A DNA stretch of 64,000 nucleotides. Source: Fabrea salina (Eukaryota; Ciliophora; Heterotrichea; Heterotrichida; Fabreidae). Positions within the stretch are counted from its first letter, which is position 1. Every line of letters starts with the position of its first letter. Below are positions 1-64,000 of the stretch, in pieces. Both the position numbers and the translations under genes were made by a program. Below the pieces are notes generated by a model, which did no database searches, was not told the DNA's origin, and saw only the letters and a program-made list of their open reading frames with translations. The stretch spans positions 1 through 64,000 of the forward strand of contig JALIHJ010000012.1 of assembly GCA_022984795.1 (NCBI GenBank). Direction: 5' to 3'.

Positions 1-747
1 AACACCCTAACACCCTAACACCCTAACACCCTAACACCCTAACACCCTAACACCCTAACACCCTAACACCCTAACACCCTAACACCCTAACACCCTAACA
101 CCCTAACACCCTAACACCCTAACACCCTAACACCCTAACACCCTAACACCCTAACACCCTAACACCCTAACACCCTAACACCCTAACACCCTAACACCCT
201 AACACCCTAACACCCTAACACCCTAACACCCTAACACCCTAACACCCTAACACCCTAACACCCTAACACCCTAACACCCTAACACCCTAACACCCTAACA
301 CCCTAACACCCTAACACCCTAACACCCTAACACCCTAACACCCTAACACCCTAACACCCTAACACCCTAACACCCTAACACCCTAACACCCTAACACCCT
401 AACACCCTAACACCCTAACACCCTAACACCCTAACACCCTAACACCCTAACACCCTAACACCCTAACACCCTAACACCCTAACACCCTAACACCCTAACA
501 CAACACCCTAACACCCTAACACCCTAACACCCTAACACCCTAACACCCTAACACCCTAACACCCTAACACCCTAACACCCTAACACCCTAACACCCTAAC
601 ACCCTAACACCCTAACACCCTAACACCCTAACACCCTAACACCCTAACACCCTAACACCCTAACACCCTAACACCCTAACACCCTAACACCCTAACACCC
701 TAACACCCTAACACCCTAACACCCTAACACCCTAACACCCTAACACC
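1..747. repeat. Telomere, (AACACCCT)n
   Basis: The window opens with an uninterrupted 8-bp tandem repeat, a permutation of CCCTAACA on this strand (TGTTAGGG on the other), so this is the left end of a linear chromosome. There are 62 perfect units to position 496, one shortened 5-nt unit (AACAC) at 497-501, then about 30.75 further units. The repeat stops abruptly at 747 and is followed by unique AT-rich DNA. CCCTAACA-type repeats are known from heterotrich ciliates such as Stentor and Blepharisma. Confidence 0.97.
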
Positions 748-1387
748 AAATCAGTAAAGTAAATAAGTAATTCTGAGTATTAGGGTAAGTAAAATGAAAA
801 AGTGTTGGAACTAAGCAATGAATAAGTACATGGAATATGAATGACTTAGAGCATTCAATAGTCTGTGAGTAAACTAGAATGTCTGAATACAGTCTACAAG
901 ACTAAGTAGAATGCACAAGTAACAAGAGGTAGATACAAGGTTGCTCATCACTCACAATAACCTGGTTACTAAATAAGAGTATTGGTATGTCTGTGAACTA
1001 AAGCAAGCACTGGAGTCTTAAGTAATGAGTTGTTAAGTAGTTACTTAGTAGATCACTAAGAGATAACTAAGGCAGTGTCTATTAGATGGTGAGTTCTGAA
1101 TGTTACTCAGTAGAAGACACTCTAGTCATCAAGAATAATTGGTGATTGAGTGTTTAATTGAAGTAGGATTAAATTGAGTAGTGGCAACAAGTCTAAACCC
1201 TAACAACCTTGAATACTTAGTCAACGTAGTTCTGTTTTCATGAATATAGGCAGTTTAGAGACTTACAAAAGGAATCAATTAGTCAATGACTACTAAGTAG
1301 TAACCTTCAAAGCACTCACTTCAAACTTGACTCTATTAAATACCTCCAAAGAGCTCCTTAAAGTCTTGTTGGTTAATTGCTTTGACA
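748..1387. other. Subtelomeric non-coding DNA
   Basis: No credible gene is seen. The stretch is AT-rich and full of short related words such as TAAGTA, AGTAAGT and ACTTAGTAG on both strands. One or two isolated telomere-like words occur (around 780 and 1195), too short to be real interstitial telomere blocks. A 75-codon open frame at 1327-1554 runs into the duplicated block and has no recognisable protein features. Confidence 0.6.
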
Positions 1388-2439
1388 ATGCACTTCTCTC
1401 AGCAGTGAAGTACTTCTCCAGGATTAGTGTTCTTTGGTCTAAGTCTTTTAGTTGTCATCAATGTTCAATGAAGTTAATCAAAGTCTCTTCAGTTGTTCTG
1501 AGTATTGAAAGAAAGTATTCAAAACACTTCAAAAGACTGCATTGGGTTGTTTGATTAGTACTCTTCAAGGGTTTTCTAGAGAACAAAAGTTAAGACTGTG
1601 AGTACCTTTAAACGTTATGCACCTTCAAAAATGAAAGTATTCAGTTAAGTTTTAAACTAACATATTTTCTGCACACTATAGATCTTAGTACTTTTAGGCT
1701 CAGAAACTCTGGCAACAAAGATCATGATCCTGAAGAAGAACTCAAAATCAAAGAGACTGAAGAAGTAACTACCATAAACAAGTAGTAAAGCATCTAGTTA
1801 TCTGCATTCTGTCCTTTGAGTTGTGTAATGAATGCATTGCTACTAGACTTATAGGTAGACAAGAACAAAAACTACATAGTGTGTAATGTCCTAATTGGTA
1901 ACTAGAAACAGAACATACACTAAAGGAATTCCAAGTTAGAGAAGTTTGGTAGATCTAAATGTCCTTGATCTTAGAGTGAATTTCAAAGGAAGTATCAAGT
2001 AACAATGCAACCTAAATTATCTGAGTCTTCTAAAAGACAAGAACCAGGTACAGTCAATAATAGACTCCATAAGTACTTACTAGGTTTTCTAATTTTAGAT
2101 GCTCCAAACAAGTACTTCTGAAGCTAGGATAGAAAGTGGTACTGAACAAAGCATACTATTACAGACTCCTGGTGTATCATTAAGGGTAGGTAAATGAAGA
2201 CTTTAAATCCAATTCAGTTTTGGATAATTGAACTCTGTGGAGATGAACTGGGTGTAGCATCCATAGGAGAACTCAAAATCAAAGCATGACAAAGAAGTTG
2301 TTGAGGTTAACAAAGAAGGACTCAGAAGTAACTGAAAAAGAACACTCAATACAACTTAGCGGTTAGCTTAAAGAATCCAAGTTTTGATATGCTACTTAAA
2401 GACTGCAGAATCAAACACTTGTTATAGTAATGCTAGTTT
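1388..2439. repeat. Subtelomeric duplication, copy A
   Basis: This non-coding block of about 1.05 kb recurs as a direct repeat at 11540-12490, with long stretches of near identity separated by small indels. Matching landmarks are the sequence beginning ATGCACTTCTCTCAGCAG at the left end and the CTATAGTAATGCTAGTTT-like right end. Both copies lie just downstream (minus-strand sense) of a subtelomeric family gene: the NTPase at 2553-3998 here and an F-box/WD40 gene there. Neither copy holds a conserved open frame. It is probably the 3' flank of the duplicating gene unit. Confidence 0.85.
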
Positions 2440-2552
2440 AGTATTAAATTAAATTGACCTAAGTAGTTGTTGCTGAATATCCCTAAATCATTATCCATCA
2501 AGACCCAGCAACCAAACAAGTTAATCAATAATTGGATAATGAATAAGATTAG

Positions 2553-3998
2553 TTACCTTGGCTCGTTAATTAATTCTTTTAAGAACTCCGAGTCACCATG
2601 CTCTCCAAAGTAAACCCTCATAGCTGATTCAGAGATTCTTGAGTTGAATGTTATGCATTCTATATCGAGTCTTCTGATTAAATTGTCTTCAATCAGCCCT
2701 AGAAACAAGCTTTTCATCTCAAAAGGGAACTTCATCGCTGATTCTTTGAAAAGAGGCTCAAGCACTTCCTTTAGTTCGGACTCATCAACTTTTAAATCCT
2801 TGATTCGAGTCCTCAGTGTGGTTAAGCGCTTTTTGATACTTTCTTTTAAGTACTCCCTCAAACTGATGTCTTTGTAGTTAGAGCAGAAGTCCTTGAACTC
2901 TCTGAGTGATCCATGGTGTTTCAGGTACAACTGCAGGTCTTCATCTGTCACTGACCTGCTATACATTTCTGCTAGTTGTTTCATCCAGTTGGTGACTTCT
3001 TCTCCTTCTGGGTAACTGAATGGGAAACTCTTGACATCACATCTTCGATCAATGACACTGAGTGATCCAATTCGACCTGGAAGGTGTTGATCACTGCTGA
3101 CCAGAATCGCTTTGGCTAGCTCTTCTCTAGGGAAGTCAATTACCAGTTCTTGAATGAAGCCAGCCCCTTCTGAAATTTTGTAGTCGCCTTGTAGGATCTC
3201 TTGGACATTGTCGAAAATGAGGACTGGCTTCTTTCCTTGCTCAGTTAGATCTTTTAGACAGTCTTCGAGCATAATTTCGTTATTTCTTGAGTAACCTTGA
3301 GCTCCCAAAACTGAGTAGAGGTTCAGCCATAGATTCTCCTTTTGTTCTCTCAAGTCTACGTACACAGAAACGAACTGGGTCTCAGTGTCTGAGTACTTTT
3401 TGAGCATGCCAGGGTTGCTAATGACATGGCAAAGTCTTTGCATAAAGGTAGACTTGCCTATGCCTTTGGGTCCGTAGACCACGTACACTCCTCTCTCAAT
3501 GGGCTTTTCAAGGTGGTTGATCCACCAACGAGTAAGTTCAGGGTTTTCAATCAAAGGACCTTCTACTTCTGGTGCTGGCTTGGGCTGAATCAGAGTCTCT
3601 TTGATTTTTTGGATGCTGGATTGAGGGTCTTTAAGCCCGACCTCTATCTTAGTGTTTTGGAGTTGTTCTTTGTTGAATTTCCTTTGGTTCATGTAGGTCA
3701 GGTAGGCTACAAAGACTGCGAGGAAGGATATAGCTGCATTCGGAGGAATCATTCTTAGCCAGGGAGGGAAGTTGACGACTTCGTAGATTTCTGTACCTTC
3801 CTCAACAGTGAGGTTGTCTTGCTTGAGCTTTTTCCACACAATGCCGTCACCGCTTGCGAATAAGGACTTTTCGCCTATTTCAGCGATACTCTCTCCTTGA
3901 GTGAACCTTTCGAATCTGACCTTGTAAAGTCTCAAGTCTCCGGAGTATCCCTGGGGAACTCTGAGCTTGTGGAAGTTGCGTTTGACCTGATTTAGCAT
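2553..3998 (-). CDS. Subtelomeric membrane-anchored P-loop NTPase, copy 1
   Basis: This 481-residue protein belongs to a family with two more intact copies (5155-6678, 8423-9835). The N-terminus is basic and looks like a possible mitochondrial presequence. Residues about 30-75 have the G-D-L-G-V-DG-V-G-I spacing of a biotinyl/lipoyl-like domain, but no modifiable lysine is evident. A hydrophobic segment at about 86-103 is a likely membrane anchor. The rest is an AAA/STAND-like NTPase: Walker A GPKGIGKST at 176-184, Walker B VLIFDN at 259-264, and a sensor-like ILVSSD near 298. The ATG is fixed by alignment with the paralogues and by the shared upstream element at 3999-4012. It is the most divergent of the three. 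The substrate is unknown; mitochondrial location is inferred only. Confidence 0.8.
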   Translation of the reverse strand: MLNQVKRNFHKLRVPQGYSGDLRLYKVRFERFTQGESIAEIGEKSLFASGDGIVWKKLKQDNLTVEEGTEIYEVVNFPPWLRMIPPNAAISFLAVFVAYLTYMNQRKFNKEQLQNTKIEVGLKDPQSSIQKIKETLIQPKPAPEVEGPLIENPELTRWWINHLEKPIERGVYVVYGPKGIGKSTFMQRLCHVISNPGMLKKYSDTETQFVSVYVDLREQKENLWLNLYSVLGAQGYSRNNEIMLEDCLKDLTEQGKKPVLIFDNVQEILQGDYKISEGAGFIQELVIDFPREELAKAILVSSDQHLPGRIGSLSVIDRRCDVKSFPFSYPEGEEVTNWMKQLAEMYSRSVTDEDLQLYLKHHGSLREFKDFCSNYKDISLREYLKESIKKRLTTLRTRIKDLKVDESELKEVLEPLFKESAMKFPFEMKSLFLGLIEDNLIRRLDIECITFNSRISESAMRVYFGEHGDSEFLKELINEPR

Positions 3999-4012
3999 TT
4001 ATTACCATTAAA
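3999..4012 (-). promoter_or_regulatory. Conserved start-proximal element of the NTPase family
   Basis: The 14 bp directly upstream of the ATG (TTTAATGGTAATAA on the coding strand) are identical in all three NTPase genes. In this copy the flank diverges immediately beyond it, which suggests constraint on a core promoter or start-context element. Function is inferred from conservation alone. Confidence 0.5.
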
Positions 4013-4604
4013 GTGGGGGTGGATGCTTTGAGTTACCTGGTTTGATGTTACTGTGAGATAGACAGTTGGAAAGGCCATTCTGATGGTTCAGACAGAAAAA
4101 GCTAGTTGATAGGAGTTAACTGGAGTCAAGGCCGGTCTGGGTCAGACTTTAATCATATAATTACTTAGTTAACATTCTTTAACAAACTCTCTTGTGGTTT
4201 GCAGAAAGATTACTTTCTATTCTGAATTGATACTTAGCTTATAACCAAGTGGAATGAAACAACTGTAAGGTGGACTATTGAAGAAATAAGTGCTTACTAG
4301 CTAGAGTTAAAAGTCAACTTAGGACCTGAAACGTAGCTAAAGGCACTATCAAGAGAATCAGCTGCAAGTATAATATTAACTGGAACCTAAGCATAAAAGC
4401 AGAATCTTGGTCGGAACAATGAAAATTGGTTTGCAAACGATGATACTTAAGAGTTGAATAACAGAAGTCTTGCCAAAGCATCAATCATGAACTGCAAAAG
4501 CTTAACATGCAACCACCCCCACAATGCACTAATTAGGAATAAATTCAAGTGTAAGTAATAAACTTTGAATACGTTAGTTAATCATGAGTCTCTAGATCTG
4601 GATG
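4013..4604. other. Intergenic, nothing recognised
   Basis: About 590 bp of AT-rich sequence between the first NTPase gene and a WD40 pseudogene. No open frame, RNA gene or clear repeat was seen. The right end may hold unrecognisable remains of the 3' part of the pseudogene. Confidence 0.5.
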
Positions 4605-4984
4605 TCTTCTGTTTTAGATATATATGGTGATAGCCAACCATTATGTCCTTTGAGTACTTGGGTTACTTGTCCAGCAGCTAGACTCCACACTAGAATGGTT
4701 GAATCATCACTAGCAGACACTAGTATCCCTTTGCTCAGAGACACAGCCTTCAAGGATCTTAGTTTGTTTGAACACAGGTTTTAGTACTTCAGAGTGGAAA
4801 CAAGCTTCATAGAATTGCTTGTTGACTCTTGCAATGCTAATCACCTCCTCAGACTCAAAAACTTAAGCAACTCGAGAATAGGTTTTAAGTTACCCAATTC
4901 TCTAAAGGTGAATAGTTTCTTTGGTTTCTTCCAGACTCCGACAGTTTCGTCCTAATTTCCACTAATAATCAGCCTAGGCTCTAT
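4605..4984 (-). pseudogene. F-box/WD40 pseudogene, 5' part only
   Basis: Read on the minus strand, this matches the first third of the intact F-box/WD40 genes at 12574-13611 and 14844-15905: the short N-terminal WD segment, the F-box-like block and the first propeller blade. The position of the start codon reads ATA instead of ATG, the frame carries further disruptions, and homology ends after about one blade. It lies 170 bp downstream of the NTPase gene at 5155-6678, the same order seen at two other places in the array. Confidence 0.8.
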
Positions 4985-5154
4985 TTTGATGCAGTATCAG
5001 AAAAGTTGAGAATTAGTCCCATTAAAGATTAAACTTTAAATAGTAGTTTATTAAGAGCTTTACAACTCATCGGAATATTGCTACTGATTAGTATCCAAGC
5101 TGTGTATAATGTAAGCATTACCATCTAGTAGACTAGTGCTAACAACCTAGAAAA

Positions 5155-6678
5155 TTAAATGCTAATTTTATTAATTAACTGCTTTAGGAACTCAGAGTCA
5201 CCATGCTCTTTGAAGTAGACTCTTAAAGCAGACTCAGAGATTCTTGAGTTGAAAGTGACGTATAAAGGAGCACTTCTTTCGGAAGTAATGCGCTGTTTAC
5301 CAATTCCCTTGATAAAGTCATCTTCAATCAGTTTTAAGAGCAGGTTTTTAATTTTGTAGGAGAATTTCATCTTTGGTTTCCTGAAAAGGGGCTCCACTAA
5401 TCTCTTCAGTTCAGACTGATCAACTTGCGACTTCTCGATTTGAATAGTCAGTAAGTCTAGTTGCTTTTGAATAGAGTACTCAAGGTATTCTCTTAGACCT
5501 ATTTCCTTGTGTCTAGCACAGAAGTGTTCGAACCTTCTAAGAGACCCATTGTACTTCAGGAACAATTCTAAGTCTTCGTTACTCACTGACCTGTTGTACA
5601 TTGCAGCTATTTGATTCATCCAGTTGATGACTTCGTCTCCTTCTAGGTAGTTGAACAAGAATCCATGCACATCGCACGATTCGTCTACTAGTCTAAGTGA
5701 CCTGATTCGGTTTGGAAGTTGGTGTTGATTGGTGACTAGAACCACTTTAGCTAGGCTTTTCTCAGTTAAGTCAAGTATCAAGTCTTTGATAAACATAGCA
5801 CCCTGTAAGTCGTTATTAAGCTCAGGAAGAATAAAGTCAGCATTGTCGAATATGAGAATAGGTCTTTTTCCTTCTTTAATAAGTTCTTGTAGACACTCCT
5901 CGAGCAAAGTTCGCTTAATTCTCGAGTGGTTAACTACTCCTAAACTGGAGTATAAGCTTTCCCACAAATTCCCTCTTATCTTCTCTAAATCGAAGTACAG
6001 CGGCGCGAATTGTCTTTTGGTAGAAGAGTACTTTTGGAGAACTTGGGAGTTACTTAGAACATAGCAGAGTCTCTTCACAAAGGTAGACTTGCCTATGCCA
6101 GTTGGTCCATGAAGAACATCCACTCCTCTGGTCATAGATTGGTCAAGGTAGTTAATCCACTCAACAGTAAGATCAGGACTTTCGATTAAAGCACCCCTTA
6201 CTTCTGGTTCTGGTTTAGGCCTGGACAAAACTTCTTTAAGTTTGTTCAGATCCTTTTTGGAATAGTCAGCATCTCCAATCCAGGCAGCCTTTACTCCTGG
6301 TTGAGGTGGGAACAAAGATTCTTCAAGGTTCTTTTGCTTTTCTTTTAACTGAAGTTCTTTTGTCTGGTCTTTGAAAGTTAGAGAAACTAAGTAAACTCCG
6401 AAGAAGAACAGAGTTGCTTTCACAGGGAGTGTTTGCAACCAAGAAGGAAACTGGATGACTTTATAGATGTCTGAGCCTTCTTGAACAAACAAACCATCTC
6501 TGTTGATTCTACTCCAGACCATCCCGCTAGTTTCTGCAAGCAGGAGCTTATCTCCAACTCTGGCAATCTCTTTTCCTGGACTGAAGGTCTGGAACCCAGT
6601 CTTGTAGAGTTTCAAGTCTCCAGAGTAACCTTCTGGGACTCTTAGTTTGGAAAAGCTACGTGCACTCCGAGAAAGCAT
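5155..6678 (-). CDS. Subtelomeric membrane-anchored P-loop NTPase, copy 2
   Basis: At 507 residues this is the longest family member. The order is a basic N-terminus, lipoyl-like block at about 28-74, membrane segment at about 86-102, a charged linker (about 103-165) with an insertion absent from copy 3, then the NTPase core. Walker A is GPTGIGKST at 191-199, Walker B is an ILIFDN, and the sensor-like strand reads VVLVTN. A helical C-terminal region ends with a conserved EHGDSEFLK motif near the stop. The first 250 bp are almost identical in DNA to copy 3 while later parts diverge, which suggests recent gene conversion or duplication. A WD40 pseudogene follows at 4605-4984. Biochemical role unknown. 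Confidence 0.8.
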   Translation of the reverse strand: MLSRSARSFSKLRVPEGYSGDLKLYKTGFQTFSPGKEIARVGDKLLLAETSGMVWSRINRDGLFVQEGSDIYKVIQFPSWLQTLPVKATLFFFGVYLVSLTFKDQTKELQLKEKQKNLEESLFPPQPGVKAAWIGDADYSKKDLNKLKEVLSRPKPEPEVRGALIESPDLTVEWINYLDQSMTRGVDVLHGPTGIGKSTFVKRLCYVLSNSQVLQKYSSTKRQFAPLYFDLEKIRGNLWESLYSSLGVVNHSRIKRTLLEECLQELIKEGKRPILIFDNADFILPELNNDLQGAMFIKDLILDLTEKSLAKVVLVTNQHQLPNRIRSLRLVDESCDVHGFLFNYLEGDEVINWMNQIAAMYNRSVSNEDLELFLKYNGSLRRFEHFCARHKEIGLREYLEYSIQKQLDLLTIQIEKSQVDQSELKRLVEPLFRKPKMKFSYKIKNLLLKLIEDDFIKGIGKQRITSERSAPLYVTFNSRISESALRVYFKEHGDSEFLKQLINKISI

Positions 6679-6692
6679 TTATTACCATTAAA
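6679..6692 (-). promoter_or_regulatory. Conserved start-proximal element of the NTPase family
   Basis: The same 14 bp as at 3999-4012 sit directly before the ATG. Here the shared flank extends about 40 bp further upstream, matching copy 3, before the two diverge. Confidence 0.5.
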
Positions 6693-6778
6693 TCAAAGTA
6701 AGATCCAAAAAGAATTACTGGTGCGGAGACACAGCATACGAACCTAGCAGGTTTCTCCACAACTATCCACAATCACTC

Positions 6779-7241
6779 AAGGGCTTGAATAAAAAAACTA
6801 ATAGTGGGATACTTCACAAAGTAACATGTGCAGACTTCCCACCGAAGCAACAACAGAGCAAGAAGTACAGATGAAAACCTACATCAAACACAACAGCAAC
6901 AGGAGAAACTCAATAGCAACAATACATGGATGGAGAGCAGGTTACAACGATACAGCGTATATTCAACATCTAAGACACCAACAAAACAACAACACATGCC
7001 AAACACGTGGAGAAATAGAGACAGTAAGGCACATAACAAACGAATGCCCAGCCTGCCAGTACGAAAGACAGGTCCTAATTGAAGAACTAATAGCACACGA
7101 AGTCCCATCAAGAACTTTGTTGACTGGGTTTACAGAAGAAGAAACTGTAACAAACTCAAAAGGCCCGCAAAAAAGTCAACGCTCTCTGTATTCTTAAAAA
7201 GGCCTAAGGGCTCGATAACAATTAAATAAATAGTGGGATAC
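6779..7241 (+). mobile_element. LINE (non-LTR retrotransposon) 3'-end fragment
   Basis: An open frame at 6826-7197 encodes about 123 residues resembling the end of a LINE ORF2, downstream of the reverse transcriptase. It has a WRAGYNDTAYIQHLR-like segment, then CQTRGEIETVRHITNECPAC, the Cys/His knuckle (C..E..H....C) typical of jockey/R1-type elements, then a conserved YER. No reverse transcriptase domain is present, so it is 5'-truncated. Imperfect copies of one tail-like sequence flank it: AAGGGCTTGAATAA...AATAGTGGGATAC at 6779-6812 and AAGGGCTCGATAAC...ATAGTGGGATAC at 7206-7241. This could be two tandem element tails or a long target duplication. Its codon use (AAC, ACA, CAA rich) differs from neighbouring genes. 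Confidence 0.6.
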
Positions 7242-7346
7242 CTGATACTTATTGAATCAGGATAAGCAAAAGACAAGCACCAGAAAACTCTTTGAACCAA
7301 GGGAGCTACTTAACTAAAAACAGCACTATCATCAGTCTAGACCATT

Positions 7347-7814
7347 TATTTATGACTCTTGGCCAAGTAGCCCTTCGCTCCTAGTATTCTCCCTAGTTTC
7401 ACCTCTTCTATTTACAACCTTTTCGAATTGTAATTTTTCCTGTTTTCTTCAGTGTTCTTTGATTGATTTCCTCCCGTTTTTGAGGGTCCTACCTGTACCG
7501 GGTAGGATACGATACTCACCTTATTTATGCTCCTTGGCGATAGGACAAGGTTTTTTGAGGTTTGGGGTAACCGGTTCTCCTTCCAATCAATTCGTCAGGA
7601 TTCAACTTCAGGTACCTTTATGCTCACACGGGGAATCCCATGCATTAGCATGTTCATCCAAAAACTCTAAAATAGGGGTTTCTGACAAGGGCAAGCCTCC
7701 CTCTTCTCCTCTTTGCCTTCCTTCCACCCTCCTAGATGATAACTCGTGCTCGTACTACGTATCTGAGGCCGATCTCCAGGAGAGTGTTTTACGTATCCCT
7801 ACTTTTAAATTATG
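7347..7814. mobile_element. Unidentified 468-bp insertion with 13-bp target duplication
   Basis: The direct repeat AGTCTAGACCATT occurs at 7334-7346 and again at 7815-7827, framing 468 bp of visibly different composition: C-rich and pyrimidine-rich on this strand, with runs such as CCTCCCTCTTCTCC. Such flanking duplications mark an insertion. No terminal inverted repeats, reverse transcriptase or transposase are seen. The 118-codon open frame at 7459-7815 lacks any known motif and runs into the right duplication, so it is probably chance. A SINE-like or LINE-derived element read on the minus strand is possible, but no clear A/B box or long poly-A was found. Confidence 0.6.
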
Positions 7815-7892
7815 AGTCTAGACCATTAAATAAAGAAAAGCCCTGAGATCAAACCATAAACTGAACGGTTTATAAGTAGTTAAACTAGTTAG

Positions 7893-8300
7893 TTAAGAAT
7901 AAAATAAAGTTAACTGACCATACATTATGAGTATGGCCTTTAGTTCTTGAGTCTGTAGACCTGTAGAAAGGTCCCAAACTTTCACTGAGAATTCTGGATA
8001 GTCACTTCCAGATACCAAGTACCTGTTATCACTTGATAGCTTGACTGAAAGTACTCTTCCAGTGTGTCCTCTGAGTACTTGAGTAGTTTCTCCCGAAGTG
8101 AGACTCCACACTCTAATGGTTTTGTCCTGACTTCCTGAGACTGCAAACTGCCCGTCACTTGAAATAGCCACTGACCAGACATACTATCATGCCCTTGCAA
8201 CAGCCTAATTAAGTCTCCAGAGACAATGCATTCAATGTATTGGTCATGGTCACTGACCTAATAGTACCATTATGGCCTTTGAATACCTGCTTTAGAACAG
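7893..8300 (-). pseudogene. WD40-family pseudogene, 3' part
   Basis: On the minus strand this matches the last blades of the F-box/WD40 genes (blade words [20 protein letters not shown] and KVWDLSTG). A one-base difference in the final blade relative to the intact genes throws the C-terminus out of frame, and upstream blades are missing or collapsed around 8200-8300. It lies about 120 bp downstream of the NTPase gene at 8423-9835, repeating the NTPase-then-WD40 order. Confidence 0.8.
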
Positions 8301-8422
8301 TAGTAGAAGCGAGGTATTAAGTCAAGCACTCTACAGCTTAGAATTTGGAATTTAGCTTGTGATTGATAATTGAAGATCAAACACAAAAAGACTGCAATCA
8401 AGCATTCTGTCCGAATAGAAGA

Positions 8423-9835
8423 TTAGATCTTAATTTGATTAATTGACTCCTTTAGGAACTCAGAGTCACCATGTTCTTTGAAATAAACTCTTAGAGCACA
8501 CTCAGAGAATCTAGAATTGAAAGTGGCATATAAGGGACCAACTCTTCTAAGAACATTATCTTCTATCAGTCCTAGAAACAAGCTTTCCATTTGGTAGGGT
8601 ATCTTCATCTTTGAGTCTTTGAAAAGGGGTTTTACGAGTTCCTTGAGTTCAGACTCATCAACTCGTGATCTTCTGATCTGATCTTCTATATTAGTTAGTT
8701 TTTTTCTCATAAAGAACTGCAGGTAAGCTCTCACATCTGTTTCCTCTTCCCTACAGAACTTTTCGAACAGTCTAAGAGACTCACAATACTTCATGAACAA
8801 TTCTAGGTCTTCGTTACTCACTGACTTGTTGTGCATTGCAGCTATTTGACTCGCCCATTCAATAACTTCTTCTCCTTCTAGGCGGTTGAACACCAATTCA
8901 TGCACATCACAGTCTTGGTCTACCAGTTTAAGTGACTTAATTCTGTCTGCAAGTTGATTTTCATTAGTCACTATAACTACTTTGGCTAGTCTTTTCTCAG
9001 TTAAGTCAAGCACTAAGTTCCTGATGAACCTAGCACCTTCTGAGTAATTATCATAATGGAGAAGAATCCACTCAGGGTTGTCAAAAATCAGCACAGGTTT
9101 CTTTCCTTCCTTATTGAGTTCTTCTAAACACTTTTCAAACAAAACTTTCTTGTCTACTGAGTCGTTGGTTACTCCCAACTCGGAACACAACTTTTCCCAT
9201 ACTCCTCTTTCTGTGCTTTGCAAGCTAAAGTAGAGTGGTGCAAACTGGGTTGTGGTAGAAGAGTACTTTTGGAGAACTTGGGAGTTACTTAGAACATAGC
9301 AGAGTCGCTTCATGAAGATAGACTTTCCTATGCCATATGTTCCGTAAACGACATCCACTCCTCTAGACATAGGTTGGTCAAGGTAGTTAATCCACTCAGC
9401 AGTAAGATCAGGACTTTCGATTAAAAAGCCCTCTACCTCTGGTTCTGGTTTAGGCCGGCACATGGCTTCTTTGAGTCGTTTAAGGTCTTTTCGAATTTCC
9501 TTAGGGTAGATTTCATTTTCTTGACTTTTGGAGACCAAGAAAACTAAGTAAACTCCGAAGAAGAACAGAGTTGCTTTCACAGGGAGTGTTTGCAACCAAG
9601 AAGGAAACTGGATGACTTTATAGATGTCTGAGCCTTCTTGAACAAACAAACCATCTCTGTTGATTCTACTCCAGACCATCCCGCTAGTTTCTGCAAGCAA
9701 GAGCTTATCTCCAACTCTGGCAATGTTTTCTCCTGGACTGAAGGTCTGGAACCCAGTCTTGTAGAGTTTCAAGTCTCCAGAGTAACCTTCTGGGACTCTT
9801 AGTTTGGAAAACCTACGTGCACTCCGAGAAAGCAT
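8423..9835 (-). CDS. Subtelomeric membrane-anchored P-loop NTPase, copy 3
   Basis: 470 residues with the same layout as copy 2: basic N-terminus (MLSRSARRFSKLRVPEGYS), lipoyl-like block, membrane segment at about 86-101, NTPase core and a C-terminal EHGDSEFLK. The Walker A is GTYGIGKS (165-172) followed by Ile where the others have Thr; this still fits GxxxxGK[ST]. Walker B reads VLIFDN and the sensor-like strand VVIVTN. The first 250 bp and the upstream flank are nearly identical to copy 2, while the NTPase part has diverged. It is divergently oriented to the F-box/WD40 gene starting at 10190. Function unknown. Confidence 0.8.
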   Translation of the reverse strand: MLSRSARRFSKLRVPEGYSGDLKLYKTGFQTFSPGENIARVGDKLLLAETSGMVWSRINRDGLFVQEGSDIYKVIQFPSWLQTLPVKATLFFFGVYLVFLVSKSQENEIYPKEIRKDLKRLKEAMCRPKPEPEVEGFLIESPDLTAEWINYLDQPMSRGVDVVYGTYGIGKSIFMKRLCYVLSNSQVLQKYSSTTTQFAPLYFSLQSTERGVWEKLCSELGVTNDSVDKKVLFEKCLEELNKEGKKPVLIFDNPEWILLHYDNYSEGARFIRNLVLDLTEKRLAKVVIVTNENQLADRIKSLKLVDQDCDVHELVFNRLEGEEVIEWASQIAAMHNKSVSNEDLELFMKYCESLRLFEKFCREEETDVRAYLQFFMRKKLTNIEDQIRRSRVDESELKELVKPLFKDSKMKIPYQMESLFLGLIEDNVLRRVGPLYATFNSRFSECALRVYFKEHGDSEFLKESINQIKI

Positions 9836-9849
9836 TTATTACCATTAAA
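9836..9849 (-). promoter_or_regulatory. Conserved start-proximal element of the NTPase family
   Basis: Third copy of the 14-bp element found directly before the ATG of the family genes; see 3999-4012. The next 30 bp also match the flank of copy 2. Confidence 0.5.
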
Positions 9850-10189
9850 TCAAAGTAAGATCCAAAAGGATCTATTCAAGTAAGCAGTGGTGGAGACACA
9901 ATTACAAAACCAGCCTTGATCGAAGACTAAAAATTTCTAATAGCAGATAGTTGATCTTTATTACTTAGACTCATGAAGCTTTGGCAGACACATGTGATAT
10001 CCATGGAAGGGTAAATATTTGGTAGCCAGGATCGATGAACTCCTTTAAATACAATGAAGTATTGGTCGCAAAGTTGCTTGATTACAAATGCACTTTCTTG
10101 AGCTTCTAAGGGCTATTCGCAATTAAAGTATCACATCACCTGCCTTGAAGCTTCAAAATAGTAACTGGAATATCTAACTTCTGTTATAA
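9850..10189. other. Divergent intergenic spacer
   Basis: About 340 bp between the start codons of the NTPase at 9835 (minus) and the F-box/WD40 gene at 10190 (plus). It must hold both promoters. TTATAA lies just before the plus-strand ATG. Nothing else was recognised. Confidence 0.4.
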
Positions 10190-10981
10190 ATGGAGCCCAG
10201 TTTGATTGTTAGTGGAAGCAGTGATAAGACAGTTAGGGTTTGGAGAGTTCCTCAAAAACTGTACAATTTTGAAAGATTGGGTAACCTTAGGCCTGTCTTG
10301 GAAGTGCTTAAGTTTCTGAGTCCTGAGGAAGTGGTTGGAATTGCAAGGGTCAACAAACGATTCTACGAAGCTTCTTTCCATTCCGAAGTGCAGAAGCCCG
10401 TTTTTAAACAGACAAAAGTTCTGAGAGGCCATACGGGTGGAATATGGTCAGTGGCTATGTCTGAAAGTAGGAATATGCTTGTGTCAGGCAGTGTTGACAA
10501 CACGGTTAGAGTATGGAATTTAGCTACTGGAGAAGTAACTCAAGTATTGACGGGCCACAGCAAAGGAGTCTCTTGTGTAGCAATCTCTGCTAAAGAGCAG
10601 TCTATGGCATCTGGAAGTACAGACAACAATCTTAAACTGTGGAGCCTAAGTACCCTGAAACAGACTCTAGTCTTGGAAGGCCATAGTGCCAGGGTAAATT
10701 CAGTGGCAATCTGCAGTAATGACGAAACACTTGTTTCCGGTAGTGATGACAATACACTCAGAGTGTGGAGTTTAAACACTGGAGAACAGATTCTGACTTT
10801 TGAAGGCTACAGCAGCAGAGTTAATTCAGTGGCTGTTTTGACGAATAACGAGTTTGTTGTTTCAGGAAGTTGGGACTGTACTGTCAGACTGTGGAGATTA
10901 AGCACTGGAGAACAGGTTAGGGAAAACTCTTACTTTTGTGATAGACTACCTAAGGAAGTTCAAGGAGTCTGTGTTGGGTAA
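10190..10981 (+). CDS. F-box/WD40 protein, C-terminally rearranged copy
   Basis: The first about 245 codons match the family genes: a lone WD segment LIVSGSSDKTVRVW at the N-terminus, the F-box-like block LEVLKFLSPEEVVGIARVNK at about 40-60, then four blades ending in SGSWDCTVRLWRLSTGEQV. After about 10915 the similarity stops and a short unrelated tail leads to TAA. The missing blades include the C-terminal GH...VWSVNLI that closes the propeller in complete members, so it may not fold as a closed ring. It is the only family member on the plus strand. F-box/WD40 proteins normally recruit substrates to SCF ubiquitin ligases. It may be a pseudogene or a chimera with the next feature. Confidence 0.6.
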   Translation: MEPSLIVSGSSDKTVRVWRVPQKLYNFERLGNLRPVLEVLKFLSPEEVVGIARVNKRFYEASFHSEVQKPVFKQTKVLRGHTGGIWSVAMSESRNMLVSGSVDNTVRVWNLATGEVTQVLTGHSKGVSCVAISAKEQSMASGSTDNNLKLWSLSTLKQTLVLEGHSARVNSVAICSNDETLVSGSDDNTLRVWSLNTGEQILTFEGYSSRVNSVAVLTNNEFVVSGSWDCTVRLWRLSTGEQVRENSYFCDRLPKEVQGVCVG

Positions 10982-11491
10982 TCATGTGATTCTGACAAAA
11001 GAATATGATTACAGAATAGAGGGCAGTAGGAATGAACGTGTAATAGGGCAAATATCGTTTGAAAGCACTTTAATACACGAACTGGGTCATATATTGTACC
11101 GATTTCATAGGAAGAAAACTGATACAAACTCAGTCCAGAAAAGCCTTGCAAAAGAATCAGAATGATTCAAGAACAACTCAACGAAGAGGTCAAACTTCCT
11201 CAGAAAAGAACACCCAGTGACACCTTTGAAGAAACTCAAGAAAGTGAGATGGGCAATCACTTAGAGACTCAGCTATTTGGGTTCAGGATTGAAGAAATGA
11301 ACCTAGACCTAGCTGAGTTCTTATTAGAAATTCCTAACTGGAATGCATCTCTAGAAAGTTTCCAGGAAGAAGTACTCAAGAACTACAGACAAGGAGTCAG
11401 CAAAGGACAGAAGTCATTCAAGATGAAGAAGTTAGTTGAGTACAGAGCAGGCATTGCTGGGTGCTTCTACGACATAAACAGACACAAGTGA
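10917..11491 (+). pseudogene. HELGH metallopeptidase-like fragment
   Basis: Starting inside the end of the WD40 frame but in another frame, 10917-11165 encodes a segment with IHELGHILYR, a good HExxH zinc-binding motif with hydrophobic flanks. An overlapping frame at 11162-11491 continues with an ESEMGNHLETQLFG-like acidic segment and a helical C-terminus. An E..G..LE...FG pattern after HELGH recalls poorly described eukaryotic HExxH proteins, so the two frames may be one gene with a frame disruption or an unrecognised intron. There is no ATG-initiated N-terminal domain; the 5' part seems to have been replaced by WD40 sequence at about 10915. Catalytic activity is not supported. Confidence 0.45.
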
Positions 11492-11539
11492 AGAACCTTA
11501 AACACTCTAAGTAATGATTAGAATACTAAGTTCTTGTTG

Positions 11540-12490
11540 ATGCACTTCTCTCAGCAGTGAAGTACTTCTCCAGGATTAGTGTTCTTTGGTCTAAGTCTTT
11601 AGTTGTCATCAATGTTCAATGAAGTTTATCAAAGTCTCTTCAGTTGTTCTGAGTATTCAAAACACTTCAAAAGACTGCATTGGGTTGTTTGATTAAGTAC
11701 CTTCAAAAACGAAAGTATTCAGTTAAAGTTTAGACTAACATATTTTCTGCACACTATAGATCTTAGTACTTTTAGGCTCAGAAACTCTAACCACAAAGAT
11801 CATGATCCTGAAGAAGAACTCAAAATCAAAGAGACTGAAGAAGTAACTACCATAAACAAGCAGTAAAGCATCTAGTTATCTGCATTTTGTCCTTTGAGTT
11901 GTGTAATGAATGCATTGCTACTAGACTTACAGTTAGACAAGAACAAAAACTACATAGTGTGTAATGTCCTAATTGGTAACTAGAAACAGAACACACATTA
12001 AAGGAATTCCAAGTTAGAGAAGTTTAGTAGATCTAAATGGCCCTTGATCTTAGAGTGAATTTCAAAGGAAGTATTAAGTAGCAATGCAACCTAAAATTAT
12101 CTGAGTCTTCTAAAAGACAAGAACCAGGTACAGTCAATAATAGACTCCATAAGTACTTACTAGGTTTTCTAATTTTAGATGCTCCAAACAAGTACTTCTG
12201 AAGCTAGGATAGAAAGTGGTACTGAACAAAGCATACTATCACAGACTTCTGGTGTATCATTAAGGGTAGGTAAATGAAGACTTTAAATGCAATTTCAGTT
12301 TTGGATAATCTGAACTCTGTAGAGATGAACTGAGTGTAGCATCCATAGGAGAACTCAAAATCAAAGCATGACAAAGAAGTTGTTGAGCTTAATAAAGAAC
12401 TCAATACAAGTTAGCAGTTAGCTAAAGAACTCAAGAAGAGTTGTGATATGCTACTCCAGAGTCAAACACTTGCTATAGTAATGCTAGTTT
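11540..12490. repeat. Subtelomeric duplication, copy A'
   Basis: Direct repeat of 1388-2439, shorter by about 100 bp because of several small deletions. Non-coding. It lies downstream (minus sense) of the F-box/WD40 gene at 12574-13611, as copy A lies downstream of the first NTPase. Confidence 0.85.
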
Positions 12491-12573
12491 GTTGAAGACC
12501 TTAATATTACTATGCAAAGTGGAAGCAAGAATGCATCAAGAACTACCAATCAAGTTAATCAAGAATTCAATAA

Positions 12574-13611
12574 TTAAATTAAGTTAACTGACCATACATG
12601 ACTAGTATGGCCTTTTAGTCTTTGAGTCTGTTGACCTGTAGAGAGGTCCCAAACTCTGACTGAGCAGTCTGGATAGCCACTTCCAGACACCAAGTACTTG
12701 TCGTCACTTGATATGTTGACTGGAAATCTTTCTCCAGTGTGTCCTCTGAGTACTTGAGTAGTTTCTCCAGAAGTGAGACTCCACACTCTAATGGTTTTGT
12801 CATCACTTCCTGAGACTACAAACTGGTCATCGCTTGAAATATCCACTGACCAGACCCAACCACCATGTCCTCGTAGCACTCTAATTAGGTCTCCAGAAGC
12901 TAGACTCCAGACTCTAACAGTGGAGTCCACACTCCCAGAGACAATGTATTGGTCAGTCTTCGAAATGGCCACTGAGTTGACATCACCACTATGATCCATA
13001 AGGACTCTAATCATTTCTCCACTAGCTAAACTCCACACCCTGAGTGTGGTGTCATAACCACAAGATACAATGAATTGGTCGTTCTTGGAAATGACCACTG
13101 AGCTAACACCATAACTATGGCCTGTTAGTACCTGAGTGGTTAGTCCAGAAGCTAAACTCCACACTCTAAGTGTTTTGTCCCAACTCCCCGACACAACCCA
13201 CTCGCCATCACTGGAAATGGCCACAGAGTATACTGCGTTACTATGTCCCTGGAGTACTTGGGTTACTTGTCCAGTAGCTAGACTCCACACTCGAATGGTG
13301 AGATCATAACTAGCAGACACTAGTATGCCTTTCTTGAGAGACACAGTAACTGATCTGACACGTCCAGTATGGCCTTTAAACACTCTAGTTTGTATGAACC
13401 CAGGTTTAAGTACTTCAGAGTGAAAAGAGGCTTCATAGAATTGCTTATTCACTCTTGAAATTCCGATAACCTCTTCAAGACTCAAGAACTTAAACACCTC
13501 AAGAATAGGTCTTTGATTACCTACTTTTTCGAAGGTGAATAGTTTCTTTGGTTCTCTCCAAAGTCTGACAGTCTTATCAGCACTTCCACTAACAATCAGC
13601 TTAGGTTCCAT
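12574..13611 (-). CDS. F-box/WD40-repeat protein
   Basis: 345 residues, apparently intact. The N-terminal LIVSGSADKTVRLW supplies the outer strands of a WD blade. It is followed by an F-box-like block (LEVFKFLSLEEVIGISRVNK, about 37-56) and then six full WD blades, each with GH...SV.IS...VSGS.D.T.RVWSL..G. The protein ends GHTSHVWSVNLI, which would pair with the N-terminal strands to close a seven-bladed ring. The F-box therefore sits inside the closing blade rather than ahead of the propeller. The expected role is substrate recognition in an SCF-type ubiquitin ligase. A degenerate NTPase copy lies just upstream (13925-14130) and the A' repeat downstream. The TTATC before ATG is shared with the 14844-15905 gene. 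Confidence 0.8.
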   Translation of the reverse strand: MEPKLIVSGSADKTVRLWREPKKLFTFEKVGNQRPILEVFKFLSLEEVIGISRVNKQFYEASFHSEVLKPGFIQTRVFKGHTGRVRSVTVSLKKGILVSASYDLTIRVWSLATGQVTQVLQGHSNAVYSVAISSDGEWVVSGSWDKTLRVWSLASGLTTQVLTGHSYGVSSVVISKNDQFIVSCGYDTTLRVWSLASGEMIRVLMDHSGDVNSVAISKTDQYIVSGSVDSTVRVWSLASGDLIRVLRGHGGWVWSVDISSDDQFVVSGSDDKTIRVWSLTSGETTQVLRGHTGERFPVNISSDDKYLVSGSGYPDCSVRVWDLSTGQQTQRLKGHTSHVWSVNLI

Positions 13612-13924
13612 TTATCAGGTGGTACCAGAAAAGATCTAATGACTACTCTTTAAGGGAAATAGAATTAACTCCTACAAAGATTCGATTTAACTAATATATT
13701 CGAGAGTCCAGCTATTTTTTCTTCAGTTACTCAACTAAGAGAATTTCTAGCTATTTTCTTATATCTTATCAGAATGCTGTTCCTGCTGTGTATTGAAGCA
13801 AGTTTGTAGGTGCTGATTAGGTAGTGAGAACTGGGCATTAACATTCTAGGGTTAGAATCTAGACATTGAACATAGATAATTAAAAAACAAGTATACAAGC
13901 AATGCTTAACACGCCTAGAGCTTA
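13612..13924. other. Intergenic, 5' flank of the F-box/WD40 gene
   Basis: The first about 80 bp (a GTACCAGAAAAG block and nearby words) are similar to the flanks upstream of 15905 and of the pseudogene start near 4984, so this is a shared promoter region of the family. Beyond that nothing is recognised. Confidence 0.5.
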
Positions 13925-14130
13925 AGCCTTAGTTGGCTCGTTTAGGAACTCAAAGTCCCATGTTCTTTAAATAATTTTTAGACACTCAGAGAATCTTGAG
14001 TTTAAAATGGTGTATAAGAATCCACGCTTCTGATAGTGCCCTTTCTATTGGTCCTAGAAAAAGCTTTCATTTGATAAGTAACATAATATTTCTGGAGTTT
14101 AGACTCATCAACTGATTTCCAGATTTCTCT
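13925..14130 (-). pseudogene. NTPase-family remnant, C-terminal part
   Basis: About 200 bp on the minus strand align by eye with the last 80 codons of the subtelomeric NTPases. They include degraded forms of the HGDSEFLK end, the FNSR.SE motif and the LFLGLIE segment. Many small indels and missing bases leave no open frame. It directly precedes the F-box/WD40 gene at 12574-13611, giving the third NTPase-then-WD40 pair in the array. Confidence 0.75.
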
Positions 14131-14461
14131 TCAATTCTCCCAGGAGTATCAAGTTGTTGGTTGAGTAGGTCTTGGTGGCTCTTGTTGGCTTCATTGAGTT
14201 TATTGGTAAATTATTCAGTGCACTCTTTAGTTCTTCAAGTAGAATGAGTTGCTCAGAAGCTATTTCTCTAACTTCTGAGACAATGAGGGCGTTTAGTTTA
14301 TTAACTTCCTCTTTCTTATGGGAAATCATGCTGAGCACTCCGTTCATTTGGTCAGTTTCAGTTAGAAGAGCAGCAGTGTGTCCTTGTCTAAGATGAAAAG
14401 CAATCATATGGACACATAAAAGCTCTTCACAAGTGCATTTGGAAATGGCACCCTGAGGCAC
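14108..14461 (-). pseudogene. B-box/coiled-coil fragment
   Basis: A 117-codon open frame without an ATG at its head. Its N-terminus (KCTCEELLCVHMIAFHLRQGH) matches the Cys/His spacing of the B-box-like finger of the gene at 16265-17539 (C..LC.H....H....GH). A helical region rich in Leu, Glu and Lys follows. The propeller expected next is missing and the frame runs into the NTPase remnant. It is best read as the broken front end of a B-box/WD40 relative. Confidence 0.55.
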
Positions 14462-14843
14462 AGTTGGCTAGCATTACAAATGGAAGGTACTAAGAAATCA
14501 GAAGTAATTTAGGAAGTAGATAGGAATTGGTTACTTAAACATAGCCTGAATGGTCGAATGTAATCACAATTGACAAGGAAAAGTTAAGGTACGTAATTAT
14601 TCCACTACTGTATAAGTCTTTTAGTGTTTAACAGTGGTAGAGCTATGCCTTAAAGGCCCAAAGGTTATGGTATCTTCTGACATAGTTAAATTAAAAGAAT
14701 ATCGAAAAGTATTACTTATTAACGATGCTTCAACCGAGTAGAAAGTATTGAGATAATAGTCCGGATCAAACAATACTACAGAGATTCTTAACAATGGCAG
14801 AGAATTCAACCCAGAAATCTAGATGTCAAGAATTCAATAATAA
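14462..14843. other. Intergenic, nothing recognised
   Basis: About 380 bp of AT-rich DNA upstream of the B-box fragment and downstream of the WD40 gene at 14844. No gene, repeat or RNA was identified. Confidence 0.5.
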
Positions 14844-15905
14844 TTAAATTAAGTTAACTGACCACACTTGACTAGTATGGCCTTGTAGTTCTTGAGACTG
14901 TTGGCCTGTAGAGAGGTCCCAAACTCTCACTGAGTAGTCTTCATTACCAGTTCCATCATCTTCATAGCCACCACCACCAGACACTAAGTACCTGTCGTCA
15001 CTTGACAGCTTGACTGAAAGTACTTCTCCAGCGTTTCCTTCTAATACTTTAGTAGTTTCTCCGGAAGCCAGACTCCACACTCTGATGGTTTCGTCATCAC
15101 TTCCTGAGACTACAAACTGCCCATCACTTGAAATAGCAACTGAGTTAACAATACCATCATGTCCTTGAAGGACTCTAATTAGGTCTCCAGAAGCTAGACT
15201 CCAGACTCTAACAGTGGAGTCCACACTCCCGGAGACAATGTATTGGTCGCTCTTCGAAATGGCCACTGAGTAGACACTAAGGTTATGGCCTTGAAGGACT
15301 CTAATCATTTCTCCACTAGCTAAACTCCACAACCTGACTGTAGTGTCATAACCACAAGAGACAATGAATTGATCTTTACTAGAAATAGCTACTGACCTAA
15401 CGAAACCACTATGGCCAGTGAGGACAAAAGTGGCTTTTCCAGAGGATAGACTCCACACTCTAAGTGTGTCGTCTCCAGCCCCCGACACAACCCACTCCCC
15501 ATTGTTAGAAATAGCCACAGAGCATACCTCATCACTATGTCCCTCAAGTAATTGAATCATTTGTCCAGTAACTAGACTCCACACTCGAATGGTGGAATCC
15601 TCACTAGCAGAAACTAATATCCCTTTCTTGAGAGACACAGCAACTGACCAGACACCTCCAGTATGGCCTTCAAGCACTCTAGCTTGTATGAACCCAGGTT
15701 TAAGTACTTCAGGATCGAAAGAGGCTTCATAGAACTGCTTATTCACTCTTGCAATTCCAATCACCTCTTCAGGACTCAGGAACTTAAGTACCTCTAGAAT
15801 AGGTCTCAAATTCCTCGTCCTTTGAAAGCTAAATAGTTTCCTGGTCTCTGTCCAGAGTCTGATGGTATGATCAGCACTTCCACTAACAATCAACCTAGGT
15901 TCCAT
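14844..15905 (-). CDS. F-box/WD40-repeat protein
   Basis: 353 residues with the same layout as the gene at 12574-13611: N-terminal half blade (LIVSGSADHTIRLW), F-box-like block LEVLKFLSPEEVIGIARVNK, six blades, and a closing GHTSQVWSVNLI. The last full blade carries a Gly-rich insertion (SGGGGYEDDGTGNEDYSV) that lengthens one loop on the rim of the propeller. Individual blades are near copies of blades in the neighbouring genes. The start is supported by alignment and by the shared TTATC element before ATG. It is probably a substrate adaptor of an SCF-type ubiquitin ligase; its target is unknown. Confidence 0.8.
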   Translation of the reverse strand: MEPRLIVSGSADHTIRLWTETRKLFSFQRTRNLRPILEVLKFLSPEEVIGIARVNKQFYEASFDPEVLKPGFIQARVLEGHTGGVWSVAVSLKKGILVSASEDSTIRVWSLVTGQMIQLLEGHSDEVCSVAISNNGEWVVSGAGDDTLRVWSLSSGKATFVLTGHSGFVRSVAISSKDQFIVSCGYDTTVRLWSLASGEMIRVLQGHNLSVYSVAISKSDQYIVSGSVDSTVRVWSLASGDLIRVLQGHDGIVNSVAISSDGQFVVSGSDDETIRVWSLASGETTKVLEGNAGEVLSVKLSSDDRYLVSGGGGYEDDGTGNEDYSVRVWDLSTGQQSQELQGHTSQVWSVNLI

Positions 15906-16264
15906 TTATCGAGCAGTACCAGAAAAGGCTCTAAAGTAAATACTTTAAGAGAACTAGAATTAGTTCTGTGAAAGATTAAACTGCAGCTAGTAGTTTATTG
16001 ATAAGTTGGGCTGCCTTCCTTTAGTTACTTTGAGTTATCAGAGGATTGCTAGCTATTTATTTATGAAAATTGGTGCAAGCAGCCTAGGCCTCTGTTTCAA
16101 GTTTTGGGAGTTTTGAGTTTCGTTTTCTTGGGTTGTTTTCCTTCGTCTGGGTCCTTCTATCAAGCTGTATTCTTGAATTCTAGAATTGAAGTTTAGATAT
16201 GAACAACTCAAAAATCTAGATGCCAAATTCTTACAAATAGTTAAATCTTTAGTAGAAAAGTTGA
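15906..16264. other. Intergenic with family-shared 5' flank
   Basis: The 100 bp next to 15905 resemble the flank upstream of 13611 (GTACCAGAAAAG block). The remainder, including a T-rich stretch around 16090-16140, holds nothing recognisable. Confidence 0.45.
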
Positions 16265-17539
16265 TTAAATTAAGTTAACTGACCACAGATTATCAGTATG
16301 GCCTTTTAGTCTTTGAGTCTGTTGACCTGTAGAGAGATCCCAAACTCTGACTGAGCAGTCTGGATAGCCACTTCCAGACACCAAGTACTTGTCATCACTT
16401 GATAGCTTGACTGAAAATATTTCTCCAGTGTGTCCTCTGAGTACTTGAGTAGTTTCTCCGGAAGTGAGACTCCACACTCTGATGGTTTTATCATCACTTC
16501 CTGAGACTACGAACTGGTCATCGCTTGAAATATCCACTGACCAGACCCAACCATCATGTCCTTGAAGGACTCTAATTAGGTCTCCAGAAGCTAGACTCCA
16601 GACTCTAACAGTGGAGTCCACACTCCCAGAGACAATGTATTGGTCAGTCTTCGAAATGGCCACTGATAAAACACAATCACTATGGCCTCGGAGGACTTTA
16701 ATCATTTCTCCAGTAGTTAGACTCCACACCCTGAGTGTGGTGTCATGACTGCAAGAGACAATGTATTGGTCATTGTTAGAAATGGCCACTGACCTAACAG
16801 TATTACTATGGCCATTGAGTATTTGAGTGGTTAGTCCAGAGGATAGACTCCACACTCTAAGTGTTTTGTCTGCGCTCCCCGACACAACCCACTCGCCATC
16901 GTTAGAAATAGCCACAGAGCATACTACACTACTATGTCCCTCGAGAACTTGGGCTACTTGTCCAGTAACTAGACTCCACACTCTAATGGTGGAATCCTCA
17001 CTAGCAGAAACTAATATCCCTTTCTTCTTAGACACAGCAACTGACCAGACACCTCCAGTATGGCCTTCAAGCACTCTAGCTTGGCCATTTTCCCAAATCC
17101 TGATGGTATTATCTCGGCTACACGATATAACCACATCTCTTAGGAACCTAACAGTGAGCTCATCAATTTGGTTATTGATTCGGGACAGAAACTCATTAAT
17201 TGGCTCAAGAGCGTCTATTTTCTCTTTGACCTGATCAATAGTCAAGGGGTCTTTAGTCACGTAAACACTATCTTCTATCTCCTCCTCTAGGTCTTGAAGT
17301 TCGATAATTTTGCGGGTGCTCATCTCCCTAAGCTCATCGAGAATACTTTCATTGCACTCAAGTATCCCATCCTCTTCGTCAAAGATGAGATTCAACCTTA
17401 CATGGTAGGGAAGAGGGTAGATAATGTGGCCTTTTTCAAGGTGCTCAATAACTTTGTGAGCACATAACATGGTTCTGCAGATGTAGCATTGGCCTTTGAG
17501 TTCACAGCCTTGACGGCAGCATTCTTCCGAGTCTCGCAT
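16265..17539 (-). CDS. B-box/coiled-coil/WD40 protein (TRIM-like layout)
   Basis: 424 residues. The N-terminal 40 residues hold a B-box-like zinc finger (CC...C.....C..C....C.H....H....GH). Acidic helical segments (about 55-135) that could form a coiled coil follow. A half blade DVVISCSRDNTIRIW leads into six WD blades and the closing GHTDNLWSVNLI. From QARVLEGHTGGVWSVAVS onward the protein follows the F-box/WD40 paralogues closely, so the front end has been exchanged while the propeller was kept. B-box plus coiled coil plus a recognition domain is the TRIM ubiquitin-ligase layout, but no RING finger is seen. It is the innermost member of the subtelomeric array. Confidence 0.75.
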   Translation of the reverse strand: MRDSEECCRQGCELKGQCYICRTMLCAHKVIEHLEKGHIIYPLPYHVRLNLIFDEEDGILECNESILDELREMSTRKIIELQDLEEEIEDSVYVTKDPLTIDQVKEKIDALEPINEFLSRINNQIDELTVRFLRDVVISCSRDNTIRIWENGQARVLEGHTGGVWSVAVSKKKGILVSASEDSTIRVWSLVTGQVAQVLEGHSSVVCSVAISNDGEWVVSGSADKTLRVWSLSSGLTTQILNGHSNTVRSVAISNNDQYIVSCSHDTTLRVWSLTTGEMIKVLRGHSDCVLSVAISKTDQYIVSGSVDSTVRVWSLASGDLIRVLQGHDGWVWSVDISSDDQFVVSGSDDKTIRVWSLTSGETTQVLRGHTGEIFSVKLSSDDKYLVSGSGYPDCSVRVWDLSTGQQTQRLKGHTDNLWSVNLI

Positions 17540-17829
17540 TTATAATGGAACGTGCGGTGGAAAAAAGGCTTGTGAGAAAGGGAGTTAATTAAATTAGATT
17601 AAATGTGTTTCTAGGCACCTAAAGGATTGGTGATGGTAGAGAGAAATTGAAGTAACCAGAAATCAGACTAGCTATTGGTAGATGCTAGTTGAGAAGATTG
17701 GATTGGTGCTTCAGAAAGCGAATACTTTAAACAACTAAAGAAGGGTCTCAGATTGGTTTAGTATTTAACTTTTTGCTGACCTTCAGATTCTGGCTGTTAT
17801 CTAGGACTACTGAGTTCAATAGAAATAAT

Positions 17830-18405
17830 ATGGAAAATCATGCAATAAGGTTTTTAGATGTCTCTTTGTTTAAGATTGCTGATTCTTTGACTTTGCACTT
17901 CAAGGGATTTGGGACGAGAATTGACTTTAGTAACGAAACTACTAAACTTTATGCTAGAGAAGTCGAAAGTTGGGTGTTGGAGAGAAAACCCAAAAGAATA
18001 GTTTGGGACGGTGACTCCTACGAGTTGGACAGTTTTACTTTACTGATTCCTAGACTTTATAACTTAATTGGGGACTTGGAACTAATAGCGTTTTTGAGAG
18101 AGTGCGACCAAGAAAGGTTCAGGAAATCCTGGAGCGAGTTAGACATTCCGATAGCAGTTTATTTGTGCGATGCAAGTCTTGACTGGAAGTTTTTGGGAGT
18201 TGAAGCTTTGAAAGCAACACAAGCTAAGGAAGTTGTGTGCTTTGGGGGTGGACCAACTGTACTTCTTGAGTTCCGGAATGCTTGTGCAAATACTAACTTT
18301 ACGCTGTTTCCTGTAACTAGATTGAGCAAAGACGGAGTTTCAACAGAAGAGTCCAGTATACTCAACTTTACGCACCCTAACCTAGAAATAATTAGATTAC
18401 CTTAA
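17830..18405 (+). CDS. Hypothetical protein
   Basis: 191 residues from the ATG at 17830 (MENHAIRFLDVSLFK); the open frame reaches further upstream but without another ATG. No family is recognised. The sequence looks like a compact soluble alpha/beta protein, with no signal peptide, membrane segment or low-complexity region. Its stop codon overlaps the 3' end of the convergent aminopeptidase gene by 9 nt. It is the first non-repeated gene inward of the subtelomeric array. Confidence 0.65.
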   Translation: MENHAIRFLDVSLFKIADSLTLHFKGFGTRIDFSNETTKLYAREVESWVLERKPKRIVWDGDSYELDSFTLLIPRLYNLIGDLELIAFLRECDQERFRKSWSELDIPIAVYLCDASLDWKFLGVEALKATQAKEVVCFGGGPTVLLEFRNACANTNFTLFPVTRLSKDGVSTEESSILNFTHPNLEIIRLP

Positions 18406-19755
18406 AAAGGCGTCACACACTAATTCTTCTTCATTTGTGAAAAGTGCCTTCATCATTTGCCAGTAGTAGTGGGCATCATCAACACCCATGGTTTCTCGGC
18501 AACTATGCATAGCGAATTGGGGTGCCCCGACGTCAATGGTTCGCACTCCGGCTTTGCTTGCCAGGAAAGGTCCAATTGTGCTTCCACACCCAGTGTCGTT
18601 GCGAACTATGAATTCTTGAACAGGCACTGAAGCAGAGTCGCAGAGTTTCCTGATTAAACTTGCCCCAACTGAGTCAGTGGCATACCTCTGGTTGGCGTTG
18701 GTTTTAATCACAACTCCTCCTCCCAATTTTGGGGCGTGGGACGACTGGTGTTTTTCCGGCCAGTTGGGGTGGATTGCATGAGCCATATCAGCAGAAACAA
18801 CAAAACTTTTTCTGAAAATAAAGTTAGCAGCGTCATTGGGTTTGTCTCCAGGAAGAGTTTCAATGATTCTTTTCATTGTTTGTTCCAAAACAATAGAGTC
18901 TGCTCCTTGCATTGAAGTGGACCCGATTTCTTCGTTGTCGAAACCTGCCCAGAGTGAGATGAACGAACTTGTTTCACTGGCTTCAGTTAGGGCTTCTATG
19001 GCGCAGTAAGTACTCATCAAGTTGTCAAGGCGTGGCGAGGATATGAATTCTTCATTGATTCCTGTTAAGCGAGCAGGGTTGGTGTCTACTACACAGAGTT
19101 CAAGGTCCTTGATAGAATTAGGGTCTACTTCTAGTTCTTGTCCAATTAAGGTGAGTAAGGTGCTTGAGTGCCTTTTGGAAATGTCTCCCTGGATGGTTTC
19201 TGAGGTCTCTTGTAGAACTCCAAGAAGAGGTTTAACGTTGTTTTCTCTGTTGTACTCAAAGAGTTCCCTGTTCTTGGAAAGGTGAATTGCTAGTTGGGGC
19301 ATTGAAAGAATAGGGCGCCTAATGTGCACAAGTTTGCTTTGTAACTGGCCAGAGGACTCAACTATGACTCTGCCTGCAAGTGTAAGGTCTCTATCGAACC
19401 AAGTGTGCCAAAGTCCTCCTCCGTAAAGTTGCACATTTAGTTTTTGGATTCCATGGCTTTGGTTCTTGGAAACAGGAGCTATTTTGGGGCAAGGAGAGTC
19501 AGTGTGGGTTCCAATGATTCTGAAGCTTCCTTTTTCAGGACTGAAGTTAGACCCTACTACAAATGCGTAAATAGATGACTGGTTGCGAGTGAAAAAGTAT
19601 TTCTGGCCAGGCTGTAGGCTCCAGTGTTCGTGCTCTAGAATTTCCACGAATCCCTTTTCTGTCAAAAGTGTTTTTGCTGACTCAGTTGCATGGAAGGGTG
19701 TCACAGCACTGTTTATGAACTCTAGGAATCCCTTTGCAATTTGACGGCTCTGCAT
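18397..19755 (-). CDS. DNPEP: Aspartyl aminopeptidase (M18)
   Basis: 452 residues, the usual length for eukaryotic M18 enzymes, which remove N-terminal Asp or Glu from peptides in the cytosol using two metal ions. Metal-site motifs are in place: GTHTDSPCPKI, SSPRLDNLMS, DNEEIGS, SADMAHA and the late QFAMHSCRETMG. DTGCGSTIGP, the family signature, is present. The N-terminus QIAKGFLEFINSAVTPFHA aligns with known family starts, so the ATG at 19755 is secure. That start lies only 2 nt after the stop of the alpha-galactosidase gene on the same strand. Converges with 17830-18405, overlapping it by 9 nt. Confidence 0.95.
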   Translation of the reverse strand: MQSRQIAKGFLEFINSAVTPFHATESAKTLLTEKGFVEILEHEHWSLQPGQKYFFTRNQSSIYAFVVGSNFSPEKGSFRIIGTHTDSPCPKIAPVSKNQSHGIQKLNVQLYGGGLWHTWFDRDLTLAGRVIVESSGQLQSKLVHIRRPILSMPQLAIHLSKNRELFEYNRENNVKPLLGVLQETSETIQGDISKRHSSTLLTLIGQELEVDPNSIKDLELCVVDTNPARLTGINEEFISSPRLDNLMSTYCAIEALTEASETSSFISLWAGFDNEEIGSTSMQGADSIVLEQTMKRIIETLPGDKPNDAANFIFRKSFVVSADMAHAIHPNWPEKHQSSHAPKLGGGVVIKTNANQRYATDSVGASLIRKLCDSASVPVQEFIVRNDTGCGSTIGPFLASKAGVRTIDVGAPQFAMHSCRETMGVDDAHYYWQMMKALFTNEEELVCDAFLR

Positions 19756-19757
19756 TT

Positions 19758-20915
19758 TTAGTTATTGGTTAGAACTCTATAAAGTTTAACTGAGTGTCCT
19801 TTGAGAGTTTGGACACTAATTTGATCAGATTCTTGGACTTCGTTTTCCCACAAGTTCTTGATTTGGACTTTGCCTTGAATTCCAAGTTCTTTTAGGTTAT
19901 AGTGGATATTGTGCTTTGAAAGAAGACTCCAATTAATGACTCCAACGGCCCAATCGCCGTTTTCAAGAGGACCAGCAAATACTTGGTACTCGTAACCCAA
20001 AACAAAGTTGGCAAAGCTGCAGCCTTTTCTGCAAGTGGCCTGTACTCCGAGTTTATCTTGGTTGATTGCAATGACTTCTTGGTTGCCCAGAATTTGAAGA
20101 GTTTCAGAACTCATGCTCCCCAGGTCACACCCGATTATAAGGGGAGCTTTCACAAGAGCCCACAAACTAAAGTGGGCTTTATACTCTTCGAAAGTCATTC
20201 CTCCGTTGCCTACTTCAAGCATGTCTGGGTCGTTCCATGCTCCAGGACCAGCTGCTGAAGCATGTTCTGAGTTTAGGTAAAAGTTAAGCCACATGCTTGC
20301 CCAGAAGTCCTTGATGTCGATAGTGGTCCTCCAGGAGTTGCCTACTTCTGGACCCCACTTCCAAGGATCCTGTATTCCCCAGTCACAAATTGAATAAAAG
20401 ATTTCTCTTCCAGTAGCATTTAGTGCGTCCCTCATGGGAGTGTACCTCTTTATAGCTGGAATGGACTTATCGTGGCAAGTGTCGTACTTCAAGTAGTCGA
20501 AACCCCAGTCTGCGAATTGTTGGGCGTCACTTTGCTCATGGTATAAAGAACCAGGTTGTCCGGCACAAGTTTTGGTGCCTGCGTCGGAGTAAATGCCTAT
20601 CTTAAGGCCTTTGGAGTGCACGTAGTCTGCCAAAGCACTTATACCTGAAGGGAACCTTTTGGGGTCTGGAACTAGCTTTCCTTCAGGGCTTCTTTGGTGC
20701 AAAGCCCAACAGTCGTCTATGTTGACGTAAACATAGCCTAGGTCCCTTAAACCAGACTCCACTAAGGAATCAGCAGCAGACTTTATGATTTCTTCGTTTA
20801 TGTTGCATCCGAAGTAGTTCCAAGTGGACCAGCCCATTTGGGGAGTGAGGCCTAGGCCATTGTTTAGGGCCAAAGACACTCCGATTAGTGCACTGAGCAT
20901 TAAGAACCTAGCCAT
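19758..20915 (-). CDS. Alpha-galactosidase (GH27), secreted or lysosomal
   Basis: 385 residues with an N-terminal hydrophobic signal peptide (MARFLMLSALIGVSLA). The mature start, NNGLGLTPQMGWSTWN, is the family hallmark. The catalytic nucleophile is the Asp in YLKYDTC and the acid/base the Asp in WNDPDMLEVGNGG. The paired Cys pattern and the C-terminal beta domain are present, so it should hydrolyse terminal alpha-galactosides, probably in digestive vacuoles or lysosomes. Its ATG is 15 nt from the ATG of the divergent ELP1 gene, and its stop is 2 nt before the downstream aminopeptidase ATG. Confidence 0.95.
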   Translation of the reverse strand: MARFLMLSALIGVSLALNNGLGLTPQMGWSTWNYFGCNINEEIIKSAADSLVESGLRDLGYVYVNIDDCWALHQRSPEGKLVPDPKRFPSGISALADYVHSKGLKIGIYSDAGTKTCAGQPGSLYHEQSDAQQFADWGFDYLKYDTCHDKSIPAIKRYTPMRDALNATGREIFYSICDWGIQDPWKWGPEVGNSWRTTIDIKDFWASMWLNFYLNSEHASAAGPGAWNDPDMLEVGNGGMTFEEYKAHFSLWALVKAPLIIGCDLGSMSSETLQILGNQEVIAINQDKLGVQATCRKGCSFANFVLGYEYQVFAGPLENGDWAVGVINWSLLSKHNIHYNLKELGIQGKVQIKNLWENEVQESDQISVQTLKGHSVKLYRVLTNN

Positions 20916-20930
20916 AATTATATTACAAAA
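20916..20930. promoter_or_regulatory. 15-nt spacer between divergent start codons
   Basis: Only AATTATATTACAAAA separates the ATG of the alpha-galactosidase gene (minus) from that of ELP1 (plus). Both 5' leaders and any separate promoter elements must fit here or overlap coding sequence. It is almost pure A/T, like the sequence before most start codons in the window. Confidence 0.6.
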
Positions 20931-23900
20931 ATGAAAAATTTATGGCCTAGCCGGTATCAGAAGCTGTCAATGAACTACCCCTTATACGTGTGCCCAGGGC
21001 CTCAAAGCACTTTTATACTAAGTTCTTCCGACACCTTGGATGAGTTGAACGAAGCTTCTAACAGTGTTGAATCGCATGAGTTAGACATAGAATTCGAGGA
21101 AGTGATTGAAATGAAGTACTTAGAACTCCAAGAACTTTTGATAGCAATTACTAGAAAGGGCAAAATTCTAAGTTACTCTCCCGAGTCTAGAGAATGCTCA
21201 GTTGAGGGAGAGTTTGCTTCAAGTATCACTTCTGCCCAGTGGTCTCCTAATCAAGAGTACTTAGCTATATACTGCTCGGACTCTAACTTGATTTTGCAAA
21301 CTGCTGACTTAGAGTTGCTTCTGACCAAAAACCTAGGTTTGGGCAAGAATTCACAAATCACTTGGAGGGGAGACAGTAAGTATTTCCAAGTGTGTGCTGA
21401 AACTCAAACAGGCTTTAGGGTGTCCACTTTTACTGCCTCAGGTGAGTTGTGTGAGTCTCACTTTAGGTCAGACGAAGAAGGTCCAGTTCAGAATGTGTGT
21501 GAAAAAGAAACTTTGCTGACAAGCGAAGCAATTAGTTGGCAGCCCTCTGGTGCTTACATTGCAGGAGTCAACAACCACTCAATAGTGTTTTGGGAAAGGA
21601 ACGGCCTCAGGCACGGAGAGTTCGGTGTTGAACAGGAAGGAAAAGTGAAGCAGTTGAGTTGGTCTTGGGACTCTAAAGTCCTGGCTGTGGTTGTTGGAAA
21701 TAGTTTGTGTCTGTACACAAAGGAAAACTTCAAGTGGTACCTCAAAGCACTGAAAGAATACGCAAGTGAAGTTAAAGTAACTTGGAAAGGCACTAAACTA
21801 ATTGTGGCAGAAAAAGACGTAGAAGTAATTGAGTTTCACTGGAGGTTCGACCAAGCAGGTGGCTTGTGCTTAGTAGTGGACGGAGAAAGGATTTGCATAA
21901 CAGACTTCAAAGAAGGAGTCATGCCTCCTCCAATGTGCCACAAAACTCTGAACCTGGGGTTTGTTCCTGGCCTTTTAGCAGTTTCGAATTCCAGAAAGAT
22001 TGCTGTTTCACACAAAGACCAACTTTACTCAGTGGACTTTAGTGGAGTTGTTTCAAAGTTAGCAGAGCTTTCTGTTGGAGTTTTAGCTTTTGTGGGGGAA
22101 ACTCTGTACTTTGGGAGTGGCAAGGACCTTTACAAACTTGAAGAAGGGGTTGTGTTGGTGGAGTCGTACTCCTCAGAGATTTTAGGTATTTGTTCAGACA
22201 CTCTGGACACTGCAGTAGTAACTCTGAGTTCAAAAAAAGTTTTTAGGGAAAAAAAGTTTCTTTTTACTCTGAAAGAAGCTACTCCCTACATTTACCCAGT
22301 TTACCTAAAAGAGCAACTGGAAGTTCTTTACTTGTGCAAACACAAACTGTACCTAACAAACACTTTGCTTTGTTCCAATGCAACCTCAGCTTTAGTTTCA
22401 GGAAACTTTTTACTGTTCACAAGGCAAAACGCTCCTTTGGACGAACTGTACCTCTTCAACACTAAGGACGGGCTTCCATTTGAACTTAGAGACAATCCCA
22501 GTTTACCCTCTCCTGCGCAAGACCACTTCTACAGTCGAAGCATTGAAAAAGGCAGTGAAATACTGTGTTTGGGCGTGACTAGACTGATTTTAAAACATCA
22601 ACGAGGGAACCTTGAGGCCATTTACCCTAGACTTACTATGATATCCTACAGTTTGGAACTTCTGGACAACAAAAAGTATCTTGAAGTTTTTTTGATGTTC
22701 AGAAAACACAAAATTGACTTGGACTTTATTTACGATTACAATCCAGAGTTGTTCCTTAGCAACTTAGACTTATTTATCCAAGAACTCAGTAGAGTTGATT
22801 ACATCAATTTGTTTTTAACAAACATCTCGGAGAAAGACACTTCAGCTTTGTACTTGAAAAGGGAACCTTCGAACATGGAAGGGAAGAAAAACTTGATTTG
22901 TGACAAAGTCAGGGAGAAGCTAAGTCCTGAAACTCACTTGTTAACCATCATTACGAGTTACGCAGCAAAGTCGCCTCCTGACTTAGAAGAAGCTTTGCGC
23001 TGGATTCAGGAACTAATGGTCAAGAACCCCAGAAAACCCCCCAAAGCTCCTCACCAAGCACAAAGAGACACTAAACTGTACCCTGTGGATGCCTTGAAGT
23101 ATTTGAGTTGGCTAGTTGATCCTAATAAACTCTACAGTGTTGCACTGGGGATGTATGACTTAGAACTTACAACTCAAGTTGCTCAATTTACTCAGAAAGA
23201 CCCTAAGGAGTACGTTCCTTACTTGAAGTCACTCAAAGAAATGGACCCAGTCAGAATGAAAGCTAAGATTTGTTGCGATTTGAATAAGGACTACAAAGCT
23301 TTGCTAGAGTTGAAAAACGGAGGCCAAGAGTACTACCAAGAAGCTTTGAGCATTATCCAGAAGTCAGAACTTTTGCTGGAGGGACTAGAACTCTTCTCAG
23401 GTACTGAGTTCGAACTTCCAGTTAAAGAACTGGTTGCAAGTAGTTTGTTGGAAAAAGAAAACTACCTAGAAGCAGGTTCGGTTTTTGAAAGCTGCAGAAA
23501 CTTTGAAAAAGCCATAGAGAGCTACGTCAAGGCTGAGGAGTACGAAATAGCTGCAAACCTTGCTCCAGAAGTCAACATGAGTGCAGAGGAACTGCTTGTA
23601 GCTCAGGGAGAAAGACTTGGAGAAGTTGGTAAGTTTGAGACTGCCGCTAGACTTCTAGAAAAAGGCAACTCAGAAGCTAGAGAAAAAGCTATGAGGTACT
23701 ACATTCAAGCTGGGAAGTTCAACAAAGCCTTGAGTCTAGCTAGTACTTCCCAGGCAAAAAGTCTGCTTAAGTCAACTGTAGAAACCTTTGCTAACGAGTT
23801 TTTGTCAGAAATCCAGAAAAGCATTGACTTGTGGCACGCAAAGTACCAAAGACTAGAAGTTGTTCAGAAAACTAAAAAGGCCATGCCCAAACCTGAAACC

Positions 23901-24401
23901 TTTGCAGACGACGAAGCAGCTTCCCAGTACTCTTCAGATACCCAAACTTCAAGGGCAACTCAGTTTTCTAGGAAACAAAAGAAAAAACAAAAGAAAATGA
24001 GGAAGGCTGCTGCCAAAGAAGGGTCTCCTTACGAAGAAGATTACTTAGTAGACTTGCTTTTGACTCTTAGACCTGACCAGACCTACAGGGACAAAGCAGA
24101 CAGTTTAGCCCAGGCCTTAATTCTGACTGGGAACTTTTCACTCTCAAAAGCAGTTCTGCAGAAGCTAAAAGAACTCCAAGAAACCACAAACAAATCCCTA
24201 AGGACTCTCAGACACGAAGAGTTTTTAGACCAAGTTTTTGAAAACTTCACAGAACTCACCAGGAACCCCCAAAATGAAAATCAACTCTGCGACGTTTACT
24301 CAAGAAGTACGTTTTTGTCAGAAGGACTAGCTTCACACCAACCCCCAACTACAACTCAGTCCAGTCTGCAGAAGTTCTTGTCACTCGCACAAAGTAAATA
24401 A
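20931..24401 (+). CDS. ELP1: Elongator complex subunit 1 (ELP1/IKAP)
   Basis: 1156 residues. The first half is WD40-like (SITSAQWSPNQEYLAI, SWSWDSKVLAVV and similar blades). The second half is TPR-like helical repeats (ALRWIQELMV, YLEAGSVFESCRNFEKAIESYVKAEEYEIAANL). A basic patch RKQKKKQKKMRKAAAKEGSPYEEDYLV near 1020-1045 matches the conserved tRNA-binding and KEGSP region of ELP1. Elongator modifies the wobble uridine of cytosolic tRNAs, with ELP1 as the scaffold. The length fits the family (about 1200-1350) with some loop loss. No intron is visible. The stop is directly abutted by the ATG of the next gene. Confidence 0.9.
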   Translation: MKNLWPSRYQKLSMNYPLYVCPGPQSTFILSSSDTLDELNEASNSVESHELDIEFEEVIEMKYLELQELLIAITRKGKILSYSPESRECSVEGEFASSITSAQWSPNQEYLAIYCSDSNLILQTADLELLLTKNLGLGKNSQITWRGDSKYFQVCAETQTGFRVSTFTASGELCESHFRSDEEGPVQNVCEKETLLTSEAISWQPSGAYIAGVNNHSIVFWERNGLRHGEFGVEQEGKVKQLSWSWDSKVLAVVVGNSLCLYTKENFKWYLKALKEYASEVKVTWKGTKLIVAEKDVEVIEFHWRFDQAGGLCLVVDGERICITDFKEGVMPPPMCHKTLNLGFVPGLLAVSNSRKIAVSHKDQLYSVDFSGVVSKLAELSVGVLAFVGETLYFGSGKDLYKLEEGVVLVESYSSEILGICSDTLDTAVVTLSSKKVFREKKFLFTLKEATPYIYPVYLKEQLEVLYLCKHKLYLTNTLLCSNATSALVSGNFLLFTRQNAPLDELYLFNTKDGLPFELRDNPSLPSPAQDHFYSRSIEKGSEILCLGVTRLILKHQRGNLEAIYPRLTMISYSLELLDNKKYLEVFLMFRKHKIDLDFIYDYNPELFLSNLDLFIQELSRVDYINLFLTNISEKDTSALYLKREPSNMEGKKNLICDKVREKLSPETHLLTIITSYAAKSPPDLEEALRWIQELMVKNPRKPPKAPHQAQRDTKLYPVDALKYLSWLVDPNKLYSVALGMYDLELTTQVAQFTQKDPKEYVPYLKSLKEMDPVRMKAKICCDLNKDYKALLELKNGGQEYYQEALSIIQKSELLLEGLELFSGTEFELPVKELVASSLLEKENYLEAGSVFESCRNFEKAIESYVKAEEYEIAANLAPEVNMSAEELLVAQGERLGEVGKFETAARLLEKGNSEAREKAMRYYIQAGKFNKALSLASTSQAKSLLKSTVETFANEFLSEIQKSIDLWHAKYQRLEVVQKTKKAMPKPETFADDEAASQYSSDTQTSRATQFSRKQKKKQKKMRKAAAKEGSPYEEDYLVDLLLTLRPDQTYRDKADSLAQALILTGNFSLSKAVLQKLKELQETTNKSLRTLRHEEFLDQVFENFTELTRNPQNENQLCDVYSRSTFLSEGLASHQPPTTTQSSLQKFLSLAQSK

Positions 24402-24923
24402 ATGGTTAAGCTTCTCAACTCCAGACTTGAAAAGTTCGCAAAGCTAAAAAAAGTACTCAACACAGAGCAATCACGCTACGGATACGTGTACATTAGTCAC
24501 ATGCCGGACGGCTTTGAAGAACCAGGACTCAGGAAGTTCTTTTCGCAGTTCGGAAAAATCTTGAGAGTGAAAGTTTCGCGCAGCAAAAAAACTGGCAGAT
24601 CACGTCACTACGGCTTCATTGAGTTCGAAGACCCAGAAGTAGCTAAAGTGGCTGCCCAAACTATGCACGGGTTTTTGCTTTTTGGAAAACAACTAGTTTG
24701 CAAGTTCCTTCCTGAGGTCCACAGGTTCACTATGTTTCCTTCGAAAAGAAAAATCCACCCTACCTACCCAGACTTTGTGGAACGCTACAACGCAGAAGAA
24801 GACCAACTTAAAGTAAAAGCCAGAGTTTCTAGGTTCTTGGAAAAAGAACAACAACTCAGAGACAGGATTTCTAGTTTGGGAATCAATTACGAGTTCCCTG
24901 GCTACCAATCTTTGGTTTCGTAA
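24402..24923 (+). CDS. RRM nucleolar protein, NIFK/Nop15-like
   Basis: 173 residues with one RNA recognition motif. RNP2 is YVYISHMP and RNP1 is RHYGFIEF, with LRKFFSQFGKILRVKVSRSKKTG between them, as in NIFK/Nop15. After the RRM comes the family-specific LLFGKQLVCKFLPEVH. Nop15-type proteins act in 60S pre-ribosome processing in the nucleolus. The ATG begins immediately after the ELP1 stop (TAAATG, zero spacing), in the same frame. A next in-frame Met lies far inside the RRM, so the start must be near here. Either ELP1's 3' UTR overlaps this gene or the two are co-transcribed. Confidence 0.85.
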   Translation: MVKLLNSRLEKFAKLKKVLNTEQSRYGYVYISHMPDGFEEPGLRKFFSQFGKILRVKVSRSKKTGRSRHYGFIEFEDPEVAKVAAQTMHGFLLFGKQLVCKFLPEVHRFTMFPSKRKIHPTYPDFVERYNAEEDQLKVKARVSRFLEKEQQLRDRISSLGINYEFPGYQSLVS

Positions 24924-24993
24924 TAACACACATAATTCGTCAGATTTAACAGATTTTAACCTTAAATATGAAAAGCTTCCACCAAGTTATATA

Positions 24994-26613
24994 ATGGTAG
25001 GATTAGCTAAAGTTCCAGTATACAGTATAGTTATTTTATTTGGACTTTGGTTGTTTATTAGTTCCAAACAAAAAAGTAACTTAGAAACAAAACCCCAGTT
25101 TAAGTACAGTGTTCCAAGCATGTCTAAAGAAAAAGAGTACTTGCTGGCCTATCCCCAACCACCTCCTGGAACGTACTGTTCCAACTGGAACCCTTCGTTC
25201 AAAAAAGCCTTTTGGTCTGACTCAAAGGGCCAAAAACCCATTCCACTCATGAAGGGTTTGGGTTGGGACAAGTTGGAATCTAAACCCTCTGGCAGAGCCC
25301 TTAAGTTCAAGCAAAACTCTTTGCAGTGGACTGAAGTAAATGCCAAGACCTCAGACAGGGAGTCAAACGAAAGACTCTTTTTAGTTCCAGAGGATGCTTC
25401 CTTGATATACACCAAAAGGTACTTTTACAGTACTCCGGAAAAAACCAACAAACAAACTGCTAGGATAGGAATCGACTATGCATGTCCAAACCAGATGCTC
25501 AACCACATTCCAGGAGCAAGTGCTTACTGCAGGAAGGACTACTTGCAAAGGTACTTGATGGACTACCAAAAAAGGTACAAAGCCTTAGACTTAAGTCATT
25601 GCTACCAAGAAAGCCTTACACCTGATTCGTACATTCTTTCAGAGCCCGAACACTGCATTGCTTTCATAGACCAACTGAAGCAAATGGTAAGGACTTACGA
25701 CTCCCAAAACTTTCCTCTGAACTGGATCCTCAAGTCAGCAGTCCAGCACAAAGGCTCGGGAATCAAACTAGTGGACTATGACCTTGCTGTACACTACCTG
25801 AAACTTTACACTAGAAACACCAACTGCTACAACTTGCTTCCAGAAGACAGCCAGTTAATTGCCCAGAAGTACATAGGCAACCCAGCTCTTATAGAAGGCA
25901 GGAAGTTTGACTTCAGAGTGTTTGTAGCAGTTATTAACTCAGACCCCCTAGTAGCTCTTTGGTCGCCTGAAAGTGGACACAGCAGAGTTTCTGACCAAAT
26001 CTTCAACAAAACTTCCAAAGACTTCACAACCCACATCACAGCTGATGTCAAAGGGGACCCTGAAGTAACAGAGTTTTTGCTGAGGCACAGATTTAACTTA
26101 AAGGAGCTTGCTTTGTACTTCCAAGACCAAATACAAGACGTGGACAAGTGGCTAAACGAAGTCGCTTACCCACAAATAAAAAGCATCCTGATCCACATGT
26201 TTAGAGCTACGCAGCAGAACTTTTTAGTCAAAAGACCAGGGTTTATGGAGTTTTACGGAGTTGACTTTATTCTAGAAGACAACATGGAAAAGATTTACTT
26301 ACTTGAGTCCAACCGGAGACCAAACGTTTACGAGAAAAAGAAAGAACTCAGGTACAGACAAAACAACTTACTTTACGATATGCATTTAGTAACTGAGTAC
26401 TTACTCAGCAAGGAAGTAAGTGAACTAGACCCAGAAGACCTGTACTGGAGACTCAGTTCCTTTGAACCTTTGATTGACGAAACAAAGCCAGACCCTTACT
26501 TTGGAATGCTAAGTCACGAGTGCAGTGTGCCCTTCAAAGACTTTAACACAGAACTACCAGTTGACCCCATGATGGAACCTCTGTGGAATTATGTAAATGA
26601 ATTAAATAGCTAG
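24994..26613 (+). CDS. TTL-like ligase with N-terminal membrane anchor
   Basis: 539 residues. Residues about 7-23 (VPVYSIVILFGLWLFIS) are a single membrane segment or signal anchor. The C-terminal two thirds form a tubulin-tyrosine-ligase-type ATP-grasp domain: WILKSAVQHKGSGI, QKYIGNPALIEGRKFDFRVFV, an FLVKRPGFMEFYGVDFILEDN region, and the ATP/Mg motif YLLESNRRPNVY. TTL-family enzymes add amino acids to tubulin or other protein tails. Those known on tubulin are cytosolic or axonemal, so a membrane anchor is odd and may place the catalytic domain in the secretory lumen or at a membrane face. No intron is visible. Converges with the ankyrin gene, 10 nt apart. Confidence 0.85.
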   Translation: MVGLAKVPVYSIVILFGLWLFISSKQKSNLETKPQFKYSVPSMSKEKEYLLAYPQPPPGTYCSNWNPSFKKAFWSDSKGQKPIPLMKGLGWDKLESKPSGRALKFKQNSLQWTEVNAKTSDRESNERLFLVPEDASLIYTKRYFYSTPEKTNKQTARIGIDYACPNQMLNHIPGASAYCRKDYLQRYLMDYQKRYKALDLSHCYQESLTPDSYILSEPEHCIAFIDQLKQMVRTYDSQNFPLNWILKSAVQHKGSGIKLVDYDLAVHYLKLYTRNTNCYNLLPEDSQLIAQKYIGNPALIEGRKFDFRVFVAVINSDPLVALWSPESGHSRVSDQIFNKTSKDFTTHITADVKGDPEVTEFLLRHRFNLKELALYFQDQIQDVDKWLNEVAYPQIKSILIHMFRATQQNFLVKRPGFMEFYGVDFILEDNMEKIYLLESNRRPNVYEKKKELRYRQNNLLYDMHLVTEYLLSKEVSELDPEDLYWRLSSFEPLIDETKPDPYFGMLSHECSVPFKDFNTELPVDPMMEPLWNYVNELNS

Positions 26614-26623
26614 TATAGTAACA

Positions 26624-27673
26624 TTACATCTCAAAAACACTTGTAAAAGGAGTTTCGTTTCTCGAAGGAGTATGAGAAATTTCGCTCAAAAAGCTGTGCA
26701 CACTCTTGGTGTCTTTGAGGTGCTCCAGAGTAAGGTCTTCGGTTTCAGAGTAGAGTTGGGTCCTGGGAGGAACTTTGATTCGGTTGGTGTCTTCGATTTC
26801 CTCCTTTCTGGCTTCTATGCCAAACAGTTTAAGTTTCCTTTCAATGTAGTTGAGTATGTTTCTGCAGTCAGTCAGCAAAAGAGTTTCTTCGTAGCGGTAA
26901 GTAGGGTCAATTTGGACAACTTCTACCAAATACCTGATAATCTCTAAGTAAATGGTGTTTTCGCTCTTCTTGCTAGCTGCTGCTGTGATTTGAATGGCGT
27001 TTTCTTCGTTTTTGTTTTTTAGTTGGAAGTCAGCATTGCAGTTTTCGTAAAGGAACTTTATCATGGACAAGCTGGGTTTTCTGCAGGCGATCAAAGCACA
27101 GTTCTCTCCTGTGTGCTCATCTACCCAGTTGAGGTCGCATTCTTGAGGAGGTTTGGTGTTTTTGAAATAATTCACCAAGTAGTTGACGATGTGGATGTGC
27201 CCTTCAAAACAAGCAAGTTGGATAGGAGTGTAGGGCTTGAAAGTAGGGGAGGAAGGTGTTTGGTCTTCAAAGTCTATGGTGTTTTCGTGGGTGCCGGGGG
27301 TAAGGGGCGAAGAGTTCACCCAAATAGGTAAGTAGTACTCTAGAAGGTTCAGGTGACCTAAACAGCAAACTACTCCTAGTCCTGAAAGTTCACTTCTGTT
27401 AAGCAGCTCTTCCATAGCCTTCAAAGAAGCCCCTTGTTTGAGCAGCCAGTCGAAAGTTTGAACCTTTCCGTGCCACAAAGCCACCCCCAAAGCGTTAAGT
27501 TCAATGCTTTTGACCTTAGTCAGTACTTCGTCTATCCTTTGAATGAAGTTAATTTCTGAATTGCTTAGTAGTTTTTTTAAGTCCCTCAGGCTGTTTTTCT
27601 TCAAACACTTTACAATCCAAAACTTAAGTGACTCTTCATTCTTTTGAAGTTCGTGACACATTGAACAGCCCAT
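26624..27673 (-). CDS. Ankyrin-repeat protein with acylation-type N-terminus
   Basis: 349 residues. The N-terminus MGCSMC has Gly2 and Cys3/Cys6, the pattern of N-myristoylation plus palmitoylation, so membrane attachment is inferred. Ankyrin-like repeats occupy about residues 55-245 (LGVALWHGKVQTFDWLLKQG; PIQLACFEGHIHIVNYLVNY; CALIACRKPSLSMIKFLYEN; AIQITAAASKK...). The C-terminus is polar and probably disordered. No catalytic domain is seen, so it is probably an adaptor. It starts 23 nt after the stop of the PARP-type zinc-finger gene on the same strand. Confidence 0.8.
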   Translation of the reverse strand: MGCSMCHELQKNEESLKFWIVKCLKKNSLRDLKKLLSNSEINFIQRIDEVLTKVKSIELNALGVALWHGKVQTFDWLLKQGASLKAMEELLNRSELSGLGVVCCLGHLNLLEYYLPIWVNSSPLTPGTHENTIDFEDQTPSSPTFKPYTPIQLACFEGHIHIVNYLVNYFKNTKPPQECDLNWVDEHTGENCALIACRKPSLSMIKFLYENCNADFQLKNKNEENAIQITAAASKKSENTIYLEIIRYLVEVVQIDPTYRYEETLLLTDCRNILNYIERKLKLFGIEARKEEIEDTNRIKVPPRTQLYSETEDLTLEHLKDTKSVHSFLSEISHTPSRNETPFTSVFEM

Positions 27674-27696
27674 TAATAACTTATATCTTTATTAAC

Positions 27697-27942
27697 TCAA
27701 TATTTAGACTTGGGAGCCGAGTTGGAAAAGCAACTAGGAGGCATCCTTTTTTGGTTGAAAGAACTCCTGGACTGGCTCCGGGGGTCCGAACTTCCAGAAA
27801 AACACCCTTCGTGGTACATCAAACGGATCCTTCTGCCGTCCCTGTATATGAGTCGGGTGCCTTTGGGAATTTGTCCCTTGCACTCCCGACAGGTATAGCC
27901 ATTTCTTTCTGCAATTTTGGAGTTGACAGTCCAGTATTCCAT
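27697..27942 (-). CDS. Small PARP-type zinc-finger protein
   Basis: 81 residues. The core YTCRECKGQIPKGTRLIYRDG followed by LMYHEGCF gives C-x2-C ... H-x2-C spacing with the I.KG..R....G....YH..CF pattern of the PARP-type DNA-break-sensing finger. There is no catalytic domain; such free-standing fingers occur in protists. A short Ser/Arg-rich tail follows. It lies between two same-strand genes, 5 nt downstream of the kinase stop and 23 nt upstream of the ankyrin ATG. Role in DNA-damage recognition is inferred only. Confidence 0.75.
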   Translation of the reverse strand: MEYWTVNSKIAERNGYTCRECKGQIPKGTRLIYRDGRRIRLMYHEGCFSGSSDPRSQSRSSFNQKRMPPSCFSNSAPKSKY

Positions 27943-27947
27943 TTTTA

Positions 27948-29807
27948 TTAAGCTGAATTACAAATTTCTAGGTAGATTCTTTCTAGTTGTTTTCGGACTT
28001 TCTTCATTTCTGTCCTCAAAGCAGGTTGGATTGCCCAGCAGTCCTTCATTAACTTAACTAATTTGGGGTACTTAAGTTCAAAGTCCCTTTCAATGTTAGG
28101 TTTGCGTTGGTTTTTGGTGAGTTCAAGGTAAAAAGACCTTTTGTTAAGTTTTTCGCCTTGTTTCACTAAGTAGTAGTAAGGACTGTTCATAGACAAAATA
28201 CTGTACATAGTCATTCCGAAGCTCCACACATCGGACTTTTCATCAGGGTTGTCGCCCACTATTTGTTCAGGCGAGCAAAACATAAGTGTGAATCCTGGCT
28301 TGGAAAAAGTCCCTACTTCACTCAGTCCGAAGTCTGCAATCTTAAGTTGCAAGTCTTTAGTCAAAAACATGTTGTGGGGTTTCACGTCGAAGTGGAAGAT
28401 CCTTTTAGCGTGCATGAACTCAAGTCCTTGGGCAGCTTCTTTCAAAAGCCGCACTTTTTCGGCCAAACTAAGGGAGTGGTGCTTTAGGTACTCGTTGAGT
28501 GCTTTGTTGGCACAGTACTCCTGCACAAGTCCGAACTTCCCTTTTTGGAACTCTACAACTCCTAGGGACTTCACGCAGTTCTGGTGCTGGAGGAACTTTG
28601 AAATGTTGAGTTCCTTGGCTAGTTTGGCTTTGGCTTTGTCAAGAAGTTTCTCTTTGGGGATCTTAATAGCTACTTCTATTCCGTAAAGTTGGTTCTTGTA
28701 AACGTAGCCGAATCCTCCGTGTCCGATATTCAGTGAAGAACTATTTATCTGGGGAAAGTCAAAGGCTTTGATAGGTATTCTGTCTTGGAGGGATATTGTG
28801 TAGATGTCTTGGTTCTTCGAAGCAACACAGTTCTTAAGTATGTCGTTTAGTTCACTCCTCATCTTTACGCAGTACTTCGAAAGTGAGCTTGAGTTGCTTT
28901 GCTTCAAAACCAAAGTTAAGTCTTTGGGCACAAACCTCACTTCGAAGGTGTTGGGGTCCAAGGAAATGTGCTGGCTTGGGAACTCTGTAAATTCGTAGCC
29001 AAGTTTGTAGACCAAAATGATTTTCTGTTCAATAGAAGCAATGCTTTGGTAAGGAACCTCCTGCATACTGATTATACTGTGCAGGTTTGCTTGGCAAGAC
29101 CCTGTGTACACTAGAGTCTTGCTAGTGTAGTCAATCTTTAAGTTTGGAAGGTCAAATAACCGAGCAAGTTCCCAGTGCTCAAGCATTTCCCGGACTAGTT
29201 TTAATTCTGTTTCAAAGTCGAACTTCTGAGGTTCTATTTCAAGGGGGGGTTTGCGGGAATTCTTAGACATTTCCTTATCTCTGTGTTCGCACTGAGTAGT
29301 AAGGAGCTTAGTGTCAATTGACAGGGGGTTTTGACTTTCAATGATCCGCACTACTCCGTAGGCGTACTTTTTATAGGTGCCCAAGGCAATAGAAATACTG
29401 AAGTTCAGTGCTTTTTCCTTGGAGGAAGAGTCCAAACCCCTGTAGTACACACTAGACTCAAACATCAACTCGGAACTGGCACGGAAGTTAAAGAACCCTA
29501 CCTGGAGTCCGTAATTAGACCTTGTGACGAACTCGACTGCTTTCTGCAACTGTTCTCCTTCTGAGAACTTGTAAGGGTTGTTGTTATACGAAAACACCAC
29601 TTTCACCACGAAGTTCCCAGAAAAGACTTCTATCAAGACAGGGAAGGTTTTCCATTGCTCTTCGGTGCTAATTCCTTGGTTAGTGATTCCAAACATAATA
29701 ATGGTTTTTTTGCTTGTTTTGCTCAGTCGGAACTTAGTGAATCCTAAGTTATTGACGCACCTCTTGGCAATTTCAACCATTTCAGAGCACTGGTAGTCTT
29801 GTTCCAT
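27948..29807 (-). CDS. Protein kinase with YbjN-like N-terminal region
   Basis: 619 residues. The C-terminal kinase domain (about 350-615) has a glycine loop GHGGFGYVY, VAIKIPK (catalytic Lys), HFDVKPHN in place of HRDLKPEN, DFGLSEVG, SPEQIVG in the activation segment, and KSDVWSFGMTMY. All catalytic residues are present, and the style is closest to TKL or mixed-lineage kinases. Residues about 1-170 resemble YbjN/type-III-chaperone-like folds (WKTFPVLIEVFSGNFVVKVVFS, GLQVGFFNFRASSELMFESSV), an uncommon partner for a kinase; this is a weak fold guess. The stop is 5 nt from the next gene's ATG. Confidence 0.85.
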   Translation of the reverse strand: MEQDYQCSEMVEIAKRCVNNLGFTKFRLSKTSKKTIIMFGITNQGISTEEQWKTFPVLIEVFSGNFVVKVVFSYNNNPYKFSEGEQLQKAVEFVTRSNYGLQVGFFNFRASSELMFESSVYYRGLDSSSKEKALNFSISIALGTYKKYAYGVVRIIESQNPLSIDTKLLTTQCEHRDKEMSKNSRKPPLEIEPQKFDFETELKLVREMLEHWELARLFDLPNLKIDYTSKTLVYTGSCQANLHSIISMQEVPYQSIASIEQKIILVYKLGYEFTEFPSQHISLDPNTFEVRFVPKDLTLVLKQSNSSSLSKYCVKMRSELNDILKNCVASKNQDIYTISLQDRIPIKAFDFPQINSSSLNIGHGGFGYVYKNQLYGIEVAIKIPKEKLLDKAKAKLAKELNISKFLQHQNCVKSLGVVEFQKGKFGLVQEYCANKALNEYLKHHSLSLAEKVRLLKEAAQGLEFMHAKRIFHFDVKPHNMFLTKDLQLKIADFGLSEVGTFSKPGFTLMFCSPEQIVGDNPDEKSDVWSFGMTMYSILSMNSPYYYLVKQGEKLNKRSFYLELTKNQRKPNIERDFELKYPKLVKLMKDCWAIQPALRTEMKKVRKQLERIYLEICNSA

Positions 29808-29876
29808 TATGTTCGAATATGAATTATAAAGATTTATTATTTACTACAACTAGTTAAATGTCTTACTAACATTAAT

Positions 29877-30884
29877 ATGACCTCTGAGTTACTCAGCAAA
29901 GCCACCCAAGAAGTAGTCACCAACGAAGTCTACACTTACACAGCTCCCTGGAACGTCTTTGCCTTTAACTTTTCGTGTAATCCCCACGAAAGCTTCCGGT
30001 TGGGCGTAAGTTCCTTTTTGGAAGACACAGAAAACTATCTAGAGCTCATCAAACTCGATCCAGTCCATAACAAATTTCGAGTAGTTGGGCAAGTTCCCCA
30101 CAGCTACTCACCCACCAAAATTCAGTTCATTCCTGATCTGGAAGGAAACTATTCAGACATCCTAGCCACTTCCAGCGACTCTTTGAAACTTTGGAGTTGC
30201 AACGGAGGTCTTAGCTTAGTGTCTGACTTAGTAAATACCCGCTACACACAGTACTCAGGGCCAATTACTAGCTTTGATTGGAATCCCAGCAACTTAAGTG
30301 TAATCGGCACTGCAAGTATTGACAAAACCTGCACAATCTGGGACGTTGAAAACGAAGTAGTGCTTAAGCAAATTCTGACGCACAACAAAGAAGTCAACGA
30401 CATTGCTTTTGGGCACGACTCCAAGGTATTTGCTAGTGTTTCAGCAGATGGTTCGCTCAGAAGGTTTGATTTGAGGGACTTGAGTCAGTGCACTATTCTC
30501 TACGAAAACAGAGACTGCAGCCCTATAATGCGAGTGGCTTGGAACAAAGTAGACCCCCACTTCCTTGCAATTATTTCAATGGAGTCGCCTTTGGTAACTG
30601 TGCTAGACACCAGGCACCCAGGAGTTCCTATTGTGCAGTTGTGTGGACACTCCAAGTATGTGAACTCGATTGCCTGGGCTCCTAACTCTAACTGCTACAT
30701 TTGCACAGCAGGAGATGACTGCCAAGCTTTGATTTGGGACCTTAAGCAAACGACTGGTCAAGTTTCAGCTCCCATGATGATGTACAACTCAGAAGCTGAA
30801 ATTATGATGCTGAACTGGTCAGCTTTGCAGCAAGACTGGCTAGCGATTTCTTTTGAAAAGTCTCTGCGGTTATTAAAGCTTTAA
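29877..30884 (+). CDS. DCAF7: WD40 protein DCAF7/WDR68-like
   Basis: 335 residues, close to the 342 of human DCAF7. The N-terminal YTAPWNVFAFNFSCNPHESFRLGVSSFLED is the family hallmark. Later segments also match: SPTKIQFIPD, ITSFDWNP, TASIDKTCTIWDVE, IAFGHDSKVFASVSADGSLRRFDLR, KYVNSIAWAPNS and AGDDCQALIWDL. DCAF7 is a conserved scaffold for DYRK/HIPK kinases and CUL4-DDB1; the plant homologue is TTG1-like. The 3' end overlaps the convergent tail-anchored gene by 12 nt. Confidence 0.9.
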   Translation: MTSELLSKATQEVVTNEVYTYTAPWNVFAFNFSCNPHESFRLGVSSFLEDTENYLELIKLDPVHNKFRVVGQVPHSYSPTKIQFIPDLEGNYSDILATSSDSLKLWSCNGGLSLVSDLVNTRYTQYSGPITSFDWNPSNLSVIGTASIDKTCTIWDVENEVVLKQILTHNKEVNDIAFGHDSKVFASVSADGSLRRFDLRDLSQCTILYENRDCSPIMRVAWNKVDPHFLAIISMESPLVTVLDTRHPGVPIVQLCGHSKYVNSIAWAPNSNCYICTAGDDCQALIWDLKQTTGQVSAPMMMYNSEAEIMMLNWSALQQDWLAISFEKSLRLLKL

Positions 30885-31394
30885 CCAAACTGCTCCTAAC
30901 ACAATAAGTAATACTACTTTCCAGTGTAGCACTGAGTTCCAGAAGTCAAGGTGCTTTTTGGCCGAGAGGACCCAGATTTCTTGTTTGTTTAAATAGTTTA
31001 TTTTGGAGGTTAGTAGTTGGTTTTCTTCAAAAAGTGAGGTTTCGTGTGCAGAACTTTCAGTTTGCATTGTTCTGGAGTCGATGCAAAGGTCTTGGGTTTT
31101 GAGTAAGTTCTTTAAAACCCTTTGCAGGTTGTTTTCCCTGACTCTTAGGTTTAGTTTTATGTTTTTGACTTTGCTAGTTAAGAGTTTGACTTGGAGTTTC
31201 AAAGACTCTTTTTCTTGAGTGATTTGGTTCAATTCAAACTTGACTTCTTCTAGCTTTTGGGAGTTAGAAGTGTACTCGGAGTAAACTTTGTCACACTTTT
31301 GGTTTTGTTTTTGGAGTTTCTGTTTTAAGACACTGACTTGATTTTCAAGGGACTTTAGGGTTGAGTTGTCCGGACCCGCCCTAACTAAATCCAT
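30873..31394 (-). CDS. Tail-anchored coiled-coil protein
   Basis: 173 residues from the ATG at 31394 (MDLVRAGPDNST); the frame is open further upstream but has no other ATG. Residues about 15-140 are a near-continuous coiled coil rich in Lys, Glu and Leu. The last 18 or so residues (HWKVVLLIVLGAVWLKL) form one hydrophobic segment at the very C-terminus, the layout of tail-anchored ER or Golgi proteins such as golgins or SNARE-like tethers. No family is recognised. It is divergent from the 14-3-3 gene by 56 nt and overlaps the end of DCAF7 by 12 nt. Confidence 0.7.
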   Translation of the reverse strand: MDLVRAGPDNSTLKSLENQVSVLKQKLQKQNQKCDKVYSEYTSNSQKLEEVKFELNQITQEKESLKLQVKLLTSKVKNIKLNLRVRENNLQRVLKNLLKTQDLCIDSRTMQTESSAHETSLFEENQLLTSKINYLNKQEIWVLSAKKHLDFWNSVLHWKVVLLIVLGAVWLKL

Positions 31395-31450
31395 ATTTCT
31401 TGAACAGTTGTATGACTCAGCTGCTCTGAAACTAGATTCAAATAATAAAT

Positions 31451-32143
31451 ATGTCAAGAGAAGAACTGTGCTACCAGGCAAAACTTGCAGAACACGCTGA
31501 GCGCTACAAGGACATGATCGGGTATATGAAAAACCTTATTGAAGACGTTGACGGAGAACTCAACGATGACGAAAGAACTTTACTCAGTGTGGCCTACAAA
31601 CAAGCAGTGGGCGAGTGCAGAACGGCTTGGCGGACTATTTCTTACTACGAAGAGAAAATGAAGGGTAGGGGCTCAGAGCACCTGGGACTCATTGAAGACT
31701 ACAAAATTAAAATCAGAAACGACTTGGACAAACTTTGTGGGGAGCTAATTGACTTAGTAGACCACAAGTTGCTTAAAGAAGGTGAACCCACAGAAAGCAG
31801 AGTGTTTTACTTGAAGATGAAAGGAGATTACTACAGGTACAGGTCAGAGGCTGGAGAACAAGAGCCTGTGCAAAACGGACTCCAGGCTTACCAGCAAGCT
31901 CAGGAAGAGGCTAAATCCCTCCCTGTGAACAACCCCATTAAACTGGGACTGCTGCTTAACTTCTCGGTGTTTTACTATGAAGTTATGAGTGACACTGCCA
32001 AAGCCTGCGAAATGGCCAAAAGCACCTTTGAAGAAGCCATGCCCACTATAGAGGACTTAGACGAAAGAGCCTATAAAGAAGCTTCAAGCATTTTAAGTCT
32101 CCTGAAAGACAACCTCACTCTGTGGAGTAACGAGGAGGATTGA
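31451..32143 (+). CDS. 14-3-3 protein
   Basis: 230 residues, slightly shorter than the usual 245. Family motifs are present: YQAKLAEHAERYKDMI, LLSVAYKQAVGECRTAWRTI (in place of LLSVAYKNVVGARRASWRVI), YLKMKGDYYRYRSE and LLNFSVFYYEV. Phosphopeptide-pocket residues (K, R, R, Y) are mostly kept. It binds phosphoserine/threonine motifs in client proteins as a dimer in the cytosol. It ends with TGA after an acidic EED tail; reading TGA as sense would add an unrelated tail, so TGA is a genuine stop in this organism. Confidence 0.95.
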   Translation: MSREELCYQAKLAEHAERYKDMIGYMKNLIEDVDGELNDDERTLLSVAYKQAVGECRTAWRTISYYEEKMKGRGSEHLGLIEDYKIKIRNDLDKLCGELIDLVDHKLLKEGEPTESRVFYLKMKGDYYRYRSEAGEQEPVQNGLQAYQQAQEEAKSLPVNNPIKLGLLLNFSVFYYEVMSDTAKACEMAKSTFEEAMPTIEDLDERAYKEASSILSLLKDNLTLWSNEED

Positions 32144-32150
32144 TTTAAGT

Positions 32151-32582
32151 TTAGGCACTTTGAGTTTGGTTTTCAAGTCGGTTGCAAGCAACTTGTTTGT
32201 TGGTGTTGCTGATTCTGGTCTTAGAAATTTCTAGGTATAGTTCTTCGATTTCTTGGTTCTTTGCTTCTAGTTGTTGTTCTAGTTCGAACACTTTGTTTTG
32301 GCAAGCAGTGACTTCCTAAGTAGTTGTTACTGCTTCGTTCAACTTTGACTTCTGTATAGAAAAAGCACACTCACTTTGCATTGAAATCTTTTCCTTTTCT
32401 AGGGCTTTTAGTTGGGCGTGCAGGTCTTCTTTTTCTTGGGTCAGTCGTTTTATTTCGAGTTTGTGGGTTTCGTTTTGTTTGTCCAGGATGTCTTTAGCAC
32501 TTTGTTTGTCGCCTTTGTTTGGGTCGAAGTAGTTAATAGCAGCATCAAGTATTCCCAAAAACCCCTGTCTGTTTTCTTCCAT
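32151..32582 (-). CDS. Short coiled-coil protein with one 15-nt intron
   Basis: The gene starts at ATG 32582 (MEENRQGFLGILDAAINYF) and reads 84 codons to the intron at 32316-32330, which carries the only in-frame stop. After removing it the frame continues another 54 codons of similar coiled coil (EVTACQNKVFELEQQLEAKN...) to TAA at 32151, giving 138 residues. Composition is Lys/Glu/Gln-rich with heptad spacing throughout. No family is recognised. Its end lies 7 nt from the convergent 14-3-3 stop. Confidence 0.7.
32316..32330 (-). other. 15-nt intron
   Basis: On the coding strand the intron reads GTAACAACTACTTAG: GT at the 5' end, AG at the 3' end, with an in-frame TAG as its last codon. Coiled-coil coding continues seamlessly on both sides. 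Confidence 0.85.
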
Positions 32583-32643
32583 TTTGTGTAAGTAACTCCT
32601 AATAGATTCAACTAGTAATCATAGCATTGCAAGACAAATATAA

Positions 32644-33174
32644 ATGTACGGAAAGGATTCTAGGAGTGTGTCGCCTTTTGGTTCGAGAGTGTCTCCTACT
32701 TGGCTTTCAAACAAGCATTTGATAAGGCCTGAGTCCAAAACCAACATGTTTTTGTCGGACAACGAACGCTTTGATAAGGAGTTTTGGAAAGTTGACAAAG
32801 TGCAGAGAGAACAAGAAAGGCAAAGGAAAGACAGAGCAATGTCCATCAGACGCGAAAACCACTACGAAAGAGAACGTGCTCGGCAGGACCAAGAACTAGC
32901 TAGGGACTACAGGGACCATCTAAAGGTTAAAAACAAATTCATCAATCTGATGGAAAAAGGCAAGAGGAACGTAAAAGCAGCTTACAACCCTGTTACTCTG
33001 GAGTACGATAACACTGCACTGGGAAGCCAACTCAAAAAACTAGACGACTACAAAAATTACCGGGCGGGTTTGAGGCACTACAACTTGGACGTAAGAATTA
33101 ACTCTGGGTACAACATTTTGACAGGACACCCAAGAATGCCCCCTAAAGTGCCTCCAAAGCCCTTAATAAGTTAA
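32644..33174 (+). CDS. Charged hypothetical protein, possibly ciliary
   Basis: 176 residues. A Ser/Pro-rich start is followed by a long Arg/Glu-rich helix (about 45-110: KVQREQERQRKDRAMSIRRENHYERERARQDQELARDYRDHL). The C-terminal part has INSGYNILTGHPR and a proline-rich end. A YNILTG-type motif occurs in some axonemal microtubule-associated proteins, so a ciliary role is a guess. It is followed after 20 nt by NDUFAF2 on the same strand and is divergent from the coiled-coil gene by 61 nt. Confidence 0.65.
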   Translation: MYGKDSRSVSPFGSRVSPTWLSNKHLIRPESKTNMFLSDNERFDKEFWKVDKVQREQERQRKDRAMSIRRENHYERERARQDQELARDYRDHLKVKNKFINLMEKGKRNVKAAYNPVTLEYDNTALGSQLKKLDDYKNYRAGLRHYNLDVRINSGYNILTGHPRMPPKVPPKPLIS

Positions 33175-33194
33175 TTGAGTAATACATATTTATA

Positions 33195-33602
33195 ATGCGC
33201 AGAAGCTTCGGATTCTTGAAAAATCTAAGAGAAAGGTGGAACAACTTGAGCTTGAACAAAGAACTTGTGGGGGAAGACATGTACGGAAACAAGTACTACC
33301 AGCACTTCGACGACATGAACTTGCCTTCCAAACGAGAAGTTATTTACAAGGAAGGATTGTACAACCCCATTATGGATCCAATCTGGAATGACTGGCTTAA
33401 GGGAAAAGACAGAGAGCCTCCCTCTAAAGAAGAAACTTCGAACTCCTACCAAGCCTACCTCAACCGCAAAAAGATTGGGGACGACTGGGACGCCAATGAC
33501 GAAGAAGTCATGTCTAAGTTCCGAGAAGCTTTCAAAAAGGTCAATCCTCCCAAACAAAAAGAATTCAAACCCGAAACTTGGAAACCCAAGAAACCAAAGT
33601 AA
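33195..33602 (+). CDS. NDUFAF2: Mitochondrial complex I assembly factor NDUFAF2-like
   Basis: 135 residues. The segment LVGEDMYGNKYYQ is the signature of the NDUFA12/NDUFAF2 (B17.2) family. The following IMDPIWNDWLKGKDREPPSKEE matches the assembly factor's IP.EW..W....R..PP..EE better than the structural subunit NDUFA12. NDUFAF2 helps insert the N-module of respiratory complex I. The short basic N-terminus (MRRSFGFLKNLRERW) fits mitochondrial import. The TAA stop is 2 nt from the 3' end of the convergent MFS gene. Confidence 0.85.
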   Translation: MRRSFGFLKNLRERWNNLSLNKELVGEDMYGNKYYQHFDDMNLPSKREVIYKEGLYNPIMDPIWNDWLKGKDREPPSKEETSNSYQAYLNRKKIGDDWDANDEEVMSKFREAFKKVNPPKQKEFKPETWKPKKPK

Positions 33603-33604
33603 CT

Positions 33605-35044
33605 TTAAATATAATCGGTTGTTTTTTCTGGGTCCTTAGGAGTTGCTTCTTGTTTAGTTTTGAAAAAGTTCTTCATTGCGTTGCCAAAACTAGGGTCTTC
33701 AAATCGCTAAGTAACCTTTACTGAGAAGTTCCTGGCAGTTCCCCAGAAGATCACAGCCAAAAAGAGCCAAGAAATGCAAACTATCATTCCGAAGTGCATA
33801 CTTACTTCGAACAAAGCTCCCAAAATGTAAGGAGAAGGAAAGTCTCCAAACAAATGCATGATGAAAAAAGCAATTGCGTTGGCCTGGCCTCTAAGTTCAC
33901 TCGAAACACTATTCATAAGTGCTATCCCAACAGGCCCTGTACCCCTGAGTAAAACTTACATAAACAAAAAGAACTCACTCAAGCCCAAAAACACCACAAA
34001 CACATAAATCTGCTTAACGGCAGCCGAAACCATTCCCATAATGACTCCAATAAAGGTCACACACACCAAAACACTCAAGGACTTTTTAACTCGGTAGTAA
34101 TTCAGTTCCTTTTCTGACATCTCGCCCCTTTCGTTTTGGTCTGTATAAGTCTTTAGCCGTCTATCGGCAACATAAGAGCCTGTTAAGGTTCCAATTAGTC
34201 CGCACACAATAGTTATACCCCCCATGATGATAGTAGAGGCGCCTTTGCTAACTCCATAATAATCATGGACGTAGTCAGGTCCCCAAAAGGCTAGTCCTCC
34301 TACTGTAAAGGTGTAAGCTGAATAACCCAAACTAATGAATACAAAGATTGGGTTCTTAAAAAGCATAACTAGTTGCTCCTTAAAAGTCCAAGTTGCCCCG
34401 CTTTCAGAAAGTAACTCTGAGTTCTTGTCACTATTTTTCCTGACAGCAGCCATGGAGGGGTCCTTGTACATGATGAAGGCTATTAAAATGAAAGGAAGCA
34501 TAGCAATTGCTTCTATTCTGAAAGTCCAGTGCCAGTTCAGTGCGTTGGCCGAAAAGTTTCCGTACACAAACCCTATTGCAACGCCTATGGCTACACAGGA
34601 GTAAAAAATAGAAAGCCACAAAGTCTTTTTAGAAGGAGGGGCGTTGTCTATTATGCAAGGAGGAGCTAAACTGACGAAGGACGCTTCTCCAATCCCCGTA
34701 AAAGCTCTGGCGATAACCAAGGGTATGTAACCATCAACTAGTCCGGCTGCCAGCACAGCTAAGGTCCAAATGCTAAGACCTATTCCCATCAAGGAAAAAG
34801 GATGCACATACTGGGAGTTGTAAGCAAATATCGGACTGAAAATCATATAGCCAAACATAAAAGCCGAGCCAAGAAATCCAGCTTCAGAATCTGACAACCC
34901 CAGTCCACCATCGTCTTCTTTCAAAATTGCTACGAGACCTGACACTGCTCCTCTGTCAATGAAAATCAAAAGATTCAGCGCAGTTAAGTAGCACAAAGTC
35001 ATCACTGGACCCAACTTTAAGAAACCAAAAGTGCACTTGACCAT
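33605..35044 (-). CDS. Spinster-like MFS transporter, two 15-nt introns
   Basis: A 12-helix major-facilitator protein of about 469 residues after splicing. From ATG 35044 (MVKCTFGFLKLGPVMTLCYLT), helix 1 leads to DRGAVSGL. The family motifs GYMIFSPIFAY, FTGIGEASFVSLAPPCIID and NAPPSKKTLWLSIFYSC match Spinster/SPNS lysosomal lipid or sugar transporters. Introns at 33945-33959 and 33707-33721 each carry an in-frame stop. Across them the protein reads FFLFMGTGPVGIALMNSVS and NFSRFEDPSF, continuing helix and tail. Upstream in-frame sequence lacks family similarity. The end is 2 nt from NDUFAF2; the start is 76 nt from WDR92. Confidence 0.88.
33707..33721 (-). other. 15-nt intron (MFS gene)
   Basis: Coding strand GTAAAGGTTACTTAG. 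Removing it joins the last transmembrane segment region (ARNFS) to a polar C-terminal tail ending at TAA 33605. Confidence 0.8.
33945..33959 (-). other. 15-nt intron (MFS gene)
   Basis: Coding strand GTAAGTTTTACTCAG, an excellent GTAAGT donor and CAG acceptor. It contains an in-frame TAA and splits a codon; splicing restores a continuous transporter helix pair. Confidence 0.9.
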
Positions 35045-35120
35045 TTTTACAAGATTGAACTCTTTGTTCAACAAGAGTCTACAAAGCCTTTCTTTGAGAA
35101 CTAATATTATGTAATAATTT

Positions 35121-36188
35121 ATGGACACAACATCAGCTCCCCAGATAATCGAGCACACTTTTGAAAACTTGAACTTTACTCCGTTTGACTGCAAATGGAT
35201 TCCTTGCAGCTCTAGGTTTGTAGTTTCAGGCCAAACCCCATCTGCTAAGGGAATCCTCAAGATCTACCAGCTAGACCAAAAAGCCGACAACAAGCTTAGA
35301 GTAGTTAGGGAGTTCACCAAAGGTTCAGGTTACAAAAGCGGATGCTTCGGGGCTTCTTCACTCACCGAAAGAGCGATTGCTTTAGGCGATTTTTCTGGAA
35401 ACCTAAGCATTATGGACTTAGAGACTTGCCAAGAGTCTTACAGTGTGAAGGCCCACGAAGGAATTGTTTACTGTGTAGAAGGCGCAGGCGGAACTGGTTA
35501 TGGGGCACCAGAGATCATAACCGGAGGAGCTGACGGGTGTGTAAGAGTCTGGGACCCCCGCCAGAAAGAACCCGTCGTTTCTTTGGAGCCTGCTCAAGAA
35601 CTGCGTCCTGATGCTTGGGCTGTAGACTTTGGGAACTCTTACAACGACAATGAACGAGTGCTTGCAGCTGGTTACGACAACGGTGACCTAAAACTCTTTG
35701 ACTTGCGGACGAACTGTTTGATTTGGGACACCAACTTGAACAACGGAATATGTGGACTGCAGTTTGACAGAAAGGACACGATGATGAACAAGTTAGTGAG
35801 CAGCACACTTGAGGGAAGGTTTTACGTTTTCGACATGAGGACCTTCAACGCTGAGGAGGGCTACGCTTGCCTTAACGAAAAGCCCCACGCTGCTACTAAC
35901 TGGGGAGTCAAGCACACTCCTCAAAACAGAGACTTGTTTGTGGTTTTGGGGGGCAATGGGAGTTTGAACCTTTACAAGTACAACTACCCTTCCCAACGCA
36001 AAACTGAAGACGCTTCTGGAAACCCCAAAGGAGTCCCTGGAAGTGTAACTTTGCTGAACCAAAAAGATTTGTCAACCCAACCCATTGCTGCTTTTGACTG
36101 GAATGCTGAAAAACTAGGACTTGGAGTTTGTGTGTGCTTGGACCAAAGCATGAAGGTTCTAATTGTCACTAAATTAAACCTTTTTTAG
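35121..36188 (+). CDS. DNAAF10: WD40 protein WDR92/DNAAF10 (Monad)
   Basis: 355 residues, essentially the length of human WDR92 (357). Highly conserved stretches include PQIIEHTFENLNFTPFDCKWIPCS, GDFSGNLSIMDLE, GAPEIITGGADGCVRVWDPRQK, GYDNGDLKLFDLR, FDRKDTMMNKLVSSTLEGRF, and the C-terminal MKVLIVTKLN. WDR92 works with R2TP-type co-chaperones to preassemble axonemal dynein arms in the cytosol. The ATG at 35121 is preceded by ATAATTT. Neighbouring beta-tubulin and nearby docking-complex genes fit a cilia-rich cell. Confidence 0.95.
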   Translation: MDTTSAPQIIEHTFENLNFTPFDCKWIPCSSRFVVSGQTPSAKGILKIYQLDQKADNKLRVVREFTKGSGYKSGCFGASSLTERAIALGDFSGNLSIMDLETCQESYSVKAHEGIVYCVEGAGGTGYGAPEIITGGADGCVRVWDPRQKEPVVSLEPAQELRPDAWAVDFGNSYNDNERVLAAGYDNGDLKLFDLRTNCLIWDTNLNNGICGLQFDRKDTMMNKLVSSTLEGRFYVFDMRTFNAEEGYACLNEKPHAATNWGVKHTPQNRDLFVVLGGNGSLNLYKYNYPSQRKTEDASGNPKGVPGSVTLLNQKDLSTQPIAAFDWNAEKLGLGVCVCLDQSMKVLIVTKLNLF

Positions 36189-36210
36189 TTTACTAACTTA
36201 ATGCAGCTAG

Positions 36211-37617
<1,407 letters not shown>

Positions 37618-37624
37618 ATAATGA

Positions 37625-38974
37625 TTAGTTAGGAACTAAGTCGTCCCACTCCTTGATAACATCTCCGTTGTGGTAGAACTTGCCCACAGTCCGCATGCCT
37701 TCGGGCAAGTAATACTCCCTCCACTCCTGAAGATGCACTCCGTCGGGCTTGTGCTGTTCCTTTCTGCAGTACTTGGAAGAACTGTCTTCCTTCCACTCTT
37801 CCCACCAAAGATCTTCGCCCTTAGTTCCTGACTTAGTGCACTGCTTGCAACCGTCTTCTTCTTTCCAAAACTCTTCCCACTTGCCTCCTTCTTGGGACTC
37901 TCCTGTCTTTTTGGCCCACTTCACTCCGCTTTCTTCGACCCAAGTTTCTTCCCATTTGCCTTGGTGGTCAGTGCCCTTGTTGTGGACGAAGTGACTGGAG
38001 TGCTTTTGTTTGTGAACTAGCTTCCAGGTCCCGTTTTCACTAAACCCTTCTTTCTGGGTGTGCTTCTCCCCTGTTTCTAAGTTTTCGTTGAACGTGTCTG
38101 TGTACTTATAGGTTTCTCCTTCTCCGTCAGTCACTATGTTTTTATGACCAAATCCGTCGTCATAAGTCTTCGTCACTTTAAAGGCGGAACCAATGCGCTC
38201 CCACTCTTCAGTATACTTCCACTTACCTTCTGTCAAAGACTTGATTCCCCACTGTTTGTGTCCGTCTTCCCACCACTTGTCTGAAAAACTCTTAACCGGA
38301 GAAGCTGTCCAGGTTTCGTGCCAGAGGAGGTTGCCGTCTTTGCCTTCTACAGTGCCCCAGGATTCCTCTTCTTTTTGGTTCCACTTCTTCTGTTCTGACT
38401 TTTGGCAGTTTTGGTGCCACTCTTCTCCCCAGTCCCTTCCGTCAGAGTTCCCTTCTTTCAGTCCCCACTTGTTGTTGCCTTCAACCCAGAACTTCTCTAG
38501 TTGCTTTTCGTTGGGTTTTTGCCACCAGATTTCTCTCCACTCTTTTTCTCCTTTTTTCCCAGCTTTAGACCCGTACAGGTTGTTGGGCTCCTTCCGAAAG
38601 TGTTCATAGCTGTACTCTTCGGTGGTGAAAGTCCATTTTTCTTGAGTGGAGCCTTTGGAGTCGGTTTTTTGCAGTTCTCCCCACTCCCACTCAGCCCTTT
38701 TCCAGAACTTAACTACTAGTCCTTCTTTCCAGCTTTCGTAAAACCAAGTTTGGCTGTTTTCGTCGAACCCTAGCTTTTCTCCGGTTCCATTTTGGAACTT
38801 CTCCACAATCTTGCAGTTGTCTTCAAACCAAAGGGCTTCGTAGAGGTTTTTGAGCTGTCGCGAGTAGGGCTCGAACTCATTTTGGTGAGTTCTGAACAAC
38901 TCAGACTGTTCTAGGTTGCCCAAACTGTACTTTTGCCCGAGTTCCCACAAACGCTTTTCAGAAAGTGGGTCCAT
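37625..38974 (-). CDS. Tryptophan-rich repeat protein, ESV1/LESV-like
   Basis: 449 residues with about 30 tryptophans in a repeating pattern of roughly 20-25 residues (for example GREWREIWWQKPNEK-like, KWWEDGHKQWGIKS, GKWEETWVEESGVKWAKKTG, GKWEEFWKEEDGCKQ). The regular W.E.W / KWG alternation resembles the tryptophan-rich domain of plant EARLY STARVATION1 and LESV, long beta-sheet proteins that bind glucan helices; relatives occur in apicomplexans. No signal peptide or membrane segment is seen. A polysaccharide-binding role is inferred from this pattern only. Its ATG is 4 nt after the upstream kinase stop. Confidence 0.6.
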   Translation of the reverse strand: MDPLSEKRLWELGQKYSLGNLEQSELFRTHQNEFEPYSRQLKNLYEALWFEDNCKIVEKFQNGTGEKLGFDENSQTWFYESWKEGLVVKFWKRAEWEWGELQKTDSKGSTQEKWTFTTEEYSYEHFRKEPNNLYGSKAGKKGEKEWREIWWQKPNEKQLEKFWVEGNNKWGLKEGNSDGRDWGEEWHQNCQKSEQKKWNQKEEESWGTVEGKDGNLLWHETWTASPVKSFSDKWWEDGHKQWGIKSLTEGKWKYTEEWERIGSAFKVTKTYDDGFGHKNIVTDGEGETYKYTDTFNENLETGEKHTQKEGFSENGTWKLVHKQKHSSHFVHNKGTDHQGKWEETWVEESGVKWAKKTGESQEGGKWEEFWKEEDGCKQCTKSGTKGEDLWWEEWKEDSSSKYCRKEQHKPDGVHLQEWREYYLPEGMRTVGKFYHNGDVIKEWDDLVPN

Positions 38975-38978
38975 TTAT

Positions 38979-39863
38979 TTATGTACTGATGAAAGGGTGC
39001 TTCAGTAGAGTCTGGGCGTTACGCCGGTACTTTTTGTCGTAAACAAAACAAGACTCAAGGAAACTCCTACACTTTCCTGAAAGCCCAGAAGGAATCCTAG
39101 GCAGTCTTTGCTCCACTACCGCAAGGCAAAGTTCTCTGTAAGTTGAAAGTCCCAGCCAAGGGTGCTCGGCTGTGACCATTTCAAGCACAACACAACCCAA
39201 AGACCAAATGTCAACTTTCCTTCCGTAAAACTCCCCCTTCAAAATTTCTGGAGCCATCCAGTAAACAGACCCCTTCACGGAGTCACAAAGTTCTGAATTG
39301 CTAGGAATCAATCCAAAGTTTTCAACCAACCTTGAAGCTCCGAAGTCAGCTATTTTCACAGTTCCGTTGCTTGCCACTAGTATGTTTGCACACTTAAGGT
39401 CTCTGTGGACTACTTTTTGTGTGTGCAGATACTGTAGTCCTTGCAGTATTTGCTTAGTAAACTTAGCAGTAAGGTTCTCAGTAAAAGCACCGTACTGCTT
39501 CAGAAGTCCAGAAACTGAACCTCCAGGCATATACTCCATGTAAATATTTACAGAGGCAAGCTGCCTTTCACTATATAAGTACTTTACTATACTGGGGTGG
39601 TCTAGGTTCTTTAGTAGAAGAACTTCCTTTTCTAACTGTTCAGGTTCTGTTTTTTCTAAATCCAACCTAATGACCTTCATAGCTACAAATTTAGCTCTGG
39701 TTTTGTCCAAAACTCTGAAAACTCGACCGAAAGTTCCTTCACCAAGCAAAATGTCTTTAGCAATGTGGGAAGTAAGCAGTTCTTTTGGCGAAAGGTCTCC
39801 ACAAAAGGACACTCTATGCACTTTTTGAGTAAATTCTGAGCACAAGTTAAAGGGTGATGCCAT
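38979..39863 (-). CDS. MAP3K-type (STE11-like) protein kinase
   Basis: 294 residues, almost entirely a kinase domain. It has GEGTFGRVFR, AMKVIRLD, HPSIVKYL, an IYMEYMPGGSVSGLLKQYG hinge typical of MAP3Ks, VVHRDLKCANILV, DFGASRLVE, a GSVYWMAPEIL activation-segment end, and a Trp-Ser-Leu-Gly-Cys-Val helix. All catalytic residues are present. A short N-terminus (about 30 residues) gives no regulatory domain. It probably phosphorylates a MAP2K. It sits in a minus-strand run: coiled-coil gene, 7 nt, this gene, 4 nt, the tryptophan-rich gene. Confidence 0.9.
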   Translation of the reverse strand: MASPFNLCSEFTQKVHRVSFCGDLSPKELLTSHIAKDILLGEGTFGRVFRVLDKTRAKFVAMKVIRLDLEKTEPEQLEKEVLLLKNLDHPSIVKYLYSERQLASVNIYMEYMPGGSVSGLLKQYGAFTENLTAKFTKQILQGLQYLHTQKVVHRDLKCANILVASNGTVKIADFGASRLVENFGLIPSNSELCDSVKGSVYWMAPEILKGEFYGRKVDIWSLGCVVLEMVTAEHPWLGLSTYRELCLAVVEQRLPRIPSGLSGKCRSFLESCFVYDKKYRRNAQTLLKHPFIST

Positions 39864-39870
39864 TAATTAG

Positions 39871-40974
39871 TTATTGAGGAAGGGAGTAAATGAGGTCTTT
39901 AACTTCGTCATGTTTTTGAGACTTAGAGTCTTGTTGGAGTTGTTGGGACTTAGGCTTGATTTGAGGAAGAGGTTGTGTTTCCGAGTACCTAGGAGTGCTT
40001 CTTCGAGAAAACCTAAAGCCAGGTTCTTTCAGTTTGGGCAGTCGGTAACTATGTCGTGAAGCCATAGAGCCAACAGTAGTGACTCTGCTTGGCTGCTTAG
40101 AAGAGCAGGACTTGAGTTCCATCAACCTTTGAAGTTCTTCTTTTTCTTTTTGGATTCTTTTTTCTTCCTCTTCGAGTTCTTGGAGTCTTTCTTGGGCCTC
40201 ACTTGGAGTGCTGAACCTTGAAACAACTGACTTGGACCTGTAGGAGCCCGAGTCTGTGCTTTTTTGGGTTTTCTTTTTGCCAAAGAGTTTTTCTATTCTT
40301 TTGAGTACCTGTTCTCTGCGGAGTTCCTTTGCTTCGGAGTACTGAGAGTACTGAGAGTCTTCTTTGACTCCGTAGAGTCTGAGTTTTTCTAGTTCTTTTT
40401 GGAACTCATTTAGGAGTTGGGTTTCTTTCCAACTCTGAATAAGTTCTTCTTGGGTTTGGTGTTTCTTTTCAAGGCTTTCTTGGAGTTCTTGGTGCAGGCC
40501 TGCAGTTGCGTTTTTTAGGTACTTAAGTTCTTCTTGGCGTTCTAAGGTTTGGTTTTTTTGTTGGGTCTCTTTTTTTTCTGCAACTTGGGAGTCCAGGACT
40601 TCTTTGTAGGCGTGCTGCATTTCAAGGTAGGGTTGGGTTCTTTGGTTTAGGAGTCCGTTTAATTCAGTTAGTTCTTTGGGGTCGGATTTTTGTTTTTCCT
40701 GTTCTTTTTCTTCTATTTGTTTTTCAAGTGACTCTTTGGTTTCTTTGAGTTCTTTGAGTTTTTTTTTCTTGGCTTCTTTTTGTTTGTCTTCCCACTGTTT
40801 CTTTTCGAGTTGTTGTTGTTTGTAAAAGTCACACTCAGTTTGCATTTCCAACTGGAGTTTTTCTAAGGTGCGATTGAAGGCTTCTGAGTAAGCGTCTCCA
40901 CTCCTTGTTTTAAGTTTAACAGCTAAATCTAACAGTTGGGAAAGTTTGCTTAACTTAACTGAATTTTCAGTCAT
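39871..40974 (-). CDS. Coiled-coil protein, unknown
   Basis: 367 residues. An N-terminal globular-looking 45 residues (MTENSVKLSKLSQLLDLAVKL) is followed by long Lys/Glu/Gln-rich coiled coil (about 50-290), with a Ser-rich break around 235-260. The C-terminal tail is basic and rich in Ser/Pro (SRVTTVGSMASRHSYRLP). There is no recognised family. Structure and neighbourhood suggest a cytoskeletal or basal-body component, which is only a guess. Its stop lies 7 nt before the kinase ATG. Confidence 0.75.
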   Translation of the reverse strand: MTENSVKLSKLSQLLDLAVKLKTRSGDAYSEAFNRTLEKLQLEMQTECDFYKQQQLEKKQWEDKQKEAKKKKLKELKETKESLEKQIEEKEQEKQKSDPKELTELNGLLNQRTQPYLEMQHAYKEVLDSQVAEKKETQQKNQTLERQEELKYLKNATAGLHQELQESLEKKHQTQEELIQSWKETQLLNEFQKELEKLRLYGVKEDSQYSQYSEAKELRREQVLKRIEKLFGKKKTQKSTDSGSYRSKSVVSRFSTPSEAQERLQELEEEEKRIQKEKEELQRLMELKSCSSKQPSRVTTVGSMASRHSYRLPKLKEPGFRFSRRSTPRYSETQPLPQIKPKSQQLQQDSKSQKHDEVKDLIYSLPQ

Positions 40975-41045
40975 TTAATTGTTTAAGCTCCAAAAGCAAT
41001 TCAAGGAATTAAGTTTGAATTGCAGTCATTAATGTTAAATAAATA

Positions 41046-42524
41046 ATGCTTTCAAGTTCTAAACTCACAAACCGTTCTTCTGCGTCTCTGCTAGAACCTG
41101 AGTCCATGCGTCTCCAAAAAAACATTGAAACTTTCCTAGACAAACTCGAACACGAAAAACGAGACTCTAACTACCTCGACGAACAAATCAAGTTAGCTGA
41201 AGCTGAACTCCAACAAATCAAAGAACGCACTGACAAGTCACTTCCCAAACAGTCCGGAACCAACCTAAAAGCCCAAGTCCAAGTCCTTGAAAAAAAACTC
41301 AGCCTTGAAATATCCCACCTGAATGACTCCCGTTCAGCTGCCAAAGAAATCCGTCAAAAAATAGATGAGTTGCGCAAAGAAAAACTATCCTCCAAATGGA
41401 AAGTCAAAAGCATGCAGGAAGAACTTAACCACTACACTACCCAAGTCCAAAAACGCAATAACGACCTACGCCTGGGAATCATTGTCGAAGAAAAACAAAA
41501 AGAAGCCATCCAGAACATCCGCAGTCGCAGTGTCCACCAACGCAGCAAGTTCGACGAGAAGCTTTCAGTGCTTACTTCACAAATCAAAACTGACAAAGAG
41601 TCCCGCAGCAAACTGTTCCGCGAAATCAATAACACCTTTGGAAAAAAGATAACCAAACCCACAGCAGCAGTTGAAATCACTCGCTTGCTGCGCAGTATGG
41701 TCAGAAAGTGGCGTGACAAAGTGATTGCTAAAAAAAAGATGCTTGAAGACTACATCAAGCATATCAACACCATCAAAGGAGGCTTCAGTCAAATAAAGTC
41801 TGCAACTGGGATGAGCAGTATAGGAGACACAGTTACTGTGTTTATTAAGTCTGAAGAGCAGAACTACGAACTCTACACCTACATCAACAACCTCAACACT
41901 GAAATTGACATGCTGCAGGAGTCACTAGACCACATGCAGTCAACTATACAGTCCTTTGAAGTCTCTGACAAAGCTGGCAACCAAAAAATAAGTGAACGAC
42001 TTAAACAACTTAAAACCCAACAAGAGTTGATTTTAAACAAAAAAGGAGAAAAACAAAACATCCAAACTAAAGTTTCTGAGCAAATGAGTCAACTACTTCC
42101 CTTGCTGAAGGAAGTGTTGCTTCTGTGTAAAAAGACAGCAGTGAGCACAGAAGTGTCTACGGGCACTGACCTTTCAGCAATTGAAAGAATCACAGAAGAA
42201 AACATGACACAGATTCTAGGAGAAATTGAGGAGTATTTAATAATGTTCAAGATGCTCAACAAGAAACACTCCAAAGCAGTAGGAGTTCCCTTTGACATGA
42301 TTGAAGAAAAGAACTTTTCTAAACAACCACTGAACATCCAAGAAGAACTCAACACTGCTGACTCTTTTATCGAAGAAGAACTCAAGGACGTCACTGTGCC
42401 TTTGCCTCCTCTGCAAATGAGAGGAAGGGCCTCTGCTTTCATAAAAAGCAAGTACCCCAACCAGAAGTTTTTTAACTTGTTTAGCAGGTCAGTTACTCCT
42501 AACCCCAGCAGTGTAACTTACTAA
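41046..42524 (+). CDS. Outer dynein arm docking-complex protein (CCDC63/CCDC114 family)
   Basis: 492 residues, coiled coil throughout. The central FSQIKSATGMSSIGDTVTVFIKSEEQNYELYTYINNLNTEIDML matches the conserved F..I..ATG..DI......F...EE.NF.LF.YVNELN.E.E.L block of ODA docking-complex proteins (Chlamydomonas ODA1/DC2, human ODAD1 and CCDC63). Such proteins fix outer dynein arms on doublet microtubules. Its paralogue lies at 47988-49538. It is divergent from the coiled-coil gene at 39871-40974 by 71 nt and followed after 20 nt by the RING gene. Confidence 0.85.
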   Translation: MLSSSKLTNRSSASLLEPESMRLQKNIETFLDKLEHEKRDSNYLDEQIKLAEAELQQIKERTDKSLPKQSGTNLKAQVQVLEKKLSLEISHLNDSRSAAKEIRQKIDELRKEKLSSKWKVKSMQEELNHYTTQVQKRNNDLRLGIIVEEKQKEAIQNIRSRSVHQRSKFDEKLSVLTSQIKTDKESRSKLFREINNTFGKKITKPTAAVEITRLLRSMVRKWRDKVIAKKKMLEDYIKHINTIKGGFSQIKSATGMSSIGDTVTVFIKSEEQNYELYTYINNLNTEIDMLQESLDHMQSTIQSFEVSDKAGNQKISERLKQLKTQQELILNKKGEKQNIQTKVSEQMSQLLPLLKEVLLLCKKTAVSTEVSTGTDLSAIERITEENMTQILGEIEEYLIMFKMLNKKHSKAVGVPFDMIEEKNFSKQPLNIQEELNTADSFIEEELKDVTVPLPPLQMRGRASAFIKSKYPNQKFFNLFSRSVTPNPSSVTY

Positions 42525-42544
42525 GTTTCTTTAATCATATTTAA

Positions 42545-44785
42545 ATGCAAAGAGCCAGGTCCAAAGGAGAAAAGTCCCGTCTCAACAGTGCTGCCCAACA
42601 CATGCTTTCTAACACAAGAGAAAACGTTTTTGAAAACAAGCCTTCTTCTACTGACTTAAGAGCTAAAATAGACTTCTTGATAAAAGAAAACCAGCAAAAA
42701 GAACTTACTATTGCCAGCATACAACGCAACTACGAAAACATCAGTCGTGTTTTCAAAGAAGAAAAGTTCAAAAGCTCTACGTGGGTCGAAAAAGTAGCTG
42801 AACTCGAAAAAGAAAACACCAGTCTGAGAGAACGCATTCAAACTTTTGAGTCCCAAAAAAATTCAATTGCTTTAGAACTACAAAAAGCTATGGAGGACTT
42901 CACAAAACTCCAGTCTGCCCACGAAGAACTCAAAACTACCAAAGCCGAAAACCAAAACTTGCAACACTACCTAGACAACAAGAAGCAAGAGTGTGAAGAA
43001 CTCAAAAGAAAAACTGAGATAGCCCAGGGGGAAAGCAAAGCTGCCAATAGAATGAAAAACGACTTACAAGAAAGAATCAAACAACTAGAAACCCACTTAA
43101 AAACATACTGGGAACAAAACCAACTCCACACCGCAAATATCGAAAAACTTACATCCCAACTCCAAGAAGCCCGAGAGTCCTCTACGCAACTCCAGACCCA
43201 AGTAAGTTCCTTTACGAAAGAAAACCAAACTCTCAAAACTCAACTCCAAACACTCAACGAGTACAAAAACAAAAACTCAACTCTGAAAAAGGAACTCAAT
43301 GAAAAAGTACAAATAGCACAGAAACTACAAAAAGAACTCAGTAACTTGCAAGAAAAAACCCTAAAAACAACTGAAACCCTTGAAGCGCAACGCAGACAGT
43401 TTTTAAAAGAAAAGGAAAAGTACTCTAGTTTAGAGAAAAAAACTTGGGAACAAGAAATCCAGTTAGAAACTCTAAACCAAAAACTTCAAGAACATGCTCA
43501 AAAGTTAAACGAGTCTTTAGAAGCCAACAAAGCTCTTACTGCAAAAGTCCAGGAGTTGTCTGAAGCCCTTAATCAGTGCATGTCTGAGTCCCAAGACTCC
43601 CTAAGCAAGTCTATTGCAGAAAAAGATAACCAACTAGAAACTCTGAACCAAAAACTTGAAGAGTGCAAACAAAGCCTTTCGCAACTCCAAAATACTAAGT
43701 CTCAGTTAGAAGAGTCTCTTAAAGAAGCACAGTTGCAAACAGGCGAACTACTCACCCAAAACCAGTTGTTAAGCAAGCAATGCCAAGAATGCCAAGTGGA
43801 ACTCCAACAAGCCCAAACACAACTTCAAAGCCATGAAGTTCAACTTCAAAGTTTGCAAAAAACAAACTCTTCCAACTTAAACTACATAGACAAACTAGAA
43901 AGCCAAACTCAAAGTCTCCAAAGTCAAATTGCTCAACTAACTGCACAAAATGAGTTACTAAGCATAAACCTTGAAACTGAGAAAAGCAAGTACGAAGAAA
44001 TTAGGACTAAGCTAAGTGGAGAGCAAGAGTCTGTGCTAGAAGAACTTGAAAAAACCAGAAAGGAAAAAAACTTACTTTCTAACAAAAACAAGTACCTCGA
44101 AGACTCCATTCAGCAGTTGCAAGAAGAATCTACTTCTCAAGAAGAGCTGATTGCACAACTCAAAACCCAAACCAATTCTCAGTCCCAAGAAATCTCTGAC
44201 TTGAAAAGTGCCCAAACCAAGCTAAGCAGTTCCTATGAAAAGCAAGTCTATGAACTAAACCACAAACTAGAGTACTTAAGCAACAAGTCAGAAAAGCTGC
44301 AGTCAGAGTTAGATAAAAAGTCAAGCGAAATACTAAAGCTCCAAGAAACTGTTCGCAGCGAACAGTCCCAGTCTCAAGAGTCTTCTCAAAACAACTCAAA
44401 CTTACTTAGTCGAATCGAACTGCTTAAAAACGAACTTAACGAGTCCAGACCTTCCTTTACTGAGTCTGAAAAAGCCAAAAAGGAACTTCAGGAACAGAAA
44501 AAGCAAGCTTCTAAGGGAATTGACCGGATAAAAAAGGCCTTGGAGTCACTTGAAATTAACCTTTCTTGCCACTCTTGTTTCGAATTACTTGAGGACGCAG
44601 GAGTTTGTTTCCCTTGCACTCACTTGCTTTGTGGAAAGTGCATTCCACAACTCCAAAAAGCTTGTCCGCAGTGCAGTTCTCCAGTTGAAGACTCAGTAAG
44701 CATATCGGCTTTTGAAGAAATTTCAGGCAAAATAGTTTACAGTAAACAAGCACTAGGAGACATTCAAAGTATTTTTGGTGTATAA
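42545..44785 (+). CDS. Long coiled-coil protein with C-terminal RING finger
   Basis: 746 residues. About 55-670 is one very long Gln/Glu/Lys/Leu coiled coil. Residues about 690-730 hold a C3HC4 RING: CHSCFELL, CFPCTHLLCGKCI, CPQCSSPV. This layout resembles BRE1/RNF20-type E3 ligases, which use a coiled-coil dimer and C-terminal RING to place ubiquitin on histone H2B, but the RING sequence is not close enough to be sure. Other coiled-coil RING E3s are equally possible. Converges with POLR1D, 4 nt apart. Confidence 0.8.
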   Translation: MQRARSKGEKSRLNSAAQHMLSNTRENVFENKPSSTDLRAKIDFLIKENQQKELTIASIQRNYENISRVFKEEKFKSSTWVEKVAELEKENTSLRERIQTFESQKNSIALELQKAMEDFTKLQSAHEELKTTKAENQNLQHYLDNKKQECEELKRKTEIAQGESKAANRMKNDLQERIKQLETHLKTYWEQNQLHTANIEKLTSQLQEARESSTQLQTQVSSFTKENQTLKTQLQTLNEYKNKNSTLKKELNEKVQIAQKLQKELSNLQEKTLKTTETLEAQRRQFLKEKEKYSSLEKKTWEQEIQLETLNQKLQEHAQKLNESLEANKALTAKVQELSEALNQCMSESQDSLSKSIAEKDNQLETLNQKLEECKQSLSQLQNTKSQLEESLKEAQLQTGELLTQNQLLSKQCQECQVELQQAQTQLQSHEVQLQSLQKTNSSNLNYIDKLESQTQSLQSQIAQLTAQNELLSINLETEKSKYEEIRTKLSGEQESVLEELEKTRKEKNLLSNKNKYLEDSIQQLQEESTSQEELIAQLKTQTNSQSQEISDLKSAQTKLSSSYEKQVYELNHKLEYLSNKSEKLQSELDKKSSEILKLQETVRSEQSQSQESSQNNSNLLSRIELLKNELNESRPSFTESEKAKKELQEQKKQASKGIDRIKKALESLEINLSCHSCFELLEDAGVCFPCTHLLCGKCIPQLQKACPQCSSPVEDSVSISAFEEISGKIVYSKQALGDIQSIFGV

Positions 44786-44789
44786 TTAG

Positions 44790-45080
44790 TTATAATTTAT
44801 CTAGAGTCTGAAGTACATTGTCAGTGAACCCCACTAAAGAGTGCAGAGACCTTTCCAATGCCTCGATAGAAGGTTCGTTTTTGGTTTGGATGCGGATGTT
44901 CATTACGGGTTCAGCAGGGTGAGGAACACTGTACCCACAGAACTCTACTTGGGGATCCTTAACTGCTAAGTACCTAAGGGCGTTTCCCAGGGTGTGTCCT
45001 TCTCCACTCAAAGAGTAAGTTCCTCCCAGTCCGTCTTCTTCTTCTTCAACTGAAAGTTCTCTGTGTTGTGTGAACTCCAT
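44790..45080 (-). CDS. POLR1D: RNA polymerase I/III subunit AC19 (POLR1D/Rpc19)
   Basis: 96 residues from ATG 45080; upstream sequence in frame lacks an ATG and overlaps the divergent gene. The core GTYSLSGEGHTLGNALRYLAVKDPQVEFCGYSVPHPAEPVMNIRIQT is the alpha-like dimerisation domain (EDHTLGN..R......V.F.GYS.PHP.E..M..RIQT) of AC19. It pairs with AC40 as the assembly platform of RNA polymerases I and III. It is 12 nt from the start of the divergent coiled-coil gene and 4 nt from the RING gene's stop. Confidence 0.93.
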   Translation of the reverse strand: MEFTQHRELSVEEEEDGLGGTYSLSGEGHTLGNALRYLAVKDPQVEFCGYSVPHPAEPVMNIRIQTKNEPSIEALERSLHSLVGFTDNVLQTLDKL

Positions 45081-45092
45081 TATAATAAGTGC
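45081..45092. promoter_or_regulatory. 12-nt spacer between divergent start codons
   Basis: TATAATAAGTGC separates the ATG of POLR1D (minus) from the first ATG of the coiled-coil gene (plus). It is the shortest divergent spacer in the window; both genes' promoters must overlap it or coding sequence. Confidence 0.55.
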
Positions 45093-45995
45093 ATGAGTAT
45101 GTCTTTTTCTCAAGAAAACATAGAAGAACAAAGACAACCCCACTACGGAGAAGAAGGCTTCCACTCCCGAACTCCTTCGCCTGGAAAAGACTACACTTCT
45201 TTGTTGTACGAAAACTTCACACAGAGCGACGAGTCCCAAGAAGAGTACCCTTACTACTCTGCCCAAAACTACGTCCAAAAAACCTTGTCGTCCTTAGAAG
45301 CAGACACTCAGAGACTCGCTGCAGAAATAGGAGAACTCAAAAGCCAAAACAACTCACTCAGGTCGCAACTGGAGTTTGCTAAGCGTGAAAAAGAAATGCA
45401 CATCAAAGAACACGCAAAGGACAAAAACAAGTGGCAAAAAGACCTAAGAGAACTCCAAGAAAGACTTTCTTACGAACGCCACCAGTTCAGAGTCGACTTT
45501 AACTCCATTACAAAGGAACTCCAGGACTTGCAGAAGAAGTTTGAAGAACTCAAGAGAAAAAAGAAACAACAAACCACCCAACTCCAGACCAAACTTGCCC
45601 AGCAAGAAAAAGAGCACAAACTAGCTATCAAAGAAAAAGACAGACAAATCCACTTCCTAGAAGTCCAACTCGAAAAGGCCAAAACGGGAAAACCCCCTGA
45701 ACTTCCCCGGCCCAAACCTACCAAAAGCAGGTCTAAAAAAGTACTCACTAGGTCTGCAATTGCAAAGTCGCCCAGGAAAAAAGACTACGTCCAGGAAATA
45801 ACCCAAATGATAGTGGGTCTCGAAAGAGAACAGGCAGAACTAACTCATAAAGTAAAGGACCTTGAGTACAACACTGAACTTGAGCGTGAACGCAAGAAAC
45901 TCGAAGACCTTATAAAACGCAACCAAGAAAGACTTTATGAAGCCAAAGCTATCCAGCAAGATATGATTAGAGATCAGTATTCTGATCGACATTAA
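45093..45995 (+). CDS. Coiled-coil protein, unknown
   Basis: 300 residues from ATG 45093 (MSMSFSQENIEEQ); a second ATG follows two codons later. An acidic, Tyr/Pro-containing N-terminus (about 1-60) leads into coiled coil (65-205). A basic Pro/Lys/Ser linker (about 205-235: KPPELPRPKPTKSRSKK) and a second coiled coil follow. No family is recognised. The layout is common among basal-body and centriole proteins of ciliates, but nothing specific supports that. Confidence 0.75.
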   Translation: MSMSFSQENIEEQRQPHYGEEGFHSRTPSPGKDYTSLLYENFTQSDESQEEYPYYSAQNYVQKTLSSLEADTQRLAAEIGELKSQNNSLRSQLEFAKREKEMHIKEHAKDKNKWQKDLRELQERLSYERHQFRVDFNSITKELQDLQKKFEELKRKKKQQTTQLQTKLAQQEKEHKLAIKEKDRQIHFLEVQLEKAKTGKPPELPRPKPTKSRSKKVLTRSAIAKSPRKKDYVQEITQMIVGLEREQAELTHKVKDLEYNTELERERKKLEDLIKRNQERLYEAKAIQQDMIRDQYSDRH

Positions 45996-46010
45996 TTTAA
46001 GTGTAATTCT

Positions 46011-46718
46011 ATGGGGAACATTTGTAGTAAAGAAGTCAAAGCTCCTCCTCTGTCCAACATCAGCATCCCTATTGAAGAAAAAGCTATTCAGGAGTCTGAA
46101 AAGGACTTGCTGTTTACTGGTTGTCAAGCTAAAGACTCTTTAGCTTACATTAAGTCCTCCAGCATGTCTAGAACACTCAGTGTGTTCCAGCTTAAAAAGG
46201 TCTGCAGACAACTCAACTTGGACCACTCTTTAGTGACTGACGAAGACTCCACTAGCTTCAAAATTCTAAAGTTGTTCCAAACAGGTTCTGCTCAGTACCA
46301 AACTAGGATAGTTGCCTTTTTGGCTCTTTTGCTGGGCCAAGGAACAGTCGCAGAAAAGACAGAGGAACTCTTTGAGTTCTTTGACGAAGACGCCAGCCAA
46401 ACTTTTTCTAGGGAAGAGGCCTTCACTATGCTAGAAGACATGGTGGAACTAAGTGCCATTAAGATTCCTGAGGCTGCTGTAATAGACGGAAAAATGCTCC
46501 AAGAAGAAAAACAAAGGTACACAAACAAACTTTTGGAAGCGAAAGACGACTTTGTCCAGGACTTTGTTTTGGCTTTGATGGGCAACAACCAGGAAATAAG
46601 CTACAATGAATTTTTGGGGGCTTTTGTAAGCAATCCAGACTTCCAAAGGCTTTTGTGGACAACTGGAATTCGGACTAACTTATTGAGGAAGTCCAAGCTT
46701 TACGGACTGTTTTCATAA
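46011..46718 (+). CDS. EF-hand protein with myristoylation-type N-terminus
   Basis: 235 residues. MGNICS fits N-myristoylation at Gly2 with palmitoylation at Cys5. One convincing calcium loop, DEDASQTFSREE, lies at about 125-136 in FEFFDEDASQTFSREEAFTMLEDMVE. The remaining helices are arranged as in calcineurin-B/neuronal-calcium-sensor proteins, but their loops have lost key acidic residues. It is probably a membrane-attached calcium sensor with a single active EF-hand. It begins 15 nt after the previous same-strand gene. Confidence 0.75.
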   Translation: MGNICSKEVKAPPLSNISIPIEEKAIQESEKDLLFTGCQAKDSLAYIKSSSMSRTLSVFQLKKVCRQLNLDHSLVTDEDSTSFKILKLFQTGSAQYQTRIVAFLALLLGQGTVAEKTEELFEFFDEDASQTFSREEAFTMLEDMVELSAIKIPEAAVIDGKMLQEEKQRYTNKLLEAKDDFVQDFVLALMGNNQEISYNEFLGAFVSNPDFQRLLWTTGIRTNLLRKSKLYGLFS

Positions 46719-46890
46719 GTTGTAAATAATTTACCCAACAAACTCTCCAAAAGGACTTAAGTTAGGGCTGATCTTTAGGTTAACTACTTAACGGGCTCAC
46801 ACGAGTCCAAAGGCTTCTAGTAATTCGGAAAAAAGTTTTTTCACACTGAGGAATTTTTTTTAGCCGGAAAAAACCATAACTTATAAAAAT
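46719..46890 (+). other. Promoter-containing spacer before the zinc-finger gene
   Basis: About 170 nt, long for this region. Two direct CGGAAAAAA words lie at about 46827 and 46862, with T-runs between them, and TTATAAAAAT directly precedes the ATG at 46891. These are candidate binding sites; no function is shown. Confidence 0.35.
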
Positions 46891-47433
46891 ATGCAGCAGA
46901 GCCATTATTCATTCGAAGCTTCTTCGTGTTGTTTTTCCTTGCCCAAAGTCAGAGTTCCTGACCTCACAGAGAGCTCGCACGGCATTCCTTGTTCTTCTTG
47001 CAAATTGTTTTTTGCTTCCGAGTTCCAACTAAACATTCATAAAGCTTTAGATAGCGCTGAAGTTGATGCACGCTATTTACTGGAGCTAAGTTGCCAGAAA
47101 GCGGCATCTAAGAAATTAAAGGTAGAAAACGTAAAACCCTGTGGGGAAAAGGTGCGGTCAGGATTGACTTGTAAGTACCAGTGCCAATACTGCGTGAGTC
47201 AGTTCCAGACCTTCAAGGGTTTGAAGCAGCACTTAGGAAAAGTGCACGACAAAACTCGTAGGAACGCCAAATGTCCTGTATGCGCCAAAAGGTTCAAGCA
47301 TAAATATGCAGTCAAATTCCACGTGAGGCAAGTCCACGAAAGGGCTACCGAAACCGAGTGCCAACGCTGCGGGAAGCATCTGTATAACAAGTACGTGTTG
47401 CAGTCACACCTTAAAACCTGCAACAAAGTGTAA
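46891..47433 (+). CDS. C2H2 zinc-finger protein
   Basis: 180 residues. Three C2H2 fingers lie in the C-terminal half: CQYCVSQFQTFKGLKQHLGKVH, then CPVCAKRFKHKYAVKFHVRQVH, then CQRCGKHLYNKYVLQSHLKTC, where the last ligand is Cys (C2HC). An earlier CSSCKLFFASEFQLNIHKAL is a partial finger. Probably a DNA-binding transcription regulator. The spacer upstream is unusually long for this region. Confidence 0.85.
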   Translation: MQQSHYSFEASSCCFSLPKVRVPDLTESSHGIPCSSCKLFFASEFQLNIHKALDSAEVDARYLLELSCQKAASKKLKVENVKPCGEKVRSGLTCKYQCQYCVSQFQTFKGLKQHLGKVHDKTRRNAKCPVCAKRFKHKYAVKFHVRQVHERATETECQRCGKHLYNKYVLQSHLKTCNKV

Positions 47434-47480
47434 CTAATTACTTAACATAGTTTTGCGACTTAACATGCAGTAGTGAAGCA

Positions 47481-47840
47481 TTACTTAAAGTCTTTAGGAG
47501 AAAAAGAAGTTCCGCAGCCACAAGTCATTTCAGCTTTGGGGTTTTCTTTTACTACAAAGGAATTGCGGATCATTTCTTGAGTGTAGTCTACAGTGGACCC
47601 TTCAAGTACTTGTAAAGAGTCTTTGTCAACTACTAACTTGGCTCCTGCTTGTTCCACAACGAAGTCAGAGTCTTCTTTTTCAGAGTCTACTTCGAACTTA
47701 TAGGAAAACCCCCCACAACCTTCTCCCCCTTCTACTTGGAGTCTTAAAAATTCGTTTTCTTTGCAAATTGCTTTTATTCTTGAAGCACAGGACTCTGTAA
47801 GGTGCAGGTTGGCAAAGCGCCGAGCAATAGCACAAATCAT
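47481..47840 (-). CDS. ISCA2: Mitochondrial iron-sulfur assembly protein ISCA2-like
   Basis: 119 residues from ATG 47840 (MICAIARRFANLHLTESCA), a basic N-terminus that fits a mitochondrial presequence. The A-type carrier fold is clear: LRLQVEGGEGCGGFSYKFEVD and the C-terminal MTCGCGTSFSPK, which supply the three conserved cysteines (C...CGC). ISCA2 helps make 4Fe-4S clusters in mitochondria. Alternative in-frame upstream codons have no ATG. It is divergent from the tRNA gene by 67 nt. Confidence 0.9.
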   Translation of the reverse strand: MICAIARRFANLHLTESCASRIKAICKENEFLRLQVEGGEGCGGFSYKFEVDSEKEDSDFVVEQAGAKLVVDKDSLQVLEGSTVDYTQEMIRNSFVVKENPKAEMTCGCGTSFSPKDFK

Positions 47841-47907
47841 TATTAAATATGCAACTAGAACTTTCTGTGAATTGTATAAATTGACCAAATCAAGTTAACT
47901 ACCAGAA

Positions 47908-47978
47908 GCATCAGTAGTTTAGGGGTAGAATGCGACGTTGCCATCGTTGCGACCCGGGTTCGAATCCCGGCTGATGCA
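47908..47978 (+). tRNA. tRNA-Gly (GCC)
   Basis: A full cloverleaf of 71 nt can be drawn. The acceptor stem is GCATCAG with CTGATGC and discriminator A. The D arm reads GTTTAGGGGTAGAAT, the anticodon stem CGACG/CGTTG with loop TTGCCAT (anticodon GCC), and the T arm CCCGGGTTCGAATCCCGG. A and B box promoters are internal. It has no intron and CCA is not encoded. Confidence 0.97.
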
Positions 47979-47979
47979 C

Positions 47980-47984
47980 TTTTT
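47980..47984 (+). terminator. RNA polymerase III terminator
   Basis: Five T residues begin 2 nt after the tRNA 3' end, the usual polymerase III stop signal. The stop codon of the next, convergent gene lies only 3 nt further on. Confidence 0.8.
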
Positions 47985-47987
47985 AAA

Positions 47988-49538
47988 CTACTTAACTTTA
48001 GTTTTAGTTCTTTTTTTGGACTTAGCAAGGTTCTGGAGTTGCATGGCTTTTTTGTGGGCTCTTTGTTTGAACTCTTCAGCAGTAAGGGGTTTGTCGTCTT
48101 CGACTTCCTGCTCATCTTCGTCAGACAGGTCTTCTTGGACGTTGGGGGCTTCGATCCGGGTAGGAGAAGAACTAGTGGGGGCTTGGGGTTTGGGCAGCTC
48201 CTTTTTCCCCCTTTGCATTTGGTTGAGTGCGTAGGCTTGGAAGATTTCGCTGGCACGTTGTTCAATGAGAGTTAAGTACTGCTCAAGGTTGCTTTCAGTG
48301 ACAGTGTCTCCAATGAACTCGTAGGCAAGTTGGGACTGGCACTCTATAGTTTGGAAGATTTTTACGACCTCCTCTTTGAGGATGCTTATGGTTTTGGAGG
48401 TTTCTTGGTACTTGACTTCGTACATTTCGCACTTCTTGGAGAGTTTGTTGCGTTTTTCTTCAAGTTGGAGTTTCTTTTTTCTGAGTCCGGTGGCTTGCTC
48501 TTTTTCGTTGTAGTTAGAAATTTCGATTTGCAGGTCTTGGATTTGTTTCTCTAAGGACTCGATGTCGTTGCTGACTTCGTTCACGAATTTGAAGAGCTTG
48601 AAGTTCTTTTCTTCAGCTTTTATGAACGAGTTAACTAAGAGGTCAATGTCTTGAACTCCAGTTGCACTTTGGATTTTGTTGAAAGCTTCTTCGTAGTTCT
48701 TGATTCTTCCTTCGGGCACTTGTGGACTGGGTCCTCTTTTAAAAGACTCGTTTTCTGACTTCTGCATTTCGGACAACTCGCCTTCGTCGCGTTCGTTTTG
48801 TCTGAGTTTCAAAAAGTCCTTCATCTTTTTGTCCTTTTCAATGAGGCTGTTTAGCTCTTTCCACTCTTTTTCAAAGTCAACTTGTTCTTTTTCAGCTGTT
48901 TGTTTGAGGGAACTTAGTTGGTCTTGGGCCCTGTCTCTGTCTTCGTAAGCTCGGTTGGCTTCTTCGATGATGTTTGCCATTTCTTTCCTTTTGTCCTGGA
49001 GTTCTTTTTCTAGTTTTTGGTAAATGTTGTCGAAAATCACGCGTTCCCGTCTGAGGTTGTCTATTTCTTCCCGCAGTTTCTTGTTGTTCGCTATTGCTTC
49101 GTTGAACTTCTGGTTGGCTTTGTCAAGTCGGTTTTCTAAAATCCGTTTTTGCTTTTCAAGGGCGTTGGCTGTGTCCCGTGAGGCGTTGATTCCTCCCATG
49201 TCTTGTCTTTGTTTGAATATTTTTTCTTTGATGATCTTTATGTTGGCTTCTAGTTCTTTGATTTTTTTGGCTTCGGAGTCTATTCGGTCTTGGTAGCTTT
49301 CAGGTGGTTCCACAGCTGTGGACTGGTTCGACTGGGGCCTTGTTTGGGGGCTCGGCTGGAACTTCTTGATGTCTTCTTTCAGAGAAGCGTTTTCTTTTTT
49401 GAGTTTCTGAATTTGGGCACGTTGTTTTTTGGTTTGGCTTTGCACGTCTTCTGTATACTGCCTGATGTCGTTTGATAAAAACCTAATTTTCCTTTTGTAC
49501 TCGTCTATAGTTTCTTGGATGCTGCCCTCTTCTTCCAT
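47988..49538 (-). CDS. Outer dynein arm docking-complex protein, second paralogue
   Basis: 516 residues. It starts with a coiled coil (MEEEGSIQETIDEYKRKIRFL). The central YEEAFNKIQSATGVQDIDLLVNSFIKAEEKNFKLFKFVNEVSNDIESLE is a closer match to the canonical CCDC63/CCDC114/ODA1 block than the copy at 41046-42524. The C-terminus is acidic with an AEEF...A.KKAMQLQNLAKSKKR-like basic end. Together the two paralogues could form the hetero-coiled-coil that docks outer dynein arms. Its TAG stop is 3 nt from the tRNA terminator. Confidence 0.88.
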   Translation of the reverse strand: MEEEGSIQETIDEYKRKIRFLSNDIRQYTEDVQSQTKKQRAQIQKLKKENASLKEDIKKFQPSPQTRPQSNQSTAVEPPESYQDRIDSEAKKIKELEANIKIIKEKIFKQRQDMGGINASRDTANALEKQKRILENRLDKANQKFNEAIANNKKLREEIDNLRRERVIFDNIYQKLEKELQDKRKEMANIIEEANRAYEDRDRAQDQLSSLKQTAEKEQVDFEKEWKELNSLIEKDKKMKDFLKLRQNERDEGELSEMQKSENESFKRGPSPQVPEGRIKNYEEAFNKIQSATGVQDIDLLVNSFIKAEEKNFKLFKFVNEVSNDIESLEKQIQDLQIEISNYNEKEQATGLRKKKLQLEEKRNKLSKKCEMYEVKYQETSKTISILKEEVVKIFQTIECQSQLAYEFIGDTVTESNLEQYLTLIEQRASEIFQAYALNQMQRGKKELPKPQAPTSSSPTRIEAPNVQEDLSDEDEQEVEDDKPLTAEEFKQRAHKKAMQLQNLAKSKKRTKTKVK

Positions 49539-49592
49539 TTAAATTATATCAACTAAGGTAGCTAGAATAATGCATACTTGATAGAATAATCA

Positions 49593-49826
49593 ATGGATCG
49601 AGAAAACCAAAACACTGGCAGAAGGATAACGCGCACGCCTGCAATGGTTTTTGACAGTAACCTTGTTCTTGAAGAGAACAAAGTTGAGAACAGCGCAATC
49701 AATGAAATATTTGATGAAGCAGTAATTCCAAGTAGTTCTATTTACAACAATAACAACAATCGAGTAAGATACCGTAGAAGAATCATGCAGTCTGATCAAC
49801 AATTTACATCAAATTCATTTAACTAA
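49593..49826 (+). CDS. Small hypothetical protein
   Basis: 77 residues from a good ATG context (MDRENQNTGRRITRTPAMVFD). It is polar and basic, with an Asn run (IYNNNNNRVRYRRR) near the C-terminus, and probably disordered. No family is recognised. It fills the space between two genes and its TAA end overlaps the next convergent gene by 12 nt, a spacing seen elsewhere in the window, which favours a real gene. Chance remains possible. Confidence 0.45.
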   Translation: MDRENQNTGRRITRTPAMVFDSNLVLEENKVENSAINEIFDEAVIPSSSIYNNNNNRVRYRRRIMQSDQQFTSNSFN

Positions 49827-50354
49827 GCTAACAACGTAATTAAAAACCCTTTTGCCCATGTTTAACTCAGGAGTAGTTGTAGGGTCTACATACTTTTCGT
49901 CCTTATGTTCATAAGTCCAGTCTATTATCTCTTGAAAACCGCCATTATGCTTGCCCTCAGCTTTGGGTAAATACACATTTTCGATAGAAGCTTCAAACGT
50001 GTCTTCAGGAGTAAAGCCTAAGTCACCCAGGGTGAGCTTGAAACCTTTGTCGGAGTATTCAATTAGAAGCACAGAGTCTTCGAGTTCTTGTTCGAGTTTA
50101 GAACCAGTTACAACTACAAACGAGTGTGGCCTGGAGTCCTTCATGCACCTTATGTCAGTGGGCTTGTAGTTGTGTATCCGCATTTTAAGTTGCATGAACG
50201 CAGTGCATTTTCCAACTCTTTCTGTTAAATCTTTGAATTTAAACTTGCAGTCTTTGTACACAGTTGGGTTTTCTGATTCGTTTTTACTGTAAGGAAGAAT
50301 GGGGTTTCTTACTTCTGGTTTTTTATTGTTTTCAGTGTCACAGCATCCTCCCAT
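49815..50354 (-). CDS. Hypothetical protein with dual-acylation N-terminus
   Basis: 179 residues starting MGGCCDTE: Gly2 plus paired Cys4/Cys5, a strong myristoylation/palmitoylation pattern, so probably plasma or ciliary membrane attached. The body has beta-strand-rich sequence (SFVVVTGSKLEQELEDSVLLIEYSDKGFKLTLGDLGF) with no named domain seen. The gene ends in TGA, one of two clear uses of TGA as stop in this window. It overlaps the small convergent gene by 12 nt. Confidence 0.7.
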   Translation of the reverse strand: MGGCCDTENNKKPEVRNPILPYSKNESENPTVYKDCKFKFKDLTERVGKCTAFMQLKMRIHNYKPTDIRCMKDSRPHSFVVVTGSKLEQELEDSVLLIEYSDKGFKLTLGDLGFTPEDTFEASIENVYLPKAEGKHNGGFQEIIDWTYEHKDEKYVDPTTTPELNMGKRVFNYVVSLVK

Positions 50355-50456
50355 TTTAATAATTGCCCCGAAACGGGTTCATTTCTATCGTCTTAACAAA
50401 CTTTTTGAGAATTAAAAGTAGGGCCTAACTAGTCATCTTAGTGGTTAGAAATAAAT

Positions 50457-51482
50457 ATGCTCAGGAGAGGACTAGCAAGGTGCTTCAGTCACGCCAAAGA
50501 ACCCGTAAGAGTAGCTGTCACTGGAGGTTCAGGTCAAATCTCCTACAGTCTGCTCTTCAGAATTGCAAGTGGTGCTTTGTTCGGACCCGAACAACCAGTG
50601 ATCTTGCAAATTTACGACTTGCCTCAGATGCAAAGTGCCTTACGTGGAGTAGTCATGGAGCTTCATGACTGTGCTTTTCCACTGGTTAAAGAAATCATTG
50701 CTACTGACGTACTTAGCACAGTGCTTTCAGACGTCCAATATGCCTTTTTCGTAGGCTCGAAGCCTCGTGGTCCAGGCATGGAAAGAGCTGACCTTCTCCG
50801 CCAAAATGGAGAGATATTTGTGAAAGCAGGCGAAGACCTCAACAAGCACGCCCACAAAGACTGTAAGGTCTTGGTGGTAGGCAACCCTGTGAACACCAAC
50901 TGCTTGATTGCAATGCACCACGCCCCCAGCCTTCCTAAAGAAAACTTCACTGCTATGATGCGTCTCGACCACAACCGTGCCCTTGCTCAAGTTGGCATGC
51001 ACTTAAACTGCCAAGTAAAGGACATAGCTAAAATGGCTGTTTGGGGCAACCACTCCCCCACTATGTACCCAGACCTCAACAACGCTGAAGCCCACGGAAA
51101 GAGCGTTAAGGAGCAAGTTGAAGACAAGTGGGTAATCAACGAGTTCATTCCGGTAGTGCAGCAACGTGGTTCAGCAATTATCCAAGCAAGAAAGGCTTCA
51201 AGCGCAGCCTCAGCAGCCTCAGCAGCAATAGACCACATGAGGGACTGGGCACTTGGAAGCAACGGAGAGTGGGTGAGCATGGGAGTTCCTAGTGAGTTGT
51301 ACAACGGAGCTTATGGGATTCCTTCAGGAATAGTGTTTTCTTACCCCATGACTTGTGATAACGGCAAGTACGAACTAGTGAAGGGTCTAGAACTAGGAGA
51401 CTTCTCGAAGGAAAAACTCAAAATTACCATTGACGAGCTCGTCAAAGAAAAAGAGTCAGTCCAAGACTTTCTTAAAGCTTAA
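50457..51482 (+). CDS. NAD malate dehydrogenase (cytosolic-type sequence, probable mitochondrial targeting)
   Basis: 341 residues. After a basic N-terminal extension (MLRRGLARCFSHAKEPVR) comes the NAD-binding VAVTGGSGQISYSLLFRIA, then VGSKPRGPGMERADLL, VGNPVNTNCLIA and the LDHNRALAQVG loop. The catalytic His lies in VWGNHSPTMYPD. This is the eukaryotic cytosolic/plastid MDH clade, with GSKPRGPGMER giving the substrate arginines. The extension looks like a mitochondrial presequence, so it may act in the TCA cycle; this is inferred. No introns are visible. Confidence 0.95.
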   Translation: MLRRGLARCFSHAKEPVRVAVTGGSGQISYSLLFRIASGALFGPEQPVILQIYDLPQMQSALRGVVMELHDCAFPLVKEIIATDVLSTVLSDVQYAFFVGSKPRGPGMERADLLRQNGEIFVKAGEDLNKHAHKDCKVLVVGNPVNTNCLIAMHHAPSLPKENFTAMMRLDHNRALAQVGMHLNCQVKDIAKMAVWGNHSPTMYPDLNNAEAHGKSVKEQVEDKWVINEFIPVVQQRGSAIIQARKASSAASAASAAIDHMRDWALGSNGEWVSMGVPSELYNGAYGIPSGIVFSYPMTCDNGKYELVKGLELGDFSKEKLKITIDELVKEKESVQDFLKA

Positions 51483-51515
51483 CTAAGTTCATTCATTTTA
51501 TTGGAGTCGAAAAAA

Positions 51516-52340
51516 ATGTTTGCTGCATTTGAAAGAAGAACCCAGGACTCTCCCCCAAGCAACCGTAAAACAGTGCCTAAGCCAAACAAGATTCCTTTTA
51601 TAAAGGACTTGTCGCAAAAAACTACCAAACCCCAACTGAGGTTCAAGAACTACCCCTCTTCAGCTCCCTACAGGAATTTAAACAATCAAAAATTTTCCAA
51701 ATTCGAAGACTCTGAAGAAAACTTTTCCTTTTCTTCCAAAAAACTCGAAAAAGAACTTCGGGAAATCAACCAACAACTCGAAGCCGAAGAAATAAACAAC
51801 ACCTTCACTGAAGGCTGCAAAAAACACCGCAAGTACACACCCGTTAAAGCTGACCAACTCCCCCCTTTCGCAAACAAACCCCAAAAGCTCCCTGAACACC
51901 CTAAAAACGAAATTGAACATCTCAACCAACTCTGCAGCAGTCTGCTTAAAGAGCAAAACAAACTGAAAAAGCAAATCGAGGATCAAGAAAACGTAATCCG
52001 CAAACTCAAGTCCCACAGACCACAAAGCGAAGCCCAAAACCGCAACGAACCTTTGAGGTTGTTCCAGAAACCCTTGAAACCCCAAATTAAACCTATAGAA
52101 AGTTCTTTAAGGTCCTTGACTCCAGGACGCAAAGGCACCAATAAAGAAAACTTTAGTCCTTTGCTCAAACCCAACTCTAAAAGAGACCTGTCTCTGCCTA
52201 TTAAGTCTGCAGGTTGTGAAGACTCACAGGAACTCATAACTTTCAGACCCAGCCAGTCCAGAAGCCCTAAGGCCAGACGTTTTCCAAGAGAAGTATTTAA
52301 AAGACAAGTTGCTAGGCCTAAAATGAACTTTTTGTCATAA
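51516..52340 (+). CDS. Hypothetical coiled-coil protein
   Basis: 274 residues from ATG 51516 (MFAAFERRTQDSPPSN). Ser/Pro/Lys-rich disordered flanks surround two short coiled coils (about 70-95 and 130-165: HLNQLCSSLLKEQNKLKKQIEDQENVIRKL). SRSPKARRFPRE near the end is a likely phosphorylation-rich basic tail. No known family. The end is 6 nt from the convergent PFK gene. Confidence 0.7.
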   Translation: MFAAFERRTQDSPPSNRKTVPKPNKIPFIKDLSQKTTKPQLRFKNYPSSAPYRNLNNQKFSKFEDSEENFSFSSKKLEKELREINQQLEAEEINNTFTEGCKKHRKYTPVKADQLPPFANKPQKLPEHPKNEIEHLNQLCSSLLKEQNKLKKQIEDQENVIRKLKSHRPQSEAQNRNEPLRLFQKPLKPQIKPIESSLRSLTPGRKGTNKENFSPLLKPNSKRDLSLPIKSAGCEDSQELITFRPSQSRSPKARRFPREVFKRQVARPKMNFLS

Positions 52341-52346
52341 CTTAAG

Positions 52347-53627
52347 TTAGTTTAAAAAGCTAGGTTGTTTCGAAGACAACAAAAACAGTCTCCAGAAAGG
52401 GTCTGTTTCTGGGTCAATAGTTCTTTGGCCTTTCTGGGAATTCGACCCTTCTAAAGTAGTAGTAAGCACTTCCAAAGGAATGTAAACCAGTTTACTGTCT
52501 ACTTTCCCAATTCCAAACCCAGTCAGACCTCCAAAACACCCGTGCACAGCTCCTTGGGCTAACTCCACACAAAGTCTTTTGTCACTTGTGTTGGGTTTTT
52601 TTGCCCTTACCATGTAAGAAGGGTCAATGAACCTAACAACAGGCTTTTTTGGACTTTCTTTTAGTTTGCTCAAAATGCTTCCACAGATGTCCAGCAGAAG
52701 GGAGTTGCCTGAAGCATCAGTTTCTTCACTCACTAACTTCTCATCCCTGCAAGAGTAACCACACCCCTCTGCTACTACAAACAGCAGTCTTTGCTTTTCT
52801 TGGAGCTTTTTGAGTGCGTACTCAATAACTCCTTTTTCCCCACTAAGTTCGAATTGACTCTCAGGGATCAAACAGATGTCTACGTTCCTGTTGCACAAAG
52901 CAGCGTGCAGAGCTATGAACCCACTGTGTCTCCCCATTACCTTGACAAGTCCTATTGAGTTTTGGAAGCTCCTTGTTTCAGCTTCTGCACACTCTATTGC
53001 TTCGACCGCAGCCTCCACAGCAGTTTCGAATCCAAAACTACTTGCGATTAAAGGAATGTCGTTGTCTATAGTTTTAGGAAGAGCACAGACGTGGACTGGC
53101 AGGTTTCTGCAGAGCATTTCTTTAGAAAGCTCTAAAGCTCCTCTGTGAGTGCCATCTCCTCCAATTATATAGACATGGTTAAACCCGTTCCTTTGGACAG
53201 AGTCAGCAATGCTTTGCAAGTCCCAGCCTCCTCTGGAAGACTTAATTACTGTTCCAGCGTCTCTGTGGATAGTTTCGAGTTGTTCGGGGTTTAGTTTCAG
53301 GAACTCTTCATTTCTAAACCCCTTAAAGCCATTTAGCACTCCGTACACTTGAGTGGCTCCATAAGAGTAGAGAGCGTTTGTGAGTTCCTGGACTACTAAG
53401 TTGAGGCCTGGACAGAGTCCTCCACAAGTCACAATTGCTGCCTTAACGTGTTTGCCTTCAAGGACTGTGTTTTGGAAAGGCTTGGCTTCTAAAAACCCTT
53501 TTTGGGTTGAAACTGGAGTGTTAAAGTGGTGTTCTGGAACTCTTCCTTCCCAAAGGGCCAGCAAAGGGTTTTTGGAGACTTGTTGCTTTGTGACAAAAGT
53601 AGGGAGTTTGCCTAGAATAGCTTGCAT
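52347..53627 (-). CDS. Plant-type 6-phosphofructokinase
   Basis: 426 residues. It has the nucleotide-loop IVTCGGLCPGLNLVV, an IYGVLNGFKGF-like segment, IIGGDGTHRGA, PKTIDNDIPLI (catalytic Asp) and VMGRHSGFIAL. The motif GGDGT, rather than GGDD, points to ATP rather than pyrophosphate as donor, as in plant-type PFKs; this is a motif-based inference. It catalyses fructose-6-phosphate to fructose-1,6-bisphosphate in glycolysis. Its ATG lies 2 nt after the stop of the upstream CFAP97-like gene on the same strand. Confidence 0.92.
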   Translation of the reverse strand: MQAILGKLPTFVTKQQVSKNPLLALWEGRVPEHHFNTPVSTQKGFLEAKPFQNTVLEGKHVKAAIVTCGGLCPGLNLVVQELTNALYSYGATQVYGVLNGFKGFRNEEFLKLNPEQLETIHRDAGTVIKSSRGGWDLQSIADSVQRNGFNHVYIIGGDGTHRGALELSKEMLCRNLPVHVCALPKTIDNDIPLIASSFGFETAVEAAVEAIECAEAETRSFQNSIGLVKVMGRHSGFIALHAALCNRNVDICLIPESQFELSGEKGVIEYALKKLQEKQRLLFVVAEGCGYSCRDEKLVSEETDASGNSLLLDICGSILSKLKESPKKPVVRFIDPSYMVRAKKPNTSDKRLCVELAQGAVHGCFGGLTGFGIGKVDSKLVYIPLEVLTTTLEGSNSQKGQRTIDPETDPFWRLFLLSSKQPSFLN

Positions 53628-53629
53628 AT

Positions 53630-54238
53630 TTATAAGTTACTTTTCTGAGAAGAATAAATAATGCGTCTCGAACTACTAGTTTGGGGTCTGCTGCTGAGTC
53701 TGGTTTTTTGGTACTCAGACTTAGGTCTTGAGCAGTTGGTCATAGAGCTGCTTTTGCGCATGACGTTGCCTGAGTTCTGGGAGATGTTTTTGATTAAGTA
53801 GTCTCTGTACTGCTTTTCTTTTTCCCATTTACTGATTGAGTAAGAAGACCTAGCACTGCTAAGTCGGTTAAGGATCTTTGCATTCTCAACTGCTATTTTC
53901 TGTTGGTGGTTGACTCTTTTGCGGAGTTTCGCGTTGGGGTTGGGTTGGTTTTTGGGCACAAGCATAGAAGGAGTTAGTGGGGAAGGCTTGACTCCAATTG
54001 TTAGGAGCTTCTGAAGTAAGTTTTGGTTTTGCTTCTGGATTTCTGCGTTTCTTTCTTAATAAGCATTACCATCCAGCATGCGTTGCCGCTTGGCTTTGTT
54101 GGCTAGGTGTTTCATAGCTTTGGGTTTTGAGTTGTCAATGGAGGGCTTCACGCTTACTATGGACTGGCGTAGGTTATGGTCTTGTTTGTTTTTCAAGTAG
54201 TCTTTGAAAAGGTTGTTGCAGGATACTTGGTTCCACAT
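53630..54238 (-). CDS. CFAP97/Hemingway-like protein with one 15-nt intron
   Basis: 197 residues after splicing. The first exon (54070-54238) begins MWNQVSCNNLFKDYLKN and includes KPKAMKHLANKAKRQRML. The second exon (53630-54054) continues DERNAEIQKQNQNLLQKLLTI, and later IAVENAKILNRLSSARSSYS. The pattern of a basic helix followed by E...I...N..LL.KL and ENQ-like I..L...R..Y. matches the CFAP97/Hemingway domain of axonemal proteins. The intron at 54055-54069 holds the only in-frame stop. It is 25 nt divergent from PEX11 and 2 nt upstream of the PFK ATG. Confidence 0.75.
54055..54069 (-). other. 15-nt intron (CFAP97-like gene)
   Basis: Coding strand GTAATGCTTATTAAG: GT...AG, 15 nt, with an in-frame TAA. 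Removing it gives RMLDERNAEIQKQNQNLL, a continuous helix. Confidence 0.85.
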
Positions 54239-54263
54239 TTATATGCACTATTCATAAGTTGCA

Positions 54264-54956
54264 ATGGAAATGGCAAACAGTTTCCGGTGCTTCATGAAGG
54301 ACTTCGAAGGAAGGGAGCAGTCTTTGAAACTACTTCAGTACGCGTCTTTTTTAGCAAGTGTTCTGTGGAACTCCCAGACGCTCCGCAAAAGGGCTAAGAA
54401 ACTAGCACTCAACTTAGCTGTGGTAAGGAAAGCACTGCGTTTAGGAATGCCTTTCAAGAACCTTTTGGAAATCCTAACACGCGCTTGGAACAAACCCAAG
54501 ACTTGGACCAGAAGTCTTTCAGACGTGTTTGGGGTTGCTTTTTACCTAGCAGACCACTGCTTGTACTTCCAGAGAGTCGGGCTTTTGAAGCTGCAAGGAG
54601 ACTCTACACGTTTGATGCTGTTCGACATCGTGAGGAACTTAAGTTGGGTGTTGAAAGAACTGTTTGCTATTTTGGCAACTGCTTTGGAAATGCACAACCT
54701 GCAAAAACTCATGCAAAAACTAGTAAGGGTTATTCAGAGAGACTCAAACCAAGCCCTAAACTCAACTGAGTATAGAAACTTAGGAGTGAAAAACGACTTG
54801 TTAGTTCTAGAAATGATCCGCTCAATTCTAGACATTCCGGTGGCAATATACTTTTTGGACAAAAACAAGTTAAACGCTGGAGTAGTGGGGGTTTTGGGAG
54901 TGCTGAGTTCTGTTGTGGGAGTTGCTCGTTCTTTCAAGAAGCAAACTTTAACTTAG
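54264..54956 (+). CDS. PEX11: Peroxisomal membrane proliferation factor PEX11
   Basis: 230 residues. Typical PEX11 features are an N-terminal amphipathic helix region (DFEGREQSLKLLQYASFLASVLWN), LNLAVVRKALRLG.PFK, a conserved LSDVFGVAFYLADHCLYFQRVGLL, and a C-terminal hydrophobic hairpin ending in a basic tail (VVGVARSFKKQTLT). PEX11 elongates peroxisomal membranes before fission. It shows that the organism has peroxisomes. No introns are visible. Start codons are 25 nt apart from the divergent CFAP97-like gene. Confidence 0.9.
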   Translation: MEMANSFRCFMKDFEGREQSLKLLQYASFLASVLWNSQTLRKRAKKLALNLAVVRKALRLGMPFKNLLEILTRAWNKPKTWTRSLSDVFGVAFYLADHCLYFQRVGLLKLQGDSTRLMLFDIVRNLSWVLKELFAILATALEMHNLQKLMQKLVRVIQRDSNQALNSTEYRNLGVKNDLLVLEMIRSILDIPVAIYFLDKNKLNAGVVGVLGVLSSVVGVARSFKKQTLT

Positions 54957-55140
54957 TTAGTAATTTGTAAACATATGTTCTAGAGCCATGATTTTTGGCA
55001 TGATAAATGGATTCGGTTTCATCCGAGACTAAGTCTTGAAGCCTAAACTAAGTAATTAATTCAGACGCCAAAGCTCCATAATTAGGTAGATTAACAATGT
55101 TAACAATTAGTCGGGATTAAGTCTAGGTTCGGAAAACTAG

Positions 55141-55596
55141 TTAATACAAAATGTTAGGCAAACTGAATTTTTGCTCTTGATCTTCCTGGATTAAGGGCAA
55201 ATTAACTTCGAATTCAACTTGGCCCTTCACTCGGTAATCTTCATGAAGAGCCTCGGGATTCTGTTGGAGCAAAGAAGTTAGCTTCACCGCTTCAATGTTA
55301 GGACGCGTTGTGAATTTCCTAATAGCCAGGTGGATTCTTTTGTGTGCAGAAAGCTGGCTTCCTTGTCGGAACCGCATTCCGCAGCCAGGCTCCTTACAGA
55401 TGTAGGGCTTTTCGCCTGTGTGGGTGTACAGGTGTTCCCTTAGGTTTTGCTTTGAAGAAAGGGACTTCAAGCAGTACTGGCACTGGAACTTCTTGTTTTC
55501 AGAGTGAAAGGCCTCGTAGTGTCTTTTTAGGTTGCATTTGTTCGTATATGTTCGCGAACAACCGGGAGAAGGGCATGTAAGAATAATGTCTTTCAT
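55141..55596 (-). CDS. TFIIIA-like C2H2 zinc-finger protein
   Basis: 151 residues with three consecutive fingers: CPSPGCSRTYTNKCNLKRHYEAFH, then CQYCLKSLSSKQNLREHLYTH, then TGEKPYICKEPGCGMRFRQGSQLSAHKRIH. The Krueppel-type linker TGEKP is present, and four-residue C-x4-C spacing in fingers 1 and 3 is as in TFIIIA/Zic/GLI. The C-terminal 55 residues are acidic and helical. Probably a DNA-binding regulator. A perfect 12-bp inverted repeat lies 8 nt upstream of its ATG (55605-55640), so it may be regulated there. Confidence 0.85.
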   Translation of the reverse strand: MKDIILTCPSPGCSRTYTNKCNLKRHYEAFHSENKKFQCQYCLKSLSSKQNLREHLYTHTGEKPYICKEPGCGMRFRQGSQLSAHKRIHLAIRKFTTRPNIEAVKLTSLLQQNPEALHEDYRVKGQVEFEVNLPLIQEDQEQKFSLPNILY

Positions 55597-55604
55597 ATTA
55601 TAAA

Positions 55605-55640
55605 TTGAACTGTATTCACTGTACGATTAATACAGTTCAA
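55605..55640. promoter_or_regulatory. Perfect 12-bp inverted repeat upstream of the zinc-finger gene
   Basis: TTGAACTGTATT at 55605-55616 is repeated as its exact reverse complement AATACAGTTCAA at 55629-55640, around a 12-nt centre. It sits 8 nt before the ATG of the zinc-finger gene (55596, minus). Either a protein-binding operator or a hairpin in the 5' leader is possible. Whether it is functional is unknown. Confidence 0.55.
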
Positions 55641-56006
55641 AAATGTCTTCAGATTAAGATCAGAATAAATTACTTAGTATAGTCGTACCAATTTATTATA
55701 AATTACCTTTGAGTAATTAGGACTTTGTTTAGTAGTTTGGTTCTTCAAGTAAAAGACCTGATACTGGTCATGAGTCATAACAGGTAATTATAAATTAGTT
55801 TTGTTAGTATCGGTGTAAGTTCAATGCTCTGGTGCAGCCCAAGGTGATTTGCAAGCCCAGACCTTACCAAAATACTTGGACTCCAAGTACAGTTAATTAA
55901 GTAAATTCCATAGAACATTCTATTTTCCATTAGCATTTTTACGCTTTGAACGGACCTTTGATTCTAATTGTAGTTTAAAGAAGTGTTTAAGGAAAACTTT
56001 ATTGAC
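55641..56006. other. Intergenic, nothing further recognised
   Basis: About 365 bp of AT-rich DNA upstream of the zinc-finger gene and downstream of the EF-hand/SPLR gene. It is one of the longest gene-free stretches outside the subtelomere. No RNA gene, open frame or repeat was identified. Confidence 0.5.
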
Positions 56007-57269
56007 TTAATACCTTGCAGCTGATTTTTTGGGTGAAGGGTAGATGTCATCTCCTCGGTAAGACTCGAAAAGCGACCTTCTGCTCGGACTTTGAGACTTT
56101 CTAAGTGGAGATGCAAACCTTGACTTCACAGGAGTTCGGTAGTCAGCATTTGAATTAGTGAAGGAAACTCTTTTGGGAGACGCTCTTAGTGGCGAACTGG
56201 CTCTGTAGGAAGAACGCATAGGAGATTCTCTAGAAGGAGAAGAGTTTCTAAGTGGGGAGGATCTCATAGGTGAATCGCGCTGTGAGGCTCTCAGTGGGGA
56301 GCTTCTGAGAGGCGATGATCTTTGCGGTGAACTGTTTCTGAGAGGTGAACTTCTGAGAGTTGAACTTCTGAGAGGCGAACTTCTGAGAGGCGAACTTCTG
56401 AGAGGCGAACTTCTGAGAGGCGAACTTCTGAGAGGAGACCTTCCCCGAGATGCTCTCAAAGGAGAAGCTACTCTTGTGCTATATGCTATGCTAGGAGTGT
56501 GAGTAATTCTGCTTTCAAACAAAGGACTATAGCCTGAGCGCTTCAAAGGTGAAGCGGACCTTCTGAAGCTAGTTGTGCTTGAAAAGGTTTTGGGTGCATA
56601 CTCTCCCCTCAAAGGAAGCACTCCGTCTACAAATTCGGAGTAGCTAACTAACTCGTCCCCATCTAAGTCGAGTCTCCTGAGCAAAGCGTCTAATTCATTG
56701 TCGTACATCAAGAACCCATTTTTCCTACCAAAACGTTGGAACTGGAGTCTGTCCAAAAAGGACCTTTTTTCAGCGTCAACAGTAGAGAAGCAGTCCATAA
56801 GAGTAAAGTCGTAGCGGCTTGAAAGTGTTTGTTTGAGGGATTCAAGTCTTTGCTGGAGTCTGACTTCTTCCCTGAGGAGTCTAACCAGGTAGAACTCCAC
56901 GTTAGGAGTGAGTCTTAAACTTGCTCTTCTGGAAGAAGCAATGTCCCTCAAGGGTTGGTTGGCACTTGGCAATGCTAGTTGGCAAAATTCGTTAAGGGAA
57001 AGGCGACCATCAGAGTTGGAGTCGTACTGCTTGACTAAGAGGTAGGCCTCTGTTTCGGTGCAAAAAACTCGGTTTGCTTCGAGGAACAACCTGATGTCGT
57101 TACTTGACAAGGAGCCGTAACTGTACCTGTCGAGATTGCGGAACACAGAGTAAGCTTCGAAGTCGTACTGTTGGGAAAGGTCTTGTCTGGCCATTTCGAC
57201 CTGCATCTCTCCTTTGGACACTTCGTAGAGTAGTTCTGCGAGTCTTCTTTCAGTTTCTAGGCTTAACAT
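56007..57269 (-). CDS. EF-hand protein with SPLRS tandem-repeat tail
   Basis: 420 residues from ATG 57269 (MLSLETERRLAEL). Two EF-hand pairs lie in the first 230 residues. Clear calcium loops are DSNSDGRLSLNE (about 85-110) and DLDGDELVSYSEF (about 195-215); their partner loops look degenerate. The C-terminal half is basic and built of about 20 copies of SPLRS and variants, giving many SP sites for proline-directed kinases. Calcium binding plus a basic, phosphorylatable tail suggests a cytoskeletal calcium sensor, but the family is not recognised. Confidence 0.8.
   Translation of the reverse strand: MLSLETERRLAELLYEVSKGEMQVEMARQDLSQQYDFEAYSVFRNLDRYSYGSLSSNDIRLFLEANRVFCTETEAYLLVKQYDSNSDGRLSLNEFCQLALPSANQPLRDIASSRRASLRLTPNVEFYLVRLLREEVRLQQRLESLKQTLSSRYDFTLMDCFSTVDAEKRSFLDRLQFQRFGRKNGFLMYDNELDALLRRLDLDGDELVSYSEFVDGVLPLRGEYAPKTFSSTTSFRRSASPLKRSGYSPLFESRITHTPSIAYSTRVASPLRASRGRSPLRSSPLRSSPLRSSPLRSSPLRSSTLRSSPLRNSSPQRSSPLRSSPLRASQRDSPMRSSPLRNSSPSRESPMRSSYRASSPLRASPKRVSFTNSNADYRTPVKSRFASPLRKSQSPSRRSLFESYRGDDIYPSPKKSAARY
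56335..56435. repeat. 15-bp minisatellite in coding sequence
   Basis: Tandem copies of a 15-bp unit (AGGCGAACTTCTGAG on this strand, encoding SPLRS on the other) lie inside the EF-hand gene. The central copies are identical, which implies recent expansion; flanking units are more diverged. Confidence 0.8.
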
Positions 57270-57380
57270 TTTCAAACAATTATTAACGATTACTCAAATG
57301 GCAAAATAGGTTTGATGCCAGGTTGAATGAATTTGATTGGCTAGTTCAGGAATACAAGTGTTTTCTGATGGGTCCTTATA

Positions 57381-60300
57381 ATGGATTTTTCTTCTATAGA
57401 TTTGTTGGTCTCTTTAGAAGGCCGCACTGGACTACTTATATCTGCTCCTGAGACCCTAGATGAACTCTTCATGGAAATAGCGGAACAGACAGGTCTCGAC
57501 CCTGGGTCTTTTAAAGTTTTATCCGAGAGAAAAGGAACTTGGTACGTAATTCCTAATCAAAAAACTTACCTCAGCACCCTTAAAAAGGCAGCAAGCTCCC
57601 AACTCGAAGAATTAGAGTTCAAAATCGAGGTCATTGGTCCGCAGCCAGAAGCTTTTAGCGAAATCAGTTGGGAAATGCTTTCAGTTCCGGAAAAGGATGA
57701 AGGGGAGTCTAGCTTGAGTTACAGAATACTTAACTCAGACAAACTCGAAGGCTTCAAAGAAGTGAGAGTGCCTAGTTTTACCATAACTCTGGAAGAACTA
57801 ACTTTGATCATTTTGCAGCAAGAAAATTATTCTCCTGGGGACTGGAACTTAGCACTTTACTCAGAACAAGGCCAACCCTTAACAGGAACTTTGGCCAAAA
57901 TGCCCTTTGTAAGTGTAGAAACTGTTTTAGAAAAGGGCTCTAAGCTTTGTGCTTTCGTTGTGCCTAACTTCGACAAACGCAGTTTAGAACCAATAGACCA
58001 CAACCAAGGCAAAGACACTTTAAACTTGACTTGCGAGGAACATCGAATTACAGTTAGAGTCGACTTGGAACTAAACACTTTGATAGAACTTAAGCAAAAG
58101 ATTTACGGAGCAACTAACATTCCTACTTTCGAAATTAAACTTAAAACTCAGGATAACTACTTGAATGACGATGACTCAATTTTGCAGAGTTTAGGTGTTA
58201 AGCAAAACGACAACTTAACTTACTGGAGAGAAGACTTAACTTACTCAGACCAGTCCTACAAACCTGAACTCAAGCAGTCAGTTGCTCAAACTCTTTATGG
58301 CCAAAGAGTGCTTCACTCCTTTATATACTGCTTTTCCAAGATTGCTTCTAATTGCGAAAATCCTTTAAAAGAAACCTTTTTAGCAACTTTAAGAGTTGTT
58401 ACTAACAACTGTAGTCCTTTAATCAACGCTCTGCATGAGATTTCACTTTCTAAAACAATGAGTTTGCTTGACTCAATAGCTTTAGAAGAAGGCTTTTTGT
58501 TGCTGATCAGAAAGTTTGCTAGTGAGGTTTTTAGAGTTCAAATTGAAAGTGATAAGCTTTTTGAGAACTGCTTAGAAGTAATAGCTACTGTGTGCAAGAT
58601 GACTGCTAGTGACGAAGCTATTAGGGAAGAAGTCTACTCCGAAATAGACATCATTTGCCCAATTTCATTTGGAGAGATCCAAAAACCTGTTTGTTTGAGG
58701 AAAAGAGACGGAACTCTGGGCTACTATGACTTTGACTCAGTAATGCAAAAAGCAAAAGAAAACTCTGAAATTCCAGAAGTAGGCAAACTAAGACCTGAAG
58801 AAATAAAAGTTTCAGCTAACTTAAAACAAGTCATTGAAAGAGCAAAACTAAGCAAAAAGCAGTTTGCAGGCAGGTGGGTAGGCAGTTTCGTTCAGGAAGG
58901 ACCAGAAATTTTTATGAAGGAATTTCCACAAGGAGTCACCTGGAACAAAACTCTAGACTTAAAAAAAGAATACAAGTATACCAAAATAGTTCCTCCTTTG
59001 TCTCTGAAGTCTACTGAGTACAGGCACTGCTTAACACTTGACAAAAGCAAGGAACTCAGAGTCAACCTAGGATTAACTCCTAAGTACCCCAACAAAGTAG
59101 ACTTGATGAATGTACTAACTCGAGACAACTTGTCAATAGACGTAGACGACCTTGCTGGTCAACTAGAAATGCAGTCTACTGAAGAGTCCAAAGAATCCAT
59201 TACACGAGTCCCTGATGAAGCCATTGTAGTAGTGTTTGACAAAAGCTCTTCAATGAACTCTCCATTTGTAAACGAACGTGAGTACACCAGAGTCAATGCT
59301 ACTAAGCAGTTCTTCGAAAACTTTTCAGACCGAACTGTAGGATTTGACTACCACCATGTGTTATCTTTGTTGCTCTTCAGTAGCTCAACTACTAAAGTTT
59401 GTAACTTCACTGAAAACTTGTCTGCCTTTGCAAGTTACGTTCACAGAACTGCAGCTAGTGGAAGTACTAAGCTCTGGGACTGCATTGTGGAGGCAGTTGA
59501 GATGCTGAAAGAACTTAAAAAGTCCTACCCTTCGTGCATACTGAGGATCCTTTGCTTGAGTGACGGAGAAGACAACAGCTCGGGGTACAGTCCTTTTGAA
59601 ACAGCCAAAAAACTAATAGATGAAGGAGTAATTATGGACTGTGTGGTGGTTGGAGAGCTTTCAAGTTCACTCAAAGGAATAGCTTTTGCTTCTGGAGGTT
59701 ATGTTTTCCTGCCTGGCAGTGTGTCAGAGGGGCTGAGGCTGTTTGAACTAGAAACTTTACTTTCTGTGAGGTGCAGAGAGTCCACTACTCGAGCTGTACT
59801 TAACTCTCAGAGCGACTTAGACCACTATATTGCAAAAGACTTTTCTTCATCAGGTCCTAAAATGAAGGTTCCTGAACAAGCTACTCAGCAGTTCATTAGT
59901 ACTGAAAGTGCACTTAAGAAAGACTCAGTTACTGGACCCCAAGCAGGCACTGGTGGTTCTAAAGTGCTTAAAAGGATTATGAGTGAACTTCAAAACTTAA
60001 ATAAAAGTCCCCACCCCAATATCCATATTTACCCTTCTGGAAACGACCCTCAGTTTTGGAATGTTTTTATGGAAGGCCCAGAGTTAACTCCTTACCAAGG
60101 AGGCTTGTTTAAACTTTACGTTCGGTTCAGAAACGACTACCCTTTTTCGGCTCCAGAAATTAGGTTCTTAACTTACATTTACCACTGCAATATTAACTCT
60201 TCAGGAAGAATCTGTCACTCGGTTTTGGACCAGTTCTACAGTCCAGACAAGTCAATCAGGTACATACTGGACTGCATATATGGACTACTTATGACACCTG

Positions 60301-60461
60301 AACCCTTGGACCCGCTTGATGCTAACATTGCAGCTGAATACCAAGACAACTACTCGCTTTATGAATCCAAAGTTAGGGAATTCACTGTTAATCATGCAAG
60401 CAAAACACTTCAGGAACACATTGGAAGCCTTTCTAGTGACTCAGCGTCTCCTTCGATATAG
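57381..60461 (+). CDS. UBL / U-box-like / VWA / E2 ubiquitin-conjugating fusion protein
   Basis: 1026 residues. Domains in order: a possible ubiquitin-like region (about 1-85) and a clearer one (about 215-285: HRITVRVDLELNTLIELKQKI...IPTFEIKLKTQ...LNDDDSILQSLG). A U-box-like block follows (about 430-495: CPISFGEIQKPVCLRKRDGTLGYYDFDSVM...). A von Willebrand A domain (about 610-785) has a metal-site motif VVFDKSSSMNS (DxSxS-like) and LCLSDGEDN. The C-terminal E2 domain (about 865-1015) has YHCNINSSGRICHSVL, with the active-site Cys and an HxN motif. This puts an E3-like and an E2 module in one chain, so it may ubiquitinate targets directly. No intron is visible; stop TAG. Confidence 0.85.
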   Translation: MDFSSIDLLVSLEGRTGLLISAPETLDELFMEIAEQTGLDPGSFKVLSERKGTWYVIPNQKTYLSTLKKAASSQLEELEFKIEVIGPQPEAFSEISWEMLSVPEKDEGESSLSYRILNSDKLEGFKEVRVPSFTITLEELTLIILQQENYSPGDWNLALYSEQGQPLTGTLAKMPFVSVETVLEKGSKLCAFVVPNFDKRSLEPIDHNQGKDTLNLTCEEHRITVRVDLELNTLIELKQKIYGATNIPTFEIKLKTQDNYLNDDDSILQSLGVKQNDNLTYWREDLTYSDQSYKPELKQSVAQTLYGQRVLHSFIYCFSKIASNCENPLKETFLATLRVVTNNCSPLINALHEISLSKTMSLLDSIALEEGFLLLIRKFASEVFRVQIESDKLFENCLEVIATVCKMTASDEAIREEVYSEIDIICPISFGEIQKPVCLRKRDGTLGYYDFDSVMQKAKENSEIPEVGKLRPEEIKVSANLKQVIERAKLSKKQFAGRWVGSFVQEGPEIFMKEFPQGVTWNKTLDLKKEYKYTKIVPPLSLKSTEYRHCLTLDKSKELRVNLGLTPKYPNKVDLMNVLTRDNLSIDVDDLAGQLEMQSTEESKESITRVPDEAIVVVFDKSSSMNSPFVNEREYTRVNATKQFFENFSDRTVGFDYHHVLSLLLFSSSTTKVCNFTENLSAFASYVHRTAASGSTKLWDCIVEAVEMLKELKKSYPSCILRILCLSDGEDNSSGYSPFETAKKLIDEGVIMDCVVVGELSSSLKGIAFASGGYVFLPGSVSEGLRLFELETLLSVRCRESTTRAVLNSQSDLDHYIAKDFSSSGPKMKVPEQATQQFISTESALKKDSVTGPQAGTGGSKVLKRIMSELQNLNKSPHPNIHIYPSGNDPQFWNVFMEGPELTPYQGGLFKLYVRFRNDYPFSAPEIRFLTYIYHCNINSSGRICHSVLDQFYSPDKSIRYILDCIYGLLMTPEPLDPLDANIAAEYQDNYSLYESKVREFTVNHASKTLQEHIGSLSSDSASPSI

Positions 60462-60554
60462 AGAAGTCACGTTAAAAGTTTAAGTAATACAATTAAAATT
60501 GACAACTAAATGAATCTCCAAAGCAATAACTATGATCTAGCTAAGTAACTTAAG

Positions 60555-63500
60555 TTAAGAAGGTCTGCGTTTAGACTTATCGTACTTGTAGTCGTGTTTT
60601 TTGTAAAACCTCCTTCTGTCGTCGTCTCTTTTGTCTCTTTTGCTTTCAGGCGACCTGTCTGGTTTGCGCTTTTGGGGGAGTTTTTTCTTGGTGTCTTTAA
60701 AGTCTTGTTTGTGGTTTTGCCTTTTAGGAGGTCTTGACACAAATTTGTTCTGCAAGTTGTCATAAAATCTTTGGGAAAGCAACTTTAAGTCTTTGAGTTC
60801 AGAAGACTTGACTGGGTGGAGTGCTTCCAAAATCTTGTTTGCTTGTTCTAAGTTCAAAGGGAACTCCCTAAAGACTTTACTCAACAGTTGCAAAGAATTG
60901 CGCTGCACAATGTATGAATTTGACTTAAAACAAGCGCACAACACGTTAGTTAACCGCCGGTAGTAAAAGTTCAGGTTCTTACTGAAGTCTTCTTCTTTGT
61001 AAGCTTTGAAGACTCCCCGGAAAGATTGCTGCCACCTTTTGAGCAAAGCTATTAGTTCTAGCAAAAACAAGCCAATGTTGGCAGCTTCGCCTTCAGTGAC
61101 GCAATGCACACAGGCAACCAGTGACCCCAAGCACTCATAAACCACTTCAAGCGTAGGAAAACCAGGGACTTGGAGCTTGTGTAGTGTTTCAACGAAGTAG
61201 ACGCTGTACAAAGCATCACTGGGGCTGCAAAGCACCCGTGGGTAGACACACTCTTTCACGAACAAACTAGCAAACTGCTCTATGCCTTCTAAGTTACAAG
61301 TTTTTTTTATAAGGCTTGTGAACATGTTGTGTCTGAACTTCAGAAAAGCTTTTTCGCTGTCTAGCTTGCGAACTAGTTCGTTAGTTCGGACTTTGTCCAT
61401 CTCTGACTGAGGAGCAAGGGAGTCTTGGAGTTGCTTGATTTCGAAGTCGTACTGAGTTTCAGTTGAGCGGATGTCAGACAAAGAAAGTGCCCAAAACATA
61501 CTGTACAACTCAATAGGTAGTTGCGAATTGCCTATTTGTGACATCTGTTGTTTGATGTTGTCGAACTTGGAAAAATCAATGGAGGGTCTGACTATGTACA
61601 TAGTTAGAGGAAGCGGAATGCTGTAGTCCTGGACCAAACTTACTATTGAGTTCTCAGGGAGTAAGTTCTTGTACTTCTCGTTTTCGTTGTTTGACTCAAA
61701 AGTTAACAAGTCAACTAGTTGAATTATGCAACTCACAAGGTTGTCATAGAGCGATCCCAAAAGCTTCAAGTGCTCAGTAGAGGCCTTGTAAAGTATTTGT
61801 TGGGCTTGCTGTCCTGCTAGAATTATCAACTCTATAGCGCAGCTCAACTCTCCATTCAAAGGCTTGAAAAGCTGGTTGCATAAAGCAGCTGAGGACTTTT
61901 CAGCCTTTTTCCTAGCCTCTCCTAAGTTGTAGGCGATTTCTTTGAGTTTGGGTCCCCCTGAAAGACAGTTAAGCATTTTGCCTGTTAGGTTTTCAGGGGG
62001 GTTCCAACCTGACATCTTAGCAAGGATCTGTTTGAGGATGCAAACTTCAACTACTTGTCCGCAGCTCAGACAGTCTTTGATGTAGTTAAGTACTCCTGTT
62101 AACTCTGTGTGGAAATACATTTTGTAAAAGTCGCCTGTGAAGTTAGAAATGTTCTGCAGCCAAGGCGCTATACCACCCAATTCTAGTTTAGGACGAGTGT
62201 TGGTGCGCAAAGCGTGCAAAATAGAAAAAGGAACTATGTCTAGGTAGAGTGGGGAGCAGTGACACAGTGCAGATATGATCACAGGAATTAAGTTGGAGTA
62301 ACTGCAGACTTGAAAAATAACTTCTCTGAGTACGTGACAGGTGCTGGTGTGGATGAAGTTAAGCAAACTCTTGGACTCTTTAGTGACTTTCTCGGTTGCA
62401 AGGCGCTTAAGCCAACTGCGTGTGTTTTTGATCTACTTGTAAGGCGTTACCGTTATACCCTGCTTGACCAGCACTATGCAGTCGTTTTCGTAGTTCTTCC
62501 AAACTTGGTAGATTTCATACCTTGTGGAGTAACTAAGGCTCTGCAAGCACTTCCAAAGACCCTGAACTACTTCTTTGGTACTCAAAGTCAAGGAAGCAAC
62601 TACCCACTTTTTAAGTATGCCAGTGACTCTTTCTTTGTCTTCACTGTGCTGGAGCACTTTCACTACTTTTAAAAAGGCTTCTGGGCTGTGCCCTAGTCCA
62701 GGTCCAAGCACTGAAAGCACTTCTTCAATTAAGTTAAGGGCTTCGGAAATGCTTGTTGACTGCAGAATGTCGCCAGAAGGAATTCCTGGGGCCTCTGAGG
62801 TTGAAAAAAGTGGTTTGGGAAGGTCTTGGTGGACTTTGTTCAAGCCCCAGTGAAGTAGGTCGCACATTGCCCCTGACAAGTGGGGGTTGTTGCTTACTAC
62901 AAGTTTGTCTACTTTAGAAAGGATTTCTGAAGCGGTGTTCCAGGAATTCACTTTAATCAGCTCTGCAAGCACTGAAAGCTTTTGGTTGGTGTGGGGGGCT
63001 AAAACTTTTTCCAGGTTTTTTTGTTGACTTGGAGCTTCGCCAGACAAGTTGATGACCTCCATGCTGCGTCTTACGTCCATGGCTAGAGAAATGAAGTCAG
63101 CTGAGTCCTGGGAGAGTGACTCTGGTTTCAAGTAACTCCAAATGCTTTCAATCGAAAATAACTGGTGCTTAATGCACAAAGCAGTAACCTTTGCAAGGCC
63201 TGTGAACTCAAGTGCACTTTGAAACTTAAAACCCAAAACGTAAGGAAGAGTTCTGGGGTTGAGGGCTTTGAGCAACTCAAGGAACTCGAAGTTAGAAGGT
63301 TCTTGTTCGAAACAGTTGAGGACTTGGTCTTTGACTCTGATGGGGTCTAGGTCGTAAGTCCCTATTAGTTGTTGGATAGCTTCTAACTTGTGAGAACCAG
63401 AAAGCGCAAGGACTAGTTTGACGTACCCTTCAGACTCCTCCCTCATGAGATTGTACTTTTGCTGCTCTAGTCTGCTTGGATGTTACGTGTGCTTGGTTCT

Positions 63501-63821
63501 GATTCGGTTCTGTCGCTTGTGGAACTGGTTCACAGAGTCAATGATTTCGCAGTGTTTGAGGACTTCTTCGTCAAAGTGGATGATGGGTTCTTCGTCAGCT
63601 AGAATTCGCTTTTGTAGCAGAATATCTACAATTTCAGCAAACTTAGTTTTTTCTTCGTGTGAGTAACTAGTCCAGTCGAGACTCAAAACCCATAAACAAT
63701 CACAGAGCAGATCTTTTTCAGACTTCAGAAGACAGTAGTCAAGTGAGTTCTGGCCTTTCAAAACTCCGTGCAAATAGCTTGTTAGGTGGCTGAGTGTCCT
63801 TTACCTTGCTTTTTCTTCCAT
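60555..63821 (-). CDS. THOC2: THO complex subunit 2 (THOC2), four exons
   Basis: 1072 residues after joining 63805-63821, 63487-63789, 62451-63471 and 60555-62432. The second-to-third exon junction reads NRIRTKHTLEQQKYNLMREESEGYVKLV, the strongly conserved THOC2 motif. Further matches are the ALNPRTLPYVLGFKFQ segment, the MSGWNPPENLTGKMLNCLSGGPKLK block and SIDFSKFD...NSQLPIELYSMFWALSLSDI. The C-terminus is the usual Lys/Arg-rich RNA-binding tail (FKDTKKKLPQKRKPDRSPESKRDKRDDD). THO couples transcription to mRNA export. The introns (15, 15 and probably 18 nt) each hold an in-frame stop. Confidence 0.92.
62433..62450 (-). other. Probable 18-nt intron (THOC2)
   Basis: Coding strand GTAACGCCTTACAAGTAG. 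Cutting at the first AG (15 nt) would leave TAG as the next codon, a stop. Cutting at the final AG (18 nt) restores the frame: ...GIT-IKNTRSWLKRLATEK. This is the only intron here that is not 15 nt. Confidence 0.65.
63472..63486 (-). other. 15-nt intron (THOC2)
   Basis: Coding strand GTAACATCCAAGCAG; it splits a Thr codon, and the spliced protein matches the conserved THOC2 motif across the junction, which makes it the best-supported intron in the window. Confidence 0.95.
63790..63804 (-). other. 15-nt intron (THOC2)
   Basis: Coding strand GTAAAGGACACTCAG. It follows a 17-nt first coding exon (MEEKA plus two nucleotides of a Ser codon) and removes an in-frame TAA. Confidence 0.85.
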
Positions 63822-63853
63822 TAATTAATATGAGGTAATTTGAGTAATTTAAA

Positions 63854-64000
63854 TTAGACACTTTTATTTGAGTCTTTGTCTTCAGCTTCTTCTGGGTTTT
63901 CTTCGGTGCTTTTTTTGGTATCGTACAGTTCGGGGTTTTCTTTAAGTCCCGTGTTGATGCTGTTGAGTTTCTGTTTGATTTCTTTGATGGTTTTTTGGGT
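63854..64000 (-). CDS. C-terminal end of an unidentified acidic protein (partial)
   Basis: The last 48 codons of a gene that continues beyond the window: TQKTIKEIKQKLNSINTGLKE, then a Lys/Glu/Asp-rich tail ending in TAA at 63854-63856. It is 32 nt upstream of the THOC2 ATG on the same strand. Too little is present to name it. Confidence 0.7.
   Translation of the reverse strand, partial: TQKTIKEIKQKLNSINTGLKENPELYDTKKSTEENPEEAEDKDSNKSV

Follow-up and report, generated by a model that had tools for sequence, protein, structure and literature searches.

Does the repeated succession of an NTPase gene and a WD40 gene near a telomere mark two genes that act together, or the stacking of two families that spread separately? 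The question was raised by the window (the whole stretch of 64,000 nucleotides that was analysed, at one end of contig C7), in which the initial annotation had read this order, occurring three times on the minus strand, as one duplicating unit. The genome, of 18.3 Mb and with the 8-nt telomere repeat CCCTAACA, is probably that of the macronucleus of a heterotrich ciliate.

Layout of the window end and census of chromosome ends

The following features were located.

1-747, no strand: telomere of CCCTAACA repeats, end of the window contig
760-2540, no strand: block A (repeat A), telomere-associated, between the telomere and the terminal NTPase; full-length copies at many other ends are 89-97% alike
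2553-3998, minus: NTPase 1 (terminal), 481 aa, telomere-facing (ORF and domain match); family at 61 contig ends
4604-5029, minus: WD40 fragment 1, 5' half of an F-box/WD40 gene (tblastn)
5155-6678, minus: NTPase 2, 507 aa (ORF and domain match)
7903-8289, minus: WD40 fragment 2, 3' end of a WD40 gene (tblastn)
8423-9835, minus: NTPase 3, 470 aa (ORF and domain match)
10190-10981, plus: short F-box/WD40 ORF, 263 aa, directed away from the telomere (ORF and domain match)
11540-12490, no strand: internal partial copy of block A, about 91% (DNA similarity)
12574-13611, minus: F-box/WD40 gene of 345 aa with a confidently predicted beta-propeller (domain match, structure model)
13929-14113, minus: NTPase 3'-end remnant (71.7% DNA similarity across 205 columns with a second remnant, on C98)
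14844-15905, minus: F-box/WD40 gene, 353 aa (ORF and domain match)
16265-17539, minus: WD40 gene, 424 aa, with a different, cysteine-containing N-terminus (ORF and domain match)

The threefold minus-strand order was confirmed, the NTPases, the two WD40 fragments and the NTPase remnant lying where they had been annotated, and so was the placement of repeat A. Its matched regions (1388-2439 and 11540-12490) were about 91% alike, in two stretches, and the internal copy is taken for the trace of a former end that stacking has buried. Both annotated WD40 pseudogenes were recovered by tblastn. In detail, 4642-5005 in fragment 1 matches the 5' half (13242-13633) of the intact gene and 7895-8221 in fragment 2 its 3' end (12569-12897). 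As each fragment retains a different half of the gene, copying of one pseudogene does not account for both, and plain tandem copying of the three pairs was dropped as an explanation. On the telomere side of the terminal NTPase (2553-3998) no WD40 was found. At NTPase 3, 9541-9870 is 98% identical to 6384-6713 at NTPase 2, and the intervening 2.8 kb is absent from contig C83; the identical stretch is taken as the seam of an unequal exchange. An Rfam scan of 1-18500 gave nothing at gathering score.

The two families were then counted over 10 kb inward from 139 telomeric ends, comprising 87 of 101 left contig ends (window included; C89 and C90 left out) and 52 of 60 right ends. NTPase only was present at 44 ends, WD40 only at 43, both at 13 and neither at 39, which amounts to anti-association (odds ratio 0.27, p=0.0005): WD40 was rarer in the company of NTPase (13/57 NTPase-bearing ends versus 43/82 remaining ends). 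With NTPase block length taken into account this persisted (odds ratio 0.42, p=0.016) and was stronger on contigs of at least 100 kb (11/47 NTPase ends versus 40/65, p=0.0001). The 19 telomeric left ends read for at least 10 kb pointed in the same direction and were too few to decide (WD40 sequence at 5/13 NTPase ends versus 5/6 others). WD40 counts are lower bounds because scoring covered only the best candidates (150 of 162 and 150 of 1601). At all 57 NTPase-bearing telomeric ends the NTPase faced the telomere and lay nearer to it than every WD40 detected. Where WD40 was the first of the two families (43 ends), it faced the telomere at 38. Two large families, an ATPase and a WD40 family, are present at chromosome ends, mostly oriented towards the telomere. 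The NTPase has the position, single orientation and number of ends expected of a telomere-linked gene, being outermost relative to the WD40 family, with further genes possible. What recurs at the ends is the series telomere, block A, NTPase.

Adjacency was defined as a WD40 less than 600 bp to the telomere side of an NTPase on the same strand, and WD40 sets were shuffled 5000 times among the 139 ends. It was observed at 2 ends (3 pairs), compared with shuffled means of 2.72 ends and 2.75 pairs (P 0.78 and 0.53, respectively), so that adjacency and order were not above chance genome-wide. The initial annotation had itself named families found mostly apart as a refutation of its unit, and mostly apart is how they were found. 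This part of the window is likely to be one end of a macronuclear chromosome where two families, spread separately and for the most part facing the telomere, are stacked, with pairs that do not form an operon-like functional module. The ATPase moves together with block A, the two making up the outermost unit, and the WD40 family, with its probable F-box, combines a constant framework with a few diversifying positions per repeat at the predicted interaction face. The window pairs would have arisen by joining of, or exchange between, ends of the two types, and would then have been copied to a few ends.

The telomere-facing ATPase

The NTPase search gave 116 matches (best 85 of 103 candidates scored) that merged to 66 loci; 65 of these were at most 15 kb from a contig end and 65 were directed at the nearer end. 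The single clearly internal copy (C25:65777-66964) is divergent. Block A gave 44 matches at 40 places (best 40 of 93 candidates scored). Ends differed by 3-17% in block A and, at six ends, by 6-12% over block A plus NTPase, and block A and its flanks were alike over kilobases irrespective of coding content. The NTPase start-codon edge at position 4019 of C7 resembles a sharp unit border; other end pairs stay alike 0.5 to 4.5 kb further inward than the NTPase start, and the terminal unit therefore has no fixed inner border. Mosaicism was tested on NTPase copies without C25 and the inner two of C7; near-site incompatibility was 0.292 versus 0.517 in shuffled data (sd 0.005; none of 300 shuffles below 0.504). 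We infer that the NTPase copies were spread and homogenised via exchange between chromosome ends.

Seventeen of the 21 NTPase loci examined were open and four were broken (C11, C12 and two on C83), remnants counted apart. Purifying selection was evident in all pairs with dS<0.8 (83/136; omega 0.22-0.42), with an omega of 0.32 over 7 disjoint pairs. As pN was below pS along the whole length in 30-codon windows, the idea of the ATPase as a diversifying partner was dropped. Plasmodium var and trypanosome VSG genes also have many telomere-proximal copies that recombine strongly. The ciliate NTPase copies share these features, including strong signs of recombination, but differ in being conserved throughout.

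AAA_22 scored above its curated cut-off in all three window NTPases and ATPase_2 in one, and a Walker A motif (GxxGxGKS) was read off the alignment. The annotation had also seen an NACHT/NLR-type composition, split over two genes. This found no support, since the three proteins were below the Pfam cut-offs both for NACHT (22.6, 25.9 and 19.6 versus 26.7 bits) and for NB-ARC (15.5 and 13.8 versus 23.5 bits, the third having no listed match). No helicase family was above cut-off in the window NTPases, RNA_helicase (PF00910) falling just below it in one copy (20.3 versus 21.5). The NCBIfam scan returned matches below cut-off only, and Pfam none for the N-termini (107-125 aa) of two NTPases. A lipoyl-like fold at the N-terminus, an impression from reading, was not confirmed (model pLDDT under 50). 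The NTPase model was weak (mean pLDDT 57), and Foldseek listed ORC/Cdc6, TnsC, Clp, NLRP9 and Apaf-1 at a TMq of about 0.25-0.35. Among 110 stretches of genome contigs taken by two peptide patterns, no prokaryotic NTPase relative was confirmed. The protein has a basic N-terminus, a hydrophobic stretch and an ATPase core; it is predicted to be a membrane-anchored AAA+/STAND-like ATPase, with the N-terminus possibly organelle-targeting.

Fungal telomere-linked helicase genes (TLH) and the Y' elements of yeast are outer genes at many ends, in one orientation and with adjacent non-coding DNA that is alike, and are thought to be selfish or to serve end-maintenance. The ciliate NTPase resembles them in all these respects of position. 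That it is a gene of this kind, and not one of cell physiology, would accord with its outer position and fixed orientation at 57/57 ends, its movement with block A and the lone, divergent internal copy. The protein itself makes this rather unlikely: an AAA+/STAND-like ATPase with a basic N-terminus and a hydrophobic segment, above cut-off for no helicase family and with nothing linking it to DNA.

Variation on the WD40 propeller

From 17 ORFs, 59 distinct 42-aa WD40 repeats were collected by a finder that required 42-residue spacing; they are highly alike, as in HET-E. The finder also required H2, V6, S or C at 8 and V or A at 9, so that constancy at these positions was built in. When this was not demanded of every repeat, pN at positions 2, 6, 8, 9 and 24 was 0.03, 0.08, 0.01, 0.05 and 0.02. 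By a counting method, not a likelihood model, applied to 10 disjoint pairs of 21 genes (one unpaired), positions 5, 7, 23 and 25 gave an omega of 2.90 (2.38-3.51) on overall dS and of 1.63 (1.36-1.98) on their own dS, against 0.33 at the other regular-repeat positions. Silent divergence was raised at the quartet itself, a sign of repeat exchange, and the value on overall dS is therefore inflated. Two gene filters each passed 21 ORFs; with the first (20 after removal of one duplicate WD40 gene) the own-dS interval of the quartet touched 1 (1.00-2.29). Only one other set among 111930 four-position sets reached the quartet's pN. As a group, the four codons of the interaction face thus showed positive selection; position 25 alone had an omega of 1.24, and position 4, outside the quartet, 2.20. 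Omega was 0.34 in the N-terminal 78 codons, 0.46 in the irregular repeat and 0.39 in both together. In the model, strand a opens with positions 5-7 and the b-c turn contains 23-25; the quartet lies on the predicted binding face. Of the 107 F-box/WD40 matches, 66 are in frames of at least 320 aa.

PMC1805685 describes highly alike WD40 repeats in HET-D/HET-E of Podospora anserina, with diversifying positions at the d-a loop and the b-c turn. The ciliate proteins share with these members of the fungal NLR family (NACHT-WD40) two position pairs around two conserved residues, 18 apart. The match is close and not exact, as position 25 is below position 4, which in the ciliate varies as much as the quartet. 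Furthermore, the ciliate protein lacks NACHT, its N-terminus being a weak F-box or a cysteine-containing piece, and the genes are far more numerous and telomere-near. The diversifying face lends support to a predicted recognition role, for the WD40 family alone, in which the propeller would vary like that of fungal self/non-self receptors.

The F-box was under the Pfam cut-offs (18.2 versus 24.3 and 18.1 versus 20.5 bits) and poorly modelled (pLDDT under 50 at 24-69; short helices at 37-61); four Skp1 matches were above cut-off in the genome. SCF substrate receptors of the Cdc4 and beta-TrCP type carry F-box helices preceding a WD40 propeller. The ciliate proteins likewise have F-box-like helices and a propeller, but in the model the sub-threshold F-box follows the first strand pair (residues 5-19) instead of preceding the propeller. 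In view of this weak F-box a function as ubiquitin-ligase receptors is suggested, and the proteins may be putative SCF substrate receptors that form a recognition repertoire.

Could both families be passive passengers of telomeric exchange, subtelomeric junk with no selected role? The likeness of block A and its flanks regardless of content fits this, as do the four broken NTPase loci and the remnants. But passengers should drift to an omega of 1 throughout, whereas most NTPase loci are open with an omega of 0.2-0.4, and the WD40 framework has an omega far below 1, with a few positions exceeding 1. Such an origin is therefore improbable.

The NTPase-WD40 pairs and the repertoire at the ends

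As one duplicating unit the pair held locally and failed as a general rule. Positions 2481-6713 of C7 are 95% identical over 4.3 kb to an end of C83, which implies that NTPase, WD40 fragment and NTPase were copied as a single segment. The C98 spacer is matched by that of the second C7 pair and by that of the third, in each case at a score reached by 0/300 shuffles, so that these three pairs probably stem from one juxtaposition. The spacer of the first C7 pair was marginal, its score being reached by 5/300 shuffles against the second pair, 46/300 against the third and 17/300 against C98. The common spacer indicates that the pair was probably duplicated as a unit, which counts against a by-product. 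Nevertheless, the reported pair has the look of a by-product that arose locally as ends were shuffled, and it descends there from a few juxtapositions that three contigs have in common.

That NTPase and WD40 act jointly as a single duplicating module, with an NLR-like sensor divided between the two genes, draws on the recurrent order and strand in the window, on the C7-C83 segment and related spacers, and on WD40 variability of a recognition type. It is nonetheless very improbable: the families avoid each other over the 139 ends, adjacency is at the shuffled level, each of the three window pairs has one broken partner (fragment 1, fragment 2 and the remnant 13929-14113), and the NTPases fail the NACHT and NB-ARC cut-offs. 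NTPase and sensor repeats are on separate ORFs in the window and not in one protein. Duplicated or mis-joined ends in the assembly are scarcely credible, for although short contigs (C98 and C100 among several) could be alternative versions of other ends, the divergence at block A and at the six ends is too large for error and both families recur on many contigs of at least 100 kb, where the anti-association is stronger.

With the two families taken as separately spread and stacked, a wider proposal can be made, tentatively and with the odds somewhat against it. The ends would hold dozens of F-box/WD40 receptors whose faces diversify almost exactly like those of fungal non-self receptors, giving hypervariable WD40 recognition without an NLR and wired to ubiquitin ligase, and many other ends would be capped by the telomere-facing mosaic ATPase. 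The ciliate macronucleus is rebuilt each sexual generation and contains many copies of each chromosome, which are assorted randomly; the repertoire could thereby vary between cells. In such a nucleus the ATPase is an example of a conserved protein-coding gene marking many chromosome ends. If the proposal is true, the same WD40 propeller recognition face would be under diversifying selection in a ciliate and in fungi on different protein chassis, and self/non-self or parasite recognition in free-living protists would become directly testable.

Arrangement of the left chromosome end

All parts named in the initial annotation (the NTPase genes, the WD40 genes and fragments, the NTPase remnant and repeat A, here block A) were located in the window, where they follow each other from the telomere inward:

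1-747, CCCTAACA repeats
760-2540, block A, a telomere-associated sequence
2553-3998, minus strand, NTPase 1
4604-5029, WD40 fragment 1
5155-6678, minus strand, NTPase 2
6814-7230, retroelement-like piece with plus-strand ORF 6826-7197 (C..C/H-type tail, judged by eye)
7903-8289, WD40 fragment 2
8423-9835, minus strand, NTPase 3
next inward, opposite strand, WD40 ORF
11540-12490, inner partial copy of block A
12574-13611, intact F-box/WD40 gene
13929-14113, NTPase remnant
further inward, two more WD40 genes

WD40 fragments 1 and 2 retain opposite halves of the gene. The ORF in the retroelement-like piece gave no match in a Pfam search; its tail presumably resembles the end of non-LTR reverse transcriptases. 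The piece itself has 38 matches in the genome, some within long open frames (e.g. the 796 aa frame at C51:172766). A repeat at 10919-11661 is also present at the left ends of three other contigs (C9, C12 and C18; 86-91% alike), and the stretch 14224-14488, with 74-76% similarity to stretches adjoining WD40 genes on C8 and C16, may be read as the remnant of another WD40 N-terminus.

The genome comprises 18.33 Mb in 103 contigs. Telomeres were found at 87 of the 101 left and 52 of the 60 right contig ends inspected, i.e. 139 telomeric ends in total, the right-end survey covering 60 of the 103 contigs. The available part of a study on the heterotrich Blepharisma reports an identical telomeric repeat (PMC9942806). 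The genes inspected use the standard genetic code. Telomere repeat, genome size, telomeric ends and code are consistent with a heterotrich macronucleus.

Distribution of the NTPase and F-box/WD40 families over chromosome ends

Own-genome searches were performed with four queries: the NTPase protein, the F-box/WD40 N-terminus, another WD40 N-terminus and the WD40 C-terminus. The NTPase matches (best 85 of 103 candidates) collapsed to 66 loci, of which 65 lie at most 15 kb from a contig end and 65 are oriented toward the nearer end. The two exceptions are the internal, divergent locus C25:65777-66964 and the locus on C100, a contig of 13 kb that lacks a telomere at its left end. The WD40 matches collapsed to at least 175 loci, at least 103 of them less than 10 kb from a contig end; these are lower bounds because the best candidates alone were scored. 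Among the F-box N-terminus matches listed, 66 of 107 fall within open frames of at least 320 aa.

The initial annotation regarded the two families as one duplicating two-gene module. Counted within 10 kb of the 139 telomeric ends, both families were present at 13, NTPase alone at 44, WD40 alone at 43 and neither at 39, which amounts to an anti-association (odds ratio 0.27, p=0.0005, the WD40 counts being lower bounds). Its direction was unchanged when the limit was set to 6 kb (p=4e-6) or to 15 kb (p=0.006); contigs of at least 100 kb showed it too (p=0.0001). The anti-association is partly due to WD40 genes being displaced by the NTPase block; the odds ratio was 0.42 (p=0.016) when distances were counted from the NTPase inward. 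Adjacency and order were compared with chance as well. The reported arrangement, a WD40 gene less than 600 bp to the telomere side of an NTPase, occurred at 2 ends (3 pairs), which equals the shuffle expectation, and WD40 within 1.5 kb inward of an NTPase at 4 ends versus 4.45 in shuffles. The genome protein search missed the window's remnant pair, and an additional pair lies near the right end of C98, outside the telomere survey. The end counts, together with adjacency equal to that in shuffles, therefore indicate that the families are mostly apart, and a general module is not upheld.

The local pairs have relatives on two contigs. C83 holds a 95% copy of 2481-6713 and a 91% copy of 9541-13376 of C7, the contig of the window, and lacks the 2.8 kb between them; the seam is a stretch of 330 bp that occurs at the 5' end of both NTPase 2 and NTPase 3 with 98% similarity. 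The WD40-NTPase spacer of C98 is matched by both the second and the third C7 spacer, and that of C83 by the first C7 spacer (0 of 300 shuffles in each case); the first C7 spacer matched the remaining ones only marginally. We infer a history of stacked ends and unequal exchange, which would explain the present arrangement; the inner copy of block A may mark a former chromosome end. Both ends of C39 carry matching WD40 matches in mirror order (its right end, among the 60 inspected, has no telomere), as would be expected if one end were a copy of the other.

The terminal block A-NTPase unit

Block A has at least 44 matches spread over at least 40 places, the majority lying between a telomere and an NTPase, and was found within 10 kb at 34 of the 57 NTPase ends, 3 of the 43 WD40-first ends and none of the 39 remaining ends (best 40 of 93 candidates in both counts). 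Block A and NTPase 1 together (C7 751-4019) show 88-94% identity at the six other ends examined (C10, C14, C15, C13, C32 and C11; for C32 the comparison begins at 949). At other ends the likeness is lost within the NTPase gene, about 330-400 nt from its start, at the border with a second N-terminus type. Judged from these alignments, this is the probable exchange point joining head and ATPase part. Two alternative heads appear on a common ATPase part in NTPase 1 and at other ends. In close pairs the silent divergence (pS) of the head is 0.06-0.09 versus mostly 0.14-0.30 for the remainder.

Of 21 NTPase loci inspected 17 are open and 4 broken, the open ones being 16 copies of 466-507 aa, measured from the shared start, and the C25 copy. 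The latter, a single internal homologue with a 401 aa frame and 37% identity in the main match, may have founded the telomeric family. Omega ranged from 0.22 to 0.42 among the NTPase pairs with dS below 0.8 (83 of 136) and was 0.32 across 7 disjoint pairs, for which every window showed a lower pN than pS; here, as for the WD40 genes, pairs are only partly independent and counting methods are affected by recombination. The nearest neighbours of the copies shift along the gene and mutually compatible sites cluster (incompatibility among neighbouring sites 0.292 versus 0.517 in shuffles; 14 sequences, 374 sites), which implies strong recombination among ends.

In Pfam, the three window NTPases scored above cut-off for AAA_22 (all three), iSTAND (two) and ATPase_2 (one), and none for NACHT. 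The moderately modelled ATPase core weakly resembles ORC/Cdc6, TnsC, Clp, NLRP9 and Apaf-1. No relative was confirmed in the prokaryotic genomes searched. Residues 1-24 have a net charge of +3 to +5. Hydrophobicity within the N-terminal part peaks near residue 85 in 16 of the 17 NTPases, and this stretch is convincing in some copies but marginal in others. As a guess, a protein with such a basic N-terminus and predicted membrane segment could be an ATPase of an organelle membrane.

Structure and variable positions of the WD40 repeats

A literature search, with most subscription papers beyond its reach, found no report of a subtelomeric F-box/WD40 family in ciliates. By sequence, the solved chain closest to the 12574-13611 protein is 2ymu, a highly repetitive WD40 protein; by fold, its predicted model (mean pLDDT 85.5) is closest to designed propellers and WDR5. 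The F-box match is weak, and the genome has four Skp1 matches. Within residues 1-70 of the model the F-box-like stretch comes after the first strand pair (5-10, 14-19), so that the F-box seems to be inserted into the closing blade.

Among 59 distinct repeats of 42 residues in 17 ORFs (G of GH = 1), positions 4, 5, 7, 17, 23, 25, 37 and 42 are the most variable, 12, 20 and 30 are invariant and 24 varies once; at 2, 6, 8 and 9 constancy was partly imposed by the repeat finder. Selection was assessed by whole-gene comparisons of 10 disjoint pairs drawn from a set of 21 genes. For the quartet 5, 7, 23 and 25, omega was 2.90 (2.38-3.51) when scaled to overall dS and 1.63 (1.36-1.98) when scaled to the dS of the quartet itself; it was 0.33 at the remaining regular-repeat positions, 0.34 in the N-terminal 78 codons and 0.46 in the single irregular repeat. 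On overall dS, single positions reached 5.38 (5), 2.46 (7), 4.00 (23) and 1.24 (25), and position 4, outside the quartet, 2.20. The quartet's mean pN was reached by 2 of 111930 four-position sets, the quartet itself counted. With an alternative gene filter (20 genes, 10 pairs) its omega was 2.56 and 1.51, the interval of the latter reaching 1.00.

According to the accessible part of a study on Podospora, the selected codons 7, 9, 25 and 27 flank the conserved 8 and 26 and sit at the d-a loop and the b-c turn (PMC1805685). In the model of 12574-13611, positions 5-7 start strand a and 23-25 lie between strands b and c. As far as that source goes, the selected positions and their predicted placement therefore agree closely with Podospora, with position 4 additional and 25 weaker in Fabrea.
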